This document shows positions 1 to 64,000 of a stretch of 64,000 bases of DNA, piece by piece; the first letter of the stretch is position 1, and the number at the start of each line of letters is the position of its first letter. The DNA is from a virus. The notes beneath the pieces are model-generated. The model had not been told where the DNA came from and ran no database searches. It worked only from the letters and a program-made list of their open reading frames with translations. The stretch covers positions 1-64,000 of the IMG/VR virus record IMGVR_UViG_3300028800_000086. One strand, written 5' to 3'. Position numbers and translations under genes: made by a program.

Positions 1-1
1 A

Positions 2-142
2 CGGATGCGGGAGGCGCTGGAGCAATGCTCGGCTGATTGGAGGTCGCCCCCATGCACGGTGGAACAGGGAGCGACCTATCTATTCCAAGAGTTTGCCCGA
101 CGCGCAGAGGTCGCACGCGCAGCACTGGGGAGCACAGGATGA
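2..142 (+). CDS. C-terminal end of an unknown phage protein (cut by window edge)
   Basis: A frame is open from the first bases to a TGA at 140-142, and this stop overlaps the ATG of the next gene (ATGA). About 46 residues are visible, with D-W-R-x-P-P early on and an E-F-A-R-R-x-E-V-A-R segment near the end that should be helical. An in-frame ATG at position 5 has no visible ribosome site, so the true start is probably left of the window. No family is recognised. The tight overlap with the Lar-like gene suggests one transcript. Confidence 0.55.
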   Translation, partial: RMREALEQCSADWRSPPCTVEQGATYLFQEFARRAEVARAALGSTG

Positions 143-459
143 CACAGGATAGCCTTCTGCCGTGCCCATTCTGTGGAGGTGCGGCGATTCAAGAGGATTT
201 GCAGTTAGCCATCGGCGGCGAGGGAGAGCCTTACTGGCTCATTTCGTGCAGCGATTGCGGCATACCAAGCTCTGAGGGATGCGACGAACGCGAGGCCATC
301 GCCGCATGGAACCGCCGCGCCCCGGATGCCGCACTGGAAGCGCTGGAGGAGATTCGCAAGGTCCGCGTGCCAAGCATGCGAGCGGACGCCCAACTCAACG
401 CCATTGATCGTATCGTCGGCACCGCCCTCTCCCTCTACCGCCAGCGGAGCAAGACATGA
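139..459 (+). CDS. Lar-like zinc-ribbon protein (restriction alleviation family)
   Basis: Protein of 106 residues. It starts with a zinc ribbon, LLPCPFCGG near residues 6-14, then C-S-D-C-G about 30 residues later, and the signature A-x-x-A-W-N-R-R. This layout matches the Lar family (Rac prophage restriction alleviation protein); the family name is from memory, the cysteine pattern is seen directly. Lar itself modulates type I restriction, but most phage members are untested. The ATG at 139 is chosen because AGGAGCACAGG-like sequence precedes it and it overlaps the upstream stop. The extra C-terminal half is a helical tail with no match. Confidence 0.7.
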   Translation: MTQDSLLPCPFCGGAAIQEDLQLAIGGEGEPYWLISCSDCGIPSSEGCDEREAIAAWNRRAPDAALEALEEIRKVRVPSMRADAQLNAIDRIVGTALSLYRQRSKT

Positions 460-531
460 GCACCCCAGACATCGTTGAGCCTTCGTATCGCGCTATCGGA
501 CATCTGACGAATTACAGAAAGGAGCTTTTGC

Positions 532-1230
532 ATGAACTTCGATCACATCTTCAACTGGAAACTTCTCGCCGGCAGCCACGACTTCCCGGGACCGGATGGC
601 GGCACCTGTATCAACGAGGCGGCGATCATCGCGGCTGGCTTCGAGTACAAGAAGGTCCAAGACGCCGCGGACTGCCCGCCATGCTTCTCGCCCGTGCTGT
701 CGGCTTACCTGATTGGCATCAACGACATGATGCCGGACGGTGAGCGCCAGAAGCTCATGCGCTTCGTCATGCGGTTGTCGGGCTCGGCGGATACGCCCGT
801 GATCGAGCAACAGCGCATTGAATTGATCGTGCTGCGGACGGTGCAACTAATCGTCTCGTCGGCAATGCACGCCACTCATCTGTCCGAGCAGGCTGTCGCC
901 TGCGCGAATGTCAAAACGTTCGCGGAATGCGGCGATGTGGCCGCGAGGGCCGCGAGTGCTGCGAGTGCCGTGAATGCCGCGAGGGCCGCGAGTGCCGCGT
1001 GGGACGCGTGTGCTGCGAATGCCGCGAGTGCCGTGAATGCCGCGAGTGCCGCGTGGGACGCGTGGGACGCGAGGGCCCCGTGGGTCGCGAGGGCCGCGAG
1101 GGCAAAACTTTACGCCGACTGCATCGCCATCGCCGAAGAAGCCTTCGCTATTGGAAAGCAGGCCGAGCCGATGGATACGGCGCGCGTCGAGGAGCGGCTA
1201 AACTCTGTCAAAGAACGGGTTCACGCATGA
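532..1230 (+). CDS. Alanine-repeat protein of unknown function
   Basis: Protein of 232 residues. The ATG at 532 follows a strong site (AGAAAGGAG, 7 bases away). The first ~130 residues are ordinary sequence with several cysteines. Residues ~136-190 are short Ala-rich repeats (patterns such as A-A-S-A and A-A-W-D-A), encoded by 9-12 base units of the type gccgcgagt. The end returns to a charged helix. Similar Ala/Trp repeats occur in small-gene regions of many large phages without known function. An overlapping frame beginning ATGAGCACC at 456 is not annotated because it covers this better supported gene. Confidence 0.6.
   Translation: MNFDHIFNWKLLAGSHDFPGPDGGTCINEAAIIAAGFEYKKVQDAADCPPCFSPVLSAYLIGINDMMPDGERQKLMRFVMRLSGSADTPVIEQQRIELIVLRTVQLIVSSAMHATHLSEQAVACANVKTFAECGDVAARAASAASAVNAARAASAAWDACAANAASAVNAASAAWDAWDARAPWVARAARAKLYADCIAIAEEAFAIGKQAEPMDTARVEERLNSVKERVHA
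940..1104 (+). repeat. Degenerate 9-12 bp tandem repeat inside the Ala-repeat gene
   Basis: Variants of gccgcgagt, gccgtgaat and gcgtgggac alternate for about 165 bases. The variants keep the reading frame and mainly encode Ala plus Ser, Asn, Arg, Trp or Asp. This is a likely site of copy-number change. Confidence 0.7.
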
Positions 1231-1298
1231 GCACCCCAGACGAACGCGCTCAAGGAAGCGAAGAAGTGACCTACGAAACCCGCGACAGGAGAAGGACG

Positions 1299-1625
1299 AT
1301 GAGCGATCTTATAATGCCGTTTAACGCGAAGGCGAACGACGAACAGGAACTGAAAATTTATTCGGCCGCGGATAAGATCACGCACCGTCTTTACATCGCG
1401 TTGGGCGTGAACCTTCCCGGCCTTCAGCAGGGCGTGTTCGATAATTGCCTGGACAAAGACTTCATCCGGTTCCTCGATTTGGCGTCGATGTTGATGGCCG
1501 ATCCGGCGAAGCCCGGAGCGCCGCCCGTCCCGGTTCCGCACCGCGTCTTCCGGGTGACTGACGCGGGGATGCGCCGGGCGCGCGAGCTTCAGGCCAAGGC
1601 CCAGATCGCGGCGGCCCGGTCATGA
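1299..1625 (+). CDS. Unknown small phage protein
   Basis: Protein of 108 residues starting MSDLIMPFNAK. The ATG at 1299 is preferred because AGGAGAAGG lies 4 bases upstream. A longer in-frame option begins at 1227 (ATGAGCACCCCAGAC, overlapping the previous stop) but lacks a comparable site. The C-terminus V-F-R-V-T-D-A-G-M-R-R-A-R looks like a short beta strand plus helix. It overlaps the next gene by ATGA. No family recognised. Confidence 0.6.
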   Translation: MSDLIMPFNAKANDEQELKIYSAADKITHRLYIALGVNLPGLQQGVFDNCLDKDFIRFLDLASMLMADPAKPGAPPVPVPHRVFRVTDAGMRRARELQAKAQIAAARS

Positions 1626-1897
1626 TCCTCTGGTTGATCCTGGGCCTGCTAGCGGTTTACGCCGCCGCCCGGGTCTTCTGCTTAGTCGGATTGCTCCTCT
1701 GGCTGGTCTGCCATCTAATAGCCAGCGTTCTGGTATTAGCCATTGAAATCCCCATCAAGGCGACCGTTTGGGCAATCCGGAGCGCCCTTCGCCGCTTTCC
1801 GGCCCGGATCGCTGCCTTGCCCACGGAAACCAGCCTTCCGGAGCGCCCGAAATCGGCCCGGTTTAGGGTCGTCCGCGGCGGTCGGGCGGACCCCTAA
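1622..1897 (+). CDS. Small membrane protein
   Basis: Protein of 91 residues. Residues 1-50 are very hydrophobic (LWLILGLLAVYAAARV, then LVGLLLWLVCHLIASVLVLAIEI), enough for one or two membrane segments, followed by an Arg-rich, probably cytoplasmic tail. ATGA overlap with the previous gene. It is the last gene of this plus-strand unit, directly before a terminator. Function unknown. Confidence 0.6.
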   Translation: MILWLILGLLAVYAAARVFCLVGLLLWLVCHLIASVLVLAIEIPIKATVWAIRSALRRFPARIAALPTETSLPERPKSARFRVVRGGRADP

Positions 1898-1902
1898 ACG
1901 AA

Positions 1903-1928
1903 AAACGCCCGGCAATCGCCGGGCGTTT
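1903..1928. terminator. Bidirectional terminator between convergent units
   Basis: Perfect 11-bp stem AAACGCCCGGC / GCCGGGCGTTT with loop AATC. A-rich sequence lies on the left and T-rich on the right, so it can work on both strands. It lies between the plus unit ending at 1897 and the late minus operon ending at 1951. Confidence 0.85.
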
Positions 1929-1950
1929 CATTTCGCAGGAGGAAGCGCGT

Positions 1951-2202
1951 CTAACCGGTCGACGTACCGCTATCGACGCGAGCTTGGGCCGCTGCCGCCT
2001 TCGCGTCCAGATCGTCTTCGAACGGCTTCAGCTGCGCGTCGATCGCGTCGAACGTCGACTGATCGATGCTGCCCGAACCGAACAGCGCGTCGGCCGACTG
2101 GCGGAGGTAGCTGACCATCGGCAACAGATCGGTACCAAGGCTGATGAGCGCCGGTCCATTAGCGGTGAGCCAAGCGACGGCTCCAGCGAGAAGTGCACCC
2201 AT
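1951..2202 (-). CDS. Small hydrophobic phage protein (last gene of late operon)
   Basis: Protein of 83 residues starting MGALLAGAVAWLTANG. The first ~35 residues are hydrophobic and may span the membrane. The rest is acidic and helical and ends in a Ser/Thr-rich tail. The start at 2202 is chosen because an upstream extension would run through the lipoprotein gene. Its place next to holin, lipoprotein and endolysin suggests a lysis or membrane role, which is inference. Confidence 0.5.
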   Translation of the reverse strand: MGALLAGAVAWLTANGPALISLGTDLLPMVSYLRQSADALFGSGSIDQSTFDAIDAQLKPFEDDLDAKAAAAQARVDSGTSTG

Positions 2203-2204
2203 TG

Positions 2205-2651
2205 TTAGGCTCCCGTCTTGATGTTGTAGATTGCGGCGACCTGCTTGTAGGCGTCCCACGCGTTCTGCGCGGCCATCACGGCCAGATCGAGTTCCGACTG
2301 CGTCGGACTGGCTGACAGGACAGTCTGTTTGCTCTGCACGAGCGTCACACGCATCGATTTCGCCACCTTCGCAATCGCCACGACGGCGGGATCGCTGGCG
2401 CAGAACGGTGGAGCCGATGAGTTGGGTTGGCCGCACGGCGGCTGCTTGGCGTAGTCATCCGCGAGAACGACGGCGACGCCGTACAGCGAGTTGATGCCGA
2501 GGACCGTGGCTTTGGCGGCGTCGATTGCGGATTGCGGGACAGGCGTGCTTGACGCGTTCTGCGCAGTGCTGACGGCGGTCGTCAACCAGCAGCCGCCAAG
2601 CGACAGACTAATTGCCGCGAGCGCGACGACTGAAAATAGACGTTTGAACAT
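2205..2651 (-). CDS. Lipoprotein, possible outer-membrane spanin
   Basis: Protein of 148 residues with a clear lipoprotein signal: MFKRLFSVVALAAISLSLGGC, lipobox L-G-G-C with Cys21. The mature part is Ala-rich and helical. In phages of Gram-negative bacteria a lipoprotein in the lysis block often acts as o-spanin. Here a TM plus coiled-coil protein (3954-4367) could be its inner-membrane partner, but the two genes are not adjacent, so the pairing is tentative. It is longer than most o-spanins. Confidence 0.6.
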   Translation of the reverse strand: MFKRLFSVVALAAISLSLGGCWLTTAVSTAQNASSTPVPQSAIDAAKATVLGINSLYGVAVVLADDYAKQPPCGQPNSSAPPFCASDPAVVAIAKVAKSMRVTLVQSKQTVLSASPTQSELDLAVMAAQNAWDAYKQVAAIYNIKTGA

Positions 2652-2665
2652 CGTTCGTTCTCCTT

Positions 2666-2998
2666 CTATGCCGCTACCTTGACGGCGTTGGTGGTGTCGT
2701 TTGCTACCGCGACCAATGCGGGCGCGGCCACGGTCGGGTCGACCGTTACCTTGACTCCCGGCGTCGGCGAGGAAGCCGGGCCAGCGACGGCGGCGAGCTT
2801 GTTCGCCGTGGTATGCGGGATGAGCTTGTACAGCAGGAGCGCCAACGTGACGATGCCGCCGATGCCGCCCAGAAGCGCATCCTTGAGCGTCGATGCGTCG
2901 CCCGGAGTGATCTTGCCCAAGGCGACCAGTACGCCGAGGATCGTTGCGACGATCATGCCGACCGAGGTCATGATCGAAGTTTTAATGTCTGAGTTCAT
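2666..2998 (-). CDS. Putative holin (two membrane segments)
   Basis: Protein of 110 residues. There are two hydrophobic segments, roughly residues 8-30 (SVGMIVATILGVLVALG) and 42-62 (LLGGIGGIVTLALLLYKL), separated by a short polar loop, then a Pro/Val/Ala-rich tail. This fits class II holin topology. It is the first gene downstream of the endolysin in the same operon, with an AGGAGA-like site. The role is inferred from topology and position. Confidence 0.55.
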   Translation of the reverse strand: MNSDIKTSIMTSVGMIVATILGVLVALGKITPGDASTLKDALLGGIGGIVTLALLLYKLIPHTTANKLAAVAGPASSPTPGVKVTVDPTVAAPALVAVANDTTNAVKVAA

Positions 2999-3008
2999 CG
3001 TGTCTCCT

Positions 3009-3734
3009 TTAAGTTAAAGCGGAACGCGTATCCTGACCAACGATGCCATCGGCAACCAGATTTCTAGCAGTCTGGAACCTGATGACGGCGGCTTTCGTCA
3101 TCGGGCCGAAATCACCATCGATCGATCCGGCGTAGAAACCGGCTGCATGCAGCTTCGTTTGAAGTTCCGCCACGTCGCCGCCGTTCGACCCTATGAGCAT
3201 GAGACGCGGCGCGGGTGGCGATGGCGTGACGCCGTTCTCCGACAGGTGCGTCTCGATGCTCCGGACCGTCTGTAGCACGCCGATCAGCGACGCCGCGTAA
3301 TCCGGCGCGGTCGCGTATCCGTCTCGTGCCATTCGCGTCAGGTATTCTTCGTCACTCATCGAATTGTTCTTGTCGAACACGTTCGCGTACCGCGAATTGT
3401 TCATGAGAAAGTTCATGTGGTCAGCGACGCCGTCTGCCAACGTCGGGTAGTCGCGGAACCAGCAGTCCATCGGAATGTCAACGCCGTCTAGGTGTTCCCA
3501 CGTATGGGCGAGCTGCCGCGCGCCCTTCCACCCGACGTCCGCCTTGATGCCGAAGACATTGTTGCCAATCGCCGCCGCGCCCCAGCCGGTTTCGAGCGCG
3601 GCTTGGGCGACGATCGCGGCTGGCGAACAGCCGATCTTATCGGCGGTAGCTTCGGACGCGTCGAGCATCTTCGCCGTCCACTCTGCTAGGTGCTGTATGT
3701 GCGGATCGGCGTAAGGCGTTGTGACTGTTCTCAT
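3009..3734 (-). CDS. Endolysin: FlgJ-like glucosaminidase plus peptidoglycan-binding domain
   Basis: Protein of 241 residues. Residues ~15-165 match the FlgJ/GH73 muramidase family: A-Q-A-A-L-E-T-G-W-G with the likely catalytic Glu, then N-N-V-F-G-I-K-A and the F-R-D-Y-P-T-L-A-D-G-V segment. Residues ~178-240 form a peptidoglycan-binding domain of the PF01471 type (V-A-E-L-Q-T-K-L-H-A-A-G-F, then G-D-F-G-P-M-T-K-A-A-V). No signal peptide is seen, so holin-dependent release is expected. The start overlaps the stop of a tiny membrane ORF, and GGAAGG precedes it. Confidence 0.88.
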   Translation of the reverse strand: MRTVTTPYADPHIQHLAEWTAKMLDASEATADKIGCSPAAIVAQAALETGWGAAAIGNNVFGIKADVGWKGARQLAHTWEHLDGVDIPMDCWFRDYPTLADGVADHMNFLMNNSRYANVFDKNNSMSDEEYLTRMARDGYATAPDYAASLIGVLQTVRSIETHLSENGVTPSPPAPRLMLIGSNGGDVAELQTKLHAAGFYAGSIDGDFGPMTKAAVIRFQTARNLVADGIVGQDTRSALT

Positions 3735-3832
3735 GGAGTGAACCTTCCGGGATGCGAAAGCATATGGTTGATAAGAAGCGCAATCATCGAGAAGAAACCG
3801 ACGACAAGAAGACTGATCAGCGTGCGACCCAA
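3731..3832 (-). CDS. 33-residue membrane peptide overlapping the endolysin start
   Basis: Frame from TTG at 3832 to TGA at 3731-3733; the stop overlaps the endolysin ATG (ATGA). It encodes a single membrane segment (LISLLVVGFFSMIALLINHML) with a short charged end. The TTG start is the best in-frame candidate; CTG or internal ATG starts are possible. Its place between a TM/coiled-coil protein and the endolysin, plus the translational coupling, supports a real lysis-associated peptide (holin or antiholin-like). Function is inference. Confidence 0.4.
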   Translation of the reverse strand: MGRTLISLLVVGFFSMIALLINHMLSHPGRFTP

Positions 3833-3957
3833 AGGCGCGTGTAAGCGCCCGCGATGCGCCCTTCCAGATAAGCTTTATCCTTGTTGCGCGTCTCGATGTG
3901 ATCGTTAAGCTTGGTTTCGATCGTTATTTGCTTCGCGATCACTTCAGCCAGCGTCAC
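3817..3957 (-). CDS. 46-residue soluble helical protein in lysis block
   Basis: GTG start at 3957 overlaps the previous stop (GTGA); the frame ends at TGA 3817-3819. The peptide is amphipathic and charged (V-I-A-K-Q-I-T-I-E-T-K-L, then a basic end). It overlaps the TTG of the next tiny ORF by 16 bases. The chain of overlapping stops and starts from 4367 to 3009 is the main evidence. No family recognised. Confidence 0.4.
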   Translation of the reverse strand: MTLAEVIAKQITIETKLNDHIETRNKDKAYLEGRIAGAYTRLWVAR

Positions 3958-4367
3958 TTCGGGCCGCCCGCAGGCAGCTTCCATAACTGCTCCTTCAGCC
4001 TGTCAAGTTCCTCGCTGTTTTTCTGGAGCCAGTGGCCTTGGGCATCGAAACGCGACGTTGTGGATTTATCGATGCCGTCGATGCGGTCGTTTAGGACCTT
4101 TACGCTCGCCGCCGTTCCGTTGATAAGTCCCTCCAACCTCGCCTTAATCTCGACGACTGAGCGGCTGGAGTCGTCCTGCTTCTCGACGACCTTGTCCAGC
4201 GTCCTTACTAATCGGTCGCCGCCCCAGGCAAAAACGCCCGCTACAAGCGGGGCCGTGAGTCCTAGGGCGATCATGATGTACCTCCCCAACACCATGACAG
4301 TGGCGTTGCGCGATTGGCGTTCAACAAACCTTTCTTTGCTTGAAGGCCCACATTCCTCGTAAACCAT
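3954..4367 (-). CDS. Membrane-anchored coiled-coil protein, i-spanin-like
   Basis: Protein of 137 residues. The ATG at 4367 is preferred over one 12 codons upstream because AGAGGAAG sits 7 bases before it. There is one membrane segment near residues 30-50 (YIMIALGLTAPLVAGVFAWG), then a long heptad-rich helix (L-D-K-V-V-E-K-Q, I-K-A-R-L-E-G-L-I, L-D-R-L-K-E-Q-L). An N-terminal TM with a long outer coiled coil is the architecture of inner-membrane spanins. The position next to the endolysin supports this, but XhlA-like haemolysin proteins are an alternative. Confidence 0.5.
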   Translation of the reverse strand: MVYEECGPSSKERFVERQSRNATVMVLGRYIMIALGLTAPLVAGVFAWGGDRLVRTLDKVVEKQDDSSRSVVEIKARLEGLINGTAASVKVLNDRIDGIDKSTTSRFDAQGHWLQKNSEELDRLKEQLWKLPAGGPK

Positions 4368-4424
4368 TTTTGTGCTTCCTCTCAGATCGCCCCAAACGAT
4401 CAATCAGAAAACCCACACCCCCAC

Positions 4425-5924
4425 TTAACCAACGGGGTTTACCGTCAGGAGAAATCCGGGACCCGGAGGGGCCTGCGCACTAGGTACCGCCGTTCCGCCG
4501 TACATCAATCCGGCAGCGCCGCCGGTATTCGCGGCGAGCGTCGCGTAATGCTTTCCTTCGGACAATCCTGATTTGGTTCCCGTGAACGCGGCGTTAAATC
4601 CGATCGTGCCGCCGCCGCCCGCCGTTTGGTTGATAAACAAGGAACCCGCTTGTTCGGGTCCGCCGCCGTCGAACAGGATACCGACAGCCAAATTGCTTCC
4701 GCCGACCACGCCCGTTCCCGTGACGCTGTACGAAATGTTTTGGCCTGCCCATACGAGGAAAGTATTGCGGATGGACGTGTCCACTTCCGGTATAGGGACC
4801 GTAGTTGTGTTAACAGTCTGATCGCCGCTAAATGTTGAGCTTTGCGGCTTGAACTGGCGGTTGAACCACGATAAAGTCAACGCCGCGCTGAAATGCGACG
4901 AACCGTCTGTCGCGATCATCCCGACAAGCGTCTTTGTCGCGTGGCCGGTGATTACCTCGATGCCGATGTTTCCGGCTGCCGTATCGGAATTATGCCCGGT
5001 CGCCAGCGTCCAGAATTCGAGGACGCCTGTCGCGCCGATCGCGACAAGGTAAACCGTACTCGCGGCGAGGTTCTGGGCCGGCGTTCCGTTGACGGTGACG
5101 TTCGTATTCGCTGCGGAAACGCCGCCCGAAGCGATCGCGATCTGCTGCCCGGCGACGGTAATTGCGTTGCCGTTGAAGGGGATGAGCTTGATCGACGTGG
5201 TGCTAACGTACTCGCAATAAACCTGACCGGAACCGGGCTTAGTCGCCGCCGCGAGTTGCGCGGGCGTGACGAAGCTCTGTGTATCGGTTCCGGCCGTGAT
5301 CGCGGCGGCGGTCGCCGGCTGGCCGCCTTGTATCTGGAGCTTGCCTGCCGCTTCCTTCCAAAGAAATTCGACATACATGTCGGCGATAAGCTCGTTGCCG
5401 ATACAATCCGAATTGTCGCGGCGAACGACGCCGACCGCGCCCCATCCCGCGTCGCAAGTCGTCGGCCCGTTATTCGTCGCCTTGACCTTTGTTCGAATTG
5501 GCGTGCCGTCGGGCGGCGCGACACTAATGACCGGATCGAGCGCGATGACGAGCGCGTTGACCGATCCGCTATCGACGCCGAAGTTGAAGCTTTGGGATTG
5601 GGCGTCAACATCCTGCACACAGGCTTCGATCTGCCCCGCGGTAACCATGTTGTCGAATAGGTCGCCGGCAATCCATGAGCGCGCAGTGGTTCCTTCCCGG
5701 GCGCGGAGAACCGTTAGCGTATCACCGATGCGTTTGGTGACCCAGACGATCTCGTGATCAGTTTCCGTCAACGCGTCCGTCAGCGTTCCGACGAAATACT
5801 GGGTGCCGACATCAGGGTCCGGAAACAGCGCTCCGGTTCCGACCTGAAGCTGGATAGTCGTTGCGACGTTAGTGATCGGCCCGGAAAGCGCCGATGCGGC
5901 GTTGTTAGCAGCGATAAACTTCAT
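4425..5924 (-). CDS. Tail fibre protein with shared N-terminal anchor
   Basis: Protein of 499 residues. Residues 1-200 are homologous to the N-terminus of the larger fibre at 25781-29575: both have A-L-F-P-x-P, G-D-T-L-T, A-R/Q-E-G-T, V-T-A-G and I-G-N-E-L-I at matching spacing. This block is therefore likely the virion attachment domain. The rest is Ser/Thr/Gly/Asn-rich beta sequence with a Pro-rich end, as in receptor-binding fibres. Start: AGGGGATGACGTC before the ATG. It is the last structural gene before lysis. Confidence 0.75.
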   Translation of the reverse strand: MKFIAANNAASALSGPITNVATTIQLQVGTGALFPDPDVGTQYFVGTLTDALTETDHEIVWVTKRIGDTLTVLRAREGTTARSWIAGDLFDNMVTAGQIEACVQDVDAQSQSFNFGVDSGSVNALVIALDPVISVAPPDGTPIRTKVKATNNGPTTCDAGWGAVGVVRRDNSDCIGNELIADMYVEFLWKEAAGKLQIQGGQPATAAAITAGTDTQSFVTPAQLAAATKPGSGQVYCEYVSTTSIKLIPFNGNAITVAGQQIAIASGGVSAANTNVTVNGTPAQNLAASTVYLVAIGATGVLEFWTLATGHNSDTAAGNIGIEVITGHATKTLVGMIATDGSSHFSAALTLSWFNRQFKPQSSTFSGDQTVNTTTVPIPEVDTSIRNTFLVWAGQNISYSVTGTGVVGGSNLAVGILFDGGGPEQAGSLFINQTAGGGGTIGFNAAFTGTKSGLSEGKHYATLAANTGGAAGLMYGGTAVPSAQAPPGPGFLLTVNPVG

Positions 5925-5939
5925 GACGTCATCCCCTTG

Positions 5940-6680
5940 TTAGTTGATGCTGACGACGAATTCGAATTGAAAAGGAACTTCCAGCACGCCGGCTTCCATA
6001 GCCGCCTTGAATATCGGAACTAGCGGACTCACAGGCATCGTGATAGTCCGCGTATCTAGCTCGTTGTAGTAGAACGTGTTGTATCGGCCTGCCCCATAGA
6101 TCGCGCCGCCCGTCGCGATGCGCCGGGTTGAAAGGAAGTTGATGCCGACGATATTGCCCGCGCCGAACGTCACTGAGACGGGATAGGTCTGGCCAGTTTC
6201 TCCCGCCGTTCCGTTGTCGCCCGTTAGGAAGCGCATGATGCGACGCTTCAACCAACGAATGTTGAAAATCTTTCCGTCGCCTTTCCAAAGGTGCCAGGTT
6301 AGCACGCGCTTAAACACGTCGTCGTTCGTCGCGTAAACGTTAGCCGGTCCGTGCCTGTGAATGCCGTTGTAGTCGTGCGTGTCGTAGTCGTACGTGTTGT
6401 ATGGTCCGTGGAAATGCCCGATGCCTGACGGCAGCACCGGCCGCTCCATTCCGTACAACCCTGCCGCGATCCAATCGAGAAGCGCGCCGGTAATCTGCGC
6501 GCCGGTATAGACCGGAAGGCAAATATTGACGAACCAATCGACGTACTGCTGGGTGAATTCGTTGTAGGCATCGACGAACGCCGCCAGGTCGTCGTCGTCG
6601 TTGTATTGCTGATAGAGATACGCGTTGATCGTTTGCGTCAGCGTCGTCGGACCGGACGGCGGAAAGCTATTCGGAATCAT
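5940..6680 (-). CDS. Baseplate/tail protein in gpI position
   Basis: Protein of 246 residues, overlapping the baseplate J gene by ATGA. The N-terminal part is helical and contains L-L-D-W-I-A-A-G-L-Y-G-M-E-R-P, a pattern I associate with DUF2612-type tail proteins encoded after gpJ. The centre is rich in His and Tyr, the C-terminus is beta-rich. By analogy with P2-like baseplates it would join the wedge to the fibre, but this is positional inference. Confidence 0.5.
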   Translation of the reverse strand: MIPNSFPPSGPTTLTQTINAYLYQQYNDDDDLAAFVDAYNEFTQQYVDWFVNICLPVYTGAQITGALLDWIAAGLYGMERPVLPSGIGHFHGPYNTYDYDTHDYNGIHRHGPANVYATNDDVFKRVLTWHLWKGDGKIFNIRWLKRRIMRFLTGDNGTAGETGQTYPVSVTFGAGNIVGINFLSTRRIATGGAIYGAGRYNTFYYNELDTRTITMPVSPLVPIFKAAMEAGVLEVPFQFEFVVSIN

Positions 6681-8350
6681 CCTTGCTCCACTACGATGCC
6701 TGCTTCGACCGCGAAGAAATAGCTTTCAGGGTCGCCAAATATAAGGTTGGTGTCCGCTTCCGGCGCGGTCCCGATGCCGTTGATCGAGACGGAGAACGTC
6801 AGGTTGGACATAAGTTCCGCAGGCAGGATCGACGCCGTCGCGGCCTGGAACGCGTCGCCCATCGTCAGCGTATTGATCGGCTTTCCGACGTACACGCCGT
6901 TGATATACGCCACGATCGCGGGAATTGCCGCCTGCGAGATCGCGGCGTTGGAAACGAAATTTGGCGAAGTCGTGTTCCATGTAGCGGTCAACGTTACGAT
7001 TTGTTGCGGCGGGTTGACGTAGGGAATGACGTACGTGTCCGGATAGTCGTTGATCGTGACGTTGATGTTCCGGAGGTTCGGCGTTATGTATCCGCCCGAA
7101 ACCCAGGGAGGAGTGCTAGTGGTATCGACGATCGCGATGCCGGCGACGAGGTTCCCGAGAACCGTGCTAACGCCCGGGTCAACGACCTGCGTCGCGATGA
7201 GCGTCGATCCCGTCGTGCCGGCGAGCGCGATATACGTTCCGTCATAACCAGACGGCGTATTATTTGCCAGGACGAACGTCGACCCTTCCGTCACGCCGTG
7301 GCCAACGGTCGTCGTCGCGGTAATCTGGCCGCCCGCGGTCGCCGCCCAGCTAATCGCCGTAAGCGGTTGGGCGGCGAAAGCGATCCCCATGCCGATAGAT
7401 TTTTCGTTAGGAACCGTCAACACAGTCCAATTATCTTCGTAATCGGGAGGATCAGTATTGTGAACGGTGAAGGCTTGGCCGACTGAAAATCCGTGATTAA
7501 GGAACGTCGATATGACGCCGGGCGAAGCGTTGGTGATACCGGCGATCGACAACGTCGAACCGACTAGCGTCGAGATATCGAACAACGCTGTCCAGATCGC
7601 GTTCGCTACCTGATACGGGTCACCACCACCCACGATTATTTCCCAGCCGCCGCCGTCCTGCTGGAGCGCGGCGATGAGACGATCTTGAACGCCGTCGACT
7701 TCGCTCAGGAACGTCCGGAGATAGCGCGACATGCCTTGGCTGGCCGCGAGATTGGCCTGAAGGACGCGCGCCCGGTATGACGTTTCGGTTTCGCCGCCCG
7801 CTCCGGGCAAGCCTGCCGCGGGATTTGTTACCGTGATCGTATTCGGCGTGGGAAGCGACGTGATGAAATTGACGACGGTATTCGCCGGGACCGCCCAGGA
7901 ACCTTGCTGAGTCGCGAGCGCGAAAAGCTGCGGCGTGTTTCCGTCGCCGCTCGCGACGCCGCCGTCCTGGATGACGTACTGATAGGTGCCGTCCGATATC
8001 GTGAAGCCGACGCCGATGACGAAGCCCGGCGTGCATCCGCTGAAGACGACGAAGACGCTCGTGTTACTAGATTGACCGAGATTTACGCCGAGCATCTGTC
8101 CAAGTTGATTGAGCACGAACGCGTTAGCGCCCTGCGGCGAAAGCGAGTTCAGAAGCTCGATGCGCGCCGAATCAGTCAGCGACAACGCGTAGACGACCGT
8201 GCTGACGATATCCTCGATCAGCGAGCCGGGAAGGTTGTCTGTGAAGCCGGGATTGACCGCCTTGATTTGCGCCACGAGGATCGCGCGCAACGCAGGCGGC
8301 AGGATCGGTTGCGCGCCCGCGGCGGTAACGGTAACAGGAAAGTCAGCCAT
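6677..8350 (-). CDS. Baseplate J-like protein with inserted beta domain
   Basis: Protein of 557 residues. The first ~250 match the baseplate J/gp47 family: N-L-P-G-S-L-I-E-D near residues 39-47, then G-G-E-T-E-T-S-Y-R-A-R-V-L-Q-A, the usual J landmark. About residues 325-395 are an inserted module with G-G-Q-I-T-A-T-T, H-G-V, P-S-G-Y-D-G-T-Y and G-S-T-L-I, recurring in the sheath and plug proteins. J proteins form the inner baseplate wedge that holds the sheath. The TAATG start overlaps the gp25-position gene. Confidence 0.88.
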   Translation of the reverse strand: MADFPVTVTAAGAQPILPPALRAILVAQIKAVNPGFTDNLPGSLIEDIVSTVVYALSLTDSARIELLNSLSPQGANAFVLNQLGQMLGVNLGQSSNTSVFVVFSGCTPGFVIGVGFTISDGTYQYVIQDGGVASGDGNTPQLFALATQQGSWAVPANTVVNFITSLPTPNTITVTNPAAGLPGAGGETETSYRARVLQANLAASQGMSRYLRTFLSEVDGVQDRLIAALQQDGGGWEIIVGGGDPYQVANAIWTALFDISTLVGSTLSIAGITNASPGVISTFLNHGFSVGQAFTVHNTDPPDYEDNWTVLTVPNEKSIGMGIAFAAQPLTAISWAATAGGQITATTTVGHGVTEGSTFVLANNTPSGYDGTYIALAGTTGSTLIATQVVDPGVSTVLGNLVAGIAIVDTTSTPPWVSGGYITPNLRNINVTINDYPDTYVIPYVNPPQQIVTLTATWNTTSPNFVSNAAISQAAIPAIVAYINGVYVGKPINTLTMGDAFQAATASILPAELMSNLTFSVSINGIGTAPEADTNLIFGDPESYFFAVEAGIVVEQG

Positions 8351-8727
8351 TATTGCGGCACCGGGATTTGCGGGTTGAGCTTAACGCCCTGATGGGTCAG
8401 GACGTTGATGTCGTAGACCGGCGTCGGGACGTTTCCCTTGCCGGGAAAAAGAACGTCGCGCTTGGCGAGCGTGATCACCGAGAAGTACGGCGCAAAACGC
8501 TGTTGCGTAATCACCATGAAGATATCCGGCGAAACCTGCTGCATGATCGATTGGTGCGCCGGCAATCCCCAGTCGGCGAAAAACGGCGACTCATTGATGT
8601 TAAGCTTTACGACCTGGCAAAGCGTCGTAAGCATCACCATATCATTGAAGCCGTTCGCGTCGGTCGTGACTTCCGTCCAGGGTCCTAGCGAACCGTCCTG
8701 ATTTATTGGCCTTCCATATGTGCGCAT
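8350..8727 (-). CDS. Baseplate wedge protein (gp25/W position)
   Basis: Protein of 125 residues between the spike and J genes, exactly where gp25/gpW-type wedge subunits are encoded. Visible features: an N-terminal D-G-S-L-G-P-W-T, a conserved-looking S-P-F-F-A-D-W-G-L-P-A-H-Q-S-I, and a C-terminal strand-rich part. The F-F-x-x-x-G-x-P segment is typical of this class, but sequence similarity to characterised gp25 proteins is weak. It overlaps its neighbour by TAATG. Confidence 0.55.
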   Translation of the reverse strand: MRTYGRPINQDGSLGPWTEVTTDANGFNDMVMLTTLCQVVKLNINESPFFADWGLPAHQSIMQQVSPDIFMVITQQRFAPYFSVITLAKRDVLFPGKGNVPTPVYDINVLTHQGVKLNPQIPVPQ

Positions 8728-8728
8728 G

Positions 8729-9400
8729 CTACGGGTCCGGAATTTGAGGAGGATGAACGGGAAGATTATTAATCGTTACGCTCGCGCCCAAAATGTAATT
8801 GTCGACGACGTATCCGCCGCCGGTGAAACGCGTCCGCGCGCCGTAGCCTTGCACGTCCGTCGAAATCGACTTCGCGCCGTAGATTATCACGTTTCCTTTG
8901 CCGTCGACTTTTATCGTCACGCCGTTGAAGGTCTGCGACGCGCCGCCGACGACTTCGACGCTGTCCTTATTTGTTAGGATCGCTCCATCGGGACCGTATA
9001 GCACGGCGGCATCCTTATTCGGCGTCGGGAGGTTATCCTTATTGCCGACCGGCATCCAAACGCAATTCGCCAAGTTCGCCATTCGCGTCAACTGCGCCCG
9101 GCCGCCGCCTAGTCCGCTCATTCCACCCATGTAATAATTAGCGGGAACGACGTAACCTTTCATCCCCGCATATAGCGGAAGCCTGATGAATTCGGGAAAG
9201 CCAATCGGACAGGTGACTTGCGGTATCGTGTAGACACTATCTATTTCGAATTGAATGGTTACGATGGTGTTTGATTCGTCCATCGACACCAGCGTCGCCG
9301 GCATCGCCTTGTCTAAAATCTCCGCGGCTGAACCGATCTTGCCGCGAGTAAATCGGTTTAGCGTATCGACAAGCGGAGTTTTCTGAACGTTATTTGTCAT
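8729..9400 (-). CDS. Baseplate spike protein (gp45/gpV/Gp138-like)
   Basis: Protein of 223 residues. The N-terminus (L-V-D-T-L-N-R-F-T then M-P-A-T-L-V-S-M-D) looks like the Gp138/gpV OB-fold of small central spikes. The C-terminal half has Gly/Asp/Asn-rich strands (D-G-K-G-N-V-I-I-Y-G-A) as in the trimeric beta-prism of spikes, and ends H-P-P-Q-I-P-D-P. Gene order hub, spike, wedge, J agrees. It pierces the outer membrane on contraction in the known relatives. Confidence 0.7.
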   Translation of the reverse strand: MTNNVQKTPLVDTLNRFTRGKIGSAAEILDKAMPATLVSMDESNTIVTIQFEIDSVYTIPQVTCPIGFPEFIRLPLYAGMKGYVVPANYYMGGMSGLGGGRAQLTRMANLANCVWMPVGNKDNLPTPNKDAAVLYGPDGAILTNKDSVEVVGGASQTFNGVTIKVDGKGNVIIYGAKSISTDVQGYGARTRFTGGGYVVDNYILGASVTINNLPVHPPQIPDP

Positions 9401-10497
9401 TAGACGCGCGCCACAGAAGGGCCGTTGACCGGAAGCGTATTTATGACCGTCGGCTCCGGAACGAAAACGGCGTTAAAGATGCTGACCCAGGCTGCGCCGT
9501 CAGCCTGCCGGAAATTTCCCATGTGATGAAGCGATACGATCTCAAACTTTCCCTTGAAGGTCGACTGGTTACGCGCCGCCGCGCCTGGAAAGGCCGCGGG
9601 CGGAAGCGTTATGCCGAGGACGCTCAATTGACTCGGAAGTTTAACATAACTCCCCACGGCGAGATCGGAACGCATCACCGTCTTGAAGTTGATCACGTTC
9701 GGCTGCACCCAAGTCGGTTGTCCCATCAAGTCTTCAAACGCGATATCGATCGGATTGTCATAGGTCGCCAAGCCGACGTTTGCCGTTCCGTCATACACAA
9801 ATATCGTCTTGCCGCGTATCGTAATCTTGACGCCGCCGTAGACGCCGCCGCCGAGCGGCTTGATGCCGAGGAACTGTTGTTGCCGGGACAAATTAAGGAT
9901 TTCCGACGCGAACGTCGCCAGCGTCGGATACGGCCCGACTTGATCCGACGCCTGTTTAAGGTCGTCACTGATCCCGATCGTTACCGTGTATCCGTTTTGA
10001 ACGAACGGCAGGAACGCGGCGAGGATCGCTTGACGCAACGGCGTGTTCGCCTTCCAGTCGAGAACCAAATTGATCGGCGCGTCGATCCGTCCGGTGCCCG
10101 GTTGGAAAACCATCTGTAGCATCATGTTGGTGCCGACCCAATTGCCGAAGCACTGGAAGATTTGTCCCTCCATTATCGGATCGACGCTTTGCGCCGGCTT
10201 CGCGAGCGGCAGGCCTTTCTTCATCCCCGCGAATAGTTGGACATTGCAACCGACAAGATTTTGTGATTGTTGTATCTCTTGGATGCTAACGCCATAGATC
10301 GATAGCCAGCCGCCCTGTTGCGGAACGGCGTATGTCGAAATCGGAATATCCAATTCGATGTTGAGCGCGCCGCCGAGCGTCTGGCCGTTGACGAAGCTCG
10401 TGTAGCTGGAATCAAACCCTGGGAGGTTCGCGAAATACAGCGGCTTGACCAGCTGTCCCGTCGAAGGGTTCGTTATCCTTATGTCGTAGTAACGCAT
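9400..10497 (-). CDS. Baseplate hub protein (gp27/gpD-like position)
   Basis: Protein of 365 residues between plug and spike genes, where the tube-to-spike adaptor of contractile tails is encoded. Visible features: G-Q-L-V-K-P-L-Y-F near the start, a D-I-P-I-S-T strand, and A-T-F-A-S-E-I-L-N-L-S-R-Q-Q-Q near the centre, which resembles hub proteins of simple myoviruses. No enzymatic motif. Overlap with the spike gene is one base. Confidence 0.6.
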   Translation of the reverse strand: MRYYDIRITNPSTGQLVKPLYFANLPGFDSSYTSFVNGQTLGGALNIELDIPISTYAVPQQGGWLSIYGVSIQEIQQSQNLVGCNVQLFAGMKKGLPLAKPAQSVDPIMEGQIFQCFGNWVGTNMMLQMVFQPGTGRIDAPINLVLDWKANTPLRQAILAAFLPFVQNGYTVTIGISDDLKQASDQVGPYPTLATFASEILNLSRQQQFLGIKPLGGGVYGGVKITIRGKTIFVYDGTANVGLATYDNPIDIAFEDLMGQPTWVQPNVINFKTVMRSDLAVGSYVKLPSQLSVLGITLPPAAFPGAAARNQSTFKGKFEIVSLHHMGNFRQADGAAWVSIFNAVFVPEPTVINTLPVNGPSVARV

Positions 10498-10498
10498 G

Positions 10499-10990
10499 TC
10501 AAGGCGAGATGATGAATTGTTTGTTGGCGTCGCGATAGACTAGCGTCGAGGTGTTGAAGAACCCTCCCACTAGATTTAGATCATAGTCTGCGTTGCCGAT
10601 TTGCGTTGCTAGGCCCGGGTTCGCCGCGAGCGGATACGTGAATTGGTCCTTCGAGACGATCAACGACCGGAAGATGCCGTTGTAAGCGATCGGAACGCAG
10701 CCGGAAACCGTTAATGCAATTGTGTCGCCTATCTTATAGCCGTGCGGCGCGGAAACCGTCGCGAGTACCCTGCCGCCCCACCAAGACAATGCATCGATGG
10801 TAAAGCCTATGGGAGAACCGACAAGGGCACGCGCGACGACAAGCGATCCGTCGAGCGCGTTCAGATTGAAGTAATACCGCGCGCCGAACAGGCTCCAGGT
10901 AATCGTCGCCGCGTAAACCTGGCCGTCCAGCGTCGGATTGAACTGAAACGGCGTTCGCGACGTGGGCGTGAAATCGATAATCGTGCTCAT
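10499..10990 (-). CDS. Baseplate plug protein (Pam3 gp18-like) with beta domain
   Basis: Protein of 163 residues. The first half has F-Q-F-N-P-T-L-D-G-Q-V-Y and a W-x-x-x-x-x-x-Y-Y-F-N-L pattern, which I recognise from the baseplate plug family defined on cyanophage Pam3. The middle (W-W-G-G-R-V-L-A-T-V, then H-G-Y-K-I-G-D-T-I) is another copy of the small beta module seen in the J and sheath proteins. It overlaps its upstream neighbour by ATGA. Confidence 0.65.
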   Translation of the reverse strand: MSTIIDFTPTSRTPFQFNPTLDGQVYAATITWSLFGARYYFNLNALDGSLVVARALVGSPIGFTIDALSWWGGRVLATVSAPHGYKIGDTIALTVSGCVPIAYNGIFRSLIVSKDQFTYPLAANPGLATQIGNADYDLNLVGGFFNTSTLVYRDANKQFIISP

Positions 10991-11730
10991 GTACCGGGTC
11001 CGATAACGCCAGGCGCGATCGTTCCTATGCCGCCGATCGAGGAAGCAGGCACCACGGTATTCGGCAACGTCGCCGGCTGGCCGATAGCGGTCGTCGGCGC
11101 ACCGGGGAACGTCGGCGGCCCGTTGATCTGCGTTTGGCCGTTGATCCAGCTATTAAGGCTGTTGAGCGCGCCCGCGGCTTCGGTCAGCGTAATCAGCGGC
11201 TGTTCGAAGTCGAGTTGCCAGGCGTACTGCGGTTGTCCCGTTTGGCCTGAGGAAATATCTCGGACCGTTCGAAGAATGCAATTAGTGTAGATGTGAGAAG
11301 GCGTCGCGACGATAAACGTGCCGCCTTGAAGGTTGTGGTTCTTCAGCGCGAGTTGTAGCGCCGACATAATCGCGAGCTTGGTGAAATAACCGAGTTGGTT
11401 CTTGGCCGGACAAACCATCTCCATCGAAACTTGCAACGGCTGCTGGATCGTAGCGTTTGCCGCGATCGCCTGATTGGCGAACGGATAGTGGCCGATATCC
11501 TGGCTGATAATCGTCGCGCCCGGTAGCGCCCGGAAGTTCGCGAAGAAGCCGTCCATTTCGATATCCTCGCCTTGCGATAAGACGCCGAACGGAAAGTTGA
11601 TTGCCTCCGTGATCGCGATGATCGGAAGATAGCCGCCGATGAAATCCGGAACGATACCGCCGACTAGGACGATCGGAGATATCTGAAAGGCGAGTTTCCA
11701 GGCCGCCAGACCCGCGCTGAACCCCGCCAT
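10987..11730 (-). CDS. Tail/baseplate structural protein after tape measure
   Basis: Protein of 247 residues, TAATG overlap with the tape measure gene and ATGA overlap with the plug gene. Near residue 45 it has T-E-A-I-N-F-P-F-G-V, in the middle V-S-M-E-M-V-C-P-A, and the last ~60 residues are a low-complexity Gly/Pro/Thr/Ile tail. In simple myoviruses the gene after the tape measure encodes a tube-end or hub component. No firm family match is visible. Confidence 0.5.
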   Translation of the reverse strand: MAGFSAGLAAWKLAFQISPIVLVGGIVPDFIGGYLPIIAITEAINFPFGVLSQGEDIEMDGFFANFRALPGATIISQDIGHYPFANQAIAANATIQQPLQVSMEMVCPAKNQLGYFTKLAIMSALQLALKNHNLQGGTFIVATPSHIYTNCILRTVRDISSGQTGQPQYAWQLDFEQPLITLTEAAGALNSLNSWINGQTQINGPPTFPGAPTTAIGQPATLPNTVVPASSIGGIGTIAPGVIGPGT

Positions 11731-13508
11731 TACTGTGCCGCTCCCATCGCGTTAATCGTCGTGTGCGTCGAGCCGCCCGTATTCTCGTTGATGTTGAGAA
11801 TGACCTTAATTTGTTCCGGCGTGTAAAATTTCATTCCCTCCTGACGCGTGATCGAGGACAGGACGCGCGCCGCGTCGTCGGCGTTACGCATGCTGACGTT
11901 CTTATCGCCCAAGCCTGACCATTCCTTAACGTGGGCCTGATAGGCCGATGTGTTGTTTTCGTTCGGTGGCGCCCAACGACCGATGATGCTGTCGATCGTC
12001 TTCCGGCCTTCCTTGTCTTCGTAGTAGCGAAGATTTTCATACGCGGCCTTCAGACCGGCTTCGGGCGACGAGAATTGCAGAAAGCCTTTTCCTCCCGGAC
12101 CGCGCATGCCGCCGGGATTATTAATCGGATTACTGCCGACAATGCCGCCGAGAAACGTTTGGCCTGAAGCGCCGCCGCTAATCGACCCGATGGTGTGATT
12201 GCCCAGCCCTTTCAGATATTCCATATACCCTTCTTCGCGGCGTTTTCTGTATCGAGCTTCCGCGACGGGTCCTACAGGATCGGCTCTCAAGGCCTGTTCA
12301 GTTTCCCTATCCCAATCGGCTTTTGACGTCACCTTGATCGGCGCGGCGCTTCCGCTACTGGCGGGCGACGATATGATGCCGAATTTTTGCGCCCAGTACT
12401 TGAAGAAATCGAAAATTGCCTGGAGATCGCTTTTGAACTGAGGACTACCGATATATTCAGACAGAGATCGAAGGCCGTCCGTCAACTTGTCGATGATCCA
12501 TTTAAAGCCTTCGCCTTCTAGGACCTTCTTCACCATCGCGGAAAAGGCATCGGTCAGCTTCGACAACGGATCGGTCAGGCCGACCAGCCCTTTGATGAGG
12601 GACGATTTGATTTTCTCGCCCGCGGTATCGAGCGTGTAGAGAAATTCCTGCCACTTGTCGAGCGTTCCGCCTTGCACGTCGATCGCCGCCGAGCGTTCCG
12701 CAAATTGTCCTTTCGTCTGGGCGAACTGTTGCGGCGATAGCCGGCGAAGGCGACGAAGCGTGTCCACGTCGACATCGATGTTACCGAGTTGCCGGCCGTT
12801 GACGATATTACCTAGCTCCAGTTCGTTCGGCGCTTCGCGGGCGAGCTTGTAGAGCGCTTCCATGGTTCGGGTCGAAACTTCGCCCGAATTACCCTCTCCG
12901 GGATTGACGCCGAGCGCCCGTAGAGTGGCATAAGCAGGCGACCCTAGATTACCCCTAGCCTGGCTGATACCGCCCAGGAAACCGCTGGCATTGACGTATT
13001 TGCCGTAAGATAGGCCGAAGGCCTGCTGCTGGCCGTAGCTGATGCCCTGCCCGGAGGAGGATCGCAGGCCGGCGCTCGCGGAAAGGGCCAGCCGGTCCAA
13101 CGCGAACATGCCGCCGCCGATCCCGAATATCGAGCCGAGCACCGACGTTATCCCGGTCCAGCGGAGGAGATCGGTGCCGATGCTCTTGATGTGGGAGGCG
13201 GTCGCCTTGACGTTCTCCAAGTGACTTTTGCTATCGCGCGCGATACTCGACCAAAGGCCGGAAGTCGTCCGGACATGCTTCGAAATTTCGTTATCGTTGA
13301 CGGCGACCTTCTTGGTGTTATCGGCAATCGCCAGCAACGAAGAAGCGATGTGCATTAGAAGCACTTCTGTTTTCTTCGTTTCTGCGTTCAACCCTTTCCA
13401 AAGGTCGGGTTGCGCGACGACCGTCTTATTGAACTTGTCGAGATCGGCGGCCAGCGTTTTGAAGCGGGCGTCGTCGACATCGACCTTGAGGACGGGTCTA
13501 TTTGCCAT
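11730..13508 (-). CDS. Tape measure protein with C-terminal P5-like lytic domain
   Basis: Protein of 592 residues from the ATG at 13508 (AAAGGTGAG upstream; a GTG one codon earlier is possible). Residues ~1-100 are helical. A hydrophobic stretch near 105-140 contains G-I-T-S-V-L-G-S-I-F-G-I-G-G-G. The C-terminal ~130 residues contain N-P-I-N-N-P-G-G-M and I-I-G-R-W-A-P-P-N-E-N, the pattern of the phage structural P5-type lytic domain, suggesting local peptidoglycan cutting during infection. The protein is short for a tape measure, so the tail should be short. Confidence 0.8.
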   Translation of the reverse strand: MANRPVLKVDVDDARFKTLAADLDKFNKTVVAQPDLWKGLNAETKKTEVLLMHIASSLLAIADNTKKVAVNDNEISKHVRTTSGLWSSIARDSKSHLENVKATASHIKSIGTDLLRWTGITSVLGSIFGIGGGMFALDRLALSASAGLRSSSGQGISYGQQQAFGLSYGKYVNASGFLGGISQARGNLGSPAYATLRALGVNPGEGNSGEVSTRTMEALYKLAREAPNELELGNIVNGRQLGNIDVDVDTLRRLRRLSPQQFAQTKGQFAERSAAIDVQGGTLDKWQEFLYTLDTAGEKIKSSLIKGLVGLTDPLSKLTDAFSAMVKKVLEGEGFKWIIDKLTDGLRSLSEYIGSPQFKSDLQAIFDFFKYWAQKFGIISSPASSGSAAPIKVTSKADWDRETEQALRADPVGPVAEARYRKRREEGYMEYLKGLGNHTIGSISGGASGQTFLGGIVGSNPINNPGGMRGPGGKGFLQFSSPEAGLKAAYENLRYYEDKEGRKTIDSIIGRWAPPNENNTSAYQAHVKEWSGLGDKNVSMRNADDAARVLSSITRQEGMKFYTPEQIKVILNINENTGGSTHTTINAMGAAQ

Positions 13509-14193
13509 CACTCACCTTTATCCGCTCGCCGCCGATACTCTGCGGCAGTACTGAATGGCCAATTGAAGCGATCAAAGAACGTCGAAAAGCCTTCGCCCAG
13601 CGCCCAGTCTAAACTGGCAGAGACGACGGTGTCGCAGCCTTCGCGCCAGTATTCTCGTCCAGCGTCAAGATCGGCAAGGAAGTTTGAAACTCCGTAAAGC
13701 TCGATGATACGATCTGCGCATCGTACCCCTTCAATATTTCGTACATCATTGATCGTTCGTTCGGACGGTAGAACCAGGAGGCTAGCGTAAAAAAAACTAG
13801 CGCATTCATAACCTCCGCGTTGGCATCGTCGCCAAACAACTTTTTGTTGTATGCTTCTTCCAGCGGCAGGTTTTCCCAGCCGCGCTCGCCGGCAACTCGC
13901 ACATTGGATAGACGCCTGATCTCTTGGATCAGACTTTCGGCCGCCTTGCCGAAAGTATCGCCGCGGGGACCGTCCATCTCGCCCGCGACGTCACGAAGGT
14001 TGTACATGGCGACGCGCGTCATCGCTCCCATGCCCAGATCGTCGGTCACCATCCGCACCATCGTGCGCGTTAGCAATCTGTGGTTCGCCTCATACGTCTC
14101 CCGCATGATCGGTACAGAATGAACGTATGCCATATTGCCTTCGTCGTCCTGTGGAACGGCGAGAACCAAATTCAAACGCTTGTCGATCTTCAT
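13508..14193 (-). CDS. Tail assembly chaperone, predicted -1 frameshift product (GT-like)
   Basis: If ribosomes slip -1 at the T8 run (13789-13796), reading continues in a frame that is open to a TGA at 13508-13510, overlapping the tape measure ATG. The product would be about 228 residues. Its extension includes F-L-A-D-L-D-A-G-R-E-Y-W-R-E-G and F-F-D-R-F-N-W-P-F. This frame alone explains the otherwise empty 100 bases before the tape measure gene. The arrangement copies the lambda G/GT type of chaperone. The exact slip site is inferred. Confidence 0.6.
13609..14193 (-). CDS. Tail assembly chaperone, unshifted product (G-like)
   Basis: Protein of 194 residues. The ATG at 14193 follows AAGAAGGAAG. 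It lies between tube and tape measure genes, the standard place for the tail assembly chaperone. Visible: V-L-A-V-P-Q-D-D near the start and a helical middle (M-V-R-M-V-T-D-D-L-G-M-G). Residues 133-135 (V-F-F) are encoded by the T8 slippery run. The frame-0 end is Ser/Thr-rich. Such chaperones coat the tape measure during tail assembly. Confidence 0.65.
   Translation of the reverse strand: MKIDKRLNLVLAVPQDDEGNMAYVHSVPIMRETYEANHRLLTRTMVRMVTDDLGMGAMTRVAMYNLRDVAGEMDGPRGDTFGKAAESLIQEIRRLSNVRVAGERGWENLPLEEAYNKKLFGDDANAEVMNALVFFTLASWFYRPNERSMMYEILKGYDAQIVSSSFTEFQTSLPILTLDENTGAKAATPSSLPV
13789..13796 (-). other. T8 slippery site for -1 frameshift
   Basis: On the coding strand the zero-frame codons are GTT TTT TTT ACG. 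The heptamer T TTT TTT fits the X XXY YYZ slippery rule, so both tRNAs can re-pair after a -1 slip. It is the strongest such site in the gene. Confidence 0.55.
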
Positions 14194-14224
14194 GACTGGC
14201 TTCCTTCTTCTTCGGGCTAATCGA

Positions 14225-14250
14225 TCCTGCGAGGTATATACCTCGCAGGA
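14225..14250. other. 26-bp perfect palindrome between tube and chaperone genes
   Basis: TCCTGCGAGGTAT followed by its exact reverse complement, with no unpaired loop. No T-run follows on the transcribed strand, so it is not a classical terminator. As RNA it would form a hairpin between the highly expressed tube gene and the chaperone gene. It may set the expression ratio by processing or attenuation. Confidence 0.75.
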
Positions 14251-14262
14251 CGCCATCGCTGG

Positions 14263-14706
14263 CTAGTTGAACAGGTTCGAGTTGATGATGTAGTAACCTC
14301 CGAACATGATCGTGAAGCCTTCTTCCGTACCGTTGAATACGAAGGCATTGACGTTCTGGATACCGCAGTTCGTGATCTGATAGGGACTGATGCCGCCCGC
14401 GACGGTATCAGGGCGGATGATCCCGCCGCCCATGTTCGAATCAGTCTCCATCCGCGTCTTGTAGAGATCGGCCAGCTGCTGCGTCCGCAGAAGATGCGCG
14501 GTCATCGTCATCTTCTGGTAGACTTCTTGCGACTGGACCGCGCCGGTCATCGTCGGCAACCAGTTAGTCGCCGGTCCTTCCGGCGACATACTGATGCCGT
14601 TTCGTCCGAGATACGGCGCGGTAATGTTGAACGCAGGTAACGCATCCCAGGTCAACGCAGCCTTAACCCGGTTAAGAACGCCCTGCGGGACTAGAGGATT
14701 GCCCAT
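14263..14706 (-). CDS. Tail tube protein
   Basis: Protein of 147 residues directly downstream of the sheath gene, the usual tube position. It is beta-rich, with N-I-T-A-P-Y-L-G-R-N-G-I-S near residue 28, an Q-S-Q-E-V-Y-Q-K-M-T-M-T helix/strand in the middle, and an aromatic strand end (F-T-I-M-F-G-G-Y-Y-I). Size and place match the FII/T4 gp19-type tube class of contractile tails. Start: GGAG 7 bases before the ATG. A strong palindrome follows it. Confidence 0.72.
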   Translation of the reverse strand: MGNPLVPQGVLNRVKAALTWDALPAFNITAPYLGRNGISMSPEGPATNWLPTMTGAVQSQEVYQKMTMTAHLLRTQQLADLYKTRMETDSNMGGGIIRPDTVAGGISPYQITNCGIQNVNAFVFNGTEEGFTIMFGGYYIINSNLFN

Positions 14707-14717
14707 TGTGCGGCTCC

Positions 14718-16361
14718 TTACACGAAGTCGGTTGCGTTGATGTTGACGATAATGCTTTCGAACCCGCGCAGCGGCGGATAGGAAATCGCGAAGCCGGCGT
14801 ATCGCCCGATCTTGTAGTCGCCGGGATTTGCCGCGGTATAGGTCGTGAACGGGATAGCGTTGATCACGACGTTTCCGAGATATAGCCCCGCGTTGAAGTT
14901 GTTGATGAACGTCTGGCTATCGAGCGATGTGAGGACGACCGATCCCAACGCCAACCCGAAGGTGATCGCGCTCTGCGCCGTCGCCTGAAGGTTCTGTTGG
15001 AGACGATCGATGCCCTGCTGGTTGTAGTAAAGCGGGTTGATTGGATCGTTCGAACCGTTGATGACGGCGTTCGCCAAGTTCTCCGCGGCGTTGATCTGTA
15101 TCCAGTCGACCGAGTACCAGTAGTTGAACGGTCGCCCGTCCATCACGTGGCCCCAATAGAGAAGGTTCTGCTGGATGCCGCCTTCGTTTCCGACGCCGAC
15201 ATAGTTGACGTCGGCCGCCTTTAGCGTTGAAAGCAGAGCGCCGTTGCCGCGCGTCGGAAACGCCGTTACGCCGAACAGGAATGAGAAGCCGAGTTGGGGC
15301 ACCTTATTCGTGTTGCTGGGAGCGTAGTTCAACGTCACGAAGAAATCCGACGCGTTGGTGAATTCCGCGGCAGGAATTCCCGCCGAAGAATATAGGCTAG
15401 CGACAAGCGACGCGCCGCTAACGTACGATCCCGGATCGCTGGCGACGTTATAGATCAGCGTCGATCCCGTCGTTCCCGGTTGCGCTAGGAACGTTCCGTT
15501 GTATCCGGACGGCGTTCCTCCGCTGACCTTGAAGAACTGACCGGGCTTAACGGTGTGAGCATTTGTCGTCGTCGCGGTGACGACGCCGCCTGACCAGGTC
15601 GCGGCAGAGATCGTATCCGCCGGCCAAGCTCCATAGCGCGGCGCTTCGATCAAGGCGAGCACGCACTTCATTCCGCCATACAACGTATAGTTCGGAAGCG
15701 TTGTGGTGACGAAGAAGTATGTTTTCGCCGTCGTGCTTTCGAAGCCGGCGAGGAAGGTAAGGAACGACGGAACGCCGTCCCAATCGCGCGGCGTGAGATA
15801 GCTATAGAACAGGCCCGGGTTGGCCGTGATGAACGTGCCGAGCGCGGAAACGCCGGCCGCCGCTTCGCCCGCGCCGAGCTCAAGCGCGTAGACCGCTTGC
15901 TGCGCGCCTTGGGCGAAGAAGGTCGTGACCATCGATTGAAGTTCGGCAACGCCGCGAGCGGTGTACGTTCCCGCAACGGTCGCGGGCGACGTGCCCGGGT
16001 TCGTCGGGAGATAGTACGTGAACGCGGTACTGCTGGACGCCGTCGCGATGACGGTGCCGTTGTATCCTGCGGGCGTCGCGCCTTCGATATCCGTGGTGAA
16101 CTGTTCACCCACGGTGACGCCGTGCGCGGCTGACGCCGTTGCGGTCGCCAGGCCGCCGTAGGTGCTCGCCCAAGTAATCGACGTGAGCGCGAGCGGCGCG
16201 GGAAGAAGCGCCGTCAGGTCCGCGGGCTGCGTTAGCAACCCGTAATTGTAGGCACCGAGATTGGTGCCGCCTTGCGAGATCAACGCACCCATCTTCTGCA
16301 GCGCGTTCGGCGTCGGCGCTACAGACTGGGTGACGTTGACTGTGACGATCGGGTTGGTCAT
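14718..16361 (-). CDS. Tail sheath protein (DUF3383-like) with two inserted beta domains
   Basis: Protein of 547 residues. The start (L-I-S-Q-G-G-T-N-L-G-A-Y-N-Y-G) and the end (the tripeptide R-Y-A, then I-S-Y-P-P-L-R-G-F-E-S-I-I-V-N-I) fit sheath proteins of the DUF3383 type. Two copies of a small beta module interrupt it: residues ~58-128 (H-G-V-T-V-G, P-A-G-Y-N-G-T) and ~245-325 (W-S-G-G-V-V-T-A-T-T, P-S-G-Y-N-G-T-F). These probably decorate the sheath surface. The sheath contracts to drive the tube through the envelope. AAGGAGAG precedes the ATG. Confidence 0.82.
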   Translation of the reverse strand: MTNPIVTVNVTQSVAPTPNALQKMGALISQGGTNLGAYNYGLLTQPADLTALLPAPLALTSITWASTYGGLATATASAAHGVTVGEQFTTDIEGATPAGYNGTVIATASSSTAFTYYLPTNPGTSPATVAGTYTARGVAELQSMVTTFFAQGAQQAVYALELGAGEAAAGVSALGTFITANPGLFYSYLTPRDWDGVPSFLTFLAGFESTTAKTYFFVTTTLPNYTLYGGMKCVLALIEAPRYGAWPADTISAATWSGGVVTATTTNAHTVKPGQFFKVSGGTPSGYNGTFLAQPGTTGSTLIYNVASDPGSYVSGASLVASLYSSAGIPAAEFTNASDFFVTLNYAPSNTNKVPQLGFSFLFGVTAFPTRGNGALLSTLKAADVNYVGVGNEGGIQQNLLYWGHVMDGRPFNYWYSVDWIQINAAENLANAVINGSNDPINPLYYNQQGIDRLQQNLQATAQSAITFGLALGSVVLTSLDSQTFINNFNAGLYLGNVVINAIPFTTYTAANPGDYKIGRYAGFAISYPPLRGFESIIVNINATDFV

Positions 16362-16389
16362 GCGTGGCTCTCCTTATCGCTAGGCGTTT

Positions 16390-17358
16390 TTAGGAAGCGA
16401 GCACGCCAATGCTGGAGGTTCCGGCAGTCGGCACCGCGCCGTTGACATAGACCGGACCAGCCGCGGAAATCTTGCCCGCGCCGACGCTCATGCCGCCGTT
16501 GACCATTACGTCGCCGCCGGCTGACGCATGGACCGAGAAGTCGGCCGTTAGAGATGTTCCGCCGCCGCCCGTGAAGTTGTGGAAGGTGCAGTTGTCCATA
16601 TTGAGGACGCGATCGATGCCGCCCGAACCGATCAGAACGTGCACATCCGCCGCGTCGCTGCACCAGGAACGGAACTTGGTGTTGGAGAAGGAATTGCGCG
16701 GCGATCCGCCCGCGATTTCGAGCGAAGCGTTGTTCCCGGTCGCACGAAGGACCGTATCCAGGCCGATGACGCAGTTGTTGAACTCGTTTTCGCCCGTGCT
16801 CCCGGAGAGGAGAAGCGACCGCATGCCGGCGTGCGCAGCTGCTGTCGCGTTACCGCCGCCAAAGAACTGGACGCCTTCATAACCGTTTCGGCCGCCTTCG
16901 TCCTTCCAGCAGATTTGTGCCGACGCGTCCGCGAAGCCGTGGAACGTCGCGAAGTTCTCGAACCGATTTCCCTGGCCCGTAACGTCGACCAGCGGGCTGA
17001 AGACGGTCGACCCGGTCTGGCTGATACGCGCTCGGTTGTTGTTCGACGGCGAATTCAGACCGATGATGCGGCAGTTGTTCTTGGAAAAGGTGAGCGTCGC
17101 GGAGACGTGAGCGGTGCCGGTGATGAAGAGCAGATCACCGTCGACCATCAGTGCAACCGCCGTGGCCAGCGTCTTATAGGGCGTGTACGGTCCGCCCACA
17201 CCGGCTTGCGTGTCGTTGCCGTTCGTCTCGTCGACGAAGTACGTGTTGCCGGGCTTTCCGACCGACATCGGCAAACCTTGCGGGCTGGCCCATAGCGCGA
17301 CGGGATAGCCCTTGGCGGAAGTGCGGGCGTTCGGGAACAGAATTGCAGTCTGCGGCAT
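16390..17358 (-). CDS. Parallel beta-helix virion protein
   Basis: Protein of 322 residues. After a short N-terminus comes N-T-Y-F-V-D-E-T-N-G-N-D, then P-Y-K-T-L-A-T-A-V, the usual entry to a right-handed parallel beta-helix (pectate-lyase fold). Asn/Gly-rich turns repeat through the protein (N-N-C-R-I-I-G-L, E-N-F-A-T-F-H-G-F). The C-terminus is Gly/Ala-rich. No catalytic residues can be assigned. Lying between sheath and neck genes it may be a neck, whisker or head fibre rather than a distal tail spike. Confidence 0.6.
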   Translation of the reverse strand: MPQTAILFPNARTSAKGYPVALWASPQGLPMSVGKPGNTYFVDETNGNDTQAGVGGPYTPYKTLATAVALMVDGDLLFITGTAHVSATLTFSKNNCRIIGLNSPSNNNRARISQTGSTVFSPLVDVTGQGNRFENFATFHGFADASAQICWKDEGGRNGYEGVQFFGGGNATAAAHAGMRSLLLSGSTGENEFNNCVIGLDTVLRATGNNASLEIAGGSPRNSFSNTKFRSWCSDAADVHVLIGSGGIDRVLNMDNCTFHNFTGGGGTSLTADFSVHASAGGDVMVNGGMSVGAGKISAAGPVYVNGAVPTAGTSSIGVLAS

Positions 17359-17405
17359 TGTGCGTATCCTTCTTCGTGGACAGGACTTATTTAGCGATGC
17401 GCCCG

Positions 17406-18470
17406 CTATAACATCGGTGGAGGTAGTGGAGCGTCGGAAATCAGGATGCCGTTGACCGGATCGAGCAAGGCACTGACGATAAGCTGTCGCGCAATATTGC
17501 GCATCGAAGATTGATAGTAGTTCACATCAAACCTAATCCGCTTCTTCATCGCGATAACGGACAGTTCGCTTTGCGTCCTCTTATCGTCCAGGACGATCGG
17601 AATATTGCTGATGCCGAAGCGCGCCGTGTCCAACGTATATTGCGAGATGTTATCGAGAAGCGTCAGCGCAACGTCGTTATTCACGCCGTAAAGCGTAAGC
17701 GTGACGCGCTCCCTCGTGAACTGATCGTGCGTCATCGTCGGGCCAAGCGTCGGAGCCGCGGCAATCCCTTCGGTCGTCTCCGGATCAATATGAACCGTTC
17801 CATAAGGAGGCGGCAGGTTCGACGGCGACAAGTACGACGAAAACAACGGGATGCGGACCCGCGGCAGGAAAGTCGGATAGGGCGGATTGTAGTTGTTGAG
17901 CGCGAGCCAGGCCGGAAGGCTATTCGAGACGATAAGCTGATTGACGTTGAGCAACGCGGGGTTGTCGATGACCTGCGTATCCATCACCGAATAGATCGCG
18001 TTGCCGACGTAGTGGTGAAGGTTCGATTGCTTGTAGTAGGAACCGCGAGCCGAGAAGGCGAACCGGATGCCGTCGAACGACGCTATGTACAATTCGTCTG
18101 GAGCGATCTGGTTGAAGTCTGTGACCGGATTTTCCGCCGTAAACACCACGCGGTTGATCGCATAGGTCGCGTCTTCTTCCTGCGCCTGGTTCGTCGCGTA
18201 ATGCAACGACCCCATCACGGTCAACGTCGTCGTCGCTGTAGCTTCCTCCGATTGATTGTAAGTCGCCGTATTGAACACCATCGCGTTGTAGACGGCGGAT
18301 GATGCCGGCGCTCCGCTCCTTACCCAGAACACGAAACCGTCGAGCGGCAGGGCGACGCGGCGGTAAAGCTCAAACGTGATCTTTTGATTCAGTGATAACG
18401 TATCGACGCCGGCCTTGAGCGTCGATCCCAGCGGCGTGCGGCCGGCTACAGCATCGTCTACCGTCGACAT
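17406..18470 (-). CDS. Neck/tail structural protein of unknown type
   Basis: Protein of 354 residues between neck genes and the beta-helix gene. It is beta-rich with aromatic strands (G-F-V-F-W-V-R-S-G, D-E-L-Y-I-A-S-F-D-G) and a helical end (Y-Y-Q-S-S-M-R-N-I-A-R-Q-L-I). No enzyme motif and no firm family. Its position suggests a tail-terminator or neck-associated structural protein. TAA-ATG spacing to the previous gene is one base. Confidence 0.5.
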   Translation of the reverse strand: MSTVDDAVAGRTPLGSTLKAGVDTLSLNQKITFELYRRVALPLDGFVFWVRSGAPASSAVYNAMVFNTATYNQSEEATATTTLTVMGSLHYATNQAQEEDATYAINRVVFTAENPVTDFNQIAPDELYIASFDGIRFAFSARGSYYKQSNLHHYVGNAIYSVMDTQVIDNPALLNVNQLIVSNSLPAWLALNNYNPPYPTFLPRVRIPLFSSYLSPSNLPPPYGTVHIDPETTEGIAAAPTLGPTMTHDQFTRERVTLTLYGVNNDVALTLLDNISQYTLDTARFGISNIPIVLDDKRTQSELSVIAMKKRIRFDVNYYQSSMRNIARQLIVSALLDPVNGILISDAPLPPPML

Positions 18471-18944
18471 TTAATCCTCGACCCACGCGATGAAAGACGC
18501 GTCGTAAAGTCCTGTGTCGACAAACGAAGGCCGATCCTTGCGACGCTTCGACGCGCGCTTGAACCGTTTCGAGCGGCCCGACTTAGCGGCTTCCGTCGGC
18601 ACGCCGGCGACCCGCCCATCCATCTCGCGGTTCTGAAGAAATTCGTGGAAGCGATGCTGGATCGTGCTTATCGCGGCACCGGCCGGATCGAACGTCGGCG
18701 GCGCTCCATCGAGGATCGCGTTCAGCGCCTTAGCGAAGCTGTCCTGAAGATCGCCGCTAATCTGGTCGGCGTGAAGCTCGACAAAGTTCCCCATCACGTG
18801 GTAATGTTCTTCGAGGATTTCCGCAACGTCTCCCGTCGTGACGGAACTGTTGCGGACTTCCTTCGGCTTCCGCGCGCGGACTTCCTTGTAGCTCGCCGCG
18901 TCGGCATAGGGCAGGTCGATGACGCCGAAGACGATCGTGGTCAT
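18471..18944 (-). CDS. Neck protein candidate
   Basis: Protein of 157 residues from the ATG at 18944, which overlaps the previous stop (ATGA). The N-terminal third is predicted alpha/beta, the middle is helical (E-I-L-E-E-H-Y-H-V-M-G-N-F), and the end is very basic (S-G-R-S-K-R-F-K-R-A-S-K-R-R) before V-D-T-G-L-Y-D-A-S-F. The D-T-G-x-Y/L near the C-terminus recalls HK97 gp10-like neck proteins, but this is weak. Tail-completion role inferred from order. Confidence 0.45.
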   Translation of the reverse strand: MTTIVFGVIDLPYADAASYKEVRARKPKEVRNSSVTTGDVAEILEEHYHVMGNFVELHADQISGDLQDSFAKALNAILDGAPPTFDPAGAAISTIQHRFHEFLQNREMDGRVAGVPTEAAKSGRSKRFKRASKRRKDRPSFVDTGLYDASFIAWVED

Positions 18945-19330
18945 TTGACGCCATCCACGAGTGTACTTCCTAGCCACGTATATGCACCGTCTTTACGAAA
19001 CGGCAGGTCGGGCAAGTCGACGGTCTGTCCTTTCATATCGTGCGTGCAATCACCGAGAAACTGAATGCGACCTTCTTTCAGAAAATAATGACAGACGTCC
19101 AAGTGACCATCAGGCATCGGTCCGGTTCGCACGTTCATGCTCGGAGAAAACGTCGGTCGATCAACGTCGCCATCAAACGACCACTTAGCTCCATTATTGA
19201 AGGGTTGATCGACCGCGAAGTCGTGTGGTTCCTTGCACGCCGGACACCAGTGTGTGATCGTGGGAACGACGCGCCAACCGACGCGGCGAATTAACTTGTT
19301 GCTCATCCACGTCTGTGCAAATTCGCTCAC
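18941..19330 (-). CDS. DUF6527-like small protein
   Basis: Protein of 129 residues. GTG at 19330 overlaps the upstream stop (GTGA); an ATG at 19306 is an alternative. Features: C-P-A-C-K zinc-type pair, W-S-F-D-G-D, R-P-T-F-S-P-S, C-H-Y-F-L-K-E-G-R-I-Q-F-L-G-D-C-T-H. These match my memory of the DUF6527 family, common in phages and of unknown function. It is unusual to find it inside the neck gene block; it may be an inserted accessory gene. Confidence 0.6.
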   Translation of the reverse strand: MSEFAQTWMSNKLIRRVGWRVVPTITHWCPACKEPHDFAVDQPFNNGAKWSFDGDVDRPTFSPSMNVRTGPMPDGHLDVCHYFLKEGRIQFLGDCTHDMKGQTVDLPDLPFRKDGAYTWLGSTLVDGVK

Positions 19331-19788
19331 GAGAACCCCCAAATGCTTGGGCCATAGTCCTGGATAAACTCCAGGTATTGGCGACCCCAGGGCGTCTTGA
19401 GCCGCTGCAGATCGCTCATCGTCAAGTTCTCCGCGAACTTCGGAACCACGAGGCTTTCGCCAGTGCTTTCGTCGTTCGACGAAGTGATGATGCCGCCGAC
19501 GAAGCCTGTAAGGTTAAGTTCCTTGCGAAGGTCCTGGAAGTAAGTCAACGGTGGAATGTCTTGTGCATAGTTCACGAGACGATCGCCCGCCAGGTTATAG
19601 ACGGCCAGCGCATAGATGCTAGGTTGCGCCGGGTCGGGATTGCGAACACGGCAGAGCGCCCGGTTAACCAGAGCCAAAGACGTGTTGTATGAGGTAGCGA
19701 TCACCGCCGAGTTATCCGGCAACGCGCCGGTCGGAACGGCCATAACGTTTCGGATGAAGCTAAGATATCCGGCGAGCGTCGGTCCCAT
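19327..19788 (-). CDS. Head-tail connector candidate
   Basis: Protein of 153 residues between head genes and neck genes. The helical N-terminus L-A-G-Y-L-S-F-I-R-N-V-M, then a Y-A-L-A-V-Y-N-L-A-G-D-R-L-V segment and T-M-S-D-L-Q-R-L-K-T-P-W-G-R-Q. The last pattern resembles phage proteins annotated as gp53-like or connector proteins, but I cannot fix a family. TAATG overlap with the next upstream gene. Confidence 0.45.
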   Translation of the reverse strand: MGPTLAGYLSFIRNVMAVPTGALPDNSAVIATSYNTSLALVNRALCRVRNPDPAQPSIYALAVYNLAGDRLVNYAQDIPPLTYFQDLRKELNLTGFVGGIITSSNDESTGESLVVPKFAENLTMSDLQRLKTPWGRQYLEFIQDYGPSIWGFS

Positions 19789-20024
19789 TAGGCGTGCCCG
19801 TTCTTTAGCGGTCGAATGACTTGCGTCGTTGCGCCCGCGGAATTCTCGATGTAAGCGACGTCAAACGGCGCAGTCGCAAGGCTGCTCACCGAGAACCGAT
19901 CTGATTTGTCATCCTTGTGTGCGACAATATCGAAGTCGCCGCCGTTCGGAATGACGTCAATCAAGCCGCACTCGATAATCTTGAGGCGGCTTGATTTGGT
20001 GTTCTTGAGTTTGAGCGTGAGCAC
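19788..20024 (-). CDS. Small beta-rich phage protein
   Basis: Protein of 78 residues with a GTG start at 20024. The sequence is strand-rich (L-T-L-K-L-K-N, R-L-K-I-I-E-C-G-L-I-D-V-I) with one acidic loop (H-K-D-D-K-S-D). No family recognised. It lies in the head completion block and overlaps its neighbour by one base (TAATG). Confidence 0.5.
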   Translation of the reverse strand: MLTLKLKNTKSSRLKIIECGLIDVIPNGGDFDIVAHKDDKSDRFSVSSLATAPFDVAYIENSAGATTQVIRPLKNGHA

Positions 20025-20025
20025 G

Positions 20026-20592
20026 CTACGCCGCCGGCTGGTCCGAAGTCTTTTTGCCCTTTTTCCCGCCCGTCGCTTTCTTATCGACGCGCAGTCCTTC
20101 AGTCAGTCGGTTGCCGACCGGATCGGGTTCGCCCGGCTCCGGGTCCTGCTGCTCGATCTCGACTTCAAACGTTTGAAGCTTCGCCTGCGCTTGGACGGCG
20201 TTCTCAACGGCTTCATTGGCGACGACCGCCGCCGTCTCGCGACGCTTGCGGCCTTCCGAGGAGAGAACGCCCTTGTTGTGCTTGAACACGTCGGCAATAA
20301 GCTTCGCCGGCACGTCCTTGTCGATCGACACCAGATAGGGAACGACTGCGCGCGGCAGCCGCCCCATCTGTGAAATGTCGATCGCGCCGTAGACTTCCAG
20401 CTGCTTGATGATAGACTTCACCTGCTGCTCGTGCAGATCGCCGCCGACCACCACTTGCCTTCCCGCTAGGACGTTGATGCTCTTGGCGGTCCGGAAACGG
20501 TCGCCCGCATCCGGCTCGCCAAAAAAGTTATAGTCCAAGCGATAGAAAACCTGCTGCTGCTGCGGCAGGCAGTTCGCGACCTTGAGCCTCAT
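20026..20592 (-). CDS. Head/capsid-associated protein with charged tail
   Basis: Protein of 188 residues right after the major capsid gene. The first ~110 residues are globular (Y-R-L-D-Y-N-F-F-G, V-V-V-G-G-D-L-H-E-Q-Q-V). The rest is a flexible Glu/Pro/Asp then Lys-rich tail (D-K-K-A-T-G-G-K-K-G-K-K). AAGGAGAAACG precedes the ATG. Likely a head-completion or accessory protein; no family recognised. Confidence 0.5.
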   Translation of the reverse strand: MRLKVANCLPQQQQVFYRLDYNFFGEPDAGDRFRTAKSINVLAGRQVVVGGDLHEQQVKSIIKQLEVYGAIDISQMGRLPRAVVPYLVSIDKDVPAKLIADVFKHNKGVLSSEGRKRRETAAVVANEAVENAVQAQAKLQTFEVEIEQQDPEPGEPDPVGNRLTEGLRVDKKATGGKKGKKTSDQPAA

Positions 20593-20628
20593 TTCGTTTC
20601 TCCTTCGGGCTGTATGAGGTTTGTTGGC

Positions 20629-21645
20629 TTACTGGAACGCCATCGAGACGACGGTGACGGCCTGACCGCGCGGGCACCAGCCGGGGCTGAGACGCCATTC
20701 GCTCATCGAGTCAGTAGCGCCGCCCGGGAGCGGCGAAATGATTTCGACGGGCGCTGCGGTCGAGCAGTACGCAGTGACGCAAACGTCGCTGCCGGGCGTG
20801 ACCGTAGCGAAGATGTTGGTGTCGATGCGATCGCCCTTCGGCTTGCTGACCTGGGGCATATCGATGATGACCGCGTCGGTTCCGTTGGCTCCAGCGCCAA
20901 TCAGAGTGTCGTCATAGCACCAGTTGATCTTGTCGCCGTTCTCCTGCACGATGCTCTTCAGAGTTTCGGCGGTCGACGCGGTGCCTGCGCCTTCGCGCTG
21001 GAACTGCACCAACTGGACCACGTTGTACTCGAACATGCCGAGAATACGCTGCGGACCGAGAATGGTGAATTCCTTGCCGATGCCCAGTTGCAGCGTCCGG
21101 GTCTTAATGCCCAGGATGATCTGCGCGAGGTAGAACGCCATCTGACCGTTGTCGTAGGTGCTGGCCGTTGTGGCGCCGTTGCTATCGGGCGGAAGGTTCG
21201 TTTTCAGGATGTTCGGAGAATTCAGAATGCCTTCGCCGTTCTGCGGCTGCATTCCGAACAGGGTTGCGTCACGCGCGAGTTGGAAGTTGGCCTGGCGCAT
21301 TCCGAGCCGGTAGACTTCCGGCACCGAGAAGCCCCAACGGCCACCGGCCGCCACGTCGTGATGATCGTACTGCGAACGCGTCTTGAACAGATACGTCGGC
21401 GTGCTGATCATCGACGCCGCGATATCGACGCCGGGCAGTTCGTTCATCGAAGACTGGCCCGCGGCCATCTTGGTCCGCAGGTTCAGTTGCTTCATATAGA
21501 CCAGCAGATCATCTTCCGCCAGCCGAATACGAAGCTCGCCACCGGCAAGCGTGTCCATGAAGCCGGACGCCTGCGAGTACTGCAGCAGGATTTCCGGCTC
21601 GATGAACGACGGGTTGAGTGTGACGAATGCATTAGCCTGGATCAT
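20629..21645 (-). CDS. Major capsid protein
   Basis: Protein of 338 residues. It follows the protease/scaffold and cement genes in the order typical of tailed phages, and its size suits an HK97-fold capsid protein. Features: a helical N-terminus, an E-loop-like region (R-S-Q-Y-D-H-H-D-V-A-A-G-G), a spine-helix candidate (V-P-E-V-Y-R-L-G-M-R-Q-A-N-F-Q-L-A-R-D) and R-I-L-G-M-F. The closest family I can name is DUF2184-type capsid proteins. AGGACA precedes the ATG. Confidence 0.72.
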   Translation of the reverse strand: MIQANAFVTLNPSFIEPEILLQYSQASGFMDTLAGGELRIRLAEDDLLVYMKQLNLRTKMAAGQSSMNELPGVDIAASMISTPTYLFKTRSQYDHHDVAAGGRWGFSVPEVYRLGMRQANFQLARDATLFGMQPQNGEGILNSPNILKTNLPPDSNGATTASTYDNGQMAFYLAQIILGIKTRTLQLGIGKEFTILGPQRILGMFEYNVVQLVQFQREGAGTASTAETLKSIVQENGDKINWCYDDTLIGAGANGTDAVIIDMPQVSKPKGDRIDTNIFATVTPGSDVCVTAYCSTAAPVEIISPLPGGATDSMSEWRLSPGWCPRGQAVTVVSMAFQ

Positions 21646-21663
21646 TGTCCTATGTCCCCTTGC

Positions 21664-22563
21664 TCAGATTTGTATGACGGCGCAGCAGCCGTCGAAGTTG
21701 TAGGTGGCGAATCCGGTATCGACATCGTAGTCGACGGTCATGCAGTTGGTTTCCTGAATGTCCAGGACCTTGACCGGCAGGATCGTCGTCGAGCCGGTTC
21801 CGGAACCGGGAGTGACCGTGCCGCCCGTGATCGAGGAGATCGTCAGGCCGGTGGCGATCGCGTAAGTGATCGTATCGGCGGCCGGCTTGGTGAGAACGGT
21901 ATAGGTGCCGTTCGCCGTGGCCAGATCGCCGCCCGTTCCGGTCAGCGCCGAAACGACGATCGCGTCGCCCGGATCGACCGTGGTCAGCGCCGCCGTCGCC
22001 TTGAGCGTAACGATGCCTGTGCCGCTGTCGTACGACGACCCAGTCGCGTTGACCGTGTAAGCCGCCGCCGAGTAGGGCACCAGCAGCTGGTTGACGTAGT
22101 CCCAGCTGACGCTCGAACCGATCGGATCACCGATCAGATCAATCAACGCCGGATCGCACTTGACCGCGATGCGAGCGCGCGAGCCAAGCGCGTAACTCAT
22201 CACGGTGTTTCCGGAACCGGCGAGCGGCACCGGCGATTGCGGCGACGTGACCATGTTGTAGGCCTGGTCGAACACCGAGAAGCCGGCGAGCGCCTTCGAC
22301 CCGGTGGGTCCTGTGGCGCGGCCGACGATCACGCCGAGCGTCGGGTTGGGACCGCCCGAAGCGCCAGGAATGTTCTCATAGATGCCGACACCGCCCCACA
22401 TCGGAAGCGTTTCGGTATCGTCGAGCAGTCCCTGGCGCAGAGCGTAGCGCGTCGCCGGGTCGGGATAGGCAGTGCCCTGCCGAAGGCCGCGCGACTGCGT
22501 GTTGAAAAGTCCGTCGTTGCCAACGGTGACGACGAACGGATTGAAAGCGATTGACGCGGTCAT
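21664..22563 (-). CDS. Capsid cement/decoration protein with inserted beta domain
   Basis: Protein of 299 residues between scaffold and major capsid genes, the usual cement position. Start V-G-N-D-G-L-F-N-T-Q and an A-L-G-S-R-A-R-I-A-V-K-C-D strand are typical of structural cement proteins. Residues ~168-252 are an inserted module (G-T-G-I-V-T-L-K-A-T, G-D-A-I-V-V-S-A-L-T-G-T-G, N-G-T-Y-T-V, I-T-Y-A-I-A-T-G-L) nearly identical to part of the tail fibre at 25781-29575. TAATG overlap with the scaffold gene. Confidence 0.65.
   Translation of the reverse strand: MTASIAFNPFVVTVGNDGLFNTQSRGLRQGTAYPDPATRYALRQGLLDDTETLPMWGGVGIYENIPGASGGPNPTLGVIVGRATGPTGSKALAGFSVFDQAYNMVTSPQSPVPLAGSGNTVMSYALGSRARIAVKCDPALIDLIGDPIGSSVSWDYVNQLLVPYSAAAYTVNATGSSYDSGTGIVTLKATAALTTVDPGDAIVVSALTGTGGDLATANGTYTVLTKPAADTITYAIATGLTISSITGGTVTPGSGTGSTTILPVKVLDIQETNCMTVDYDVDTGFATYNFDGCCAVIQI
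21808..22062 (-). repeat. Beta-domain cassette, copy in the cement gene
   Basis: About 85 codons that align with 27630-27875 in the tail fibre gene. Nucleotide identity is high in places, with identical runs such as gtgccgcccgtgatcgag and atcgcgtaagtgatcgtatc. This suggests recent intragenomic exchange. Confidence 0.7.
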
Positions 22564-24617
22564 TAGCGGTCACCCCTGTTGCTGCGGTTGTCGGTCAGGA
22601 ACTTCGTCGCCGCCTGCTTGACGGGACCGGCGAAGCTGTCCATCCAGGCCGAAGGCCGGCCGATGAACTCGTTGCGGATATGACCTGAGTCCATCCGGAT
22701 CGTGCGCATGCGAAGTTCGCCCGGCTTGGTCGTGGCCGGGGAACGCGCCGTTGCTTCGGCTTCGTTCATGATCTGCTCCTCCACGGTCGCGAAGACCGCG
22801 TCGTTGGCGGCGACCACGGACAGGTCCTTGTCCTTCCAGGTCGTGCTGTATTGCTTCAGGTCGTTGATGAAGTGCCGGCGATAAGCCAGCAGGCTTTCGC
22901 CCTGGAGCGGAGCGCGAGCGCGCGAGCCGAGCGCCGAATAGACCGAGTCAGCGCGCGACTGAACCTTGCCGAACGCGTTGATGTCGGCGTCGGTCAGCGG
23001 GCGCGAAGCGGTTTCGAAGGCTTCGAGCTTCGCCTTCAACGCATTGAAGGCGTCGATCGACACACTGTCGGCCCGGCTATCAGCCTTCTTGTCCTTCTCG
23101 TCTTTGTCGGCATCCTTCTTCGCGTCGCTACCGGGCTGCGAACTGGTGGTGACGTTTCCGTCCTTTTTCGCGTCCTTCTTCTTCATGAAGTCGGGCATCT
23201 CGCCGTCCGCCTTCTTGTCCTTGTCCGGATCGTCGGCGTCCTTCTTGCCCTTGTCGGCCGCGGCCTTCATCTCCGCTTCCTCCTCGGCTTCGGCGTCCTT
23301 GCGCTTGTCCTTGGCGGATTTCTCGGCTTCCGACTTCTCTTTGCCGGCTTCCTCCTCATCCTTCGCCAGTTCCTTCTCCTCGGCATCGTGCCGGGAAATG
23401 TAAGTGGCCATCGCCTCGCCGTCCGCGCGACGCGAGAAAGCGAACGACGCGACGCGAGCGCTTGCGTCGGATCGCGTATTGCGCCGCTCGATGCTGTCCT
23501 GTCGAGCGGAAATGCTCTTCAGTTCCAGACCGAGCGCCTGGATGCCGGCCAGGATGGCCGACGTGTCCAGAAGCTCATTCTTGTTTTCGACCTTGTCGGC
23601 CATAGCTTCGTCTCCTCTGACTGTTGATACACCGATCGGTTCGCCGTCTTTGTCCCAAACGCCTTGCCAGCAGACGGCGAGATGGTCTAGCAGGCTAGGC
23701 TTACCCTCAATGAAGAAACGCTTTCCGTCCTTGAGCGTGCCCGAAGCGTTCACTTCAGGATCGTTCCAGACTACCGATGGACTTGTCGATAACTGGTTTT
23801 CCGTCATCATCTGCGCGGCCGGCTTATCGAGGATGCGGGCGATCGCCCACACATCGCCTTCCGTCTCGCTGGTCATCTCGACCCACGCGAACATTAACGC
23901 GCCAATGACTCGTTTCTTGAATTCGGTCGTCGTCAGCATCTCGCCTTTAGGATGATCTAGGATCACCGGAACGCCCGCGCACCGTTGGCAGAATTCGTCG
24001 TTCAGATAGATAGACGGATCACGCCAAACGACTTCTTCCTCTTGGATGACCTTTCCGGCCGCGTCGATCTTCTCGCTGCGAACGGCGCGCCCGGTCCCGG
24101 TCACGCGCATCTTAAACAACGTCAAATTCTCGTACTGCTGGGGAGACACTAGCTCCCCTGCAGCTATGGCCTTAGCGATGCCTAATTCGTCCATCGATAG
24201 CCGCGCTAAGGCGACGGCGCAGCCCGGGTGCAACGGTTGCGGCGGATCGGTAGGAGGAGCCCAAGCGAACGCCGTATGCTCCGGAGCGCCTTCCGGACCA
24301 AGCTCCGGCACAAATTCCTCCACGTCTCGAACGATGAACGTCGAGAAGTCAACGCCAGTTGGCGCCACGTCACCCGGGGGAGATTGGGGCGTGGCGCCAA
24401 CACGACGGGTCCAGGGTGTGAGTGAACCCGCCGCAAACTTCTTTCCGGCTTCTTCGACGGTTTCGCGGATAGCAGCATCCATGGCGCTTTCGTCGCCGTC
24501 GATCCTGCCGCCCGGAAAACACCAAGCTCCAGGCGCGTCGCCGCCCGGGCCGCGTTTCAAAAAAAGAACATTGTTCTTTTTTGAAATGGCGAGGATGCCT
24601 GCGGCGCGAATAATCAT
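22563..24617 (-). CDS. NUDIX hydrolase - prohead protease (DUF2213) - scaffold fusion
   Basis: Protein of 684 residues in three parts. (1) Residues ~1-135: NUDIX domain; the box is intact as G(37)-x5-E(43)-x7-R-E-x-x-E-E-x-G (Glu55, Glu56). (2) Residues ~160-335: DUF2213-type protease with D-H-P (His222), S-T-S-P-S (Ser279 or 281) and L-L-D-H-L (His312), consistent with an S78-like Ser/His active site. (3) Residues ~340-520: very charged Lys/Glu/Asp coiled-coil scaffold, then a globular end. Protease and scaffold fused in one gene is common; the NUDIX part is unusual. Next genes are cement and capsid. Confidence 0.8.
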   Translation of the reverse strand: MIIRAAGILAISKKNNVLFLKRGPGGDAPGAWCFPGGRIDGDESAMDAAIRETVEEAGKKFAAGSLTPWTRRVGATPQSPPGDVAPTGVDFSTFIVRDVEEFVPELGPEGAPEHTAFAWAPPTDPPQPLHPGCAVALARLSMDELGIAKAIAAGELVSPQQYENLTLFKMRVTGTGRAVRSEKIDAAGKVIQEEEVVWRDPSIYLNDEFCQRCAGVPVILDHPKGEMLTTTEFKKRVIGALMFAWVEMTSETEGDVWAIARILDKPAAQMMTENQLSTSPSVVWNDPEVNASGTLKDGKRFFIEGKPSLLDHLAVCWQGVWDKDGEPIGVSTVRGDEAMADKVENKNELLDTSAILAGIQALGLELKSISARQDSIERRNTRSDASARVASFAFSRRADGEAMATYISRHDAEEKELAKDEEEAGKEKSEAEKSAKDKRKDAEAEEEAEMKAAADKGKKDADDPDKDKKADGEMPDFMKKKDAKKDGNVTTSSQPGSDAKKDADKDEKDKKADSRADSVSIDAFNALKAKLEAFETASRPLTDADINAFGKVQSRADSVYSALGSRARAPLQGESLLAYRRHFINDLKQYSTTWKDKDLSVVAANDAVFATVEEQIMNEAEATARSPATTKPGELRMRTIRMDSGHIRNEFIGRPSAWMDSFAGPVKQAATKFLTDNRSNRGDR

Positions 24618-25198
24618 CGACCGGCCCTGACCGCAGCGTCGATCTCAGGCTGCGTGTCGCCTGATTGGATAATCTTGCAACGGTTTTTCGGAATACCGCG
24701 GCTGTCGCATTCGTCTTCCATTTCCTGCTTGACCACGTTGCGGTCGTAATCACCGAAGTGAATTTGGCCGTCGACTAGCAGCGTGTAATACTTTCGCGCA
24801 TCCGCCGCCGAGACGCGCTTGCCGAGCTTGTTGACTTCCTCGACCAGTGAGTCCATTGCGGATAGGCAATCTTCAGCGGTCGCTTCATGCGGTCCCGGTC
24901 CCTTTCCCTGCAGCGGCTCGCCCGGAAACGCGTCTCCGCGCTTGCGTTTCGACAACGACTTTTCGTTTTGAAAGGCGGCAACGGCTTCTTCAACATAACG
25001 CTTCGATGCGCCTTCTTGATCGAGCGCGCGACGCAATGCTTGTTCGCTTCCCGTCCAAGTCGAACCGAGATCAGCCGCGGGCATTGACAAGGCATCACCA
25101 CGCTCCTCCTTAAGCGCGATCGCAACGGCCTGTTTCTGCGGACGACCGCTGTCGATCAACTCCGGGATATCATGCGAAGGCTTTCCGGTAAGGGGCAT
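24614..25198 (-). CDS. Capsid-block protein with KQAVAIAL motif
   Basis: Protein of 194 residues (ATG 25198; a GTG one codon earlier overlaps the previous TAG). The N-terminus holds S-G-R-P-Q-K-Q-A-V-A-I-A-L-K-E-E, a motif shared by many short phage and bacterial proteins (DUF6496-like). The middle is helical with a K-R-K-R-G-D segment. The C-terminal domain (K-Y-Y-T-L-L-V-D-G-Q-I-H-F-G-D) is compact. ATGA overlap with the scaffold fusion. Role unknown. Confidence 0.5.
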   Translation of the reverse strand: MPLTGKPSHDIPELIDSGRPQKQAVAIALKEERGDALSMPAADLGSTWTGSEQALRRALDQEGASKRYVEEAVAAFQNEKSLSKRKRGDAFPGEPLQGKGPGPHEATAEDCLSAMDSLVEEVNKLGKRVSAADARKYYTLLVDGQIHFGDYDRNVVKQEMEDECDSRGIPKNRCKIIQSGDTQPEIDAAVRAGR

Positions 25199-25200
25199 CA

Positions 25201-25278
25201 CTACCTCGCGAAGATTATCGTGAAGAAAAGAAGCAGCCAGGGCGCTATGGCGATCGTAATCAGGAAGCCGCGGATCAT
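25201..25278 (-). CDS. 25-residue membrane peptide
   Basis: ATG at 25278 overlaps the previous stop (ATGA) and the TAG at 25201-25203 touches the next start. The peptide is a single hydrophobic helix after M-I-R-G (F-L-I-T-I-A-I-A-P-W-L-L-L-F-F-T-I-I-F). Coupling on both sides is the main support. Role unknown. Confidence 0.4.
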   Translation of the reverse strand: MIRGFLITIAIAPWLLLFFTIIFAR

Positions 25279-25781
25279 CCGCGTATGCCCATCGGGAAAA
25301 GCGTGCCGCCGGTTAGGTTACCGCCCGCGCTCAACTGAATGCGGAAGCCATCGTAGGCGACTTGCGCTGGGACATCGCCTAGGTAGCCGTTAGCTAGGGT
25401 TGCGCTTGTTGCGTTGTTCTTTCGACCGCCCTCGATGTCGGCGTTTACCGGGACAAGGTTGTTGAAGTTGTTCAACGTAACCAACCAACCCGTCAAGGTA
25501 GCGGCTGGGACGACCGCCGATCCGCCAATGCTCCAGGCTGTCGTTATGCCGCCGTTTGTCGATCCGTTGCGATTGTATTGGGCGGTAATCCAGGTGTTGG
25601 AAACCAACTCGTGAAGCTGCAACGTATAAAGCTGGTCCGCACCATCGTGGGTAAAGTCGTAACCGAACAAGCTGATGGCCTGAAACGCCGACAGGTTAAG
25701 CATGGAGATGTTTGTCGTCGGCGCCGAAACAGTAATCGGATTGCCGTCGGGCGTAATGATCGGCCCAGCCTTGATTTGCAT
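25275..25781 (-). CDS. Fibre-tip-like protein, paralogue of upstream fibre C-terminus
   Basis: Protein of 168 residues; the ATG at 25781 overlaps the fibre stop (TGATG). It aligns with the last ~125 residues of the fibre just upstream: shared Y-N-R-x-G, L-x-N-F-N, G-G-x-K-N, G-Y-x-G-D/N and S-A-G-N spacing. It may be an extra tip subunit, a host-range module or a fibre chaperone. Asn/Thr/Gly-rich beta composition supports a surface structural protein. Confidence 0.6.
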   Translation of the reverse strand: MQIKAGPIITPDGNPITVSAPTTNISMLNLSAFQAISLFGYDFTHDGADQLYTLQLHELVSNTWITAQYNRNGSTNGGITTAWSIGGSAVVPAATLTGWLVTLNNFNNLVPVNADIEGGRKNNATSATLANGYLGDVPAQVAYDGFRIQLSAGGNLTGGTLFPMGIRG

Positions 25782-28700
25782 CAGATATCTCCCAACGGCA
25801 AACCCTGCACCGAGATTAAACCAGCAATGGCGTTGCCGGCACTCGGCAGGATGCAGAAAGCATTGAACACCGTATTGCCGTCGTAATATCCCGGATACAT
25901 AATGTTGTTTGGATCGTTTTTCGTGCCGCCCTTCAACCGAACTGGCGTGCGCCAAGGTTGATTGAAGTTCAACACTACTGCTTCGAAACCTATGGATACG
26001 TTGCCGGCAACGCTGCCCGAAAACAGGAGTTTGCTGGTACCTGACGTCCCACCAATCCGATTGTAGTTCGAGGTAGCAAACGTAACGCCGTTATCGGCGG
26101 AAAATTCAATACCCCAATTTTGGTTAGACAGACTGTCGTGCATCAGGCCCGTGCCCGAAATGATGAGCGTCGAGCACCAATCGAGATTACCGAAGATAAT
26201 TTTTGTCATCGGGAACGGCACGGCGTAAGCGACCTTGCCGGGCGTGATAAGCGGCCCTATTCCGCGCCCGTTGATTATGTGCGGAGCCTGAACGATATCC
26301 GCGATGACCTCGCGCGGCGCGGGCGAAATGCCGGTCGCGTCCCATATCGTGTTTAGCCCCATGTCGCGAACGACTTGCGTTACCGGCACGACAGGATCGA
26401 CGACCAGCCCGGAAATTGAAGCGAAGCTCGACAGTCCTACCGCGTCGCCGTCCGAATTGCCGAGATCGAAGGCGTACTGAAAGCGACTGTCCGGCGTGAT
26501 ATTGTTGTTGAACAACACCTTCGGGCTTATGTAGGTGTTGCCGTAGGTAGATTGATTCTGGCCGTCAGTGCGAGCGTCCATGCTGTCGCCGCCAAACGGA
26601 TCGAGGTTCGTCGCGCCCGGCGAGCCATCGGCGTTGATCGTGAAGCTGAACTGATCAACGATGCCGGTAATGCTGTACGGTCCGCCAATGTTGGGCGTAC
26701 GGATAACGATGCCATTGTTGGTGTTGATGACGTGCGACAGCCTGACGTTCGCGCCGATATGGAAGCCCGCTGGCAATCCTTCCGAAGCACTGACGAGAAC
26801 CTGAATGCCGCCGAGTTGTTGCGGCTCCAGGCCGTCGACGTTAAGCGAGACGGCGTCCTGTTGCTGGGCACCGTTATCGACAAAGCCCTTGATAATCGGG
26901 TTGATCGCGAAGTTGCCAGAGAGAGTGCCGTAACGACCTTGGTTCAGGTAGCAGACATCGAAACCCGTAACGGTATTCCCGGCGACGTAGAACCCGGTCG
27001 CCTCCGCGCCGATGTTGATTGCCTTTCCTCCTACTCGATTGAGCGAGGTAAACGTATTGTTAACGACGCGCCCACCAATCGACAAAAGCGTCGCGCCGCC
27101 ACGGCACTTCGCCGTCGAGTCAGCAAGCGTGCCGATCCATGCGGGCGAGGTATCAACGAACGAACAACCACTGATGACGCAGTACTCGCCGCCGACCTGC
27201 GCATTGGATAGGCCGGAACCTACGCGCTGATAGTAACCGTTGCGTTTGTTGGCCCAACCTTCCGCCGCGCAGTTGGTCGCGCGGAAGTTAAGACCGCGCA
27301 TGTCGATGATACGGTCGCCCACCGATATCCCGGCGTTGAACACCGAGACGGCGGAACCGCCGCCGTTGCCACTTGCGTTGGCCGTCTGCCCATTTAGATC
27401 GAACTTCAACTGGCCGTCTTCGTCGGTCACGCCCAGGATGTTGAACGATCCGTTGAACGTACAACCGTTGAAGCCGGGCGTGCCGATAAAGCTAATGCGT
27501 TCGCCCGCGCCCGCGTTAAGCAGCGGCTTCTGGTAGGTCGGGCTGACCGGAGTCAGGACGTTGATGTTTATCGAAGCGTAGGTCTTGCCTGAGTAGGTGC
27601 GGATAGGATTGGTGCCGTTCGTTCCGGTCGTCGTGCCGCCCGTGATCGAGTTGATGGTCAGGCCCGTCGCTATCGCGTAAGTGATCGTATCAATCCCGGG
27701 CTTCGACGCTACGGTAAAGGTGCCGTCCGCTGACGCCAGATCGCTGCCCGTTCCGGTAAGCGCCGATACGACGATAACGTCGCCCGTCGCGAAAGTATTC
27801 GTTGCGGTCGTCTTCAAGGTAACGACGCCGGTCGTGCTGTTATAGCTGGAGCCGGTCGACTTAACCGCGAACACCGCGTTAACCAGCGGGCAATAGTAGT
27901 CCGTGCCCGTGCTGCGCGCCCCGTTCCGGTTATTCCACGACAGGTTCGTGCCCTGCCCACCCAACGCCCAATACTTGAACGTCATGTCGGTGTTGTAGAT
28001 CGTCGTGTTCGATGACAGGCGGTTCTTAACGTCCTCGCAATCGCCGTCCGTTCCCCAATGGCCGCCGCCGCTCCAATAGATCATATTCTTGGAGTTGTAG
28101 CCGCCTAGGCTCGCGCCGTAACCCGGCGAGCCGAAATTGTAAACGTCGATCAGCTTGACCAGCGACAACGGGACGTTGGTGTCGGTATCTCCTCCAAGAT
28201 CGATGTTGTGGAAACCGTGCTGATAACCGGAGCGACTGCGGTTGCCGTGGAGGCACATTCCGCGAATAGTGACGGATACGACGTTGGGGTAGTTTGGCGA
28301 AGCCCCCGCTGCACCGTTCGAAATCATGTGAGCGACGCCGTTCGACCCGTCCGGGCTTGCGCCCGTCTGATCGACCTTGTCCGCTAGGAATATCCAACTA
28401 TTGGAACTTCCGCCGCCGTCGAACTCGACGCAACCCGGGACGCGAAGGATGGCTGTCTTCTGGTACTTGCCGCCCGGGGGCAACAGCATGACCGTCGTGC
28501 CGCCCGCCGTAAAGCCGTAAGAAAGCAGTCGATTGATTTCCGCCGCCGCGTCGAAGATCGTCCCGATCTGGTACGCGTGACCGATGACGAATATCGATCC
28601 GTCGTCGACCCAAGGACAATCGTTCAGAACCCAAGTAAACGGGTCAGGTCCCGCCGAGACGTTCGACCAGTCCCCGTCCGCTCGATGAGCACCGTACGTC

Positions 28701-29575
28701 GTCCCGTTGATGCCCAAGTCACATCGTACGGCCAAATTTGTCGGCGCAATCTTGGCCTTTTGTCGGAAGCGAACCGCCGTCAATCCACCGACGTTGAGGA
28801 TGTCGCGAACCTGATACGACTGCGTCGAGACGATTGGTAGCGTCTGCTTATAACTGCCATCGGCGTAGTAGGCGACCGCCGCACCGACCGCCGCGCCGGT
28901 GAAGTTGGCCAGCGCGCCCCACAGGTACGACGGGTTTACCGCGCTTTCGGTATCGTCATGGGCTACGTCGGGCGGCGCAGGCGCAAGACCCTGTAACAAC
29001 AGGATCGAGCCATTCCACTTTAGTTCCGCAATGGCTCCCGTGATCAGTTCGTTGCCGATAAGGGGCGAGCCGTCGCGCCGCCTTATCGGTACGTCAACAC
29101 CCCATCCGTTGAACGTCGAAGGTCCGGAGTTGTCTTCCGGTATCTTAAAAGAGACGGTCAGTCCCGGTTCTGGCGCAACGATCGTCGGGTTGTAGACCGC
29201 CGTGTATTCGTTCGCGTTTGTCGCCGTCGCCTCGGCATAACTGTAGGCCTGGTTCTGCGCCTCTACCGTTTGCGGGAAGCGCGCCATCGTGCCAGCGGTG
29301 ACCAGCTGTTCGAAGCCCGATCCTTCAGGCCAGTTCTGCGCGATCGTTCCTTCCTGGGCGCGAACGATAGTCAGCGTGTCGCCGTCGCGCGCCGTCACCA
29401 GGACGATTTCATTAAGCGGACCGAGCGCCAACGTGCCGTAAAATTCCGAACTTACTCCCGGTTGCGGAAACAACGCGCCTTGGCCCAGGCTCAAAATGAG
29501 CGTGGTACCGTCCGTCTCCAGAAGATCGGCGGTTTCCGCGACGGCGTTGTTGGCGAATTGAAGAAGCTTCGTCAT
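25781..29575 (-). CDS. Large tail fibre/tailspike with parallel beta-helix
   Basis: Protein of 1264 residues; the ATG at 29575 overlaps the previous stop (ATGA). Residues 1-200 are the virion anchor shared with the fibre at 4425-5924. Around residues 340-420 a beta-helix begins (G-F-T-A-G-G-T-T-V-M-L-L-P-P-G-G, then I-R-G-M-C-L-H-G-N), typical of depolymerase-type tailspikes. Around 570-650 lies the beta cassette shared with the cement protein. The last ~125 residues resemble the next gene product. Likely recognises or digests a surface polysaccharide. Confidence 0.78.
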   Translation of the reverse strand: MTKLLQFANNAVAETADLLETDGTTLILSLGQGALFPQPGVSSEFYGTLALGPLNEIVLVTARDGDTLTIVRAQEGTIAQNWPEGSGFEQLVTAGTMARFPQTVEAQNQAYSYAEATATNANEYTAVYNPTIVAPEPGLTVSFKIPEDNSGPSTFNGWGVDVPIRRRDGSPLIGNELITGAIAELKWNGSILLLQGLAPAPPDVAHDDTESAVNPSYLWGALANFTGAAVGAAVAYYADGSYKQTLPIVSTQSYQVRDILNVGGLTAVRFRQKAKIAPTNLAVRCDLGINGTTYGAHRADGDWSNVSAGPDPFTWVLNDCPWVDDGSIFVIGHAYQIGTIFDAAAEINRLLSYGFTAGGTTVMLLPPGGKYQKTAILRVPGCVEFDGGGSSNSWIFLADKVDQTGASPDGSNGVAHMISNGAAGASPNYPNVVSVTIRGMCLHGNRSRSGYQHGFHNIDLGGDTDTNVPLSLVKLIDVYNFGSPGYGASLGGYNSKNMIYWSGGGHWGTDGDCEDVKNRLSSNTTIYNTDMTFKYWALGGQGTNLSWNNRNGARSTGTDYYCPLVNAVFAVKSTGSSYNSTTGVVTLKTTATNTFATGDVIVVSALTGTGSDLASADGTFTVASKPGIDTITYAIATGLTINSITGGTTTGTNGTNPIRTYSGKTYASININVLTPVSPTYQKPLLNAGAGERISFIGTPGFNGCTFNGSFNILGVTDEDGQLKFDLNGQTANASGNGGGSAVSVFNAGISVGDRIIDMRGLNFRATNCAAEGWANKRNGYYQRVGSGLSNAQVGGEYCVISGCSFVDTSPAWIGTLADSTAKCRGGATLLSIGGRVVNNTFTSLNRVGGKAINIGAEATGFYVAGNTVTGFDVCYLNQGRYGTLSGNFAINPIIKGFVDNGAQQQDAVSLNVDGLEPQQLGGIQVLVSASEGLPAGFHIGANVRLSHVINTNNGIVIRTPNIGGPYSITGIVDQFSFTINADGSPGATNLDPFGGDSMDARTDGQNQSTYGNTYISPKVLFNNNITPDSRFQYAFDLGNSDGDAVGLSSFASISGLVVDPVVPVTQVVRDMGLNTIWDATGISPAPREVIADIVQAPHIINGRGIGPLITPGKVAYAVPFPMTKIIFGNLDWCSTLIISGTGLMHDSLSNQNWGIEFSADNGVTFATSNYNRIGGTSGTSKLLFSGSVAGNVSIGFEAVVLNFNQPWRTPVRLKGGTKNDPNNIMYPGYYDGNTVFNAFCILPSAGNAIAGLISVQGLPLGDI
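27630..27875 (-). repeat. Beta-domain cassette, copy in the tail fibre gene
   Basis: Second copy of the cassette at 21808-22062. The encoded protein keeps S-T-G-S-S-Y-N-S, G-V-V-T-L-K-T-T, V-I-V-V-S-A-L-T-G-T-G and T-Y-A-I-A-T-G-L-T-I. Confidence 0.7.
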
Positions 29576-31392
29576 CCGCGACATCCGACGCGAAAGTTGC
29601 CTGCCGCGAAGGTGCTGGCGCTGGGCGCGAACCGGATAGCATTCACCTGCGCTGCGGGGGCGAACATGACCGTGCGCGGTCCAGCGGTCGAGACGTTTGG
29701 GGTCGAATTGGGATTGCCCGTCGTGCTTTCGCCGCCGAATGCTCTTACATATCCGCCGCGCAATCCGGTGATCCACTCGGTCAGGTAAACGGCCGACGTC
29801 GTCAGCGCCGAAGCCGTTACGTTGATGCGCGAAGCGCTGGTGTAAGTACTCCCGTTGTTGGTCGAAAAGAGGATGTTCAGATCGGCAGTGCTGGTCGTGA
29901 TCGTGACGCCATCGACGTAAATCAGCACGTCTTCGCAAGACAAACTGGTGAAGGAAACCGTCGAACCTGACGCTGCAGAACTCGACCAGACATAGCTCGC
30001 TTGGTTCCCGGTCAGACCAGCAATGGGCAGGCCGGTCGCGTTGGTAAGCGTGAGCGAAGAAGGAGTGCCGCCCGCCCCGTTGAACAGCACCGGAGCGCCA
30101 GCCGATCCGACGTTGACGCCGAGCGCCGTGGCGATGCCAGTGCCCAGGCCCGTAATCGAGCCAACCGCGGGCGTTACCGTGACATTGGCCGCGGCTGTGA
30201 TCAACCCCTTGGCGTTGACCGTGAACGTGCTCGCCTGAGTCGCGGAGCCGAATGAACCTACATTGCTATTGACCGTCGCCAGCGTCGTGCCAAGAGCGCC
30301 CGCGCTGGTCGTAACGTCGCCCGTCAACGCGGGAAACTGTCCCGCTTGTAGTGTGCCCGTCAATCCGGTCGTCGGAATTCCGGTAAGATTGGTGCCTATG
30401 CCGGACGACGGCGTGCCGAGCGCGCCCCCATTCACTACGAACGACCCCGCCGTGCCGACGTTGACCGCAAGCGCCGTAGCGACGCCTGTTCCGAAACCCG
30501 TAACGCCGGAAAGCGGAACCGCGGCAGCAGTAATCGAGCTATTGCAGCCGAACCCAGTATTGGTCGTCCAATTTAAGGCGCTCCCGGCGACGCTACAGGA
30601 CGCCATCGCCAACGCGGTCGGGGATGCCGCGCCGGAAGTAGCATTACCAACGACCGTATTAGCGGCTTCGGTAGCCAATCCTGAAAGCGGCAGTGAAGAA
30701 CCGTTCGTCAACGCAATTGACGACGGCGTGCCGCCCGCGCCATCGAAAATAACCGGAGCGCCCGCCACACCGACGTTAGTCGCGAGCGCGGTGGCAACGC
30801 CCGTACCGAACCCGCTGATGCCCGCAATAGGAAGACTGTTGCCGTTGGTCAAGTTGACCGCAGACGGCGTTCCCAAATTCGGCGTCGTTGTACTCTTGAG
30901 CAACTTGCCGGTCGTTCCGTCGAACGTCGCGACGAGGTTATCGGTCGATGACGCCGGGCCGACTACGTCGCCTGAGCTTGATGGAATGCTGTGACAGAGA
31001 AAGCCTGTGCCCGAAGTCCAGCCCAGCGCGTCGAGCGTGCCGCTGCAGGAGGGAACCGCGAGCGCTTGAGGCGTCGTGCTGCCCGCCGTCCCATTACCCA
31101 TCAACGTGTTCGCGGCGATCGACGCCATCGATGAGAGATTAAGATTGCCGGCGAGGACGACCGCGCCCGTTGTCGGCGTGTTGGGAGTAAATCCTGTCGA
31201 GCCGCCCGACCACGTAGTAACCGCGCCCGCAAGGCAAGGCGCGTCGGTCAACGTACTACTGCCAATCTTGAGGCAATGACCGTTTGTACCGCCGATGACC
31301 GCTGTGCCGTTAACGTAAAGAGCGTTTTGCGCGTCGACCGGAAGTCCGATCAGGCACGCGATGACGATGAAAAGGGTGGAAAAGAAACGCAT
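29572..31392 (-). CDS. Repetitive tail fibre protein with signal-peptide-like start
   Basis: Protein of 606 residues. It starts with a classical export signal (R-F-F-S-T-L-F-I-V-I-A-C-L-I-G-L-P-V-D-A). The body carries about five imperfect repeats built on G-T-G-V-A-T-A-L-A-x-N-V-G-x-A-G and G-T-P-S-S-x-x-L-T-N, known from many phage fibre proteins. The C-terminal ~150 residues are a non-repetitive beta domain ending F-R-V-G-C-R-G. A signal peptide on a virion fibre is odd; the hydrophobic start could instead aid assembly. Confidence 0.65.
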   Translation of the reverse strand: MRFFSTLFIVIACLIGLPVDAQNALYVNGTAVIGGTNGHCLKIGSSTLTDAPCLAGAVTTWSGGSTGFTPNTPTTGAVVLAGNLNLSSMASIAANTLMGNGTAGSTTPQALAVPSCSGTLDALGWTSGTGFLCHSIPSSSGDVVGPASSTDNLVATFDGTTGKLLKSTTTPNLGTPSAVNLTNGNSLPIAGISGFGTGVATALATNVGVAGAPVIFDGAGGTPSSIALTNGSSLPLSGLATEAANTVVGNATSGAASPTALAMASCSVAGSALNWTTNTGFGCNSSITAAAVPLSGVTGFGTGVATALAVNVGTAGSFVVNGGALGTPSSGIGTNLTGIPTTGLTGTLQAGQFPALTGDVTTSAGALGTTLATVNSNVGSFGSATQASTFTVNAKGLITAAANVTVTPAVGSITGLGTGIATALGVNVGSAGAPVLFNGAGGTPSSLTLTNATGLPIAGLTGNQASYVWSSSAASGSTVSFTSLSCEDVLIYVDGVTITTSTADLNILFSTNNGSTYTSASRINVTASALTTSAVYLTEWITGLRGGYVRAFGGESTTGNPNSTPNVSTAGPRTVMFAPAAQVNAIRFAPSASTFAAGNFRVGCRG

Positions 31393-31395
31393 CGA

Positions 31396-32712
31396 TCAGG
31401 CCGGTGTAAACGTGACGGTCTGAACGGGCGACGTATCGGTCGGGATGACGAAACCGCCCGTCACGGTCTGCGCCGTCAAGTCTGTTTCGCCGCTGACGCG
31501 AACAATTGCGATGTCATAGACGCCGTCAGGAACGTCAATGGTGCAGATGTCTTCGGCGCGCGTCGCCTGCGTCAGATCGGTCGAGCGAATGTAGCTGCTG
31601 AGATCGCCTGCCTCGATCTGGATGCCGTAAAGCAGGCCGTCCCAGCTGAAGTTAGGAGCAAAGTTCGCCTTGTACCCGTCGTTCGAAAAGAACGGGGGAT
31701 CAGTCGACGGAGGAGGGTTCCAACCCGTGGCGGGAATTCCCATTGTAACGAGGACTTGCGGCGTGGGCATCGTCGCACTGACAACCAAACCTTCGATAAC
31801 GCAGCGAAACCACCCTGGGCTGCTTGGATTGCCGGGAGGATTGTAAGGGCCTGAGATGGTAGAACTGTCGAACCCCGCTTGGCTGGTCGAGCCGCTATCC
31901 GCCGTTGTGCCCGCCTGAACGTCGAAGATCGCCGTTAAGCCCACGCCGTCATCGTTATTGAAGTTGACGATTAGGGCCGGATAGCCGCCGCTGCTGTGGT
32001 ATTTGCCGAAGATGCTGAGCGTGTAGTTGATATCTCTTTCCGGCGTGACGGGATTGGGAGGATCGATGGCTGATCCAAACATTTGATAAACGCCATAGAC
32101 AGCAGGATCGGAAGCGAACGTGTAGATTTGTGTTGCGCTGTCCGTGTTGTCCGGTCCTTGGGGGTTGTCAGAGGCAGGGAAACCCACTGATGTTCCGCTC
32201 AAGGCTTGCCAGCCTCGGTTCGTCGCGCCACTGGCAGCGAAATCCTGCGTCGATACCGCAATGTTGGTGCGCGCGGGCTCAACGAGAAGGCCCAAGATAT
32301 CGTGGGACACCGGATCGCAGGTAAATCTGGCTGTGTCGTTCGATGCAAATTGCAACACGGCGCTGTTGTCGACGTAGCTTCCTTCGGAAGCGCGCGTCAG
32401 CCCGGCCCCTCCGGGCAATGTGCCGAGAGTGAAATCGAACGTAAGGACGTGAGGATAAGAGGCGCTGAAAAAACCGACCGCGTCGCCGGGCGCACTCGTT
32501 ACGTTACGAACGCAAAGGGGCAGAACGGTCGACGGAGCGACGTTACTAAACGTCACAGGGCTATCGTCGCCCGCCAAGGTGACGACAAACTCGCCGCCCG
32601 CACCCGACCAGATATAACGCGTCAGGCGTTTCAGATCGCCGGTCGGGAGCGTCAGCCCGTGTGTCGCGGGACCGGGTCCTACTGTCGCGGCGGGAGGAAT
32701 AAAACCGGGCAT
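31396..32712 (-). CDS. Tail protein with lectin-like carbohydrate-binding region
   Basis: Protein of 438 residues; the ATG at 32712 follows the previous stop by one base. The first ~85 residues repeat the fold of the adjacent 86-residue gene (S/G-P-G-P-A-x-H-G, L-T-R-x-I, L-A-G-D-D-x-P-V-T). Then comes L-T-R-A-S-E-G-S-Y-V-D, A-R-F and G-L-L-V-E-P-A-R-T-N, a pattern common in tail proteins with a concanavalin-like binding module. The remainder is beta-rich. Probably a receptor-binding or fibre-connecting protein. Confidence 0.62.
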   Translation of the reverse strand: MPGFIPPAATVGPGPATHGLTLPTGDLKRLTRYIWSGAGGEFVVTLAGDDSPVTFSNVAPSTVLPLCVRNVTSAPGDAVGFFSASYPHVLTFDFTLGTLPGGAGLTRASEGSYVDNSAVLQFASNDTARFTCDPVSHDILGLLVEPARTNIAVSTQDFAASGATNRGWQALSGTSVGFPASDNPQGPDNTDSATQIYTFASDPAVYGVYQMFGSAIDPPNPVTPERDINYTLSIFGKYHSSGGYPALIVNFNNDDGVGLTAIFDVQAGTTADSGSTSQAGFDSSTISGPYNPPGNPSSPGWFRCVIEGLVVSATMPTPQVLVTMGIPATGWNPPPSTDPPFFSNDGYKANFAPNFSWDGLLYGIQIEAGDLSSYIRSTDLTQATRAEDICTIDVPDGVYDIAIVRVSGETDLTAQTVTGGFVIPTDTSPVQTVTFTPA

Positions 32713-32713
32713 C

Positions 32714-32974
32714 TTACCAAAGCCCCACAAGAGCACTCGCGCTCGACGCCGTCATGACGCGCCGCGCACAAACTTCAATGAAGTTTCCCTGTAGCGCAGG
32801 AAGCGTGACAGGGTCGTCGTCGCCCGCAAGGATGACGACGAGATTGCCTGACGAACCGACGTAGATCATCCGCGTCAGATGCGGCAAGTCATTAGCGTCA
32901 TCCGGCGTGATAGAGAAGCCGTGCGCGGCAGGACCAGGCGATACCGATGCAGCGGGAGGCTTGAAATACGTCAT
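32714..32974 (-). CDS. Stand-alone copy of the fibre N-terminal domain
   Basis: Protein of 86 residues homologous to residues 1-85 of the next protein (31396-32712). Shared: S-P-G-P-A-A-H-G, L-T-R-M-I, V-V-I-L-A-G-D-D-D-P-V-T and C-A-R-R-V. It may be a small virion adaptor on which fibres sit, or a truncated duplicate. It overlaps its upstream neighbour by ATGA. Confidence 0.5.
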   Translation of the reverse strand: MTYFKPPAASVSPGPAAHGFSITPDDANDLPHLTRMIYVGSSGNLVVILAGDDDPVTLPALQGNFIEVCARRVMTASSASALVGLW

Positions 32975-33312
32975 ACGGTAATCCCCAATGGCGGAAGACG
33001 AAGCGGAGCGCGATGCGGCTGGCCCGTACCGCGCATCAACAATGCCTTATCGACGACCTGGACGCGAGGCGTTGCGTCGTTACGTTGCGGCCGCGGCTTA
33101 CGACGCTCGACCGCGAGAACTTCACGACGCTTACGCTGCAGCGACTTGTAATGCTCGACGCCTTCGCAACCCAGCACGTAATAGATGGCGGCGCGAGACG
33201 AACCGTATTCCGTCGCCATCGTCGAAATGATTTCCGATCTCGCCGCGCGCGTCTCGGCCGCCTTCCAGCGCGCCGCGATCGTGATGTAATCGGTTTTCGG
33301 TATCTTGTTCAT
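32971..33312 (-). CDS. Putative DNA-binding protein (HTH-like)
   Basis: Protein of 113 residues; the ATG at 33312 overlaps the previous stop (ATGA). Residues ~25-50 look like a helix-turn-helix (I-I-S-T-M-A-T-E-Y-G-S-S-R-A-A-I-Y-Y-V-L). The C-terminal half is basic and Pro/Arg-rich, suited to nucleic acid binding. Finding such a gene in the middle of a structural operon is unusual. Confidence 0.45.
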   Translation of the reverse strand: MNKIPKTDYITIAARWKAAETRAARSEIISTMATEYGSSRAAIYYVLGCEGVEHYKSLQRKRREVLAVERRKPRPQRNDATPRVQVVDKALLMRGTGQPHRAPLRLPPLGITV

Positions 33313-33515
33313 CGCAGGAGATGGCCGCTCGTCAGCGCCGGGCCGATCATGCGCCAGACCAGCAAAATGCAAACGAGCGCGACGACGACCCACAGTATCT
33401 TGATCACCTGGGCGGGGAGCGGAACGCCGATCTGATTGAGGACCCAGATGATAAGGAACCCGACCGCGACGGCAAGACAAATGTAGATAAGTAAAACGAT
33501 GATCGCTTCGAACAT
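33309..33515 (-). CDS. Small two-TM membrane protein
   Basis: Protein of 68 residues with two hydrophobic helices (A-I-I-V-L-L-I-Y-I-C-L-A-V-A-V-G-F-L and I-L-W-V-V-V-A-L-V-C-I-L-L-V-W) split by a Pro-containing loop (G-V-P-L-P-A-Q). Similar small proteins are common in large phages and are sometimes called holin-like, but it is 30 kb from the lysis block. AGGAGAG precedes the ATG. Confidence 0.5.
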   Translation of the reverse strand: MFEAIIVLLIYICLAVAVGFLIIWVLNQIGVPLPAQVIKILWVVVALVCILLVWRMIGPALTSGHLLR

Positions 33516-33516
33516 G

Positions 33517-34332
33517 TTATGCTCTCCTCTTCATGGCTTCGCGACCCGCCGCGGTAAGCATTTCCTTCGGCAGGTCGTCGATCGAATAGATGTATTGATA
33601 GTAGCACCGGCAATAGACTTCTTCGCCGGGCTGAGTAATCTGATCCGTGTACTGGTGACCGTCGAGCTTGATCAGTCCCTTCTGCATTGCCCAGTTATCG
33701 CGAACCACGTACAGGTCCTTGTCGCGCTCCTTGTGGTCTTCGCGGTAATCGTAATTCGCCTGCCGCCAGTGACTGTGCCAGATAGCGGCGATCGCCCCGC
33801 CGCCCACCGCGACAACGTCGTTGAGCGTCGAGGTAAGCTTGATGCCCTGATCGGTCATCACCCGGCGTTCCCGGAACGACAATCCCGATAGCGACTTGCG
33901 GATGTCGACCTTCGCCGCCTTCTTGTCCGTCGCCTCGCTGCCTCCGGGCGGCACTGAAGTCGCCCAACCGTAGAACCGGCGAACCATCGCCGTCATCTCC
34001 TGATCGCGATTGAGCCGAATCAGTCCGATGCTCGCCATGATGCGGCGGTCTAGCTCCGCTTTCAATTCCGGGCGAAGGCGGTCGATCGTATAGCGATTGA
34101 CTCCCTTGTGCATCGAGACGATACCGCCGCGCTCGATCAGCCGCCGATACAAGGCCGTCAACCCCTCGCGCAACATCTTCTCCATCCGATCTCGCGGCAT
34201 CATGTCGGCTTCGGCCGCCCGGCGCAAACGCTCGCTCCACATCTCGACGCGTTCGTTGCTGTCGAAACCGTTTTCAGCCAAGTCGTCGATCGCGGCTTGC
34301 AGCACGGCGTAGAAGGAAGCTGTGTTGGGCAT
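33517..34332 (-). CDS. Minor head protein, MuF-like
   Basis: Protein of 271 residues downstream of the portal gene. The helical N-terminal half ends in S-L-S-G-L-S-F-R-E-R-R. The C-terminal part has the MuF/head morphogenesis pattern: Y-R-E-D-H-K-E-R-D-K-D-L-Y-V-V-R-D-N-W-A, then E-E-V-Y-C-R-C-Y-Y-Q-Y. Such proteins sit at the portal vertex and can be ejected with DNA. Start after TAG of the previous gene. Confidence 0.72.
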   Translation of the reverse strand: MPNTASFYAVLQAAIDDLAENGFDSNERVEMWSERLRRAAEADMMPRDRMEKMLREGLTALYRRLIERGGIVSMHKGVNRYTIDRLRPELKAELDRRIMASIGLIRLNRDQEMTAMVRRFYGWATSVPPGGSEATDKKAAKVDIRKSLSGLSFRERRVMTDQGIKLTSTLNDVVAVGGGAIAAIWHSHWRQANYDYREDHKERDKDLYVVRDNWAMQKGLIKLDGHQYTDQITQPGEEVYCRCYYQYIYSIDDLPKEMLTAAGREAMKRRA

Positions 34333-35133
34333 CTATTCCATCGCCCGAAGCGTCTTCAAGTCTTCTTCGGTAACGACGCCGATGCCCTTGCTTTCGAGCC
34401 AAGACGCCTGTCGATCCATTTCGATGGCTTCCTTTATCGAAAATTCATTAACGTATAATCCTTTGTCTTTGGCTCTGCTCACAGACGCCATGTTCCCTCT
34501 GGCGGCGGCGCGAAGTTGCGCGGCGAGTTGCTTGTAGGTTTTGCCGGCCGATACCGATACGTCCGCGCGCCACCCGACATCCGACCGGGCGACCCGTTGT
34601 CCCAGGTCGTTGATCGCTTCCACGAGCGCGCTGAAGGTCGCGGGGATATCGTCGGCGCGGCCTGCCGTTTTTTTCGCTTCCTCGACAACTTTGATAGCCG
34701 TAGCTTGGGCACGCGTTAATCCGAGACTTTCCGCCATAGTGAAAAACCAAGAGTGGCCCGCGTTCGCCATCACTTGGTTTATGATGTACGGACTAGAATT
34801 GGCGTGGAAGGCAATTTGCCATTTCGTCGGGTCAGCCGCGTCTAAACGAGAATTCGCGGACTCAAATCGCGCGAGAATATCGTCGGCGCGCTTTCGAACG
34901 TACGATGACCCCAGGCGTTCGCGATCGCGCATGTGATCGACGACCTTCTGAAATTCATCCCAATAGGCTTGAAGCTTGCGCGATAGCGGATCGGATTTCG
35001 TCCTGGTCTCATTCGGCCTTTCCGTGCCGCGGCCTGTATTGATCATCTCGTCGAGAAGCGGTCGACCTTTCGAAAGCAACTTTTCGTAGTGCGCCTTCAA
35101 TGCGTTGTCGCTTAGGTTTCGAAGATCAACCAT
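34333..35133 (-). CDS. Unknown helical head-block protein
   Basis: Protein of 266 residues, mostly alpha-helical and charged (L-L-S-K-G-R-P-L-L-D-E-M, Y-W-D-E-F-Q-K-V-V-D-H-M-R). No motif recognised. It overlaps the small gene upstream by 8 bases and directly precedes the MuF-like gene, so a head or ejection role is plausible. Lys/Arg-rich C-terminus. Confidence 0.45.
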   Translation of the reverse strand: MVDLRNLSDNALKAHYEKLLSKGRPLLDEMINTGRGTERPNETRTKSDPLSRKLQAYWDEFQKVVDHMRDRERLGSSYVRKRADDILARFESANSRLDAADPTKWQIAFHANSSPYIINQVMANAGHSWFFTMAESLGLTRAQATAIKVVEEAKKTAGRADDIPATFSALVEAINDLGQRVARSDVGWRADVSVSAGKTYKQLAAQLRAAARGNMASVSRAKDKGLYVNEFSIKEAIEMDRQASWLESKGIGVVTEEDLKTLRAME

Positions 35134-35332
35134 CGCGCGCCATCCTATGCATCGTCGCTACGTGATCGAAGAACGCATCCAGCGCATCCTTCGCCTTGAC
35201 GCGCTCTATCTCGCTGCGCGCCCATTGACCGGAAACGCACGCCGCCTGAAAGCCGACTAAGGCGCTATCGAGCATCGAGCGCGCCGTGTGGGCGCTGCGA
35301 ATAACGGCGATCGCGTCGGTGGCGAAGGTCAC
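35126..35332 (-). CDS. Small helical protein after portal
   Basis: Protein of 68 residues. GTG start at 35332 overlaps the portal stop (TAGTG). Helical with S-M-L-D-S-A-L-V-G-F-Q-A-A and F-F-D-H-V-A-T-M. No family recognised. Confidence 0.45.
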   Translation of the reverse strand: MTFATDAIAVIRSAHTARSMLDSALVGFQAACVSGQWARSEIERVKAKDALDAFFDHVATMHRMARDG

Positions 35333-36906
35333 TACGCGCGCTTCCTTCCGTCGATCACCCGCAGCCGCCGATCCTCCTTGATGCCGCGGAGACGGGAGAC
35401 GGCGGCTTGTAGCGCCTCAATGCCCTTCTCGACGCTGTCGGCCTTCGACAACTTGAACTTGTCCGCGCCCGTCTCCGGATCGTCGCTTTCGTCGCCGCCC
35501 ATCGCGCCTAGCTCCTGGCGATCCTTGTCGGCCTGGGCGTTCTCGCGCATCAAGTCGTAATCGAAGTGCAGCGGCGAGCCGAACAGCAGGCGCATCTCGT
35601 TGATGTTGTCCGCGACGAACTGCGCGAGCGTGACTAGGTTCTCCGGGTCCATCAGCGGCGTGTAGACCTGAAGCACGGCGATCAACGCCCTTAGCTTCAC
35701 GTCGTCGACCTTGACCTTTTCGCTGTCCGGCTCCTCAAGCAGGTTCGGCCATTCGGCCTTGAAGCTGTTAGACCAACGATAGAACGCCGCGTCAAAATCG
35801 ATCTTGCCGTACTCGGCCTTGAACTCGGTCTTGATCGTCTCATAGAATTCCGGTGTCCAGGCGAGATGTTGGACGATCGTTGTGAAGTATTCGTAAAGCG
35901 GCTCCATCCATTCGCGGATATCCGCGACGAACCGCGCCTGCGCCTTCGCGTCCTCAGTGCCTTCCCCGAAACCCTCCACAAAGCTTTCTTCGGTCAGCAT
36001 CTGCGCCGGCATTGACGCGCCGCTCGCGATGTTCTCGATGATATCGTCGCGCGCCTGCTTGAACGGCGCTTCAAGGTTCTGCAGGTTGATGCTTTCGATC
36101 TCCTCGCCGTCAGTGCCGATCGAAATGACGTTGCCGACGACCGCTTCCTTGACGACGTTCCGCTTCATCCCGAACATCGTGATCATCGCCTCAGTGATCA
36201 TCGCCCCGGCCTGCTTGATCTTCGCGACCAGCGTGCCGGCCTTAATCGATACCATATCGTCCGTCCGCATTGTCTGGATAAACGACTTGAGCGGATAGAG
36301 CGGACGCTGATAGACCGATCGGCCGGTGAAGCCGAACGTTGACGGCGTGTAACTGATGTAGATCGGGAATTCGTTGATCAGTATGCAGGTCCTTGACCGA
36401 TGGAACGTCTTACCGTTGACGACGATCTCCTGGGCGTGCTGGAAGTCCATCGCTAGCGGGTCCTGGTTCAGCACCAGCGAACCCGCGGTGTTCAACGGAT
36501 CGTAGACGTTGAAGGCGTACTTCTTCTTCCAAAGCTCCTTGAGCTTGAGCGCGGTATTCGGCTGTTCCCCTTCGACCAGCGTGCCGATCGACGCGATGCC
36601 GTAGACGCGAGCCTGGGAGGCAACGCGGAAAATGTGCTTGTCTGCGCCGATTAGCTTCCAGGTCTTGACGAACTGCTCCTTGACGCGATCGCCGGGCGAT
36701 TCAGGGATGGTAATCTTGCGAGGCTGGCTCTGGGCGATCTTCAACGGCTTCTCGGCCATCTTCGCGCCGAGCGGATGATACAGATAGAGCAGCTTGCAGA
36801 TTTCGTAGCTCGGGTCATCGCCCGGCTGGATATCGGCCGCGCCGATGATCGTGGTGAAGGCGTTACCGATCGATGAAGCGCCGACAAGGTTGAGCGTTGC
36901 GGTCAT
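35332..36906 (-). CDS. Portal protein (DUF1073/PF06381 type)
   Basis: Protein of 524 residues two genes after the large terminase. Matches the DUF1073 portal class: a start with Y-H-P-L-G-A-K-M near residue 43, A-R-V-Y-G-I-A-S-I-G in the clip/stem part, and I-A-S-G-A-S-M-P-A-Q-M-L-T in the C-terminal third. The tail is Glu/Asp-rich then basic. The dodecameric portal is the DNA gate of the head. ATGA overlap with the preceding small gene. Confidence 0.85.
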   Translation of the reverse strand: MTATLNLVGASSIGNAFTTIIGAADIQPGDDPSYEICKLLYLYHPLGAKMAEKPLKIAQSQPRKITIPESPGDRVKEQFVKTWKLIGADKHIFRVASQARVYGIASIGTLVEGEQPNTALKLKELWKKKYAFNVYDPLNTAGSLVLNQDPLAMDFQHAQEIVVNGKTFHRSRTCILINEFPIYISYTPSTFGFTGRSVYQRPLYPLKSFIQTMRTDDMVSIKAGTLVAKIKQAGAMITEAMITMFGMKRNVVKEAVVGNVISIGTDGEEIESINLQNLEAPFKQARDDIIENIASGASMPAQMLTEESFVEGFGEGTEDAKAQARFVADIREWMEPLYEYFTTIVQHLAWTPEFYETIKTEFKAEYGKIDFDAAFYRWSNSFKAEWPNLLEEPDSEKVKVDDVKLRALIAVLQVYTPLMDPENLVTLAQFVADNINEMRLLFGSPLHFDYDLMRENAQADKDRQELGAMGGDESDDPETGADKFKLSKADSVEKGIEALQAAVSRLRGIKEDRRLRVIDGRKRA

Positions 36907-37106
36907 CGGCTTCCGATCTTCGCCTTGCGGCGACGCTCGCGACGGTTACGCGGCGGGTCGCGTTCCTCGGTTGCGATCGTCGCGCAATTGCCCCAGCCAG
37001 CCGTCGTCGTCGCAATGACCGTCGCAATGACCGTCGCATTGCCGTATTCGAAACCGCCAAAGCGATTGCCGTCGATCGACGGCGTCGTCCTCGGTTGCGG
37101 AACCAT
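36903..37106 (-). CDS. Small basic protein with TVIA repeats
   Basis: Protein of 67 residues; TGATG start at 37106. The centre is a T-V-I-A-T-V-I-A repeat from a 12-base unit (37009-37040). The end is strongly basic (P-P-R-N-R-R-E-R-R-R-K-A-K). No family recognised. Coupled to portal by ATGA. Confidence 0.4.
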   Translation of the reverse strand: MVPQPRTTPSIDGNRFGGFEYGNATVIATVIATTTAGWGNCATIATEERDPPRNRRERRRKAKIGSR

Positions 37107-37297
37107 CACGCCTCACCCATAACCGGCTCGTTGAACATCGCGTTAGCTCCCATCACCATCGCCATATCCTCCAACGGTACGTGCTCGCAAAAGCCGAGCG
37201 ATCGCCGGTCACGCAGCTTCAGGCGATCGACCATCGACGCCAGCATCTCCGGGCTGATGTAAAAGCGGAAGCCGTTGCTATACGTCGCGACGCGCAT
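37106..37297 (-). CDS. Small protein after large terminase
   Basis: Protein of 63 residues, TAATG overlap with the terminase gene. Features: S-N-G-F-R-F-Y-I-S-P-E-M-L and a Met-rich end (D-M-A-M-V-M-G-A-N-A-M). No family recognised. Confidence 0.45.
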   Translation of the reverse strand: MRVATYSNGFRFYISPEMLASMVDRLKLRDRRSLGFCEHVPLEDMAMVMGANAMFNEPVMGEA

Positions 37298-38910
37298 TAT
37301 TTGCCGTCCTTGTCTCCGAACATCACCGCCGCCCCGTAGCAGAACGTATCAAACAGTTCGTCTTCGTCGTGCGGCGTGCCGTGGCCAACGCGGAACGTCG
37401 TAACCTGATCCAGCAGATGGTTCTTCAACCGGCCTTTGTAGACTAGCGTCTTGTCGAACGCGGCCTGCGTAATCTTCAATAGCTTCCGGTTGATGTAGCC
37501 AGAGACGGATACCGCGCGACCTTCCTTGCCCATCGCGACTAGATCGCCGGTCAACGGCTTCATCTTACCGGGCCACTTGGTGCGACCTTTCTGCAGCAAT
37601 ATCTGGCCGCTGTCCTTGTCCTCGATATAGACGGCGGCGAAGCCCGATCGGCTATGGCATTCGCGCGCTAGCTCCTCGCCGCGCTTCAGGACGTTGGGGA
37701 AATCAATTTCTAGGAACTGGGCTTCGATCTGCTTCAGGTCCCAGTCGAGAATGAAGCCGTGAGGCTTCGGATGCATATTGAAACCGAAGTACGTCACGCC
37801 CGTCCCGTCGTTCTTCTTCCCCGTCTTCGTCGCGCTATCGATCACCGCGAACACGGCGTCGAGACGTTCGGGCTTGGGCGCGGGTTCGTACGTGCTTTCG
37901 CCGTTCGCTGTCTTCTTCTCGACCATGATCTGGGACCGGGAGAAGAAGTACGCGCCGTCACGCGCCCGCGGTTGTTGCTGGTACTGGGTCGCCCAGCCGT
38001 GCTCCATCACCTCAATTTTCTTTTCTTCGACGTTCGCCCGTCCCATGAACGCGGGATGTAGCAATTCGCCTTCTTCGGTCCGCGGATCGGTAAACCAAGG
38101 TGTCTTGACCGATAGGCTGCGAACGTACTCCATCGGTAGGATCAGCTTAACGTAGGGCAGCGCCGCCTGCTCGATGACGCCGCAAAGATCGTCGGGGTTG
38201 AGCCGCTGCATCACTACGATGATCGCGTCGCGCTCCTGATCGTTCAATCGGCTCGATGCCGACTCGCGAAACATTCTTGTCGCCTTAGCGCGCTCCAATT
38301 CGCTTTCCGCGCCTTCCGTGCTGTGCGGATCGTCGATCATCAACCGATTGCCGCGACCCGCCGTCAGTCGCTTGAAGGGGACGGCCTTGCGTCCGCCTTT
38401 CATCGTGTTCTCGAAATCGTCTTCCGCGAACTTCGTCAGCGTGATGTCGGGCCACAACGTCTGGTACCACTCGCTCTGCACCAGATCGCGATGCTTCCGG
38501 CTATCTCGCCGCGCATAGCTCGCTTCGTACGAAGTCGAGAAGTACCGCAACCAGGCTTCCGTCGTCCACTCCCACGCGGGAAACATCACTGATATCGTCG
38601 TCGACTTCATCATGCCCGGAGGCATATTGCAGAGAAACCTCGTGATCTGGCGTTTCTTAATCGCCTCTAGGTGCTCCCCGATCGCGTCGATATGCCAGTT
38701 GGGGAGATACTTGATGCCCGGCTCTGGAATATGCCAGGCGTTCTTAACGAAGCCGGTAAACCGCTCGCATTCCTTCCGTACCGCATCGGCGTCTTCCGCG
38801 ACGCGCCTCATATGCGCCGCTCGCTCGCGACGCTTCGTCAACTCCGCTTCGATCATCGACTTGACGCGGATCGCGTTGAGCCGCGCCGTCTCGGTGAGGA
38901 CTAAGGTCAA
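37297..38910 (-). CDS. Terminase large subunit
   Basis: Protein of 537 residues if started at the TTG (38910) that overlaps the previous stop as TTGA; AAGG lies 8 bases upstream. ATPase: N-M-P-P-G-M-M-K-S-T (Walker A) and R-L-M-I-D-D-P-H-S (Walker B). Nuclease: A-V-I-D-S-A, V-Y-I-E-D-K-D-S-G-Q and D-E-L-F-D-T-F-C-Y-G give the acidic RNase H-type triad. The coupling motif region is normal. It cuts concatemers and drives packaging with the portal. Confidence 0.9.
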   Translation of the reverse strand: MTLVLTETARLNAIRVKSMIEAELTKRRERAAHMRRVAEDADAVRKECERFTGFVKNAWHIPEPGIKYLPNWHIDAIGEHLEAIKKRQITRFLCNMPPGMMKSTTISVMFPAWEWTTEAWLRYFSTSYEASYARRDSRKHRDLVQSEWYQTLWPDITLTKFAEDDFENTMKGGRKAVPFKRLTAGRGNRLMIDDPHSTEGAESELERAKATRMFRESASSRLNDQERDAIIVVMQRLNPDDLCGVIEQAALPYVKLILPMEYVRSLSVKTPWFTDPRTEEGELLHPAFMGRANVEEKKIEVMEHGWATQYQQQPRARDGAYFFSRSQIMVEKKTANGESTYEPAPKPERLDAVFAVIDSATKTGKKNDGTGVTYFGFNMHPKPHGFILDWDLKQIEAQFLEIDFPNVLKRGEELARECHSRSGFAAVYIEDKDSGQILLQKGRTKWPGKMKPLTGDLVAMGKEGRAVSVSGYINRKLLKITQAAFDKTLVYKGRLKNHLLDQVTTFRVGHGTPHDEDELFDTFCYGAAVMFGDKDGK

Positions 38911-39119
38911 TGGACGACCTTGCTTTTCGGAACGTCGAGACGATAACCGTCGCTCATCATGTCCTTTACGATCCGGCGACAACGCGCCTTCCCCACGTCG
39001 ACCTGCTTCGCGATCTGATCGTATGAAACGCCGTACGTTCTCAACACGAATATCTTCACGTCGCGATCGGACGGCAACGGCTTGCCGCGAGGAATGTTGA
39101 ATATAAGTCGATCAGTCAT
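38907..39119 (-). CDS. Small HTH protein, terminase-associated
   Basis: Protein of 70 residues between putative small and large terminase genes, overlapping both. A helix-turn-helix is visible: Y-G-V-S-Y-D-Q-I-A-K-Q-V-D-V-G-K-A-R-C. It might contribute DNA recognition in packaging or be a regulator. No family name is safe. Confidence 0.5.
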   Translation of the reverse strand: MTDRLIFNIPRGKPLPSDRDVKIFVLRTYGVSYDQIAKQVDVGKARCRRIVKDMMSDGYRLDVPKSKVVH

Positions 39120-39576
39120 TCTCGATCTGCCGCGGTATCGAATAGCTTCCGTCCGGTCCCTTCGCCGCTTCTAGGACGCCTGTGATGCGACCGAGTGCCG
39201 CAAGCAACTGCTCCTCTGACATCGCGCCGAAATCGAGCGCCGTGCCGTCAGGGTTCGCGTGAACGTTAATCGGGTTGCCCCAAGCGCGCTTGAGCAGCAT
39301 GTCGGCCGCCGCGAGACGAACCATTGGAGTGTTATTCGTGTTGTGCATGATCACAGCCGCGGTCGCGATCGATTGCCGAGTGAAGCGACGCGCCAACATC
39401 TTCACATCTAGCTCGGTCGACGTTTTCATAGCGTGCGCCATCCACGACGCGCCGCCATTCGGATTTCCGCTCTGGCCGGGCTTCCATGTAGTGCCGTTGC
39501 GCTTCGAATTCGGAGAAGCCATTGCCTTACGTTCCTTGTAAAGGGCAATCATCTCCTTCCTCGATTTACGCGCCAT
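39112..39576 (-). CDS. Putative terminase small subunit (DUF5681-like)
   Basis: Protein of 154 residues. It starts basic, then T-W-K-P-G-Q-S-G-N-P-N-G, the hallmark of DUF5681 proteins, which often sit before large terminase genes. The middle is helical (A-A-V-I-M-H-N-T-N-N-T-P). The position two genes before the large terminase supports a packaging role; whether it or the HTH neighbour is the true small subunit is open. Confidence 0.6.
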   Translation of the reverse strand: MARKSRKEMIALYKERKAMASPNSKRNGTTWKPGQSGNPNGGASWMAHAMKTSTELDVKMLARRFTRQSIATAAVIMHNTNNTPMVRLAAADMLLKRAWGNPINVHANPDGTALDFGAMSEEQLLAALGRITGVLEAAKGPDGSYSIPRQIEND

Positions 39577-39594
39577 CAGATGCCTGCTCTGGAC

Positions 39595-40221
39595 CTAAGT
39601 GATTGAGACAATTTCGACGTCATCAGATTTCGTAGGCACAATCATCAGCCGCCCCAACATCTTCCCTAAAACGACATCGATCCGCTCGCGATCGGAGAAT
39701 TGCACCCGGCCTTCGCGCCCGGCGAATAGTCCGCTCGATATTCGAACCTTTGCGCCGACCGGGACGAAGCGCGCTAACGCGTCATCAACCTCCTCGGCGT
39801 CTACAATTCCGTCTCGGCTACAACGCCCCAGAAGGATCGCCATAACCTCATCACTTATCCGCGTCGGGCATTCCGGGCCGGTAGAAAGAAGTCGCTGAAC
39901 GCCCGGCTGATCATTGATGTATCGCCAGGGCGTTTCCTCCACGTCGAAGTTCACGAAGATATAGCCGCAGATATACTGACGCTCGTGTATCACTTTTCGG
40001 CCGCGCTGTATTCGCGTAACTCGGTATCGAGGATTGAATGGCTGGATGCCGCGAAGGCGTCCTAGATAGGCTTCCGCAGTCAACTCGGCGCGAGGCTCCG
40101 TTGTAGCGACGTACCAACGTGTAGCTATGATCGTTCTCCCCGAACGGTCCCCGCGTACCGCTGGTTTCCCGCGGCATGCCGAGAGAGTTTGCCTAGAGTT
40201 CGATGCCCGAATCAAGCGCAA
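39595..40221 (-). CDS. NusG/RfaH-like transcription elongation factor
   Basis: Up to 208 residues from a TTG at 40221. The NGN domain covers ~35-115 (R-W-Y-V-A-T-T-E-P-R-A-E, then Y-I-C-G-Y-I-F-V-N-F-D and P-G-V-Q-R-L-L-S). The KOW domain covers ~150-178 (G-A-K-V-R-I-S-S-G-L-F-A-G-R-E-G). It is the first gene of the late operon. Start is uncertain: the best ribosome site (GGGGAGA, 40135-40141) lies just before ATC/ATA codons at 40126-40131, immediately ahead of the NGN domain, with no ATG. Host NusG binds the RNA polymerase clamp; a phage copy could direct antitermination. Confidence 0.8.
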   Translation of the reverse strand: MRLIRASNSRQTLSACRGKPAVRGDRSGRTIIATRWYVATTEPRAELTAEAYLGRLRGIQPFNPRYRVTRIQRGRKVIHERQYICGYIFVNFDVEETPWRYINDQPGVQRLLSTGPECPTRISDEVMAILLGRCSRDGIVDAEEVDDALARFVPVGAKVRISSGLFAGREGRVQFSDRERIDVVLGKMLGRLMIVPTKSDDVEIVSIT

Positions 40222-40319
40222 TAATCGAGAACACGTTTTAGCCGCCCGTCGCCGGTTACCAACGGTCCTTCGGGTCCCACGCTTTCTATTGTAAATCGCT
40301 TTTTCTCGTATCTATTTGA

Positions 40320-40347
40320 TTTATAACGATACTCAGTGTTATTTGAA
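40320..40347 (-). promoter_or_regulatory. Candidate minus-strand promoter of the late operon
   Basis: On the minus strand: TTCAAA (40342-40347), 16 bases, TATAAA (40320-40325). It resembles a sigma70 promoter and overlaps the first operator palindrome. It would start RNA near 40312, about 90 bases before the NusG-like gene. Confidence 0.45.
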
Positions 40348-40351
40348 CACT
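40335..40351. promoter_or_regulatory. Operator-like palindrome, copy 1
   Basis: AGTGT-N7-ACACT, extended to AGTGTT/AACACT. The sequence TTGATTTATA lies 9 bases upstream, as in copy 2. It overlaps the candidate -35 box. Confidence 0.55.
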
Positions 40352-40404
40352 CTTATTCTTCTTTCTCATATTCTAATGGCTTTTATTGATTTATAGGCCG
40401 CGCT

Positions 40405-40421
40405 AGTGTTCGTTTTACACT
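40405..40421. promoter_or_regulatory. Operator-like palindrome, copy 2
   Basis: AGTGT-N7-ACACT, exactly 70 bases from copy 1 and again preceded by TTGATTTATA with 9 bases between. The two copies look like a tandem duplication of one regulatory unit. Confidence 0.55.
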
Positions 40422-40438
40422 GCGTATCTTTATCTTTC

Positions 40439-40463
40439 AAAGACTTAACGTCTTTTTCCTTTT
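40439..40463 (+). terminator. Hairpin with T-run upstream of early genes
   Basis: AAAGAC / GTCTTT stem with loop TTAAC followed by T-rich sequence. It could be an attenuator in the leader of the early transcript or stop readthrough; the stem is short. Confidence 0.4.
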
Positions 40464-40605
40464 CTATAAGGAAAGCGTAGGACCGAAGGACCGAAGGGTA
40501 TCGAAAAGACTTCCCCGCGGCGAGAACGCGCGGCCCGGTTTTCGTTGGGCACGTTTCTTCGTTAAGCTCCGTCTCCCTTCGCGCGGCATCGAGGAGCATC
40601 GCAGT

Positions 40606-40818
40606 ATGGAAAAGACGCAGCAAGACAGCGCCTTAGAACGCGTCTACAAGCTGAAAGAGCTACCGCAATTTGTCGGACTGCGGGCGACGGCGATCCATCG
40701 CATGATCCGGGACGGCGAATTCCCGAAGCCGATCCGCATCACAAAGGACCGCCGCGCGATCGGCTGGCTGGAGAGCGACCTGCGGCAGTGGCAGCAAGCC
40801 CGGGCGGCTGCGCGATGA
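40606..40818 (+). CDS. AlpA-like DNA-binding regulator
   Basis: Protein of 70 residues, a compact winged helix-turn-helix of the AlpA/excisionase type: L-K-E-L-P-Q-F-V-G-L-R-A-T-A-I-H-R-M-I, then G-E-F-P-K-P-I-R and I-G-W-L-E-S-D-L-R-Q-W. First gene of the early region; GAGGAGC lies 9 bases before the ATG. It is a good candidate for binding the neighbouring operators. Confidence 0.75.
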   Translation: MEKTQQDSALERVYKLKELPQFVGLRATAIHRMIRDGEFPKPIRITKDRRAIGWLESDLRQWQQARAAAR

Positions 40819-41219
40819 TTCATAAAACGCAACTCAGCTATTTTCTCGACCTTCCGAAAAAAGAAATTGTCGCCGCGATCCAGGCAGGAACGTTTCCCGC
40901 GCCTTCCCATACGGCGATCGGCGGTGAATATTGGACGGAAAAAGATTTGCGGGAATGGAAAGACGGATACAAATTGCCTATTGTGGTATCGTCGGATGGC
41001 ATTATTCGACGTAATCGATTGGCAGCTTTTCTCGGAATGAACAAGCCTGATATTTCGAAACTCATCAACGCTGGAAAATTCGCGCAGCCTATCTATCTTC
41101 GAACCGGCGAGAAGGTCTGGATGGTCGCGGACGTAGCACGCTGGAAGGCGACGGAAAAGAAGCGATCGGAAATCCGCGCGATGCAGCAAACGATTGACGA
41201 CCGGAGGAAACAACCATGA
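40815..41219 (+). CDS. Tandem AlpA-like DNA-binding protein
   Basis: Protein of 134 residues, ATGA overlap with the first regulator. Two AlpA-like units follow one another: Q-L-S-Y-F-L-D-L-P-K-K-E-I with W-T-E-K-D-L-R-E-W, then R-L-A-A-F-L-G-M-N-K-P-D-I-S-K-L-I with M-V-A-D-V-A-R-W. The C-terminus is a basic helix. Probably a regulator acting with the preceding protein. Confidence 0.65.
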   Translation: MIHKTQLSYFLDLPKKEIVAAIQAGTFPAPSHTAIGGEYWTEKDLREWKDGYKLPIVVSSDGIIRRNRLAAFLGMNKPDISKLINAGKFAQPIYLRTGEKVWMVADVARWKATEKKRSEIRAMQQTIDDRRKQP

Positions 41220-41320
41220 TCCGTCTCCCTCTCCTTCTCCTTCTCGCGTTACCGCTCGCCGGTTGCGAAAAATATTTCGACATTGTCGCTTTTGCGGCGT
41301 TCGTTACGGGAGGCTTTTGA
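41216..41320 (+). CDS. 34-residue lipoprotein
   Basis: ATG at 41216 with an ideal GGAGGAAAC site; TGA at 41318 overlaps the next ATG. Sequence: M-I-R-L-P-L-L-L-L-L-A-L-P-L-A-G-C, lipobox L-A-G-C at Cys17, then 17 residues with Phe and Ala. Very small outer- or inner-membrane lipoprotein; role unknown, possibly superinfection exclusion. Confidence 0.6.
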   Translation: MIRLPLLLLLALPLAGCEKYFDIVAFAAFVTGGF

Positions 41321-41526
41321 TGACTGATGCCGAAATGATCGTCGCTCTTGGTGTAGGATTGATCGTCGGCGCGATCTGTGGCCGCTGGGTCGAAGCCCGA
41401 AGGTGGAGAGGCAAGTGCGATGAGGGATACGCGGACCGCGCGCCCGTGTGCAGCAGCGGGCGTTTCTTTTACGTCGTCACCGAGCGCGAGTATGTGCGTG
41501 CGTGTCTCGACGGGAGGAAACAATAA
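41320..41526 (+). CDS. Small membrane-anchored protein
   Basis: Protein of 68 residues. One membrane helix (M-I-V-A-L-G-V-G-L-I-V-G-A-I-C-G) then a basic, Cys-containing end. Overlaps the lipoprotein stop (TGATG) and the next start (TAATG). Unknown; the pair with the lipoprotein suggests an envelope role. Confidence 0.55.
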   Translation: MTDAEMIVALGVGLIVGAICGRWVEARRWRGKCDEGYADRAPVCSSGRFFYVVTEREYVRACLDGRKQ

Positions 41527-42500
41527 TGAACACCGACGCTGACCGCTTCCTCTCCGCGCTCGCGCGCGGGATGCCGGCCGACGAACGCCTAATCATGTGC
41601 GGCTTCGAAGGCGATCCGAATAAGGCCGATCGTCGATCGTGGAAGCCTTGGCCCTGGTCGCCCGGGAAAGACATTCCCTTCGGCCGCCGCGCTAACGGTT
41701 ACGTGACCGTCGCTTCGTTCGGCAAGGCCCCAGATGCGACTTTCCGAAGACGGACAGCCACATTCGCGGCCGGCCGCGCACTGATGGTCGACGATATCGG
41801 AACGAAGATCGACGCGGCCCAGACGACCGGCTGGCCCGCGCCTAGCGCGATCGTCGAGACCAGCCCGGGGAACCATCAATGGTGGTACATGCTGAAGGCT
41901 CCGGAACGCGATCGCTTGCGCTTCGACGGCGTGATCCGTGCCTTTATCGCGTCCCAACTTCTCGGTAAGGACCCGGGAATGGCGGGAGTGACGCGTGTCG
42001 GTCGTCTCCCGGGATATACGAACGCGAAGCCGCAACACGACGGTTGGCTTTGTAAGCTACACGATCTTAACGCTTCGCGTTTCTCGATTGACGATCTTCT
42101 AAAGGCATTCGGCTTAACGATCCCGGGCGTCGTCGCGCCTCTCATGATAGTCGAACCGGGCGTTGCGCGCGATCGCATGGAGGCTTTTAAGGTCGTTCGA
42201 CAATGGCTATACGAGCGCGACATGTTACGCCGTTTCAATCCGGACCTGGGCGGCTGGATAGAAGGGACTTGTCCTTGGATCGGTAATCACACGGACAGCG
42301 CCGACACCGGCTTCGCTATCCGGGTGCCGGCCGCCGACAACGGCTATTACGGCGCGGCCCGCTGCCATCACGGACACTGCGAAGGTAAGGGCTGGCGCGA
42401 GCTAACCGAATGGATAGCTAACGCGGTCGCTGAAGAGCTTCAAGCCGTCAACGCCGCCGCTCCCGCGACCCTCGCGGAACTTCGACGGGGGCATCATTGA
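41526..42500 (+). CDS. RepB-like DNA primase
   Basis: Protein of 324 residues. The N-terminal half has the RepB-primase-like pattern: A-L-M-V-D-D-I-G-T-K with the likely catalytic Asp pair, P-S-A-I-V-E-T-S-P-G-N-H-Q-W-W-Y, and R-V-G-R-L-P-G-Y-T-N. The C-terminal C-P-W ... C-H-H-G-H-C looks like a small zinc-type element. With the SF3 helicase 2 kb downstream it forms a split primase-helicase. GGAGGAAAC precedes the ATG. Confidence 0.72.
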   Translation: MNTDADRFLSALARGMPADERLIMCGFEGDPNKADRRSWKPWPWSPGKDIPFGRRANGYVTVASFGKAPDATFRRRTATFAAGRALMVDDIGTKIDAAQTTGWPAPSAIVETSPGNHQWWYMLKAPERDRLRFDGVIRAFIASQLLGKDPGMAGVTRVGRLPGYTNAKPQHDGWLCKLHDLNASRFSIDDLLKAFGLTIPGVVAPLMIVEPGVARDRMEAFKVVRQWLYERDMLRRFNPDLGGWIEGTCPWIGNHTDSADTGFAIRVPAADNGYYGAARCHHGHCEGKGWRELTEWIANAVAEELQAVNAAAPATLAELRRGHH

Positions 42501-42718
42501 TCTCCTCCTCCCAAATGCATCTCCTAAAGCTCGCCGCGCCCGACGTAATCGTCCAAGGGCACGTCGACGACGCGATCGCGCTTCATCTCGGCGGCTATAT
42601 CCGTCTCATCGATCGTTCGAATCACCCGAACAAGTCGCACTGCCGATACACCTATCGAATAACCGAACGCGGCAGCGCCGTCCTCAAAGCGGAGCAGCAA
42701 CATGCTAGAACTAGCTAA
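42497..42718 (+). CDS. Small winged-helix-like protein
   Basis: Protein of 73 residues. A TTG start overlaps the primase stop (TTGA); an ATG at 42515 is an alternative. The end Y-R-I-T-E-R-G-S-A-V-L-K-A resembles the wing and last helix of phage winged-helix proteins. Role unknown. Confidence 0.5.
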   Translation: MISSSQMHLLKLAAPDVIVQGHVDDAIALHLGGYIRLIDRSNHPNKSHCRYTYRITERGSAVLKAEQQHARTS

Positions 42719-43049
42719 CGAAAGCCCGCTGCCGTTCGTCGCGCTCTACCTGACGGGCGGCGAGGAATTCGCGGTTGTCGACCGCGATCTATTCCCGCGT
42801 CTCATCGAGGAGAGATGGTATCTACACAAGGCGCGTAAATGCCTGTACGTTCGTTCGTGGAGCGCGCGTCACGCCCGAACCTATCTTCACCACGCGGTCC
42901 AGCGGCTGCTGAAGCGTCGCCGGCCTTCCCCTAATCACGTCGTCCGTCATCTAAACGGTAACACGTTCGATTGCCGCGGGTCGAACTTGCGCTGGGGCAC
43001 TCGCACTACCAACTCCCGCTGCGCGCCATATGTAGAAAGGAGAACGTGA
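42702..43049 (+). CDS. HNH endonuclease-like protein
   Basis: Protein of 115 residues. The C-terminal H-V-V-R-H-L-N-G-N-T-F-D-C-R-G-S-N-L-R-W fits the HNH core of phage nucleases, with an upstream L-H-H-A-V. It overlaps the previous gene by 17 bases. It may be a free-standing homing endonuclease or a nicking enzyme. Confidence 0.65.
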   Translation: MLELANESPLPFVALYLTGGEEFAVVDRDLFPRLIEERWYLHKARKCLYVRSWSARHARTYLHHAVQRLLKRRRPSPNHVVRHLNGNTFDCRGSNLRWGTRTTNSRCAPYVERRT

Positions 43050-43276
43050 TGCCTAATTACAATCAGGCCCATCGTCCATCAGTCCTATTCCGCCCGCGCC
43101 TTTGGTTCCATGACGGCGACGGGTTGATCGTAGACCCTTGGGGCAATACCGGACTTCACGTCTCGATACCTTGTTGGTGCGCGCAATACGATCAGGGAAG
43201 TCACGCCGTCATGGGCACCGGCTATACACCGGACGAAGCGATGCGCGACTTCGATAAGCGCTGGGTGGCGAAATGA
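43049..43276 (+). CDS. Unknown small protein
   Basis: Protein of 75 residues; AGAAAGGAGAACG precedes the ATG. The end T-P-D-E-A-M-R-D-F-D-K-R-W is typical of small phage proteins of the type W-x-x-G-x-G-x-T-x-x-E-A. A Trp/Cys pair (C-W-C) lies in the centre. No function known. Confidence 0.5.
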   Translation: MPNYNQAHRPSVLFRPRLWFHDGDGLIVDPWGNTGLHVSIPCWCAQYDQGSHAVMGTGYTPDEAMRDFDKRWVAK

Positions 43277-43602
43277 GTCGACCTAACAACGGCTGGGCGA
43301 CCGATCGCTTTTACGAAATATTGACCGATACCGAACTGAAGGAGATACAAGCGCTCGACGTTATTCTAGTCCACACGAAAGCCGCTCTAACGGCGGCCAG
43401 CCGGCGTCGCGAATTCCTCGCACGCCGCGCCTATTCCCGTTTCCAGTATCACAACACGAAAGGCAAACCCAATGGACAGCCAAGCGCGAGAAGTCAGCCC
43501 GGGCGAGATGCGACTGGCGGCGGAGAACGAACTGCGGAAGTTTCCGAACGACAACCTAACCTGGTTGCAAGCACAGCGGGACTTCGCGGCGGCCGACGCT
43601 AA
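43273..43602 (+). CDS. Unknown protein overlapping the next gene
   Basis: Protein of 109 residues; ATGA start overlap. The first ~65 residues are helical and charged (E-I-L-T-D-T-E-L-K-E-I-Q-A-L). The last ~43 overlap the next gene in another frame and are Gly/Arg/Ser-rich, so the tail is likely a by-product of the overlap. Confidence 0.45.
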   Translation: MSRPNNGWATDRFYEILTDTELKEIQALDVILVHTKAALTAASRRREFLARRAYSRFQYHNTKGKPNGQPSARSQPGRDATGGGERTAEVSERQPNLVASTAGLRGGRR

Positions 43603-43987
43603 GGAAGCCTTCGCGCTCGACGACAAGATCAGGGCGAACGCGGCGGCGGATAAGGCGGACCGCTTCGCTAAGGCCACGGAGGAGCTTCGCGTTATTCGCG
43701 AGAAGATCGCCGTGGCGGAGCAGCTTCTGTTTAACCGGCTCGTCGTGGCGTTAAATAACGCCAAGTCGCCGCCTTGGTCCCCGACCCATCGACACTACAA
43801 GGGCGCTCTTTATCGCGTCACAGGCACCAAGCGACAGAACGCCGAACACGACGAACCCATCGACGGTATCGAGTACGACGACGCCGAAGGCCATCAGTGG
43901 TGGCTCCCGCGGCAACGTTGGGAAAGCTTCAACGGTGCGGGCAAGCCGCGTTACGCGGCGATCTTGCCGGGCGATCGCGATGACTAA
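43472..43987 (+). CDS. DUF1653-like protein
   Basis: Protein of 171 residues from the ATG at 43472 (AAAGG upstream). Helical first half (N-D-N-L-T-W-L-Q-A-Q-R-D-F). The C-terminal half resembles DUF1653: H-Y-K-G-A-L-Y-R-V-T-G-T, then W-W-L-P-R-Q-R-W-E-S-F. It overlaps the previous gene by 131 bases. Function unknown. Confidence 0.55.
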   Translation: MDSQAREVSPGEMRLAAENELRKFPNDNLTWLQAQRDFAAADAKEAFALDDKIRANAAADKADRFAKATEELRVIREKIAVAEQLLFNRLVVALNNAKSPPWSPTHRHYKGALYRVTGTKRQNAEHDEPIDGIEYDDAEGHQWWLPRQRWESFNGAGKPRYAAILPGDRDD

Positions 43988-44114
43988 GCTCTGCGACGAT
44001 TGCCTGTTTCGGCACGCCGACTTATATGGCGACGATCATCCTCGCGCAAAATGCGGTCCGACCGGCCGCTGGTTCGAGGAAAGCCATCCCAAACGGAAAG
44101 GTCTATTTCAATGA
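43980..44114 (+). CDS. 44-residue cysteine-rich protein
   Basis: ATG at 43980 lies inside the end of the previous gene; TGA at 44112 overlaps the next ATG. Sequence includes L-C-D-D-C-L and A-K-C-G-P-T-G-R-W-F-E, a small zinc-ribbon-like pattern common in phage minor genes. Function unknown. Confidence 0.5.
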   Translation: MTKLCDDCLFRHADLYGDDHPRAKCGPTGRWFEESHPKRKGLFQ

Positions 44115-44506
44115 TCAAGAAAACTCTCCTTGCGCTCGCCGCCCGCTGCGAAGCGGAACGACCTTCAAGCGATCTCGACGACGCGATCGCTGAAGCGTTG
44201 GGTTGGGTGAACTTAAATCCGACGAAGATGGCGTTGATCGGTCTTCGTTGGCGCGCGCCGAACGGCGATACGTGTTATGGTTGCGGTCCTCCCGCATACA
44301 CGTCCTCCTTCGACGCCGCCTTCACGCTAAAGCCCGAAGGATGGACCGTCGTTAACGTCTCCGATATCGCCGGCCAGGAAGGCAACCCGATGGTCGAGCT
44401 AGGCAACTCGACGCTAACGACGTACGGCAACGGACCGAAGGGCGCGTCGCTCGCGATCGTATTCGCGGCGGCGGCGTTGCGTGCCGCTTCTCTAGCACAG
44501 TTATAA
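44111..44506 (+). CDS. Phage ABA-sandwich-like protein
   Basis: Protein of 131 residues; ATGA overlap. The centre P-P-A-Y-T-S-S-F-D-A-A-F-T-L and the end A-S-L-A-I-V-F-A-A-A-A-L-R-A-A fit the phage ABA sandwich domain (Phage_ABA_S), a frequent small phage protein of unknown role. C-Y-G-C sits before it. Confidence 0.55.
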   Translation: MIKKTLLALAARCEAERPSSDLDDAIAEALGWVNLNPTKMALIGLRWRAPNGDTCYGCGPPAYTSSFDAAFTLKPEGWTVVNVSDIAGQEGNPMVELGNSTLTTYGNGPKGASLAIVFAAAALRAASLAQL

Positions 44507-44541
44507 AGCGTATCCTTGACGGTCCTGCGCGGGAGTAGGGT

Positions 44542-46047
44542 ATGCCGAAGAAGAAAAAAGATGACGTTGAGGAGTGGGAGAAAAAGGCCAATGAAAACCT
44601 AGACAACATACAGCCTAGCTCGCGTCTCGAAGACTTCGTTTGGGACGCGAGCGGCGGCGTCTACTGGCGGATGGACGGACGTTGCATCAAGACCGAGAAA
44701 GGCGTGGACTCACTCATCCATCCCGATCTCTGGCCGATGAATGCGCGCACCGAGAAAGTAATCAAGCCATCTCGCTTCCTCGCCAACAAGGCGAACGGTC
44801 GCGTGGTCGACGCGATCACCTATCGCCCGGGGTTCGATCCCGTCATCCGCGGTTACAAGGATATCTCCGGCATCATCAGCGCCGATCCGTCCGGCATCCT
44901 TCTCAACTTCTATCGGCCGCCCGTCTTCGACGATAAGCTTTGCAAGATCAATTCCGATTTCTTCACCAACCACGTCAAGAAAATCTATCCCGGCGAAGGC
45001 GATTACGATCACCTGTTCGATTACTGCGCCCACATGATCCAGAAACCGGAGGAGAAGCCGAACCACGGCATAATGCTTTCCGGTGAGCAAGGCATCGGCA
45101 AGGATTTTATCCTTGAGACGCTTCGTCTTTGCGTCGGCTTCGATAATCAGCGGACCGTATGGCCGCACGAACTTCTCGCCGCCGCGAAAGGCGGCTTCAA
45201 CGCGCATTACCTTCCCTGTATCATGCTCGTCGTTAACGAGACGAAGGAGGAAGGCGAAGTGCAGCCTGTCTCCTTCTACAACGCGCTCAAGCCGTTCCTC
45301 GCCGGTCCGCCGAATACTCTCCCGGTCAACGGTAAGAACCGCGACGTGATCCAAGTTCCGAACCTCGTTAGGGGTTTCGTTCTTACCAACAAGCCGATGT
45401 CGCAATACATCGACCCGAATGACCGGCGCATCTATCCGATGCACTCGACGAAGCTCGCGGAAAATCTCGGCGGCGGCGAATACTTTAAGAAGCTCTACGG
45501 CCACCTGGAGAAAGATCACGGCTATATCGCCGTCTACCACTGGCTGAAAGGCCGCGACATTTCAAACTTCAACGCCAAGCAGCCGCCGCCGATGAACGAG
45601 GCGAAATCGATGATGGTCGGAAACTTCCGCGTTGATCAGGGCGGCGCGATCCTCCAGGCGCTCGATACGATCGGCGAACGCGTCATTAATCAGGACGGCA
45701 GCGAGACGATCAAGCATCCTGACTTCTTCTTCGTTAATGAGCTTTCATTTCACGAATTCGACGGCAAGGAGGAGCTTGAACGGCTCCGCAAGTCGAACCG
45801 CATCCGCTACGTGATGGAGGAGCTTGATTATTTCGCCTACAATTTCGAGCCTCGTCTAATCCGCAAGGGGAAGTATCCGTTGAAGGCGTCGAAGGCGTTT
45901 ATCCGAAAGGAGCTATTCGACGATATCCCGGCGATCGTCGCCGCTCTAAAGGAGCGCGCCCTAGTCTACGTCCGCGGCGATCTCCCGTACCAGAAGGCCG
46001 AAGCTCCGGCATCGAACGTAGTGCCGTTAAAAGGTGGCGGTTTTTGA
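44542..46047 (+). CDS. SF3 helicase (DUF5906-type primase-helicase)
   Basis: Protein of 501 residues. The ATPase core starts with L-S-G-E-Q-G-I-G-K-D (Walker A, residues 179-188), then I-M-L-V-V-N-E (Walker B-like) and G-F-V-L-T-N-K (sensor). This is the DUF5906/D5-like family that serves as replicative helicase in many phages. The N-terminal ~150 residues carry no primase motif, in line with the separate RepB-like gene. Basic start M-P-K-K-K-K-D. Confidence 0.8.
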   Translation: MPKKKKDDVEEWEKKANENLDNIQPSSRLEDFVWDASGGVYWRMDGRCIKTEKGVDSLIHPDLWPMNARTEKVIKPSRFLANKANGRVVDAITYRPGFDPVIRGYKDISGIISADPSGILLNFYRPPVFDDKLCKINSDFFTNHVKKIYPGEGDYDHLFDYCAHMIQKPEEKPNHGIMLSGEQGIGKDFILETLRLCVGFDNQRTVWPHELLAAAKGGFNAHYLPCIMLVVNETKEEGEVQPVSFYNALKPFLAGPPNTLPVNGKNRDVIQVPNLVRGFVLTNKPMSQYIDPNDRRIYPMHSTKLAENLGGGEYFKKLYGHLEKDHGYIAVYHWLKGRDISNFNAKQPPPMNEAKSMMVGNFRVDQGGAILQALDTIGERVINQDGSETIKHPDFFFVNELSFHEFDGKEELERLRKSNRIRYVMEELDYFAYNFEPRLIRKGKYPLKASKAFIRKELFDDIPAIVAALKERALVYVRGDLPYQKAEAPASNVVPLKGGGF

Positions 46048-46229
46048 TGACCCGGGAAGAAGCGAAGAAGGAATTGGCGGCGCTTCGTAAGCTGCCGCAC
46101 CAAAGCAATATCGGCTCATCCTTCGCCCGGATCGATCTGCGCCGTGCGGCGATGCCGCCGCGCGAGCCGAACGACGCTGATCTGAACGACGAAGGCGGCA
46201 GGCGTAAGGTGCCCATCCGGTACGACTGA
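46047..46229 (+). CDS. Small helicase-coupled protein
   Basis: Protein of 60 residues; TGATG overlap with the helicase gene. Basic and disordered (R-E-E-A-K-K-E-L-A-A-L-R-K-L-P). No family recognised. Confidence 0.45.
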   Translation: MTREEAKKELAALRKLPHQSNIGSSFARIDLRRAAMPPREPNDADLNDEGGRRKVPIRYD

Positions 46230-46257
46230 CCCCACATTCTACTGTCGATATTCGGTG

Positions 46258-46298
46258 TTGCCGGGCAGACCATAAAGAGCGATATTCTGTCCAGGCAA
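46258..46298 (+). promoter_or_regulatory. Leader hairpin before the histone-like gene
   Basis: TTGCC + GGGCAGA pairs with TCTGTCC + A bulge + GGCAA (12 pairs, one wobble). It lies 14 bases before the Shine-Dalgarno box GAAAGGATA at 46312. Confidence 0.55.
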
Positions 46299-46325
46299 TT
46301 TCGCCCAGCCCGAAAGGATATCACA

Positions 46326-46685
46326 ATGTCTGAAGTTTCCACTGAAGTCGTCGCTCCCGTCGTCGCTCCCGTCGTCGCTCCCGCGAAGAAGCGCGCCGCG
46401 AAGAAGAAGGTCGCGAAGAAGAAGGCGGCTCCAAAGACCGACGCCGATCGCTCCAAGCAGGTCGCGAAGACATGGAAGGACCCGAAGGTGGCGAAGGCCC
46501 GTTCCACCCGCCACAAGGTCAAGGCCGACGGCAAGGAATTCTCCTCGGTCATCACGGCCTTCGCCGCGCTCCGGCTCCCCCCGGGCCAGGCGATCTCCTT
46601 CCGCCTCAAGCTCAAGAAGGCCGGCAAGCTCACTTTCGAGACGGACACCGGCCGCAAGGTCGCCTTCGCGATCGTCAAGGACTAA
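46326..46685 (+). CDS. Histone H1-like basic protein
   Basis: Protein of 119 residues. Residues 1-55 are a V-A-P repeat then Lys/Ala-rich (A-K-K-R-A-A-K-K-K-V-A-K-K-K) like bacterial H1-type tails. Residues ~60-119 are a small domain shared with the C-terminus of 49262-49984 (A-D-G-K-E-F-S-S-V, A-A-L-R-L-P, L-K-K-A-G-K-L-T-F). Likely binds DNA or RNA. It forms its own transcription unit between a leader hairpin and a terminator, so it may be highly expressed. Confidence 0.6.
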   Translation: MSEVSTEVVAPVVAPVVAPAKKRAAKKKVAKKKAAPKTDADRSKQVAKTWKDPKVAKARSTRHKVKADGKEFSSVITAFAALRLPPGQAISFRLKLKKAGKLTFETDTGRKVAFAIVKD

Positions 46686-46727
46686 CCGCCCGATCGGCTT
46701 AGACCGGCCACGCGGAAACCGACAAAG

Positions 46728-46753
46728 GGGCGGCCTTCGGGTCGCCCTTTTTT
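46728..46753 (+). terminator. Rho-independent terminator
   Basis: GGGCGGCC-TTCG-GGTCGCCC followed by TTTTTT. Classical UUCG-capped hairpin after the histone-like gene. Confidence 0.9.
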
Positions 46754-46981
46754 GTTGTCCCACGCTAGGCCACGGAATTTGGCCATAGGACACATTCGCC
46801 GTTTCCTGGGACCTTCGCCCATCCCTGTACAGAGTTAGCGAATGTTCTCTATCAGTTCTACACTCGTTCTATCCACCAAACCCCTACAGAAATAATGCTG
46901 GATATGATGAATATATGTTGCCGAAGTGTACGGCGATCGACGATACTTTCTGTGTCGAGAAACCCAGAAAGGATAACCGCC
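46754..46981. other. Leader region without a gene
   Basis: About 230 bases between the terminator and the peptidase-like gene. It is AT-rich around 46850-46930 and likely holds a promoter, but no convincing -35/-10 pair is visible. Small stem GCCG / CGGC near 46920-46934. No ORF with a ribosome site. Confidence 0.4.
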
Positions 46982-47440
46982 GTGGCTAAGATTAAGACCG
47001 TCGCTTCCTCTGATACCTTCAACGCTCTTTTCGCCGAGGCTCGCGCGGCCGGCGAGCGCAACGATTGTGCCGTCAAGGCGATCGTTCTCGCCACCGGCGT
47101 TTCCTACGAAGTCGCCCGCGCGGCGCTCGCGGTTCGCGGGCGGAAGACGGGTCATGGAGCTTGGCCCAGCGACATCAACGCGGTCATCCGCTCCTTCGGC
47201 TTCCGTCTCGACTTCGTCATGCAGAGCGAGTTCATCCGGGCGTATCCGCTCCCCCACCGGCACGTCGCGTCTTGCGTCACGACCCACCATCCCCGCCGCT
47301 TCGCGAAGGTCTGGCCGAAGGGCACCTTCCTCATCTACACTCGCGGCCACGTCCTGACCTGCATCGACGGCGTCGTCCACGATTGGACGATTAACAAGGC
47401 GAAGCGCGTCACTGAAATCTTCCGGGTCGTCAAGGAGTAG
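46982..47440 (+). CDS. Papain/C39-like cysteine peptidase-like protein
   Basis: Protein of 152 residues; GTG at 46982 follows AGAAAGGATAAC. Key residues: R-N-D-C-A-V (Cys near 29), R-G-H-V-L (His near 130) and V-V-H-D-W (Asp near 141). This order Cys, His, Asp and the spacing match small C39/papain-like proteins common in phages. A full catalytic triad seems present. Substrate unknown; a role in modifying host proteins is possible. Own transcription unit ending in a terminator at 47464. Confidence 0.6.
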   Translation: MAKIKTVASSDTFNALFAEARAAGERNDCAVKAIVLATGVSYEVARAALAVRGRKTGHGAWPSDINAVIRSFGFRLDFVMQSEFIRAYPLPHRHVASCVTTHHPRRFAKVWPKGTFLIYTRGHVLTCIDGVVHDWTINKAKRVTEIFRVVKE

Positions 47441-47463
47441 TCCCCACCCGGGCGATCGAAACG

Positions 47464-47487
47464 GGCGGCCTTCGGGCCGCCTTTTTT
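47464..47487 (+). terminator. Rho-independent terminator
   Basis: GGCGGCC-TTCG-GGCCGCC followed by TTTTTT. Confidence 0.92.
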
Positions 47488-47529
47488 ATTTCAGAACGCT
47501 TCTAATCGAGCACCGATCGCCCAAGGAAA

Positions 47530-47572
47530 ATCGGGGAATTCGCTAGTTGCCTAGCTGCCCGAAATCCCCGAT
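47530..47572 (+). promoter_or_regulatory. Leader hairpin / inverted repeat
   Basis: ATCGGGGAATTCG pairs with CGAAATCCCCGAT (12 of 13 positions) around a 17-base loop. It lies 24 bases before the box AGAAAGGATAAC at 47596. It could be an RNA hairpin or a protein-binding site. Confidence 0.55.
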
Positions 47573-47611
47573 AATCGACGGGCGCAACTGCCCTTAGAAA
47601 GGATAACCGCT

Positions 47612-48538
47612 ATGAACACGAACGATCTCAACGACGATCTCTCCGACCTGCTGGGCCTTCCCGCGGGCACCGCGAAGCCGCTTCCGATCGATCCGGGCTT
47701 CGCCCGCATCCGCGACGCGGTTCCCGACTTCACCGAGACGTGCCCGAAGTGCCGCGGTCGCGGTCGCTTCATTTCCTACGCCGGGCGCGACTGCGGTTCT
47801 TGCTTCGGCTGCAAGGGGAAGGGCAAGCTGACGTTCCGGACCGCTCCCGAAGCCCGGGCGAAGGCGAAGGCCGCGCGCGACGCGCTCCCGGGCAAGCGCT
47901 GGGCAGCGTGGACGGAAGCCAACCCTATCGAGGCAGCGTGGCTCGCGGCGAAGATCGCGGATAGCCGGGTGCCGGCCGGCTATCGCGAATTCCTGACGAA
48001 GATGCGCAGCGCCGTCGAGGCGTACGGCGATCTCACGCCGGGCCAGCTAGAAGCCGTCCGCAAGGGCGTGGCCCGGGACGCGTCCTATGCCGAGACGAAG
48101 GCGCAGGCGGCCACCGTATCCAATCCCCGGTCCCAGGAAGTCGACGCGTCGAAGATCGTCGAGGCGATCGCGAAGGGCAAGGCGTCCGGTCTGAAGTGGG
48201 TGTGCCTTCGCTTCGTCGGCGCGGTCATCAGCGAGGCGAAGCGCCATCCCGGAACGCTCTACGTCAAGGGCGACGGCGTCTATCTCGGCAAGATCGCCAA
48301 CGGCGTCTTCTCACCGTCGCGCGACTGCACGCCGGAACAGCAGGCGGCGATCGTCCTGATCGCTTCCGATCCGGCCGCGGCGGCGAAGGTCTACGGCATG
48401 GCGACGAATTCCTGCTGCGTGTGCGGTCGGGAGCTTACCAACGCAGAGAGCGTCACGACCGGCATCGGGCCGATCTGCTCCGGTCGTCTCGGCTTCACGC
48501 CGGGCGGCATCAAGGTCTTCCCCGCGATTGAAGGATAA
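47612..48538 (+). CDS. DnaJ-type zinc finger / DUF6011-like protein
   Basis: Protein of 308 residues. N-terminal C-P-K-C-R-G-R-G ... C-G-S-C-F-G-C-K-G-K-G near residues 44-71 is a DnaJ-like zinc finger. The middle is Ala/Lys-rich and helical. The C-terminal C-C-V-C-G-R-E-L-T-N and G-I-G-P-I-C fit DUF6011, often found in phage nucleic acid-binding proteins. Function not known. ATG follows AGAAAGGATAACCGCT. Confidence 0.65.
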   Translation: MNTNDLNDDLSDLLGLPAGTAKPLPIDPGFARIRDAVPDFTETCPKCRGRGRFISYAGRDCGSCFGCKGKGKLTFRTAPEARAKAKAARDALPGKRWAAWTEANPIEAAWLAAKIADSRVPAGYREFLTKMRSAVEAYGDLTPGQLEAVRKGVARDASYAETKAQAATVSNPRSQEVDASKIVEAIAKGKASGLKWVCLRFVGAVISEAKRHPGTLYVKGDGVYLGKIANGVFSPSRDCTPEQQAAIVLIASDPAAAAKVYGMATNSCCVCGRELTNAESVTTGIGPICSGRLGFTPGGIKVFPAIEG

Positions 48539-48543
48539 CGACC

Positions 48544-48681
48544 GTGAACACAATCTGGAACGCGCTTTCTCATATCGCTCGCGAAAGCGTCCGATACACC
48601 CACTTCCAAATCATCCCCGACGTTCGGCTTGATCCCTTCGGACGGCATTGGACGGTAGACCGCGGAGCGTTCCGCAAATAG
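48544..48681 (+). CDS. 45-residue unknown protein
   Basis: GTG at 48544 follows GAAGGATAACG, the unit's usual ribosome box. Residues: M-N-T-I-W-N-A-L-S-H-I-A-R-E-S and F-G-R-H-W-T-V-D-R. TAG at 48679. Its end forms the first arm of a hairpin series. No family. Confidence 0.45.
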   Translation: MNTIWNALSHIARESVRYTHFQIIPDVRLDPFGRHWTVDRGAFRK

Positions 48682-48748
48682 CCGAAACGCGCTTCGGCGC
48701 GTCTGCCGGATCACCGGCACTGATGAGGCTTGTGGTCCGTTTCGGACC
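48681..48748 (+). promoter_or_regulatory. Three tandem leader hairpins
   Basis: GCCGAA/TTCGGC (48681-48698), TGCCGG/CCGGCA with loop ATCA (48704-48719) and GGTCCG-TTT-CGGACC (48734-48748). All are perfect 6-bp stems. No T-run follows. They end 7 bases before the ribosome box of the next gene. Confidence 0.6.
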
Positions 48749-48770
48749 GACAATAGAAAGGATAACGACT

Positions 48771-49082
48771 ATGAACAACGATCGACGCAAGCGTATCGAC
48801 GCTATCTTGGAAGACTTGGCCAAGTTGACGGCGGCCATCGACGCGCTGCCTGATTCCGGCGACATTTCGTCCGCCATCGAGGAGATCGCGGGCGAGGAAC
48901 GCGAATACTACGACAACATGCACGAGAACCTGCAGGGCGGCGAGCGCGGCGAGATCGCGGAGCAGGCCGCGTCAAACCTGGAAGAAGCGCAAGGCGAGAT
49001 GGATGAACTAGGGGTTTCGGAACTTTCCGACAAGTTGGCGGAAATCGTTGCGAAGCTCGAAGCCGCGCGCGATGGAGGGTGA
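48771..49082 (+). CDS. Acidic coiled-coil protein, common small phage family
   Basis: Protein of 103 residues; AGAAAGGATAACG precedes the ATG. Helical and acidic: I-E-E-I-A-G-E-E-R-E-Y-Y-D-N-M-H-E-N-L-Q. The E-E-x-Y-D-N-M-x-E-N-L-Q motif occurs in many unrelated phages (from memory), but no function has been assigned. Confidence 0.6.
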   Translation: MNNDRRKRIDAILEDLAKLTAAIDALPDSGDISSAIEEIAGEEREYYDNMHENLQGGERGEIAEQAASNLEEAQGEMDELGVSELSDKLAEIVAKLEAARDGG

Positions 49083-49083
49083 G

Positions 49084-49269
49084 ATGACCGAGCACGAAAA
49101 GCTAATGTTGAGGCGGCATCTCTACGCCGCCGCGCGGTACTACGCCGCGACGATCGCGACGCTGCAGGACGCGAACACGATGAGCGGTAACGTCCCGCAA
49201 GCCCTGATCGAAAATCTGCGGGCTTCGCGTATCGATGCCCTCGCGATCGCGGAGAGGCTCAATGGTTAA
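49084..49269 (+). CDS. Small helical protein
   Basis: Protein of 61 residues; GGAGGGTGAG precedes the ATG. Helical with R-H-L-Y-A-A-A-R-Y-Y-A. No family. Overlaps the next ATG by 8 bases. Confidence 0.5.
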   Translation: MTEHEKLMLRRHLYAAARYYAATIATLQDANTMSGNVPQALIENLRASRIDALAIAERLNG

Positions 49270-49984
49270 GGTCGCGAAGAAACTGATGAGCCGGCCGACC
49301 GTCGTCAAGGCGGTCGCGGCCTTCTTAGGAACGACGGTTAAGACGATCGAAGCGACGCAGGCCGCCGCCGTTCCCGAAGAACCGATAATTGTTGTCGACG
49401 GTATCGACATCACCATCCCGAAGTTCCTTCGCCGCACCACGCGACTAACGCCTGTGCAGATTAAGTACCTAACGTCTAAGAACATTCCATGGGCACCGTT
49501 CAAGAAGAAAGGAGAAACCGACATGGCTAAGATCAACACCGTAATCGTTAACCGCGAAGCTCCCGTCGAAGTCAATATGCGCGACGCGAGGGACAACACT
49601 AAGCAGGTTTGCTTCGCCAACATGGACGAATTCGAAGCCTGGTACAACCCGAAGCATCATCACTTCATCGGCGGCCGAACCAGCGAGAAGTATAACCTGA
49701 TCGGCATCGACGTGAAGTCGTTCGACGACGCCACTTCGAAGAAGCCTGCAATATCCCCCGCGAAGCCGGGTGATGAGAAGCCCGCGAAGCCGAGCAACAA
49801 CGCGCGGGGCGGCAAGGCGACCGTTTGGGCGGACGGAAAGGAACACGGATCAGTTCCCGTCGCCTTCACGACGCTTCGTCTTCCGATGAACAAGATGAAG
49901 AAGTTTCGTAGCGCGCTCAAGGCCGCTCGCAAGCTCGACTTCATCGACGGTAAGCGCACCGTCAAGTTCGAGTATCGGCCGTAA
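49262..49984 (+). CDS. Two-part protein with internal start; shares C-domain with histone-like protein
   Basis: Protein of 240 residues from the ATG at 49262. A strong internal site (AAAGGAGAAACCGAC) precedes an in-frame ATG at 49523 (Met88), which could yield a 153-residue product. Residues 1-87 are globular with a basic N-terminus. The C-terminal ~58 residues match the small domain of 46326-46685 (A-D-G-K-E-H-G-S-V, T-L-R-L-P, L-K-A-A-R-K-L). Pro/Lys-rich linker between. Function unknown. Confidence 0.55.
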   Translation: MVKVAKKLMSRPTVVKAVAAFLGTTVKTIEATQAAAVPEEPIIVVDGIDITIPKFLRRTTRLTPVQIKYLTSKNIPWAPFKKKGETDMAKINTVIVNREAPVEVNMRDARDNTKQVCFANMDEFEAWYNPKHHHFIGGRTSEKYNLIGIDVKSFDDATSKKPAISPAKPGDEKPAKPSNNARGGKATVWADGKEHGSVPVAFTTLRLPMNKMKKFRSALKAARKLDFIDGKRTVKFEYRP

Positions 49985-49996
49985 AGGAGAGATGTT

Positions 49997-50182
49997 ATGA
50001 ACGAAGCAGACAAGAAGATCGTCGCTGCGCGAGCCATGCTCGCCGCACTGGTAGTTGTCCAATCATCGGGCGGAAACTCGGCGCGGATCGGTGACAAATA
50101 CGACGACGTGATAATCGCCCGCTCGGCATGGGACGACGTGCTGGCCGCCATCGCCCAAGCCAAGGCCGCAGGCATATCGTGA
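49997..50182 (+). CDS. Small unknown protein
   Basis: Protein of 61 residues; AAAGGAGAGATG-like site before the ATG. Helical Ala-rich with K-Y-D-D-V-I-I-A-R-S-A-W-D-D-V-L. No family recognised. Confidence 0.5.
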   Translation: MNEADKKIVAARAMLAALVVVQSSGGNSARIGDKYDDVIIARSAWDDVLAAIAQAKAAGIS

Positions 50183-50433
50183 AAACGACGATCGACATTA
50201 AGACGCTCGCCGCCCGGTTCATCGACCGGGCGGGTTCCCGCGTCCTCCTTTACGGGAAGGCGCGCGACGAAGCCGCCCTAGAATACTTCATTGGTGCCGC
50301 GACGCTCGCGGAACTCACGGGCCAGAATTCCCTGGCCACTCGTCTCACTAAGGTCTGCGCCCATATGATCGCTGTTCGCGGGTTCGCCGCGGTTCGCGAG
50401 CTAGCGGATGCCGATATCATCGTGGAGGACTAG
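50179..50433 (+). CDS. Small unknown protein
   Basis: Protein of 84 residues. GTG at 50179 overlaps the previous stop (GTGA). Helical with A-A-L-E-Y-F-I-G-A-A-T-L-A-E-L and an acidic end. No family. Confidence 0.5.
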   Translation: MKTTIDIKTLAARFIDRAGSRVLLYGKARDEAALEYFIGAATLAELTGQNSLATRLTKVCAHMIAVRGFAAVRELADADIIVED

Positions 50434-50434
50434 C

Positions 50435-50824
50435 ATGCAACGCGTTCTAGTATGTGGCGGACGCCACTATAACGATCGGGCGAAGGTCTATTCGATCCTC
50501 GATGCCCTATCGCCCGAACCCGCCGACAATCCTGATCCGGGTTGTTGGCTCCCCAAGGACGTGACGATTATCAGCGGAGCTTGCCCGACCGGAGCGGATC
50601 GCATCGCGATCGATTGGGCGATCGTCAACTGGACAGGCCTGGAGGAATACCCGGCCGATCACGCGCTCGACGGTCCTTGGCCCGGCGCGGGTCCGCGCCG
50701 CAACGCGCGGATGCTAGAGAAGTCGCGGCCGACGAAAGGCATCGCCTTCCCGGGCGGACGCGGAACGGCGGACATGGTTCGCCGGCTCAAGGCGGCCGGC
50801 GTTCCCGTCATCGAAGTGAAATAG
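50435..50824 (+). CDS. SLOG-family nucleotide-binding protein (DUF2493/YspA-like)
   Basis: Protein of 129 residues. It opens V-L-V-C-G-G-R-H-Y-N-D, continues I-I-S-G-A-C-P-T-G-A-D-R and E-E-Y-P-A-D-H, and ends G-I-A-F-P-G-G-R-G-T-A-D-M-V. This is the Rossmann-like SLOG/YspA type, thought to bind nucleotides or NAD-derived signals. In phages it is a frequent accessory gene of unknown target. GGAGG lies 8 bases upstream. Confidence 0.78.
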   Translation: MQRVLVCGGRHYNDRAKVYSILDALSPEPADNPDPGCWLPKDVTIISGACPTGADRIAIDWAIVNWTGLEEYPADHALDGPWPGAGPRRNARMLEKSRPTKGIAFPGGRGTADMVRRLKAAGVPVIEVK

Positions 50825-50838
50825 AAAGGAGAACAAAA

Positions 50839-51168
50839 ATGAAAATCGCCAAGCAGTCTCCACTGACCGGAGATTTTAACACCATGGACCTTCCGGTAAC
50901 GCAGGAGCAACTAGACCGTTGGAAGAAGGGCCGCGAGCTTATCCAGAACGTCTTCCCGCATCTCACGAAAGAACAGCGGGAATTCCTAATGACCGGATAC
51001 ACGCCGGCCGATTGGGCGGTGATCTTCCCGCCGCGTTGCGGTAACTGCGAGCATTGGAAGCTCGACGCCGAAGACGACTATCAATGCGCTAACAAGGTGT
51101 CGCTGTTTTTCGGTAAGGTCACCGAGGAAGAAGCGACTTGCGGCGCTTGGACGGAGGAGACGTCATGA
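50839..51168 (+). CDS. Small protein with C-terminal zinc ribbon
   Basis: Protein of 109 residues; AGAAAGGAG before the ATG. N-terminal P-L-T-G-D-F-N-T-M-D-L-P-V-T and L-T-K-E-Q-R-E-F-L are typical of phage minor genes. C-terminus C-G-N-C-E-H-W-K ... C-A-N-K ... C-G-A-W gives four cysteines able to bind zinc. Confidence 0.55.
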   Translation: MKIAKQSPLTGDFNTMDLPVTQEQLDRWKKGRELIQNVFPHLTKEQREFLMTGYTPADWAVIFPPRCGNCEHWKLDAEDDYQCANKVSLFFGKVTEEEATCGAWTEETS

Positions 51169-51392
51169 CGCTCAAGCAACTGCGCTCCGCGCTCGCGGCG
51201 CTCGATACGAAGTATGACGATTGCCGCGTCGTCGTCTGGCTTCCCGGATCGCGCATCGATCTGGGCAGCGCGTTCATGAACGAGGGATTGCTACCCTACG
51301 TTGACGCGCACTTCTTCGAAGCCGAAGGCACCGGAAGCGTCTTCCTCATCGAGGGAAACGTGCGACCGGGCAGCGCTCTTTCGAGCGAGTAG
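51165..51392 (+). CDS. Small unknown protein
   Basis: Protein of 75 residues; ATGA overlap. Alpha/beta: L-R-S-A-L-A-A-L-D-T-K-Y-D-D and V-V-V-W-L-P-G-S. No family. Confidence 0.5.
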   Translation: MTLKQLRSALAALDTKYDDCRVVVWLPGSRIDLGSAFMNEGLLPYVDAHFFEAEGTGSVFLIEGNVRPGSALSSE

Positions 51393-51431
51393 AAACGGGC
51401 ATCGTCCAAGCGTAAAATTTTCGTAGTCCCT

Positions 51432-51447
51432 CCTGCCCTCCGGCAGG
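51432..51447 (+). promoter_or_regulatory. Leader hairpin
   Basis: CCTGCC-CTCC-GGCAGG, 10 bases before the ribosome box at 51457. No T-run. Confidence 0.5.
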
Positions 51448-51471
51448 CGGTCAATCAGAAAGGATAATGTT

Positions 51472-51879
51472 ATGGAAAAGAAGACGGTCAACAGGGTGAC
51501 TCAGGCGCAGCAGGCCGCGGTGTTCATCCTTCTCCACGCGCACTGCCGAAAGGTCGACGGCTTCGCGGTCTACGATCCTGAATGGGATGATCATCGAGTG
51601 CTTGCCGAAGTCAACGCCGCGCATCCCGATGACACGCCGCTGATTCTGTCGAGCGTCGCCTATCGTCGCAGCAACGTCTACGGCCCGATCACGACGACCG
51701 GAAAGCCGTCGTCCACAGTCGAAGTCCGGCTGATGAAGACCGAACGCAATCTGAATGTCCTTCAGTCGAAGGTCGACGCGTTGGTTGATCAGGTCGCCGC
51801 GCTTATCGAGGCGATCAACAACCGGGCGAAGTACGTCGCCCCTCCCGGTCGTCCCGTTTCCGTTCCCCCGTCCGTCTAG
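51472..51879 (+). CDS. Unknown protein with C-terminal coiled coil
   Basis: Protein of 135 residues. ATG after AGAAAGGATAATGTT. First ~80 residues globular (V-Y-D-P-E-W-D-D-H-R-V); then a helix with heptads (L-N-V-L-Q-S-K-V-D-A-L-V-D-Q-V-A-A-L) and a Pro-rich end. It is co-transcribed with the DUF932 gene. No family. Confidence 0.5.
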   Translation: MEKKTVNRVTQAQQAAVFILLHAHCRKVDGFAVYDPEWDDHRVLAEVNAAHPDDTPLILSSVAYRRSNVYGPITTTGKPSSTVEVRLMKTERNLNVLQSKVDALVDQVAALIEAINNRAKYVAPPGRPVSVPPSV

Positions 51880-51895
51880 CAGAAAGGAATACGTC

Positions 51896-52996
51896 ATGTT
51901 GAAAGGTGTTTCGTTGCAGGAGCTTGCTTCGAAGATCGAAGCGAACGCCAAGGCCAAGTTCGACTTCGTCGCGGATACTACGGCAATGAAGATGAAGCTG
52001 ACCGACGACAAGCAGCCTGTCCTCGCCGTTCCGAAGTCGAAGGGTTTCGCGGGCGGGCAGTGGGCGATCCGGCCGCTGGCGCACGATCAGATCGGCGCGC
52101 GGCTCAACATTCCGTCGAAGTATTACGACCGGATGCTGAAGGAACAGCCGGAACTTCTGACGACGAACGTCAACACCTGGTTCGCGAAGAACCCGGAGAA
52201 GCGGATGGTGCGGACGATCCACAACGAGGCTCGCGCCTTCCTGTCGAACCGCTATCAACGTATCGACAACGATCATTACGCCGAGATCGCGCTGCCGATC
52301 CTCTACGAACAGAAGGACGTGAAGGTGGTGTCGTGCGAAATCACCGAACGCCGTCTGTATATTCAGGCGGTATCCCCCTCGCTGGAGGCGAAGATCAACG
52401 GTTCTCGCCGCGTCGGGGATATCGTCCAAGGCGGCGTGATCATCTCCAACTCCGAAGTCGGTTGCGGCGCGGCGAGCGTCGCGGACATGGACTACTTCCT
52501 GGCTTGCCTTAACGGGATGATTTCCGGCAAGGCGTTCCGCACCTACCACGTCGGCAAGAACATCGAAGACAATTCGGCGTTGTGGGCCGACGATACGGTC
52601 GCGGCCGACGATAAGGCCGTGATGCTGAAGCTGCGCGACATGATCCGGGCGGCGTTCGACGGAAAGCGCTTCCGCGAACGCGTCGAGAAGATGGAAGGAC
52701 TGACGCAGATCGAAGTCAGCGGCAATCCGGTATCGGCGGTCGAAGTGCTGTCGCAGCGGATCGGCGCGACCGACGCCGAGGCAGGCTCCATCCTGCGATC
52801 GCTGATCGAAGGCGGCGACCTGAGTGCCTGGGGCATGGTTAACGCCGTAACTGCCCAGGCTCACAAGGCGTCGTCCTACGATCGCGCCGTCGAATTCGAA
52901 GCCGCGGGCGGTTCGCTCCTTGATCTCTCAAGGAGTGAATGGACTGAAGTCCTGGAGAGCGAGAAGCCGCGTCGGCGTCTCCTCAAGGCGGCCTAA
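51896..52996 (+). CDS. DUF932 family protein
   Basis: Protein of 366 residues; AGAAAGGAATACG precedes the ATG. Matches DUF932 (plasmid/phage LGT family): L-N-I-P-S-K-Y-Y-D-R-M, E-A-R-A-F-L-S-N-R-Y-Q-R-I-D-N, V-V-S-C-E-I-T-E-R-R-L-Y-I and G-G-V-I-I-S-N-S-E-V-G. Members are widespread on mobile DNA, with no settled biochemical role. A terminator follows. Confidence 0.8.
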   Translation: MLKGVSLQELASKIEANAKAKFDFVADTTAMKMKLTDDKQPVLAVPKSKGFAGGQWAIRPLAHDQIGARLNIPSKYYDRMLKEQPELLTTNVNTWFAKNPEKRMVRTIHNEARAFLSNRYQRIDNDHYAEIALPILYEQKDVKVVSCEITERRLYIQAVSPSLEAKINGSRRVGDIVQGGVIISNSEVGCGAASVADMDYFLACLNGMISGKAFRTYHVGKNIEDNSALWADDTVAADDKAVMLKLRDMIRAAFDGKRFRERVEKMEGLTQIEVSGNPVSAVEVLSQRIGATDAEAGSILRSLIEGGDLSAWGMVNAVTAQAHKASSYDRAVEFEAAGGSLLDLSRSEWTEVLESEKPRRRLLKAA

Positions 52997-53008
52997 CTCA
53001 ACAAGGGG

Positions 53009-53026
53009 AATTGCCGGGAGGCAATT
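53009..53026 (+). other. Hairpin after the DUF932 gene
   Basis: AATTGCC-GGGA-GGCAATT perfect stem, 13 bases after the stop codon. Confidence 0.5.
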
Positions 53027-53039
53027 GGCCCGCGCGCAG

Positions 53040-53073
53040 GCCCGCAGGGAATTGAAACGCCCTAGCGGGCTTT
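53040..53073 (+). terminator. Terminator before the FAD gene
   Basis: GCCCGCAGGG ... CCCT-A-GCGGGC followed by TTT. One bulged A; short T-run. The ribosome box of the next gene follows directly, so it may also act as leader structure. Confidence 0.6.
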
Positions 53074-53095
53074 CGCGGTGAAAGGATAAACGTCC

Positions 53096-54022
53096 ATGAA
53101 CAATCAACCTGTCCAGATCATCGGTGCCGGCCTAGCCGGCCTTCTCGCGGCCCACGCGTGGCCTAACATCCCGATCATCGAAGAAGCCGCCCGCGACGAT
53201 CTTGTCGGCCACAACGCCCTGCTACGCTTCCGCGGCGACGCCGTATCGCGGTTAACCGGGATACCATTTCGCGAAGTCACTGTGCGTAAGGGCATCTGGT
53301 TCCGGAACGCCTATCAGCCGCCGTCGATCGACATGGCTAACCGATACAGCCGCAAGGTCCTGGGCCGCGTCGTCTCCGATCGTAGCATCTGGAACGTCCA
53401 CGCTGCCCAGCGCTTCATCGCGCCGGAAGACTTCTATGAACGGCTCATCGAATACGCTGGCTCACGTATCAGCTGGGGCGAGAAGTACGACTTCAAGGGC
53501 GCTCCTTCCGTCCCGACGATTAGCACCGCTCCCCTTCCGGTCGTTATCAAGGCGATCATCGGTCACGAACCGAAAGAAGAATTTGCGCGTGCGCCGATTA
53601 TCGTTCAGCGTTACCGAATTCCGCAAGCCGACGTTTTCCAAACGATCTATTTCCCCGACGAAGGTCTGCCGATTTATCGCGCTTCGATCACCGGCGATCT
53701 TCTAATCGTCGAAAGCGTTTTCTCCGCGCAGATCGACGTGACGGATTTACGCGAGCTTGGATCGGCGTTCGGCATGCCCGTTCGAAAAGCCGAGCTTATC
53801 GATACAGTGAGCCAGAAGTACGGCAAGATTATTCCCCTGCCCGATAACGTCCGCAAAGACCTGCTCTTTAAGCTGACGACGCAGAAGGGCATCTATAGCC
53901 TGGGGCGGTTCGCGCAATGGAGAAACATTCTTTTGGATGACGTAGTCGACGACATAGCGGTCATCAAGCGTCTCCTTCAATCCGGATCATCTTACGATGC
54001 CGCCCGGGTTCGGGCCTCTTGA
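53096..54022 (+). CDS. FAD-dependent oxidoreductase-like protein
   Basis: Protein of 308 residues. The start V-Q-I-I-G-A-G-L-A-G-L-L-A-A-H is a complete GxGxxG dinucleotide fold. The C-terminal Y-S-L-G-R-F-A-Q-W-R-N recalls the flavin-contact end of UDP-galactopyranose mutase-like and amine oxidase-like enzymes. Substrate unknown. GAAAGGATAAA precedes the ATG. It may act with the SDR at 57273 in a modification pathway, which is speculation. Confidence 0.65.
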   Translation: MNNQPVQIIGAGLAGLLAAHAWPNIPIIEEAARDDLVGHNALLRFRGDAVSRLTGIPFREVTVRKGIWFRNAYQPPSIDMANRYSRKVLGRVVSDRSIWNVHAAQRFIAPEDFYERLIEYAGSRISWGEKYDFKGAPSVPTISTAPLPVVIKAIIGHEPKEEFARAPIIVQRYRIPQADVFQTIYFPDEGLPIYRASITGDLLIVESVFSAQIDVTDLRELGSAFGMPVRKAELIDTVSQKYGKIIPLPDNVRKDLLFKLTTQKGIYSLGRFAQWRNILLDDVVDDIAVIKRLLQSGSSYDAARVRAS

Positions 54023-54052
54023 CTCGGGCATCTTCCCGGGAGATAAAGCGAA

Positions 54053-54130
54053 CGGTTTCGACGGTAGCGTAGGGCGCGGTTACTTCTTTGGATGAACAAT
54101 ACCGCTTCCGTTCTTTCTCCGTCGAAGCCG
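54053..54130 (+). ncRNA. Structured RNA candidate (Y-RNA-like, no tRNA module)
   Basis: A 78-nt unit closed by a 12-bp stem: CGGTTTCGACGG (54053-54064) with CCGTCGAAGCCG (54119-54130), one G-U pair. An inner stem GCGGT/ACCGC (54076-54080, 54101-54105) follows. It contains GGTAGCGTAG...GGTTACTTC, the motif shared with the downstream Y RNA candidate. No ORF with a ribosome site covers it. Confidence 0.4.
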
Positions 54131-54241
54131 CAGAATTTGTCGGTGGCGTAGTCGTCCGTTGCATCTCTTTTGTAGCAGTGCGGACAGCGATAGTTCCCCG
54201 GCTTCGTGACATGATGGGTGGCGTAGGGTTCGGTTACTTCA
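54063..54241 (+). repeat. Three copies of a 24-base motif at ~77-base spacing
   Basis: Motif GGTRGCGTAGKSKYSSGTTR, followed by CWTC. Copies start at 54063, 54142 and 54217 (steps of 79 and 75). The unequal steps argue against a protein repeat on the plus strand. Confidence 0.6.
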
Positions 54242-54340
54242 GGGAGCGAAAGGCCGCGGGTTCAAATCCCGTCGTCCCGGGCAATCCGGGACGTAGCGCA
54301 GTCCGGTAGCGCGTTCGCAGCAAGTCCGGTCCCGATTTTT
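54213..54340 (+). ncRNA. Y RNA candidate with permuted tRNA-like module (YrlA-like)
   Basis: Outer bulged stem GGG-TT-CGG-TT-ACTT (54226-54239) with AAGT-CCG-GT-CCC (54322-54333). Inside it a tRNA-like fold in permuted order: GCGAA (54246) pairs TTCGC (54314); T arm GCGGG-TTCAAAT-CCCGT (54256-54272); acceptor-like stem CGTCCCGG/CCGGGACG closed by loop GCAAT (54273-54293); D arm GCGC-AGTCCGGTA-GCGC (54296-54312). A T5 run ends it at 54340. Bacterial YrlA RNAs have this design and bind Rsr/Ro60 proteins; the next gene is a TROVE protein. Confidence 0.65.
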
Positions 54341-54369
54341 CCCCCATCATTCACAAGCCGGATCAAGCG

Positions 54370-54391
54370 CATCAGTCAATTCTGACTGATG
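54370..54391 (+). promoter_or_regulatory. Hairpin before the TROVE gene
   Basis: CATCAGTCA-ATTC-TGACTGATG, a perfect 9-bp stem ending at the ribosome site AAGAAAGGA. It could control translation or be an operator. Confidence 0.6.
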
Positions 54392-54407
54392 AAGAAAGGA
54401 AATGATC

Positions 54408-55745
54408 ATGGCTCGTGTTAATCGAAAGAACTCAATCACTGCCGAGACGGCGGAAGGCGGCCCGGCGTTCGCTCATATGAAGCCGCTCGCCGCGCTGCGG
54501 CGTTCGGTCATGTCGTGCTTCCTGTGGGAAGACGAATTCTATGAGGACGGCATATCGATCGCGGAACGCATAGACTCGCTCGCGGAGAAGGTTGCGCCGG
54601 CCGATCTAGCCGCGCTCGCGATCCAGGCCCGCAACCAGTTCAACTTGCGGCACGTTCCCCTGTTATTGCTAGTTGTCCTAGCAAGAACGGGAAGCGGCAC
54701 GCCGATCCTCAGCAATACGATGCCGCACGTCCTCAAGCGTGTCGACGATATGACGGAACTTCTCGCCTTGTATTGGAAGGCGAACCCGCGCACCGCCAAG
54801 CAGGCGGCGGCGAAGTCCGGGCGCGGCCTTTCGGCCCAGATGAAGAAGGGGTTGGCCGCGAGCTTCGCCAACTTCAATGAATATCACTTCGCGAAGTACG
54901 ATCGCGAAGACGCGGTCAAGCTTCGTGATGTTCTTTTCCTCGCGCATCCCGATCCGGGCGGCGCGCGTCTCGACTTGTTCAAGAAGATCGCGACGCGTAC
55001 GCTGGAAACTCCGGATACCTGGGAAGTCGGACTGTCCGCGGGCGGCGACAAGAAGGCGACGTTTGAAAGGTTGCTACGCGAAGGTAAGCTAGGATACCTC
55101 GCGCTGCTGCGGAACCTCCGCAACATGGCTACGGCCGGCTGCGACGACGGTCTAGTCCGGGCCGCGATCGTTGCCCGCAAAGGCGGCGCGGAGCGCGTCT
55201 TGCCGTTCCGCTACGTCGCGGCGGCCCGCGCGGCTCCGCAATACGAACGCGAGCTAGATACGGCGCTCATGATGGCGATACGGGATATGCCGGGAATGTC
55301 CGGGACGACCGTGGGCCTGATCGACGTTTCCGGCTCGATGGGCGATCCGCTTTCCGCGAAGTCGGATATGCGCCGTGTCGACGCGGCGGCGGCGCTCGGA
55401 TCGATGATCCCGGGCGACGTTCGTCTGTTCACGTTCAGCGACAAACTCGTCGAAGTTCCGCCGCGTAAGGGAATGGCGGGCGTCGATGCGATTATAAATT
55501 CGCAGCCGCATCGGTCCACCTATCTCGGTCGCGCGCTCGCGGAGATCGACGCTAAGGTCAATTACGATCGGATCATCGTAGTGACCGACGAACAGACGGC
55601 CGACAAGGTCAAGGAGCCGAAGGGCCGCGGCTACATGATCAACGTCGCCTCGAACAAGAACGGCGTCGGTTACGGCGGACGCTGGACGCAAATCGACGGC
55701 TTCTCCGAAGCGATCTTCAACTTTATCCGGGAGATCGAACGCTAA
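54408..55745 (+). CDS. rsr: TROVE domain protein (Ro60/Rsr orthologue)
   Basis: Protein of 445 residues from the ATG at 54408 (AGAAAGGAA upstream; an ATG at 54402 is too close to the site). Residues ~20-270 are the HEAT-like TROVE ring (A-A-L-A-I-Q-A-R-N-Q-F-N-L-R-H-V-P, L-L-R-N-L-R-N-M). Residues ~300-440 are a vWA domain with intact MIDAS: D306-V-S308-G-S310, Thr371 and Asp394. Ro60 proteins bind Y RNAs and misfolded RNAs in RNA quality control. A Y-RNA-like segment precedes it; a terminator follows. Confidence 0.9.
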   Translation: MARVNRKNSITAETAEGGPAFAHMKPLAALRRSVMSCFLWEDEFYEDGISIAERIDSLAEKVAPADLAALAIQARNQFNLRHVPLLLLVVLARTGSGTPILSNTMPHVLKRVDDMTELLALYWKANPRTAKQAAAKSGRGLSAQMKKGLAASFANFNEYHFAKYDREDAVKLRDVLFLAHPDPGGARLDLFKKIATRTLETPDTWEVGLSAGGDKKATFERLLREGKLGYLALLRNLRNMATAGCDDGLVRAAIVARKGGAERVLPFRYVAAARAAPQYERELDTALMMAIRDMPGMSGTTVGLIDVSGSMGDPLSAKSDMRRVDAAAALGSMIPGDVRLFTFSDKLVEVPPRKGMAGVDAIINSQPHRSTYLGRALAEIDAKVNYDRIIVVTDEQTADKVKEPKGRGYMINVASNKNGVGYGGRWTQIDGFSEAIFNFIREIER

Positions 55746-55767
55746 CGCTGCCCGCAAAATTTCTACG

Positions 55768-55799
55768 AACGGCCTGCCAACCTCAACGGCAGGCCGTTT
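55768..55799 (+). terminator. Terminator after the TROVE gene
   Basis: AACGGCCTGCC / GGCAGGCCGTT perfect 11-bp stem with a 9-base loop, then TTG. Short T-run. Confidence 0.65.
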
Positions 55800-55850
55800 G
55801 CGTTAAGCAGCGAAACGCGTCAAACTACCGCTTTAGAAAGGATACCAACC

Positions 55851-56603
55851 ATGCTCGTCAATCTTATCTCTTACACTGGCCACGGCCATCCCGATCCGCT
55901 CTATGCCGCGCGGCTTCTCGCTTACACGAAGTCGACCCGTCTGGAGCAAGGCGCGGCGACCCGCGAAAAATTCGCTTCAATGGGCGAAGACGAACTGGCG
56001 AAAGAACTAGACTACATATCGAAGACAATACGCAGTTCGTGGGAGATGGTCGACTATACTTTCGAGATCATCGGCGTCACCCGCGCCTTCACCCATCAGC
56101 TAGTCCGGACGCGGACCGGCTCCTACGCCCAACAAGCCCAACGCGTCGTCGACATGTCGAGCTTTTCGACGACGATGCCTGATACGATCGCGGGCAATGA
56201 TCCCGCCGCGGAAGCGTGGAACGACTTGATGGGCCGCATCGCGACGACGTATGCCCATTTAAGTGAATTGGGAATTCCCGCCCAGGATCGGCGCGGCATC
56301 CTTCCGACGAACGTTCACACGAACATTATCGCGAAGTTCAACCTTCGCACCCTCGCGGACGTTCTGGCGAAGCGAAAGAACCTCCGCGCCCAAGGCGAAT
56401 ACGCCGACGTGGCGAGGGGCATGGAAGCCGCGGCGCTCGCGGTCCATCCCTGGATTAAGCCGTTCATCGATCCCGATCGGCTAGCTACTCCCGCGCTCGA
56501 CGCGATCCTAGCCGAAGCGCTAGGCGCTCGCGGACCGCTCGACCAGCCGCGGGTGAATGCGGCACTCAAGGAGCTAGACGCGCTCAAAGGAGTTTGGGGC
56601 TAA
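55851..56603 (+). CDS. thyX: ThyX-like flavin-dependent thymidylate synthase
   Basis: Protein of 250 residues. The ThyX signature appears as R-T-R-T-G-S-Y-A-Q-Q-A-Q-R near residues 83-95, where typical enzymes have R-H-R-x7-S. The His is Thr and the last Ser is Ala. The rest of the fold fits (F-T-H-Q-L-V-R, L-P-T-N-V-H-T-N near 160-170, then N-L-R-T-L). It may make dTMP or a related 5-substituted dUMP. AGAAAGGATACC precedes the ATG; first gene of the nucleotide block. Confidence 0.75.
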   Translation: MLVNLISYTGHGHPDPLYAARLLAYTKSTRLEQGAATREKFASMGEDELAKELDYISKTIRSSWEMVDYTFEIIGVTRAFTHQLVRTRTGSYAQQAQRVVDMSSFSTTMPDTIAGNDPAAEAWNDLMGRIATTYAHLSELGIPAQDRRGILPTNVHTNIIAKFNLRTLADVLAKRKNLRAQGEYADVARGMEAAALAVHPWIKPFIDPDRLATPALDAILAEALGARGPLDQPRVNAALKELDALKGVWG

Positions 56604-56983
56604 TGAAACCGATCCTTTGCCTGGACTTCGACGGCGTGATCCACAGCTACACCAGCGGATGGATGGGCGCGCACTTGATACCGGACCCGCCATTGCCGGG
56701 CGCGATCGCCTTTCTGCGCCGCGCGTCGCTCGCCTTTCGCATCGTTATTTTCTCCAGCCGCTCTAATCAACCGGGCGGCTTAGAGGCGATGCGCGCTTGG
56801 CTAAACCTTTTCGCCTTCAAGGAAGACGAAGACGCTAACGAATGGTTGCCGCAGGTCGAATTCGCGACCGAGAAGCCGCCCGCGTTCGTCACGATCGACG
56901 ATCGCGCGTTGACATTTAACGGCGATTGGAACGCCTATCCGGTCGACTATCTCCTCGCGTTCAAGCCGTGGAACAAGAAATGA
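56603..56983 (+). CDS. HAD-superfamily hydrolase-like protein
   Basis: Protein of 126 residues; TAATG overlap with thyX. Motif I L-D-F-D-G-V-I-H-S, motif II I-F-S-S-R-S, and a C-terminal I-D-D-R-A-L acidic motif make a minimal HAD phosphatase. In phages such genes often act on nucleotides or nucleic acid ends. Short for the family, without a clear cap domain. Confidence 0.75.
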   Translation: MKPILCLDFDGVIHSYTSGWMGAHLIPDPPLPGAIAFLRRASLAFRIVIFSSRSNQPGGLEAMRAWLNLFAFKEDEDANEWLPQVEFATEKPPAFVTIDDRALTFNGDWNAYPVDYLLAFKPWNKK

Positions 56984-57276
56984 AAACCCCTGCAGACATC
57001 CTCGCGGAAATGGCGACGACGTATCGCGAGCGCAACGCCATGTACTGCGACAATTACAAGCTCGTTGGCCCGGTGATGATGGCGTTGTTCCCGGAAGGCG
57101 TCGCGCTTCGCACCGCGGAGCAGATTACCCTCTGGCATCTATTCGAATTGATCGTCGTGAAGATGACGCGCTTCGGCGTTAGCAACCTCACGCACGTTGA
57201 TTCGATCCACGACATCGCCATCTATGCGGCGATGATTGAAGGTCTTCTACAAGAGAGAAAGGAAAAGTCGAAATGA
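56980..57276 (+). CDS. DUF6378-like small protein
   Basis: Protein of 98 residues; ATGA overlap. Helical: Y-R-E-R-N-A-M-Y-C-D-N-Y, then L-W-H-L-F-E-L-I-V-V-K-M-T-R-F and D-S-I-H-D-I-A-I-Y-A-A-M-I-E. This family is common in phage nucleotide-metabolism blocks and may belong to the all-alpha NTP pyrophosphatase type; that link is from memory. Confidence 0.6.
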   Translation: MKTPADILAEMATTYRERNAMYCDNYKLVGPVMMALFPEGVALRTAEQITLWHLFELIVVKMTRFGVSNLTHVDSIHDIAIYAAMIEGLLQERKEKSK

Positions 57277-57953
57277 GCACGATAATGATTACCGGGTCCG
57301 GGTCCGGGCTGGGCCTTACCCTATCGGCCCACCTAGAGGCGTACGGCCACACAGTGCTTCCCTTCGATCACGACCAGGGAAACGACGTTCGCGATCCTTA
57401 TTATAAAGGCGGACTTTTCCCGCCCGGAATGGACGTTCTCATCAACTGCGCCGGCATCAACCGGATCGATTGGTTGGAGAACTTCAGCGACGCCGATTGG
57501 GACGACGTGATGGATACGAACGCAAAGGGCATCTTCAAGATGAGCCAATGGGCGCTTCCGTCCCTCATCGAAAGCCGCGGCACGATCGTCAACATCGTAT
57601 CGAATGCCGCGCATATCCCGATGACCGGATCGCTCGCCTATAACGCGAGCAAGGCCGCCGCCCACATCATGACGCTCCAACTCGCTCGCGAGCTAACGAA
57701 GAAACACGGCATCACCGTCTTCGGTATCGCTCCGAACAAGCTCGCCGGAACCGGAATGAGCCGGTATATTGAGAAGCGCGTGCCGATAACCCGCGGCTGG
57801 ACCGCGGAACAAGCTCGCGACTATCAATTGGCGGCACTGCTTCCCGGCGAGGAAACGCCGCCCGACGCTATCGCGGAATTCCTCGCCTTCCTCCTGGCCA
57901 ATAAGGAGCGCCACCGCTTCCTTTCCGGCTGCATCCTGCCCTATGGAGCGTGA
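57273..57953 (+). CDS. Short-chain dehydrogenase/reductase
   Basis: Protein of 226 residues with a full SDR set: T-G-S-G-S-G-L-G (NAD(P) loop), N-C-A-G-I-N (N-A-G-type motif), S-N-A-A-H with the catalytic Ser region, and Y-N-A-S-K (Tyr/Lys). Length is normal. Substrate unknown. An SDR is rare in phages. Neighbours point to nucleotide or sugar-nucleotide chemistry. ATGA overlap; AGAAAGGAAA upstream. Confidence 0.82.
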   Translation: MSTIMITGSGSGLGLTLSAHLEAYGHTVLPFDHDQGNDVRDPYYKGGLFPPGMDVLINCAGINRIDWLENFSDADWDDVMDTNAKGIFKMSQWALPSLIESRGTIVNIVSNAAHIPMTGSLAYNASKAAAHIMTLQLARELTKKHGITVFGIAPNKLAGTGMSRYIEKRVPITRGWTAEQARDYQLAALLPGEETPPDAIAEFLAFLLANKERHRFLSGCILPYGA

Positions 57954-57954
57954 T

Positions 57955-58377
57955 ATGGACAAACGAAGCGGCATCGATATTCCGGCGACGGCACCGTCCC
58001 GGTTCGATCCGGAAGGGTTGAAATTTTCCGACGTTACCGCGATTAACGTCGCTCGCTGCCTTCGTTGGCACGGCGCGGCAGGCGTCGACGATTGGTCGCC
58101 GGAACGATGGATGGTGGCGACCATGGGCGAGCTAGGCGAAGCCGCCAACGTCCTGAAGAAAATGTTTCGCGTTATGGACGGCATCGCGAACATTAACGAC
58201 GCCGATCGAAACGTCGCTACGATCGGCGCGGCGACCGCGAAGCTAGGCGAGGAATGCGCCGACACGTTCCTTTACCTCAACCTGTTCTGCGCGAGGACGG
58301 GCATCAACCTCGCCTCCGAGATCATCAAGAAGTTCAACGCCACCAGCGAACGCTACGGCTTTCCAGAAAGGTTGTAA
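57955..58377 (+). CDS. MazG-like NTP pyrophosphohydrolase
   Basis: Protein of 140 residues. ATG at 57955 is preferred because GGAG lies 6 bases upstream. The all-alpha core has G-E-L-G-E-A-A-N (ExxE half) and E-E-C-A-D-T-F-L-Y (ExxD half), the MazG metal-binding set. Phage MazG proteins alter nucleotide pools or (p)ppGpp. Part of the thyX block. Confidence 0.78.
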   Translation: MDKRSGIDIPATAPSRFDPEGLKFSDVTAINVARCLRWHGAAGVDDWSPERWMVATMGELGEAANVLKKMFRVMDGIANINDADRNVATIGAATAKLGEECADTFLYLNLFCARTGINLASEIIKKFNATSERYGFPERL

Positions 58378-58378
58378 A

Positions 58379-58864
58379 ATGCAATTCAAGATTGAACAAA
58401 TCGCGATCGCTCCGCGCGATCCGATCAAGGCGGTTCAGTTGATGATGGTTCTCGGATTGACCGATTGGGTCAATGACGACGTTATCGCGATCGGCACCGT
58501 CTGGGGCGGCGCGGCGAAGAACGAAGCTCAATTGAGCTTCAACTACCAGGCCGAACCCGCGGGCAAGTTGGAGCTAGAAATGCTCCAATACAAGAACGGC
58601 CTTAACTGGCTGGCGCTGCGCGGCGGCGGCGCGGTCGTCTCGCATATCGGGATGCACTGCACCGAAGAAGAACTGGGCGAGTGGCACGTGAAGTTGAGCG
58701 AGATCGGCGTAATGGTCGCCCAATCGGTCGATACCGTATCGCACTCGAACCCGAACATAGCCGGCAAGCGCTGGTATCGGTACGTCGTCTATTCGACCAA
58801 TGAGATCATCGGTTGCGATCTCAAGTTCATTGTGCGTCGCTTCGAACCGCCGAAGGTTCCGTGA
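58379..58864 (+). CDS. VOC-fold-like protein
   Basis: Protein of 161 residues. Repeated beta-alpha-beta pattern typical of the glyoxalase/VOC fold: I-E-Q-I-A-I-A-P-R-D-P near the start, V-S-H-I-G-M-H-C-T-E-E-E-L in the middle and I-G-C-D-L-K-F-I at the end. A His (S-H-I-G-M-H) and Glu could bind metal. Function unknown; assignment by pattern only. Confidence 0.5.
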   Translation: MQFKIEQIAIAPRDPIKAVQLMMVLGLTDWVNDDVIAIGTVWGGAAKNEAQLSFNYQAEPAGKLELEMLQYKNGLNWLALRGGGAVVSHIGMHCTEEELGEWHVKLSEIGVMVAQSVDTVSHSNPNIAGKRWYRYVVYSTNEIIGCDLKFIVRRFEPPKVP

Positions 58865-59250
58865 TGCGCGATCTTCGACTACTCGACAAGGCCCGCGTCA
58901 TCGATCCTAAGCTGTTGGCCTTTTCGAAAGGTTGGCCGGGCGATTACAGTTGCGGCATGTTCGTGTTCGCCTCGCCGACCGACGGAAAGGCGTTGCGCTG
59001 TATCGCGGCGGCCGGCGAGGACTGGGACCACGTATCGGTCAGCCGCGGAGATCGCATCCCCGACTGGACCGAGATGGAAGCCGTTGCGCGGCTATTCTTC
59101 AAGCCCGACGAATACGCGATGCAACTTCATGTCCCGAAGAACGATCATATCAACTTCCATCCGTTCTGCCTTCACTGGTGGCGGCCGCAAAACGTCCCGA
59201 TCCCGCTGCCACCGTCCGATCTTGTTTGGCTGGAGAAAATGGGGCGATGA
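58864..59250 (+). CDS. DUF7694-like protein
   Basis: Protein of 128 residues; GTGATG junction with the previous gene. Contains G-D-Y-S-C-G-M-F, G-E-D-W-D-H-V-S-V-S and Q-L-H-V-P-K-N-D-H-I-N plus H-W-W-R-P. This combination is a recurrent small phage/bacterial family of unknown function. It overlaps the exonuclease by ATGA. Confidence 0.6.
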   Translation: MRDLRLLDKARVIDPKLLAFSKGWPGDYSCGMFVFASPTDGKALRCIAAAGEDWDHVSVSRGDRIPDWTEMEAVARLFFKPDEYAMQLHVPKNDHINFHPFCLHWWRPQNVPIPLPPSDLVWLEKMGR

Positions 59251-59777
59251 TCCTCGTATGGGACACTGAGACGACCGGCTTGACGCTGCACCCGCAAGCG
59301 CCGCTCGATATGCAACCGCACGTTATCGAATTCGCCGGCGCGCTTCTCTCCCCGAAGACGGGAAAGGTCGTCGAGAAATTCGACTTCCTTATCAACCCGG
59401 GCATACCGATCCCGGAGGAAGCGTCGAAGATTAACAAGATCACTGACGAGACGGTAAAGGACAAGCCGTCGTTCGCCGCGACATGGCCGAAGATCGCCGC
59501 CGTCTTCGACGAAACCAAGGCGGCGATCGCCCACAACGCGCCGTTCGATTACTCGGTGCTGCAATTCGAGCTTGCCCGGGCGAACCTAAAGCATCGCTTT
59601 CCCGCGATGCTCGATACGATCGGCCTATACCGGGCGGAATTCGGCTATGACCCGCGGTTGACCGATCTTTACGAGCACGTGATGAAAAAGAAACTGAAGC
59701 AGGAGCACCGCGCCGGGAGCGACGTGGCGGCGCTCGTCGAGATCGTTCGGAAAACGAAATTGTGGAGAGTGCTGTGA
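59247..59777 (+). CDS. DnaQ-like 3'-5' exonuclease (proofreading subunit)
   Basis: Protein of 176 residues with a DEDDh core: W-D-T-E-T-T-G (motif I), H-N-A-P-F-D-Y (motif II) and H-R-A-G-S-D (motif III, His and Asp). Size matches the catalytic domain of DNA polymerase III epsilon. The stop overlaps the GTG of the polymerase alpha gene, so the two are made together and probably form a complex. Confidence 0.88.
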   Translation: MILVWDTETTGLTLHPQAPLDMQPHVIEFAGALLSPKTGKVVEKFDFLINPGIPIPEEASKINKITDETVKDKPSFAATWPKIAAVFDETKAAIAHNAPFDYSVLQFELARANLKHRFPAMLDTIGLYRAEFGYDPRLTDLYEHVMKKKLKQEHRAGSDVAALVEIVRKTKLWRVL

Positions 59778-62554
59778 TCCAACTCCGTGTTCGCACCGAA
59801 TTCTCCTTCCGTCAGGTCTATGGGCCGATACCGAAGGTCGTTGAGACGCTGGCCGCGATCGGGACGAAGTCGGCCGCGATCGTCGACCCGTCAACATGGG
59901 GGCACGTTCGCTTTATGGAAGCCTGCAACAAAGCTTCCATAAAGCCGATGTTCGGAACCGAAGTCAAGGTATCGACGACGGATGGACGCGAGCCGATCGC
60001 CTGGGCGATCGCGGAGGACACGCGCGCCTTCTATCGCTTTTCGTCGGAGGTTCGGAAGGAAGGCGCGAACGTCATCGACCTTCTTCGAAACGTCAAGGGC
60101 GTTATCCGGTTCGCTGGCGCGGCACTAACCGATCCGGACACGTTCGACTATATCGACCTGAACCCGTCGAACCCGCTCGCCTTCCTCAACTCGTTGAAGC
60201 TGCACGAGGCGACCGGCAAGCCGTTAGTGGTGACCGGCGACAACTACTATCCTCGCATCGAAGACTACGAAATTTTCCTGGCGATGGGCGGTCGTGAACG
60301 AATGACGCCGCAGCATATTCTTTCCTCAGTCCAGCTTCGGACTGCGCTGGGCCGGCTCAGTGATAAGCGCTGGAAAGCCGCTATCAAGACCGGCGACGAG
60401 ATCGCGGAGCGCGCGGCCCACAAGCTCGCGACCGCTCCCCTTATTCAGGTCAAGGGCGATTTCCGCAAGATGGTTGAGGATGGCAAACGGTCGCGCTTAA
60501 AGCGCGGCCATCTGACAAGCTGGCCGAAGGAATACGCCGCGCGGCTCAAGCGCGAGATCGAGACGATTGAGGAGAAGAAATATCAAAGCTACTTCCTCGT
60601 TGTCGCGGACCTAGTCCAATGGGCTAAGACGCGGATGCTTGTCGGTCCCGGCCGCGGCTCCAGCGCGGGTTCGTTGCTCTGCTATCTCGCGGGCATCACA
60701 GAGGTAGACCCTATCCCGCACGGCCTTCTGTTCGAGCGCTTCGTTGACCTTAACCGAAGCGACCTTCCCGACATCGACATCGATTTTTCCGACGTGAAGC
60801 GCGACGAAGTCTTCGAATATCTCGCGACCAAGTACGGCGCGGAGAACGTATCCCGCATCGGCAACATCTCGACGCTCCAGGCGAAATCCGTCCTGGCGCA
60901 GGTTTGTAAACGTCTCGGCATCCCCGACTACGAACGCTTCAACTTACTGAACGTTCTAGTCGAGCATTCATCCGGCGACGAACGCTATGGCAAGGGTATC
61001 GAAGATACCTTCCTCAACACCGATATCGGCAAGTCGTTTATCCGGCGCTACCCTGCCGCCGCCCTAGCGACCGCGCTAGAGAACCACGCCAACCACACGT
61101 CAGTGCACGCCGCGGGCGTTATCGTCTCGATGGAACCCGTCATTGAATTCTGCACCGTCGGCCCGGACGGCGTCGCGCATATCGATAAGCCCGACGCCGA
61201 GAAACTGAACCTTTTGAAGATCGATGCGCTGGGGTTGCGGACGTTAGGCATCATCGAGGACGCGGGCGTAGTCACTAACGAGGAATTATATGCGCTCAAG
61301 CTCGACGATCCGGGCGTGCTCGATATCTTCAACCGCGGGCGCTTCGCCGCCGTGTTCCAGTTTGAAGGCGCGGCGGTCCGTCAGATCAGCGCGCAGGTAA
61401 AGGTGACCGACTTTAGCACCATCGATAACCTGATTGCGCTCGCCCGGCCGGGACCGTTAGGCGGCGGCGCGGCCGATCACTACATCAAGCGGAAGGCCGG
61501 AACCGAAGCGATCACAACGCGCCATCCGCTGATGACCGAAATTCTCGACGAGACGTATGGCGTCGTGCTCTACCAGGAACAAGTGATGCGGATCGTCCGC
61601 GAGCTAGGCGGCTTCTCCTGGGAAGACACGTCGACCATCCGCAAGGCGATGAGCGGACGTAAGGGCGAAGAATACTTCAACAAGATGGGCGAGCTATTCA
61701 TTAAGGGCGCGAAGGCGCGCAAGATCGACGCCGAGACGGCGGACGGCATTTGGCGTGAGATTTGTACCTTTGGAGCGTGGGGCTTCAATAAGTCGCACAG
61801 CGTTTCCTACGGCATCATCTCGTATTGGACCGCCTATCTCAAGGCGTATCATCGCCTGGAGTTCGCGGCGGCATGTTTGCGCGGCGCGAAAGACGATAAC
61901 AGCGTCACCGATACGCTGCGCGAGATGACCGACGAAGGCGTCGATTATACCGCCTTCGATATAGACAAATCCGAAATGGATTGGACCGTTCAAGACGGCA
62001 AACTGCTCGGCGGCTTCCTCAACCTAGTCGGCATCGGCCCGGCGAAGGCCCAGATGGCGATCGAAGCGCGAGCCGCAGGAAGGCTGGACCGGGAAAAGTT
62101 CGGCGCGATGGAAGTGAAATTTTCTGAGCTCTATCCGCTCAAGAAGAAATACGCCGCGATCTACGCTAACCCGGAGGCGTTCGGTTGCGCGGAAGGTTCG
62201 CGCGTTCTGACGTCAAACGAATTCCCGGAGGAAGGCGGCAACGTCCTATACATCGGCAAGCTCCAACGCAAAAGGCCGTCCGACGCGAACGAAGCGGTGC
62301 GCGTCCAAAAGCGCGGCGGCAAGGTCTACAAGGGCAATACGCTGTTCGTCGACTTCGAATGCCGCGACGATATGGGCGAGAAGATATTGTGTCGGGTCGA
62401 TCGCCAAGACTGGGAGGACTTCGGCAAGCACGCCAACGATCGCCTGGTGGTGGGAGATGATCTGATGATCCGCGGCCGGCGTATTCCGGGATACTCGATG
62501 ATAAAGGTGATCCGGATACGTTGTCTCAATCGACCTGACGCGCTGGAGGTTTAA
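59774..62554 (+). CDS. dnaE: DNA polymerase III alpha subunit (C-family)
   Basis: Protein of 926 residues; GTG start overlaps the exonuclease stop (GTGA). The PHP region (1-~200) opens L-R-V-R-T-E-F-S-F where active PHP domains have paired His, so it should be inactive. Core: G-P-G-R-G-S-S-A-G-S-L (291-301), P-D-I-D-I-D-F with Asp333 and Asp335, and K-I-D-A-L-G-L with Asp484. An OB-like C-terminal part follows. About 230 residues shorter than E. coli DnaE. Confidence 0.93.
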   Translation: MIQLRVRTEFSFRQVYGPIPKVVETLAAIGTKSAAIVDPSTWGHVRFMEACNKASIKPMFGTEVKVSTTDGREPIAWAIAEDTRAFYRFSSEVRKEGANVIDLLRNVKGVIRFAGAALTDPDTFDYIDLNPSNPLAFLNSLKLHEATGKPLVVTGDNYYPRIEDYEIFLAMGGRERMTPQHILSSVQLRTALGRLSDKRWKAAIKTGDEIAERAAHKLATAPLIQVKGDFRKMVEDGKRSRLKRGHLTSWPKEYAARLKREIETIEEKKYQSYFLVVADLVQWAKTRMLVGPGRGSSAGSLLCYLAGITEVDPIPHGLLFERFVDLNRSDLPDIDIDFSDVKRDEVFEYLATKYGAENVSRIGNISTLQAKSVLAQVCKRLGIPDYERFNLLNVLVEHSSGDERYGKGIEDTFLNTDIGKSFIRRYPAAALATALENHANHTSVHAAGVIVSMEPVIEFCTVGPDGVAHIDKPDAEKLNLLKIDALGLRTLGIIEDAGVVTNEELYALKLDDPGVLDIFNRGRFAAVFQFEGAAVRQISAQVKVTDFSTIDNLIALARPGPLGGGAADHYIKRKAGTEAITTRHPLMTEILDETYGVVLYQEQVMRIVRELGGFSWEDTSTIRKAMSGRKGEEYFNKMGELFIKGAKARKIDAETADGIWREICTFGAWGFNKSHSVSYGIISYWTAYLKAYHRLEFAAACLRGAKDDNSVTDTLREMTDEGVDYTAFDIDKSEMDWTVQDGKLLGGFLNLVGIGPAKAQMAIEARAAGRLDREKFGAMEVKFSELYPLKKKYAAIYANPEAFGCAEGSRVLTSNEFPEEGGNVLYIGKLQRKRPSDANEAVRVQKRGGKVYKGNTLFVDFECRDDMGEKILCRVDRQDWEDFGKHANDRLVVGDDLMIRGRRIPGYSMIKVIRIRCLNRPDALEV

Positions 62555-62555
62555 C

Positions 62556-62771
62556 ATGGCTGGATGGATTGGCCACGTCGTTAACGATAAATCGGAATAC
62601 ATCGGTCTTGAACTTCTCGCAAACCGGGGAGCGGTCGAAGCCGTCGAGGAATTGGTTTTCGTTTTGCTTCTGACGACGACGAAGGCCCAGAGGAAAAAAG
62701 CACTAGACAGATTTTACACCTGCCGGCGCGGCGAAAAGCCGTGGCCTAAATTCTGGAAGCCTGAAGAATGA
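62556..62771 (+). CDS. Small unknown protein
   Basis: Protein of 71 residues between polymerase and nuclease genes; GGAGG before the ATG. Ends R-R-G-E-K-P-W-P-K-F-W-K. Helical middle. No family recognised. Confidence 0.5.
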   Translation: MAGWIGHVVNDKSEYIGLELLANRGAVEAVEELVFVLLLTTTKAQRKKALDRFYTCRRGEKPWPKFWKPEE

Positions 62772-63190
62772 GAAAGCCCGAACAACGGCTGTGGGACGCG
62801 ATGCGTCGAAACATCGGGCCGCAGGTCCTGATGAAGCGCGTCGAGAATTACCTGGAAGCCGGAATGCCTGATACGATCGCCCTATCGCGCGGTCATGTAA
62901 CCTGGATTGAAACGAAAGTCGGCCATTGGCCTGCGCGGGCGACGACGCGCATCCAATGGAATCATCCGCTACAAATCGAGCAATGCAACTTTCATCTCGA
63001 CTGGCGTCAACAAGATGGTCATTCGATTATCGTCGCGGGCATCGGCGACGAAATTTTCATGATACCGGGTTCGAACGCCGACGATTTCAATAATTTGAAA
63101 GGCCATCACATGATTCATCATCGTTGCGATTGGCGGCATCTCGCCAAATATCTGAAAGGCGATCGCCTTTTAAGGAGCGCTGTGAAATGA
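62768..63190 (+). CDS. VRR-NUC-type nuclease
   Basis: Protein of 140 residues; ATGA overlap. PD-(D/E)xK core of the VRR-NUC type: R-V-E-N-Y-L-E-A-G-M-P-D then W-I-E-T-K-V-G. In phages these small nucleases are placed beside SNF2 helicases and are thought to resolve branched DNA. Same arrangement here. Confidence 0.78.
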   Translation: MRKPEQRLWDAMRRNIGPQVLMKRVENYLEAGMPDTIALSRGHVTWIETKVGHWPARATTRIQWNHPLQIEQCNFHLDWRQQDGHSIIVAGIGDEIFMIPGSNADDFNNLKGHHMIHHRCDWRHLAKYLKGDRLLRSAVK

Positions 63191-64000
63191 AAACGACAGG
63201 GATGGCGCATCAGCTTACCGCCTTGCGCCGGATGAACGGCCGCAAGGGCTTCGGTTTGTTCATGGAGCAAGGGACGGGCAAAAGCTGGACGATGCTAGCG
63301 GACGGCGAACGTCTTTATAGCGCCGGCCTAATCGACGGCATGCTAGTCTTCGCGCCGAAAGGCGTCCATACCAACTGGATACTCCGCGAGATACCCACAC
63401 ACATGAGCGAGCCCGTTATCGCCCGGGCGTGGGCGAGCGGAATGGGGATGGCGCAGAGACGGAAGGTGATGGAGCTATTCAAGCAGCGAGACGAAGACGA
63501 GCAACCGCCGCTCCGCATCCTGGCGATGAATTACGACGCTATCAACACCAACGACGGCTTCGCCTTCGCCAAGCAGTTCCTTTTATCGACGAAGGCGATG
63601 ATCGTCGCGGACGAAAGCTCGCGCATCAAGAACCCGAAATCCGAACGCACCAAGGCGCTGATGAAGCTTCGTGACTTGGCCGTTTATCGCCGGATCGGAA
63701 CCGGCACGCCGATCCCGAACGCGCCGACCGACGTTTTCGCACAGATGGAATTCCTCGAAGACGGACTTTGCGGCACGTCGAATTATCGCGCCTTCGTCGC
63801 GGAGTACGCGAAGGTCATCCCGCCCGATCATCCGATGATGCGAAAGATGATCCAGAAGAACCCGCGCATGGCCTGGGCGCAGATCGTCGAGAAGGACCCG
63901 GAGACGGGCCGTCCAATCTGGCGCAACATCGATAAGCTCCAACGTATCCTGGAGCCGCACACCTATCGCATCCTGAAGAAGGATTGCTTGAAGGATTTGC
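63187..64000 (+). CDS. SNF2-type DNA helicase, N-terminal part (cut by window edge)
   Basis: The frame is open from the ATG at 63187 (ATGA overlap with the nuclease) to the end of the window, 271 codons. Motif I M-E-Q-G-T-G-K-S (residues 26-33), motif II V-A-D-E-S-S, motif III T-G-T-P-I-P-N. This is the first RecA-like lobe of an SF2/SNF2 ATPase. The second lobe lies beyond the window. Confidence 0.85.
   Translation, partial: MKTTGMAHQLTALRRMNGRKGFGLFMEQGTGKSWTMLADGERLYSAGLIDGMLVFAPKGVHTNWILREIPTHMSEPVIARAWASGMGMAQRRKVMELFKQRDEDEQPPLRILAMNYDAINTNDGFAFAKQFLLSTKAMIVADESSRIKNPKSERTKALMKLRDLAVYRRIGTGTPIPNAPTDVFAQMEFLEDGLCGTSNYRAFVAEYAKVIPPDHPMMRKMIQKNPRMAWAQIVEKDPETGRPIWRNIDKLQRILEPHTYRILKKDCLKDL

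Follow-up and report, generated by a model that had tools for sequence, protein, structure and literature searches.

A phage head-maturation protease and scaffold with a predicted catalytically competent NUDIX passenger domain

Introduction

Nudix enzymes joined to head proteins have been described in phages before. Iyer et al. (2022, PMC9503650) reported Nudix domains in phage late/head genes that are fused to MuF, to portal proteins and to a capsid-processing serine peptidase, proposed that these enzymes are packaged and injected, and placed the head-fused Nudix domains in a T4 NudE-like clade; the substrates of T4 NudE are ADP-ribose, FAD and Ap3A (PMC9503650). An architecture that combines DUF2213 with NUDIX was already displayed in PMC8770471. 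Independent NUDIX fusions in head modules also occur on the portal protein (Bcep1) and on MuF (Pam4), and Bm1 carries a free NUDIX gene near its head protease. In the Burkholderia phages Bcep1, Bcep781 and BcepNY3, a NUDIX domain related to the one studied here likewise sits on a head protein, but at the C terminus of the portal and not on the protease.

Here, we analyze a gene within a stretch of 64,000 nucleotides (positions 1 to 64,000 of the IMG/VR virus record IMGVR_UViG_3300028800_000086; hereafter “the window”). Like the fusions of Iyer et al., it joins a Nudix domain to a head-processing serine peptidase and lies in a head module. With the DUF2213 (PF09979) proteases, for example Bcep1 gp15, and with T4 gp21, its product shares the fold, the His-Ser-His residues, a C-terminal scaffold and a gene position ahead of the capsid gene; it differs from them by an additional N-terminal NUDIX domain and by a sequence too distant for a direct PF09979 match. 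The fusion of NUDIX to a capsid peptidase is thus already published (2022), and the window protein adds a diverged new member of this kind. New here, and not found in the publications consulted, is the comparative evidence that the NUDIX domain is under selection, can be dispensed with, and moves about the head region.

Results

A fusion gene among the head genes of a phage with a contractile tail

The fusion gene occupies exactly 22563 to 24617 as a real open reading frame of 684 codons (684 amino acids), as the original prediction had it, to which we add that it is read on the minus strand (24617 to 22563), as are all genes and domains of the window given below unless stated otherwise. PHROG_6216, a family of unknown function, spans the whole protein (residues 6-671, E 2.9e-122). 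The gene is tightly embedded among its neighbors: its start shares an ATGA with the stop of a translationally coupled upstream ORF of 195 amino acids (24614 to 25201; PHROG_2423 for its first 34 residues), and its own stop shares a TAATG with the start of the next head gene (PHROG_6268, 21664 to 22563). The second gene downstream encodes the major capsid protein (20629 to 21645; PHROG_6671, 2.5e-125; PHROG_264 “major head protein,” 9.4e-9), whose counterpart in phage PdC23 is annotated as such. Genes for the terminase large subunit (37297 to 38982; PHROG_38, 6.9e-55), the portal protein (35332 to 36906; PHROG_146, 3.4e-49), a head morphogenesis protein at the MuF position (33517 to 34332; PHROG_324, 1.4e-23) and the tail sheath (14718 to 16361; PHROG_205, 5.6e-25) all lie on the same strand, so that the region is the head module of a phage whose tail is contractile. 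No further NUDIX gene was found in the IMG/VR record of this phage (69,872 bases). A 646-codon open frame runs antisense to the capsid gene and the neighboring head gene (20614 to 22554, plus strand) and is most likely a composition shadow of the GC-rich sequence.

An intact NUDIX domain under selection

The NUDIX domain forms the N terminus of the protein (residues 1-138; 24204 to 24617), where residues 3-131 match Pfam PF00293 (E 5e-14; 52.9 bits against a cut-off of 21.1). Its NUDIX box (residues 37-59, GRIDGDESAMDAAIRETVEEAGK; 24441 to 24509) is intact, as originally predicted, reading G37-x5-E43-x7-R51-E52-x2-E55-E56-x-G58. Against the consensus GX5EX7REUXEEXGU, the R-E-x-x-E-E core and the upstream Glu are complete, and the hydrophobic (U) positions are taken by T53 and K59. 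Residues 1-345 were modeled with AlphaFold on 50 homologues (pLDDT 91, pTM 0.88), and the NUDIX domain of the model superposes on MutT-type structures with Z up to 18.2 over 128 residues (rmsd 2.1).

Loss of the catalytic glutamates in relatives had been named beforehand as an observation that would speak against the predicted enzyme, and we looked for it. Among 97 nonredundant NUDIX domains, separate ones included, 95 retain E52, E55 and E56, which rank among the most conserved positions of the domain; the two exceptions are a degenerate copy that has lost its box (L101) and one with E56K (L098). Both of these are prophage copies, and a third prophage copy carries a frameshift in the protease (L105). 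Pairwise dN/dS of the NUDIX domain ranged from 0.01 to 0.24, similar to that of the protease domain. Retention of the glutamates and these low ratios disfavor the suggestion, also made originally, that the domain is a structural relic, and we predict from the sequence that the window NUDIX is a catalytically competent hydrolase. That it is instead the inactive remnant of a past fusion is barely credible: degenerate copies such as L101 and L098 do exist, but the window copy is intact.

As to the type of enzyme, the profiles lean slightly toward MutT/NudG-type hydrolases. The NCBIfam MutT profile matched 48 of 50 family members and that of NudE 15 of 50, with no score near its cut-off and no equivalog cut-off reached by any member. 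Scored in turn against the NUDIX family profile, E. coli MutT obtained 48 bits and T4 NudE 39 bits, both being sequences on long branches. The window family hence scores nearer to MutT-type profiles while reaching no subfamily, which differs from the T4 NudE-like placement of Iyer et al. A NUDIX tree was dropped as a means of subfamily assignment, given its too few columns and the very long branches of T4 NudE and MutT.

Protease and scaffold

The central domain (residues 139-335; 23613 to 24203) showed no direct Pfam DUF2213 (PF09979) match at E < 1 in the window protein. A relative, L092, matched PF09979 just short of the cut-off (E 2.3e-4; 21.6 bits against 22.0), a weak 450-amino-acid match in an Erwinia genome (G005; 23.7 bits against 22.0) is probably locus L100, and another relative, L005, matched PHROG “head maturation protease” families at 1.6e-7. 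Profile-profile comparison with DUF2213 yielded 97% probability with three catalytic residues aligned, and no homologue whose protease domain is complete lacks the corresponding candidate triad, H222, S277 and H312. When modeled alone (pLDDT 93.8), the domain found its best solved match in gp21, the prohead protease of T4 (Z 10.3), followed by the herpesvirus proteases (assemblins) at Z of about 5-7.7. These data identify residues 139-335 as a DUF2213-related prohead protease with the T4 gp21/herpes assemblin fold, for which proteolysis is predicted.

The scaffold follows as a charged, hydrophobic-poor segment with KADS/RADS motifs (residues 336-521; 23055 to 23612), within which residues 400-521 consist of 31% D/E, 24% K/R and 9% hydrophobic residues, and ends in a C-terminal region (residues 522-684; 22566 to 23054) with blocks conserved in the homologue alignment. 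The proposed composition of the protein, a NUDIX hydrolase ahead of a DUF2213-type protease and a charged scaffold, is thereby borne out, and the structure prediction suggested along with it returned the MutT-type and T4 gp21-like folds described above.

A candidate cleavage motif confined to the scaffold

The short motif [KR][AM]DS occurs 91 times downstream of the protease domain in 88 nonredundant fused proteins and not once in their NUDIX domains, junctions or proteases. In the scaffold, RMDS was observed 31 times against 0.3 expected from composition and KADS 49 times against 2.5, where part of the excess reflects shared ancestry. We regard [KR][AM]DS, as a lead from sequence statistics, as a candidate for the motif that this protease family recognizes. 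If it marks cleavage, NUDIX and protease would stay joined while the scaffold is removed. The original prediction had scaffold cleavage set the NUDIX domain free in many copies; since the candidate motif is absent from the NUDIX-protease junction, such release finds no support, and a free packaged NUDIX would require another, unmapped site.

Fused, split, relocated and NUDIX-less relatives

Queried as a single sequence, the window protein returned no relatives from IMG/VR, and alignment-based queries returned hundreds. In the phage collection, cultured relatives of identical architecture comprise PdC23, Chronis, RothC/RothD, five Yersinia phages and Shewanella QDWS. PdC23 (Pantoea), Chronis and RothD (Klebsiella), vB_YenM_29.18 (Yersinia) and QDWS share the full-length architecture at 37-39% identity, and their genes follow the same order as far as the major capsid protein. 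The cultured relatives carry the NUDIX-protease directly beside the MuF-position gene, unlike the window phage, where ~7.5 kb of tail-type genes (25275 to 32736) separate the two. Publications on the Yersinia phages and on KlebPhaCol yielded no virion proteomics for these relatives.

The homologues in these five phages are labeled only as hypothetical protein, glycosyl transferase or NUDIX hydrolase; across homologues of the fusion gene more widely, we met glycosyl transferase (Yersinia phages), TolA protein (Rac-SA53, pPE4), NUDIX hydrolase and hypothetical protein, and these names are unreliable. OK094664 (Shewanella phage QDWS) and OP650936 (Hujiaoplasma phage zrk29-1) both have 47,902 bases and identical matches with hosts from different phyla, which makes one of the two host assignments doubtful. 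PP818812 (Actinobacillus pPE4) and KU052037 (Escherichia Rac-SA53) have near-equal head-module coordinates, nearly identical proteases and different listed hosts.

We sampled 260 homologous protease loci, taking the best 80 of each of three IMG/VR scans and one GTDB scan plus the phage collection. The fusion is not unique: NUDIX was fused in 155 of them and was a separate ORF in 16; the remaining 89 had none within ~3.5 kb upstream, proportions that, given these best-80 lists and one scan that began with a NUDIX-less query, are not population frequencies. The last class is defined by that distance and thus includes L158, yet its record has a NUDIX-topoisomerase ORF elsewhere. On the protease tree, the NUDIX states require eight changes. 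The majority of NUDIX-less loci form one enterobacterial clade that is nested beside fused relatives; no NUDIX was found in 22 whole records of this clade, and Rac-SA53 and pPE4, both complete phages, encode the protease-scaffold while lacking NUDIX genome-wide. The NUDIX-less homologues begin exactly at the protease boundary. Four proteases without a fused NUDIX (L143, L087, L158, L165) still start with an LHPG-type NUDIX tail, a trace suggesting, on a tree that is unrooted, that an ancestral fusion was lost or split.

Several relatives encode NUDIX as a separate but coupled cistron, through ATGA overlaps (L058, L165) or a stop followed by ATG (TAA/TAG-ATG; L077, L079, L083). We considered whether such separate genes were frameshift artefacts and rejected this, as L077, L079 and L083 are distinct sequences with common junctions and L058 and L165 have the ATGA overlaps; L105 alone looks like a real frameshift.

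NUDIX also changes partners. It is found N-terminal to a topoisomerase IB in L143 (295-1665) and in L283 (1772-3829, the genome of L158), in ORFs located near MuF-position and protease genes, and these NUDIX domains belong to the same lineage as the protease-fused ones, or a close one. Upstream of the NUDIX-less protease of L087, an ORF (1027-1932) joins a more diverged NUDIX to a domain that weakly matches ATLF-type metallopeptidases (E 0.0012). As judged from these arrangements, passenger enzymes seem to have a slot at the N terminus of the protease and in the genes immediately upstream.

Other N-terminal additions were seen as well. L071, L072 and L082 have an extra region ahead of the NUDIX-protease (ORF from ~3161; 3467 in L082), which in L071 contains a DUF6321 domain (PF19846, 9e-22). 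In L132 and L133 (ORF 3195-4142), a cysteine-rich segment (SHCSICKHF...WCKLFEK) replaces NUDIX in front of the same protease, possibly a metal- or Fe-S-binding passenger.

Discussion

We favor, with a probability of about 0.6 for the explanation as a whole, the reading that the window gene encodes the head-maturation protease and scaffold of a contractile-tailed phage and carries a predicted catalytically competent N-terminal NUDIX passenger. The comparison of relatives, which lose, split or relocate the NUDIX domain and keep protease and scaffold, supports its behavior as an optional passenger enzyme, and on the same genomic evidence it is dispensable for head assembly as such: as a NUDIX-less clade exists and NUDIX changes partners, it would not be part of the capsid machine. 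The fusion would take the enzyme into the assembling prohead along with the scaffold core, and some of it may be retained there and leave together with the DNA on ejection, whereupon it could cleave a metabolite of the NDP-X type. The likeliest benefit would be that defence signals derived from nucleotides, or depletion products, are countered early, with the clean-up of damaged nucleotides as the runner-up. As NUDIX is a separate polypeptide in several relatives, neither a covalent link to the scaffold nor packaging through that link is obligatory.

It is possible, if rather unlikely, that NUDIX works late in infection within the host cytoplasm, in nucleotide-pool sanitation or counter-defence, with the fusion serving as convenient co-expression and little or nothing being packaged. 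The coupling of separate NUDIX genes by ATGA or TAA/TAG-ATG junctions would fit such a role, as would profiles closest to MutT/NudG-type enzymes; however, the repeated placement in head modules and the fusions to portal, MuF and protease exceed what co-expression needs. If NUDIX instead served head assembly structurally, in scaffold folding, core nucleation or protease control with catalysis secondary, one could understand why most sampled relatives have the fusion and why domain order is constant, but an entire clade builds heads without NUDIX, the catalytic glutamates are among its best-kept positions, and it also occurs on unrelated partners, which makes this reading improbable.

A further idea starts from immune sensing. 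According to PMC11312562 and work cited there, staphylococcal Thoeris TIR sensors are activated by the major capsid protein and produce 1''-3' gcADPR, and a CBASS cyclase is activated by a prohead protease. NUDIX might reside on the prohead protease because bacterial immune sensors bind at capsid assembly, and, tethered to proheads, it might destroy pyrophosphate-containing ADP-ribose signals at the source, giving a self-shielding capsid assembly machine; we hold this to be highly improbable.

Under the favored reading of a passenger enzyme on the protease-scaffold, the published prediction that enzymes hitch-hike into phage heads gains a well-sampled family, in which the fused, split, relocated and NUDIX-less forms of one protease-scaffold provide natural controls. 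With RothD and vB_YenM_29.18, cultured temperate relatives are at hand that make this prediction testable.

Follow-up and report, generated by a model that had tools for sequence, protein, structure and literature searches.

A NusG/RfaH-type gene at the head of the late operon of a tailed phage, with a probable AUA start codon

The DNA analysed here (the window) is a stretch of 64 kb out of a 69,872-base IMG/VR virus record, and it comes from a tailed phage with a genome of roughly 70 kb or larger. A gene for a NusG/RfaH-like protein (nusG) opens a minus-strand late block that extends from 40128 down to 1951 (38.2 kb). It is followed, all on the minus strand, by a gene resembling that of the terminase small subunit (terS), a 70-aa HTH-like ORF, the genes for the terminase large subunit (terL), the portal and head morphogenesis, and a match to a major head protein; further on lie sheath, tape-measure/endolysin-type, baseplate and fibre genes (Table 1). 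The upstream neighbour is divergent, in accord with the sequence-only reading, which had placed nusG at the front of a 38-kb operon on the minus strand. The over 50 genes attributed to this operon proved too many: a simple gene finder called 40 minus-strand genes from 1951 to 39552, nusG not among them, and with nusG and a few small ORFs the total is about 41–45. The strong palindrome reported in the operon is present at 14225–14250, is perfect and spans 26 bp (TCCTGCGAGGTAT/ATACCTCGCAGGA). It is located between the stop of one gene (14263) and the probable start (14193) of the late gene that follows, and could form an intercistronic RNA hairpin; it lies 26 kb from nusG, and nothing connects the two. 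The TTG start of terL (38910) sits at the end of the 70-aa HTH-like ORF (38907–39119), which suggests translational coupling.

Table 1. Features of the nusG locus and the late block (window coordinates)
Feature	Position	Strand	Evidence
Late block: nusG, packaging, head, tail sheath, baseplate, fibre	1951..40128	-	Gene finder, PHROGs
Portal protein	35332..36906	-	phrog_146 3.4e-49
Terminase large subunit, TTG start aligned with L003 ATG	37297..38910	-	phrog_38 6.9e-55
70-aa HTH-like ORF	38907..39119	-	Weak PF13412, under cut-off; overlaps terS end and terL start
Terminase small-subunit-like gene (start 39576 or 39552)	39112..39576	-	Weak PHROG_15261 and DUF5681; precedes terL
NusG/RfaH-like gene, 177 codons from ATA plus stop	39595..40128	-	PF02357, PHROG_6386, AlphaFold2, Foldseek
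ATA, most likely start codon	40126..40128	-	L003 ATG alignment; best in-frame Shine-Dalgarno energy
Leader/divergent promoter region, intergenic, AT-rich in part	40129..40605	-	
Small hairpin CGTTC-GGGGA-GAACG, Shine-Dalgarno in loop	40132..40146	-	5 perfect Watson-Crick pairs
Shine-Dalgarno GGGGAG, 7 nt before ATA	40136..40141	-	Duplex energy -8.1
GCGGTA, partial ops-like core, about 33 nt before ATA	40156..40161	-	Only such piece in window leader
Alternative in-frame TTGs 40221, 40215, judged non-start	40213..40221	-	No Shine-Dalgarno pairing; low upstream codon score
Divergent AlpA-family regulator, next upstream of nusG	40606..40818	+	PF05930 1.7e-11

Counted from the ATA at 40128, the NusG-like protein has 177 residues. 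The frame at 39595–40221 (minus strand) matched the NGN domain (PF02357, E = 1.1e-14, 55.2 bits against a gathering score of 22.2), and PHROG_6386, ‘transcription antiterminator’, matched residues 33–194 of the 208-codon frame (5.3e-16). The KOW match scored under the Pfam cut-off (15.8 versus 22.3 bits), whereas an AlphaFold2 model built from an alignment of ten sequences, and representing one state only, placed a five-strand beta KOW barrel C-terminal to the NGN domain (mean pLDDT 88.1, pTM 0.68). Of the two domains that had been called clear, NGN is therefore confirmed by its profile and KOW is seen as a modelled barrel, not by Pfam score. With a beta KOW domain, this one modelled state gives no indication of RfaH-type autoinhibition. 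Foldseek aligned NusG and RfaH chains over the whole length.

Against NCBIfam, the window protein missed the cut-offs of RfaH (TIGR01955, 59.6 bits, equivalog cut-off 144.5), UpxY (NF033644, 59.3 bits, cut-off 100), housekeeping NusG (TIGR00922, 46.8 bits, equivalog cut-off 135.7) and LoaP (NF033641, 38.3 bits, cut-off 125). When ten aligned proteins were compared, TIGR01955 matched 10/10 with the lowest E-value among the listed families (7.8e-24); NusG, UpxY, LoaP and PRK09014 likewise matched 10/10. The best solved structure by sequence for the relative L024 (loci found in our searches carry L numbers) was RfaH (1.1e-10, versus 1.5e-06 for NusG), and for the window protein alone NusG chains ranked first. 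The protein is a specialised NusG paralogue of RfaH/UpxY-like character that falls into no named equivalog. The codon usage of nusG (40128–39598) is atypical for the phage (score -0.07 per codon; GC3 0.59 versus 0.74 for genes), as would fit a gene acquired recently or expressed at a low level.

We examined the gene order around terL in other viruses. A terL profile search gave 54 viral loci. Where terL identity was 50% or higher and the sequence reached 1200 nt or more beyond the upstream side of the terL match, a nusG-like gene was located just upstream in 13/13 loci (from 9 distinct phages). Four more loci at this identity had too little upstream sequence, one of them with a partial nusG. 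The arrangement occurred in 2/7 loci at 40–50% identity and in 0/17 below 40%. A nusG profile search added L078, L084, L088 and L089; in these and in L008 a nusG-like gene is placed ahead of TerL of PHROG families 2, 15 and 5989, with other reading frames in between in L088. Among isolates, phi3LM21, Yong-L2-223 and vB_MweS-yong2 carry a similar gene before terS, with one gene in between in phi3LM21 and with the order running across the record ends in vB_MweS-yong2; in Ssp-JY38 a similar gene is likewise placed and its neighbours are annotated as hypothetical. Thus, nusG at the late-operon head is conserved in this terminase clade and recurs before other terminase families. Family membership, fold and this gene order together give good support to a phage factor of NusG/RfaH type at the front of the late operon. 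A nusG search with the single window protein against viral contigs and blastn among phages found nothing, and two scans of GTDB genomes gave no close relative. Hits to MW495066, OR850013, OR844998, Salmonella, Acinetobacter and uncultured records in the phage collection were not counted as phage evidence; these records were cellular-looking or unannotated. Two further observations concern individual loci: the L008 terminase large subunit (L008:5023-7101) has, from its translation only, an apparent intein-like insertion (CVDPATPVLTDDLRWVD...AAGYASHNS), and L011 (L011:3803-4552) and L012 encode a NusG-like protein with an N-terminal extension and a zinc-ribbon-like Cys pattern.

As first noted, the NGN start has no ATG, GTG or TTG, and the in-frame TTGs at 40221 and 40215 lie 31 and 29 codons upstream. 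The claim that the only good ribosome site precedes ATC/ATA codons also held, with Shine-Dalgarno energies of -6.9 kcal/mol at ATC 40131 and -8.1 kcal/mol at ATA 40128, against +0.6 and +0.3 kcal/mol at the TTGs 40221 and 40215. A start at either TTG, which would add an N-terminal extension of 29–31 residues, is highly improbable. TTG can serve as a start codon, the frame stays open as far as 40311, and L008 too has an upstream TTG with moderate Shine-Dalgarno pairing (-4.5). Against such a start, both window TTGs are without pairing, the 31 codons at 40221–40129 have a lower codon score than every 31-codon window within nusG, relatives have no conserved extension, and NGN proteins begin a few residues ahead of the Trp. 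Translational coupling through a TAG stop overlapping the ATA was considered and rejected because the upstream frame has no start codon.

In both protein and DNA alignments, the window ATA falls on the ATG of L003, the nearest relative by terL (62%; IATRWYV versus MADTWHV). Among 12 distinct close relatives including the window, the start codon was ATG in 9, TTG in one (L084), probably CTG in one (L008) and ATA in one (the window). Before this count, L029, L030 and L035 (nusG same as in L028), L022 (near-identical to L021), L026 (partial gene) and repeats of one contig under other locus ids were dropped; the distant or cellular-looking L007, L010–L014, L031, L044, L047, L088 and L089 and the isolate phages were kept outside it. 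In L008, CTG TTA TCT TGG aligned on ATG TTC GCT TGG of a group of relatives beginning MFAWHV, and the CTG stands 6 nt after GGGGGA, whereas the upstream TTG pairs more weakly with the anti-Shine-Dalgarno (-4.5); from these alignments, the CTG (L008:3992) is the likely start rather than the TTG. The three non-AUG starts (window, L008 and L084) do not cluster together on a poorly resolved tree.

These comparisons indicate that nusG translation probably begins at AUA 40128 and that the output of the NusG-like protein is probably low. An AUA start would imply weak translation. CUG accounts for 0.024% of bacterial starts and gives 0.86% of the output of AUG, according to PMC11497404, and the AUA starts of S. 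aureus infC, ccpN and citZ, which have an extended Shine-Dalgarno, reach roughly 10–30% of AUG where measured, as reported in PMC13009471. The AUA claim depends on a single base of a metagenomic contig, and that base may be an error of assembly or sequencing. In a somewhat unlikely alternative, the protein and its role are the same and the true start is AUG, with the A at 40126 being such an error or a minority variant; initiation would then be ordinary, even strong. The ATA differs from the ATG of the homologues by a single G-to-A change, the Shine-Dalgarno and its spacing fit a good ordinary start, the record is an IMG/VR contig, and 9/12 close relatives have ATG. Against this alternative, CTG in L008 and TTG in L084 occupy the homologous codon, so non-AUG starts recur among nusG relatives, and the gene finder gave ATG, GTG or TTG starts for 84 other genes, which favours a good assembly. 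The earlier proposal of weak or non-canonical initiation thus gains support from the homologues (ATA on ATG in L003, CTG in L008), while ‘deliberately’ weak initiation is, from the sequence, inseparable from a single-base error or a recent mutation. Weakness of the start would follow from the identity of the codon, and selection for weakness would be a further step beyond it.

The Shine-Dalgarno energy at the ATA (-8.1 kcal/mol) was matched by 1.6% of random sites, compared with a median of -6.4 at 84 gene starts of the window phage; the same energy is reached at the two codons that follow, GCT and ACA, neither of which resembles a start. A comparison with other genes by longest-ORF starts was discarded because this comparator was too noisy, with medians near random. 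Across the relatives, the energies were -8.1, -8.6 and -8.6 at the three non-AUG starts (the first being the window) and -3.7, -3.0, 0.0, -2.1, -4.3, -8.6, -4.0, -1.0 and -2.2 at the nine ATG starts. Non-AUG starts in general require a strong Shine-Dalgarno, and the L008 CTG was chosen partly for its Shine-Dalgarno, so that a strong Shine-Dalgarno with non-AUG starts is suggestive only as a family pattern. At the three non-AUG starts the Shine-Dalgarno lies in the loop of stems of 5, 5 and 4 bp with differing stem sequences; among 84 window gene starts, 2% have a stem of at least 5 bp and 18% one of at least 4 bp, a comparison made post hoc. The window hairpin occurs in the minimum-energy fold and is not more stable than shuffles (z -0.93), the L008 stem is absent from its minimum-energy fold, and the fold z-scores at the three starts are ordinary (-0.93, 0.14 and 0.41).

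A search of the leader for an ops-like recruitment element, suggested in the sequence-only reading, turned up no significant element: as a 12-nt match in 200-nt leaders against dinucleotide shuffles, the window's best was 7 of 12 (p 1.0), and the sum over 20 leaders was 156 versus 153.4 ± 3.0 (p 0.24). A part of the ops consensus, GCGGTAGC, was found in 3/20 leaders (L003, L084 and L088; about 0.1 expected) and not in the window, by a count made post hoc. The leader at 40129–40605 contained no 9-of-12 sigma-70 match and no Rfam match, and its fold at 40110–40320 was not unusual (z 0.07). Promoter-like sites (9 over the two strands, 2 of them on the minus strand) were at or below the numbers in shuffles, and terminator-like sites in the late block showed no excess over shuffles. 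The hexamer GGGCGG, present at -119 in the window, -75 in L003 and about -99 in L008, was rejected as a 6-mer expected by chance in three 400-nt leaders, and it is missing in L016.

Other leaders of the family have features of their own. Those of L016, L025, L033, L024 and L021 share a conserved CCT-N6-AGG hairpin shortly before the ATG, of which the window leader has no copy with one mismatch allowed, and a conserved TTGAC promoter-like hexamer about 130–215 nt before the ATG. In L016, L025, L033 and L024, a strong Shine-Dalgarno is followed by an ATG and a stop after 0 to 3 further codons, forming minimal upstream ORFs (ATG TGA, ATG TAG, MRGS stop and MGP stop) about 100 nt before the nusG ATG; no start-stop upstream ORF with a strong Shine-Dalgarno was present in the window.

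We propose, with a probability of roughly 0.6, that the protein is an RfaH-like processivity factor for its own late operon that is loaded in cis and kept scarce by weak AUA initiation. The polymerase would leave the late promoter and transcribe the leader, and the first protein made would bind the same polymerase, with the NGN domain on the clamp helices and the KOW domain towards ribosomal protein S10. The polymerase would then be kept free of pausing, Rho and host NusG across 38 kb. Translation would start at AUA 40128, led by GGGGAG seven bases upstream; the factor would act mainly in cis, and its low output would keep it off host transcription complexes. Polymerase binding, processivity, cis action and a selective reason for weak initiation are what we infer from the data above. 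As outlined in PMC6391919, NusG paralogues whose genes lie within or close to their own operons may be recruited in cis, and off-target RfaH recruitment would be harmful. The present nusG-like gene does lie within or beside a long operon, as the first gene of the 38-kb block with 13/13 synteny. This position and weak initiation fit the cis proposal because few molecules would be made, and made beside the target polymerase. For the earlier suggestion of a phage NusG for processive antitermination, family, fold and synteny support the phage NusG, and antitermination itself we infer; counting against it in the window are the lack of a significant ops match, of a terminator surplus, of an Rfam match and of an unusual leader fold.

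That the searches found no cis element in the window would also suit action in trans, as would the genome-wide action possible for NusG-family proteins: the protein might be a general host-takeover or termination factor (a NusG substitute or a Rho/NusG antagonist) that does not serve its own operon. We consider this quite unlikely, since the conserved place of the gene is the head of the late/packaging block and not an early block, and a paralogue encoded within or next to an operon is regarded as acting on that operon, according to PMC6391919 and PMC7819879. Returning to the cis-loaded processivity factor, a broader version would extend it to the phage lineage, whose RfaH-type first late gene would be rationed at translation and act in cis without a fixed DNA recruitment site. 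Some members would ration it through AUA, CUG or UUG starts, with a strong Shine-Dalgarno presented in a small hairpin's loop, and others through AUG with next to no Shine-Dalgarno. Being scarce, the factor would work in cis, on the very polymerase that is transcribing its gene. This extension is tentative and, in our view, rather unlikely. By analogy with LoaP, which binds a leader hairpin, the NusG-like protein might itself bind the Shine-Dalgarno hairpin, for autoregulation or loading.

The protein family is already known, and its occurrence in this phage context, with non-AUG starts that recur among relatives, represents a variant; the conserved phage NusG paralogue at the late-operon head is real, and its AUA start is probable. 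Among the papers listed by full-text searches of the open-access literature, a body without subscription papers and preprints, none had a title or abstract opening on a phage NusG heading a late operon. How a specialised NusG paralogue is targeted to one operon and leaves the others undisturbed has been worked out closely for few cases, chiefly RfaH (ops, autoinhibition) and LoaP (leader hairpin). With a phage factor that heads its own late operon, and whose weak and non-standard initiation recurs in relatives, ‘cis loading by low supply’ becomes directly testable. Late-gene processivity would be provided by the phage's own NusG-family protein instead of an N-, Q- or p7-type factor.

Among known systems, RfaH (TIGR01955; PDB 2oug, 8phk) shares the NGN and KOW domains, has 162 aa compared with 177 aa in the window, ranks first or close to first among NCBIfam matches to the aligned phage proteins, and serves one or a few long operons, which we count as a likeness. 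RfaH is a stand-alone gene, whereas the window factor is encoded in the operon that it heads; furthermore, the window has no significant ops, and its KOW domain is modelled as a beta barrel and not as an alpha hairpin. The UpxY and LoaP paralogues (NF033644, NF033641) are, according to PMC7819879, encoded beside a long target operon like the window gene, but the window protein is under both cut-offs and its putative target is a phage late operon. In PHROG_6386, phi3LM21 and two Synechococcus phages also carry similar proteins before terminase genes; these isolates have only about 30% identity to the window protein and use AUG starts. The S. aureus genes infC, ccpN, citZ and cvfC1 (AUA/AUU), as described in PMC13009471, combine a non-standard start with a strong, close Shine-Dalgarno as in the window; they are host genes with experimentally mapped starts, whereas the window start is placed by homology. 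Finally, lambda N (PMC7819879), lambda Q, Xp10 p7 (PMC4513864) and similar antiterminators are phage factors that make the host polymerase processive, and these proteins are unrelated to the window factor. Lambda N works with the host NusG, whereas the window phage brings a NusG-family protein of its own.
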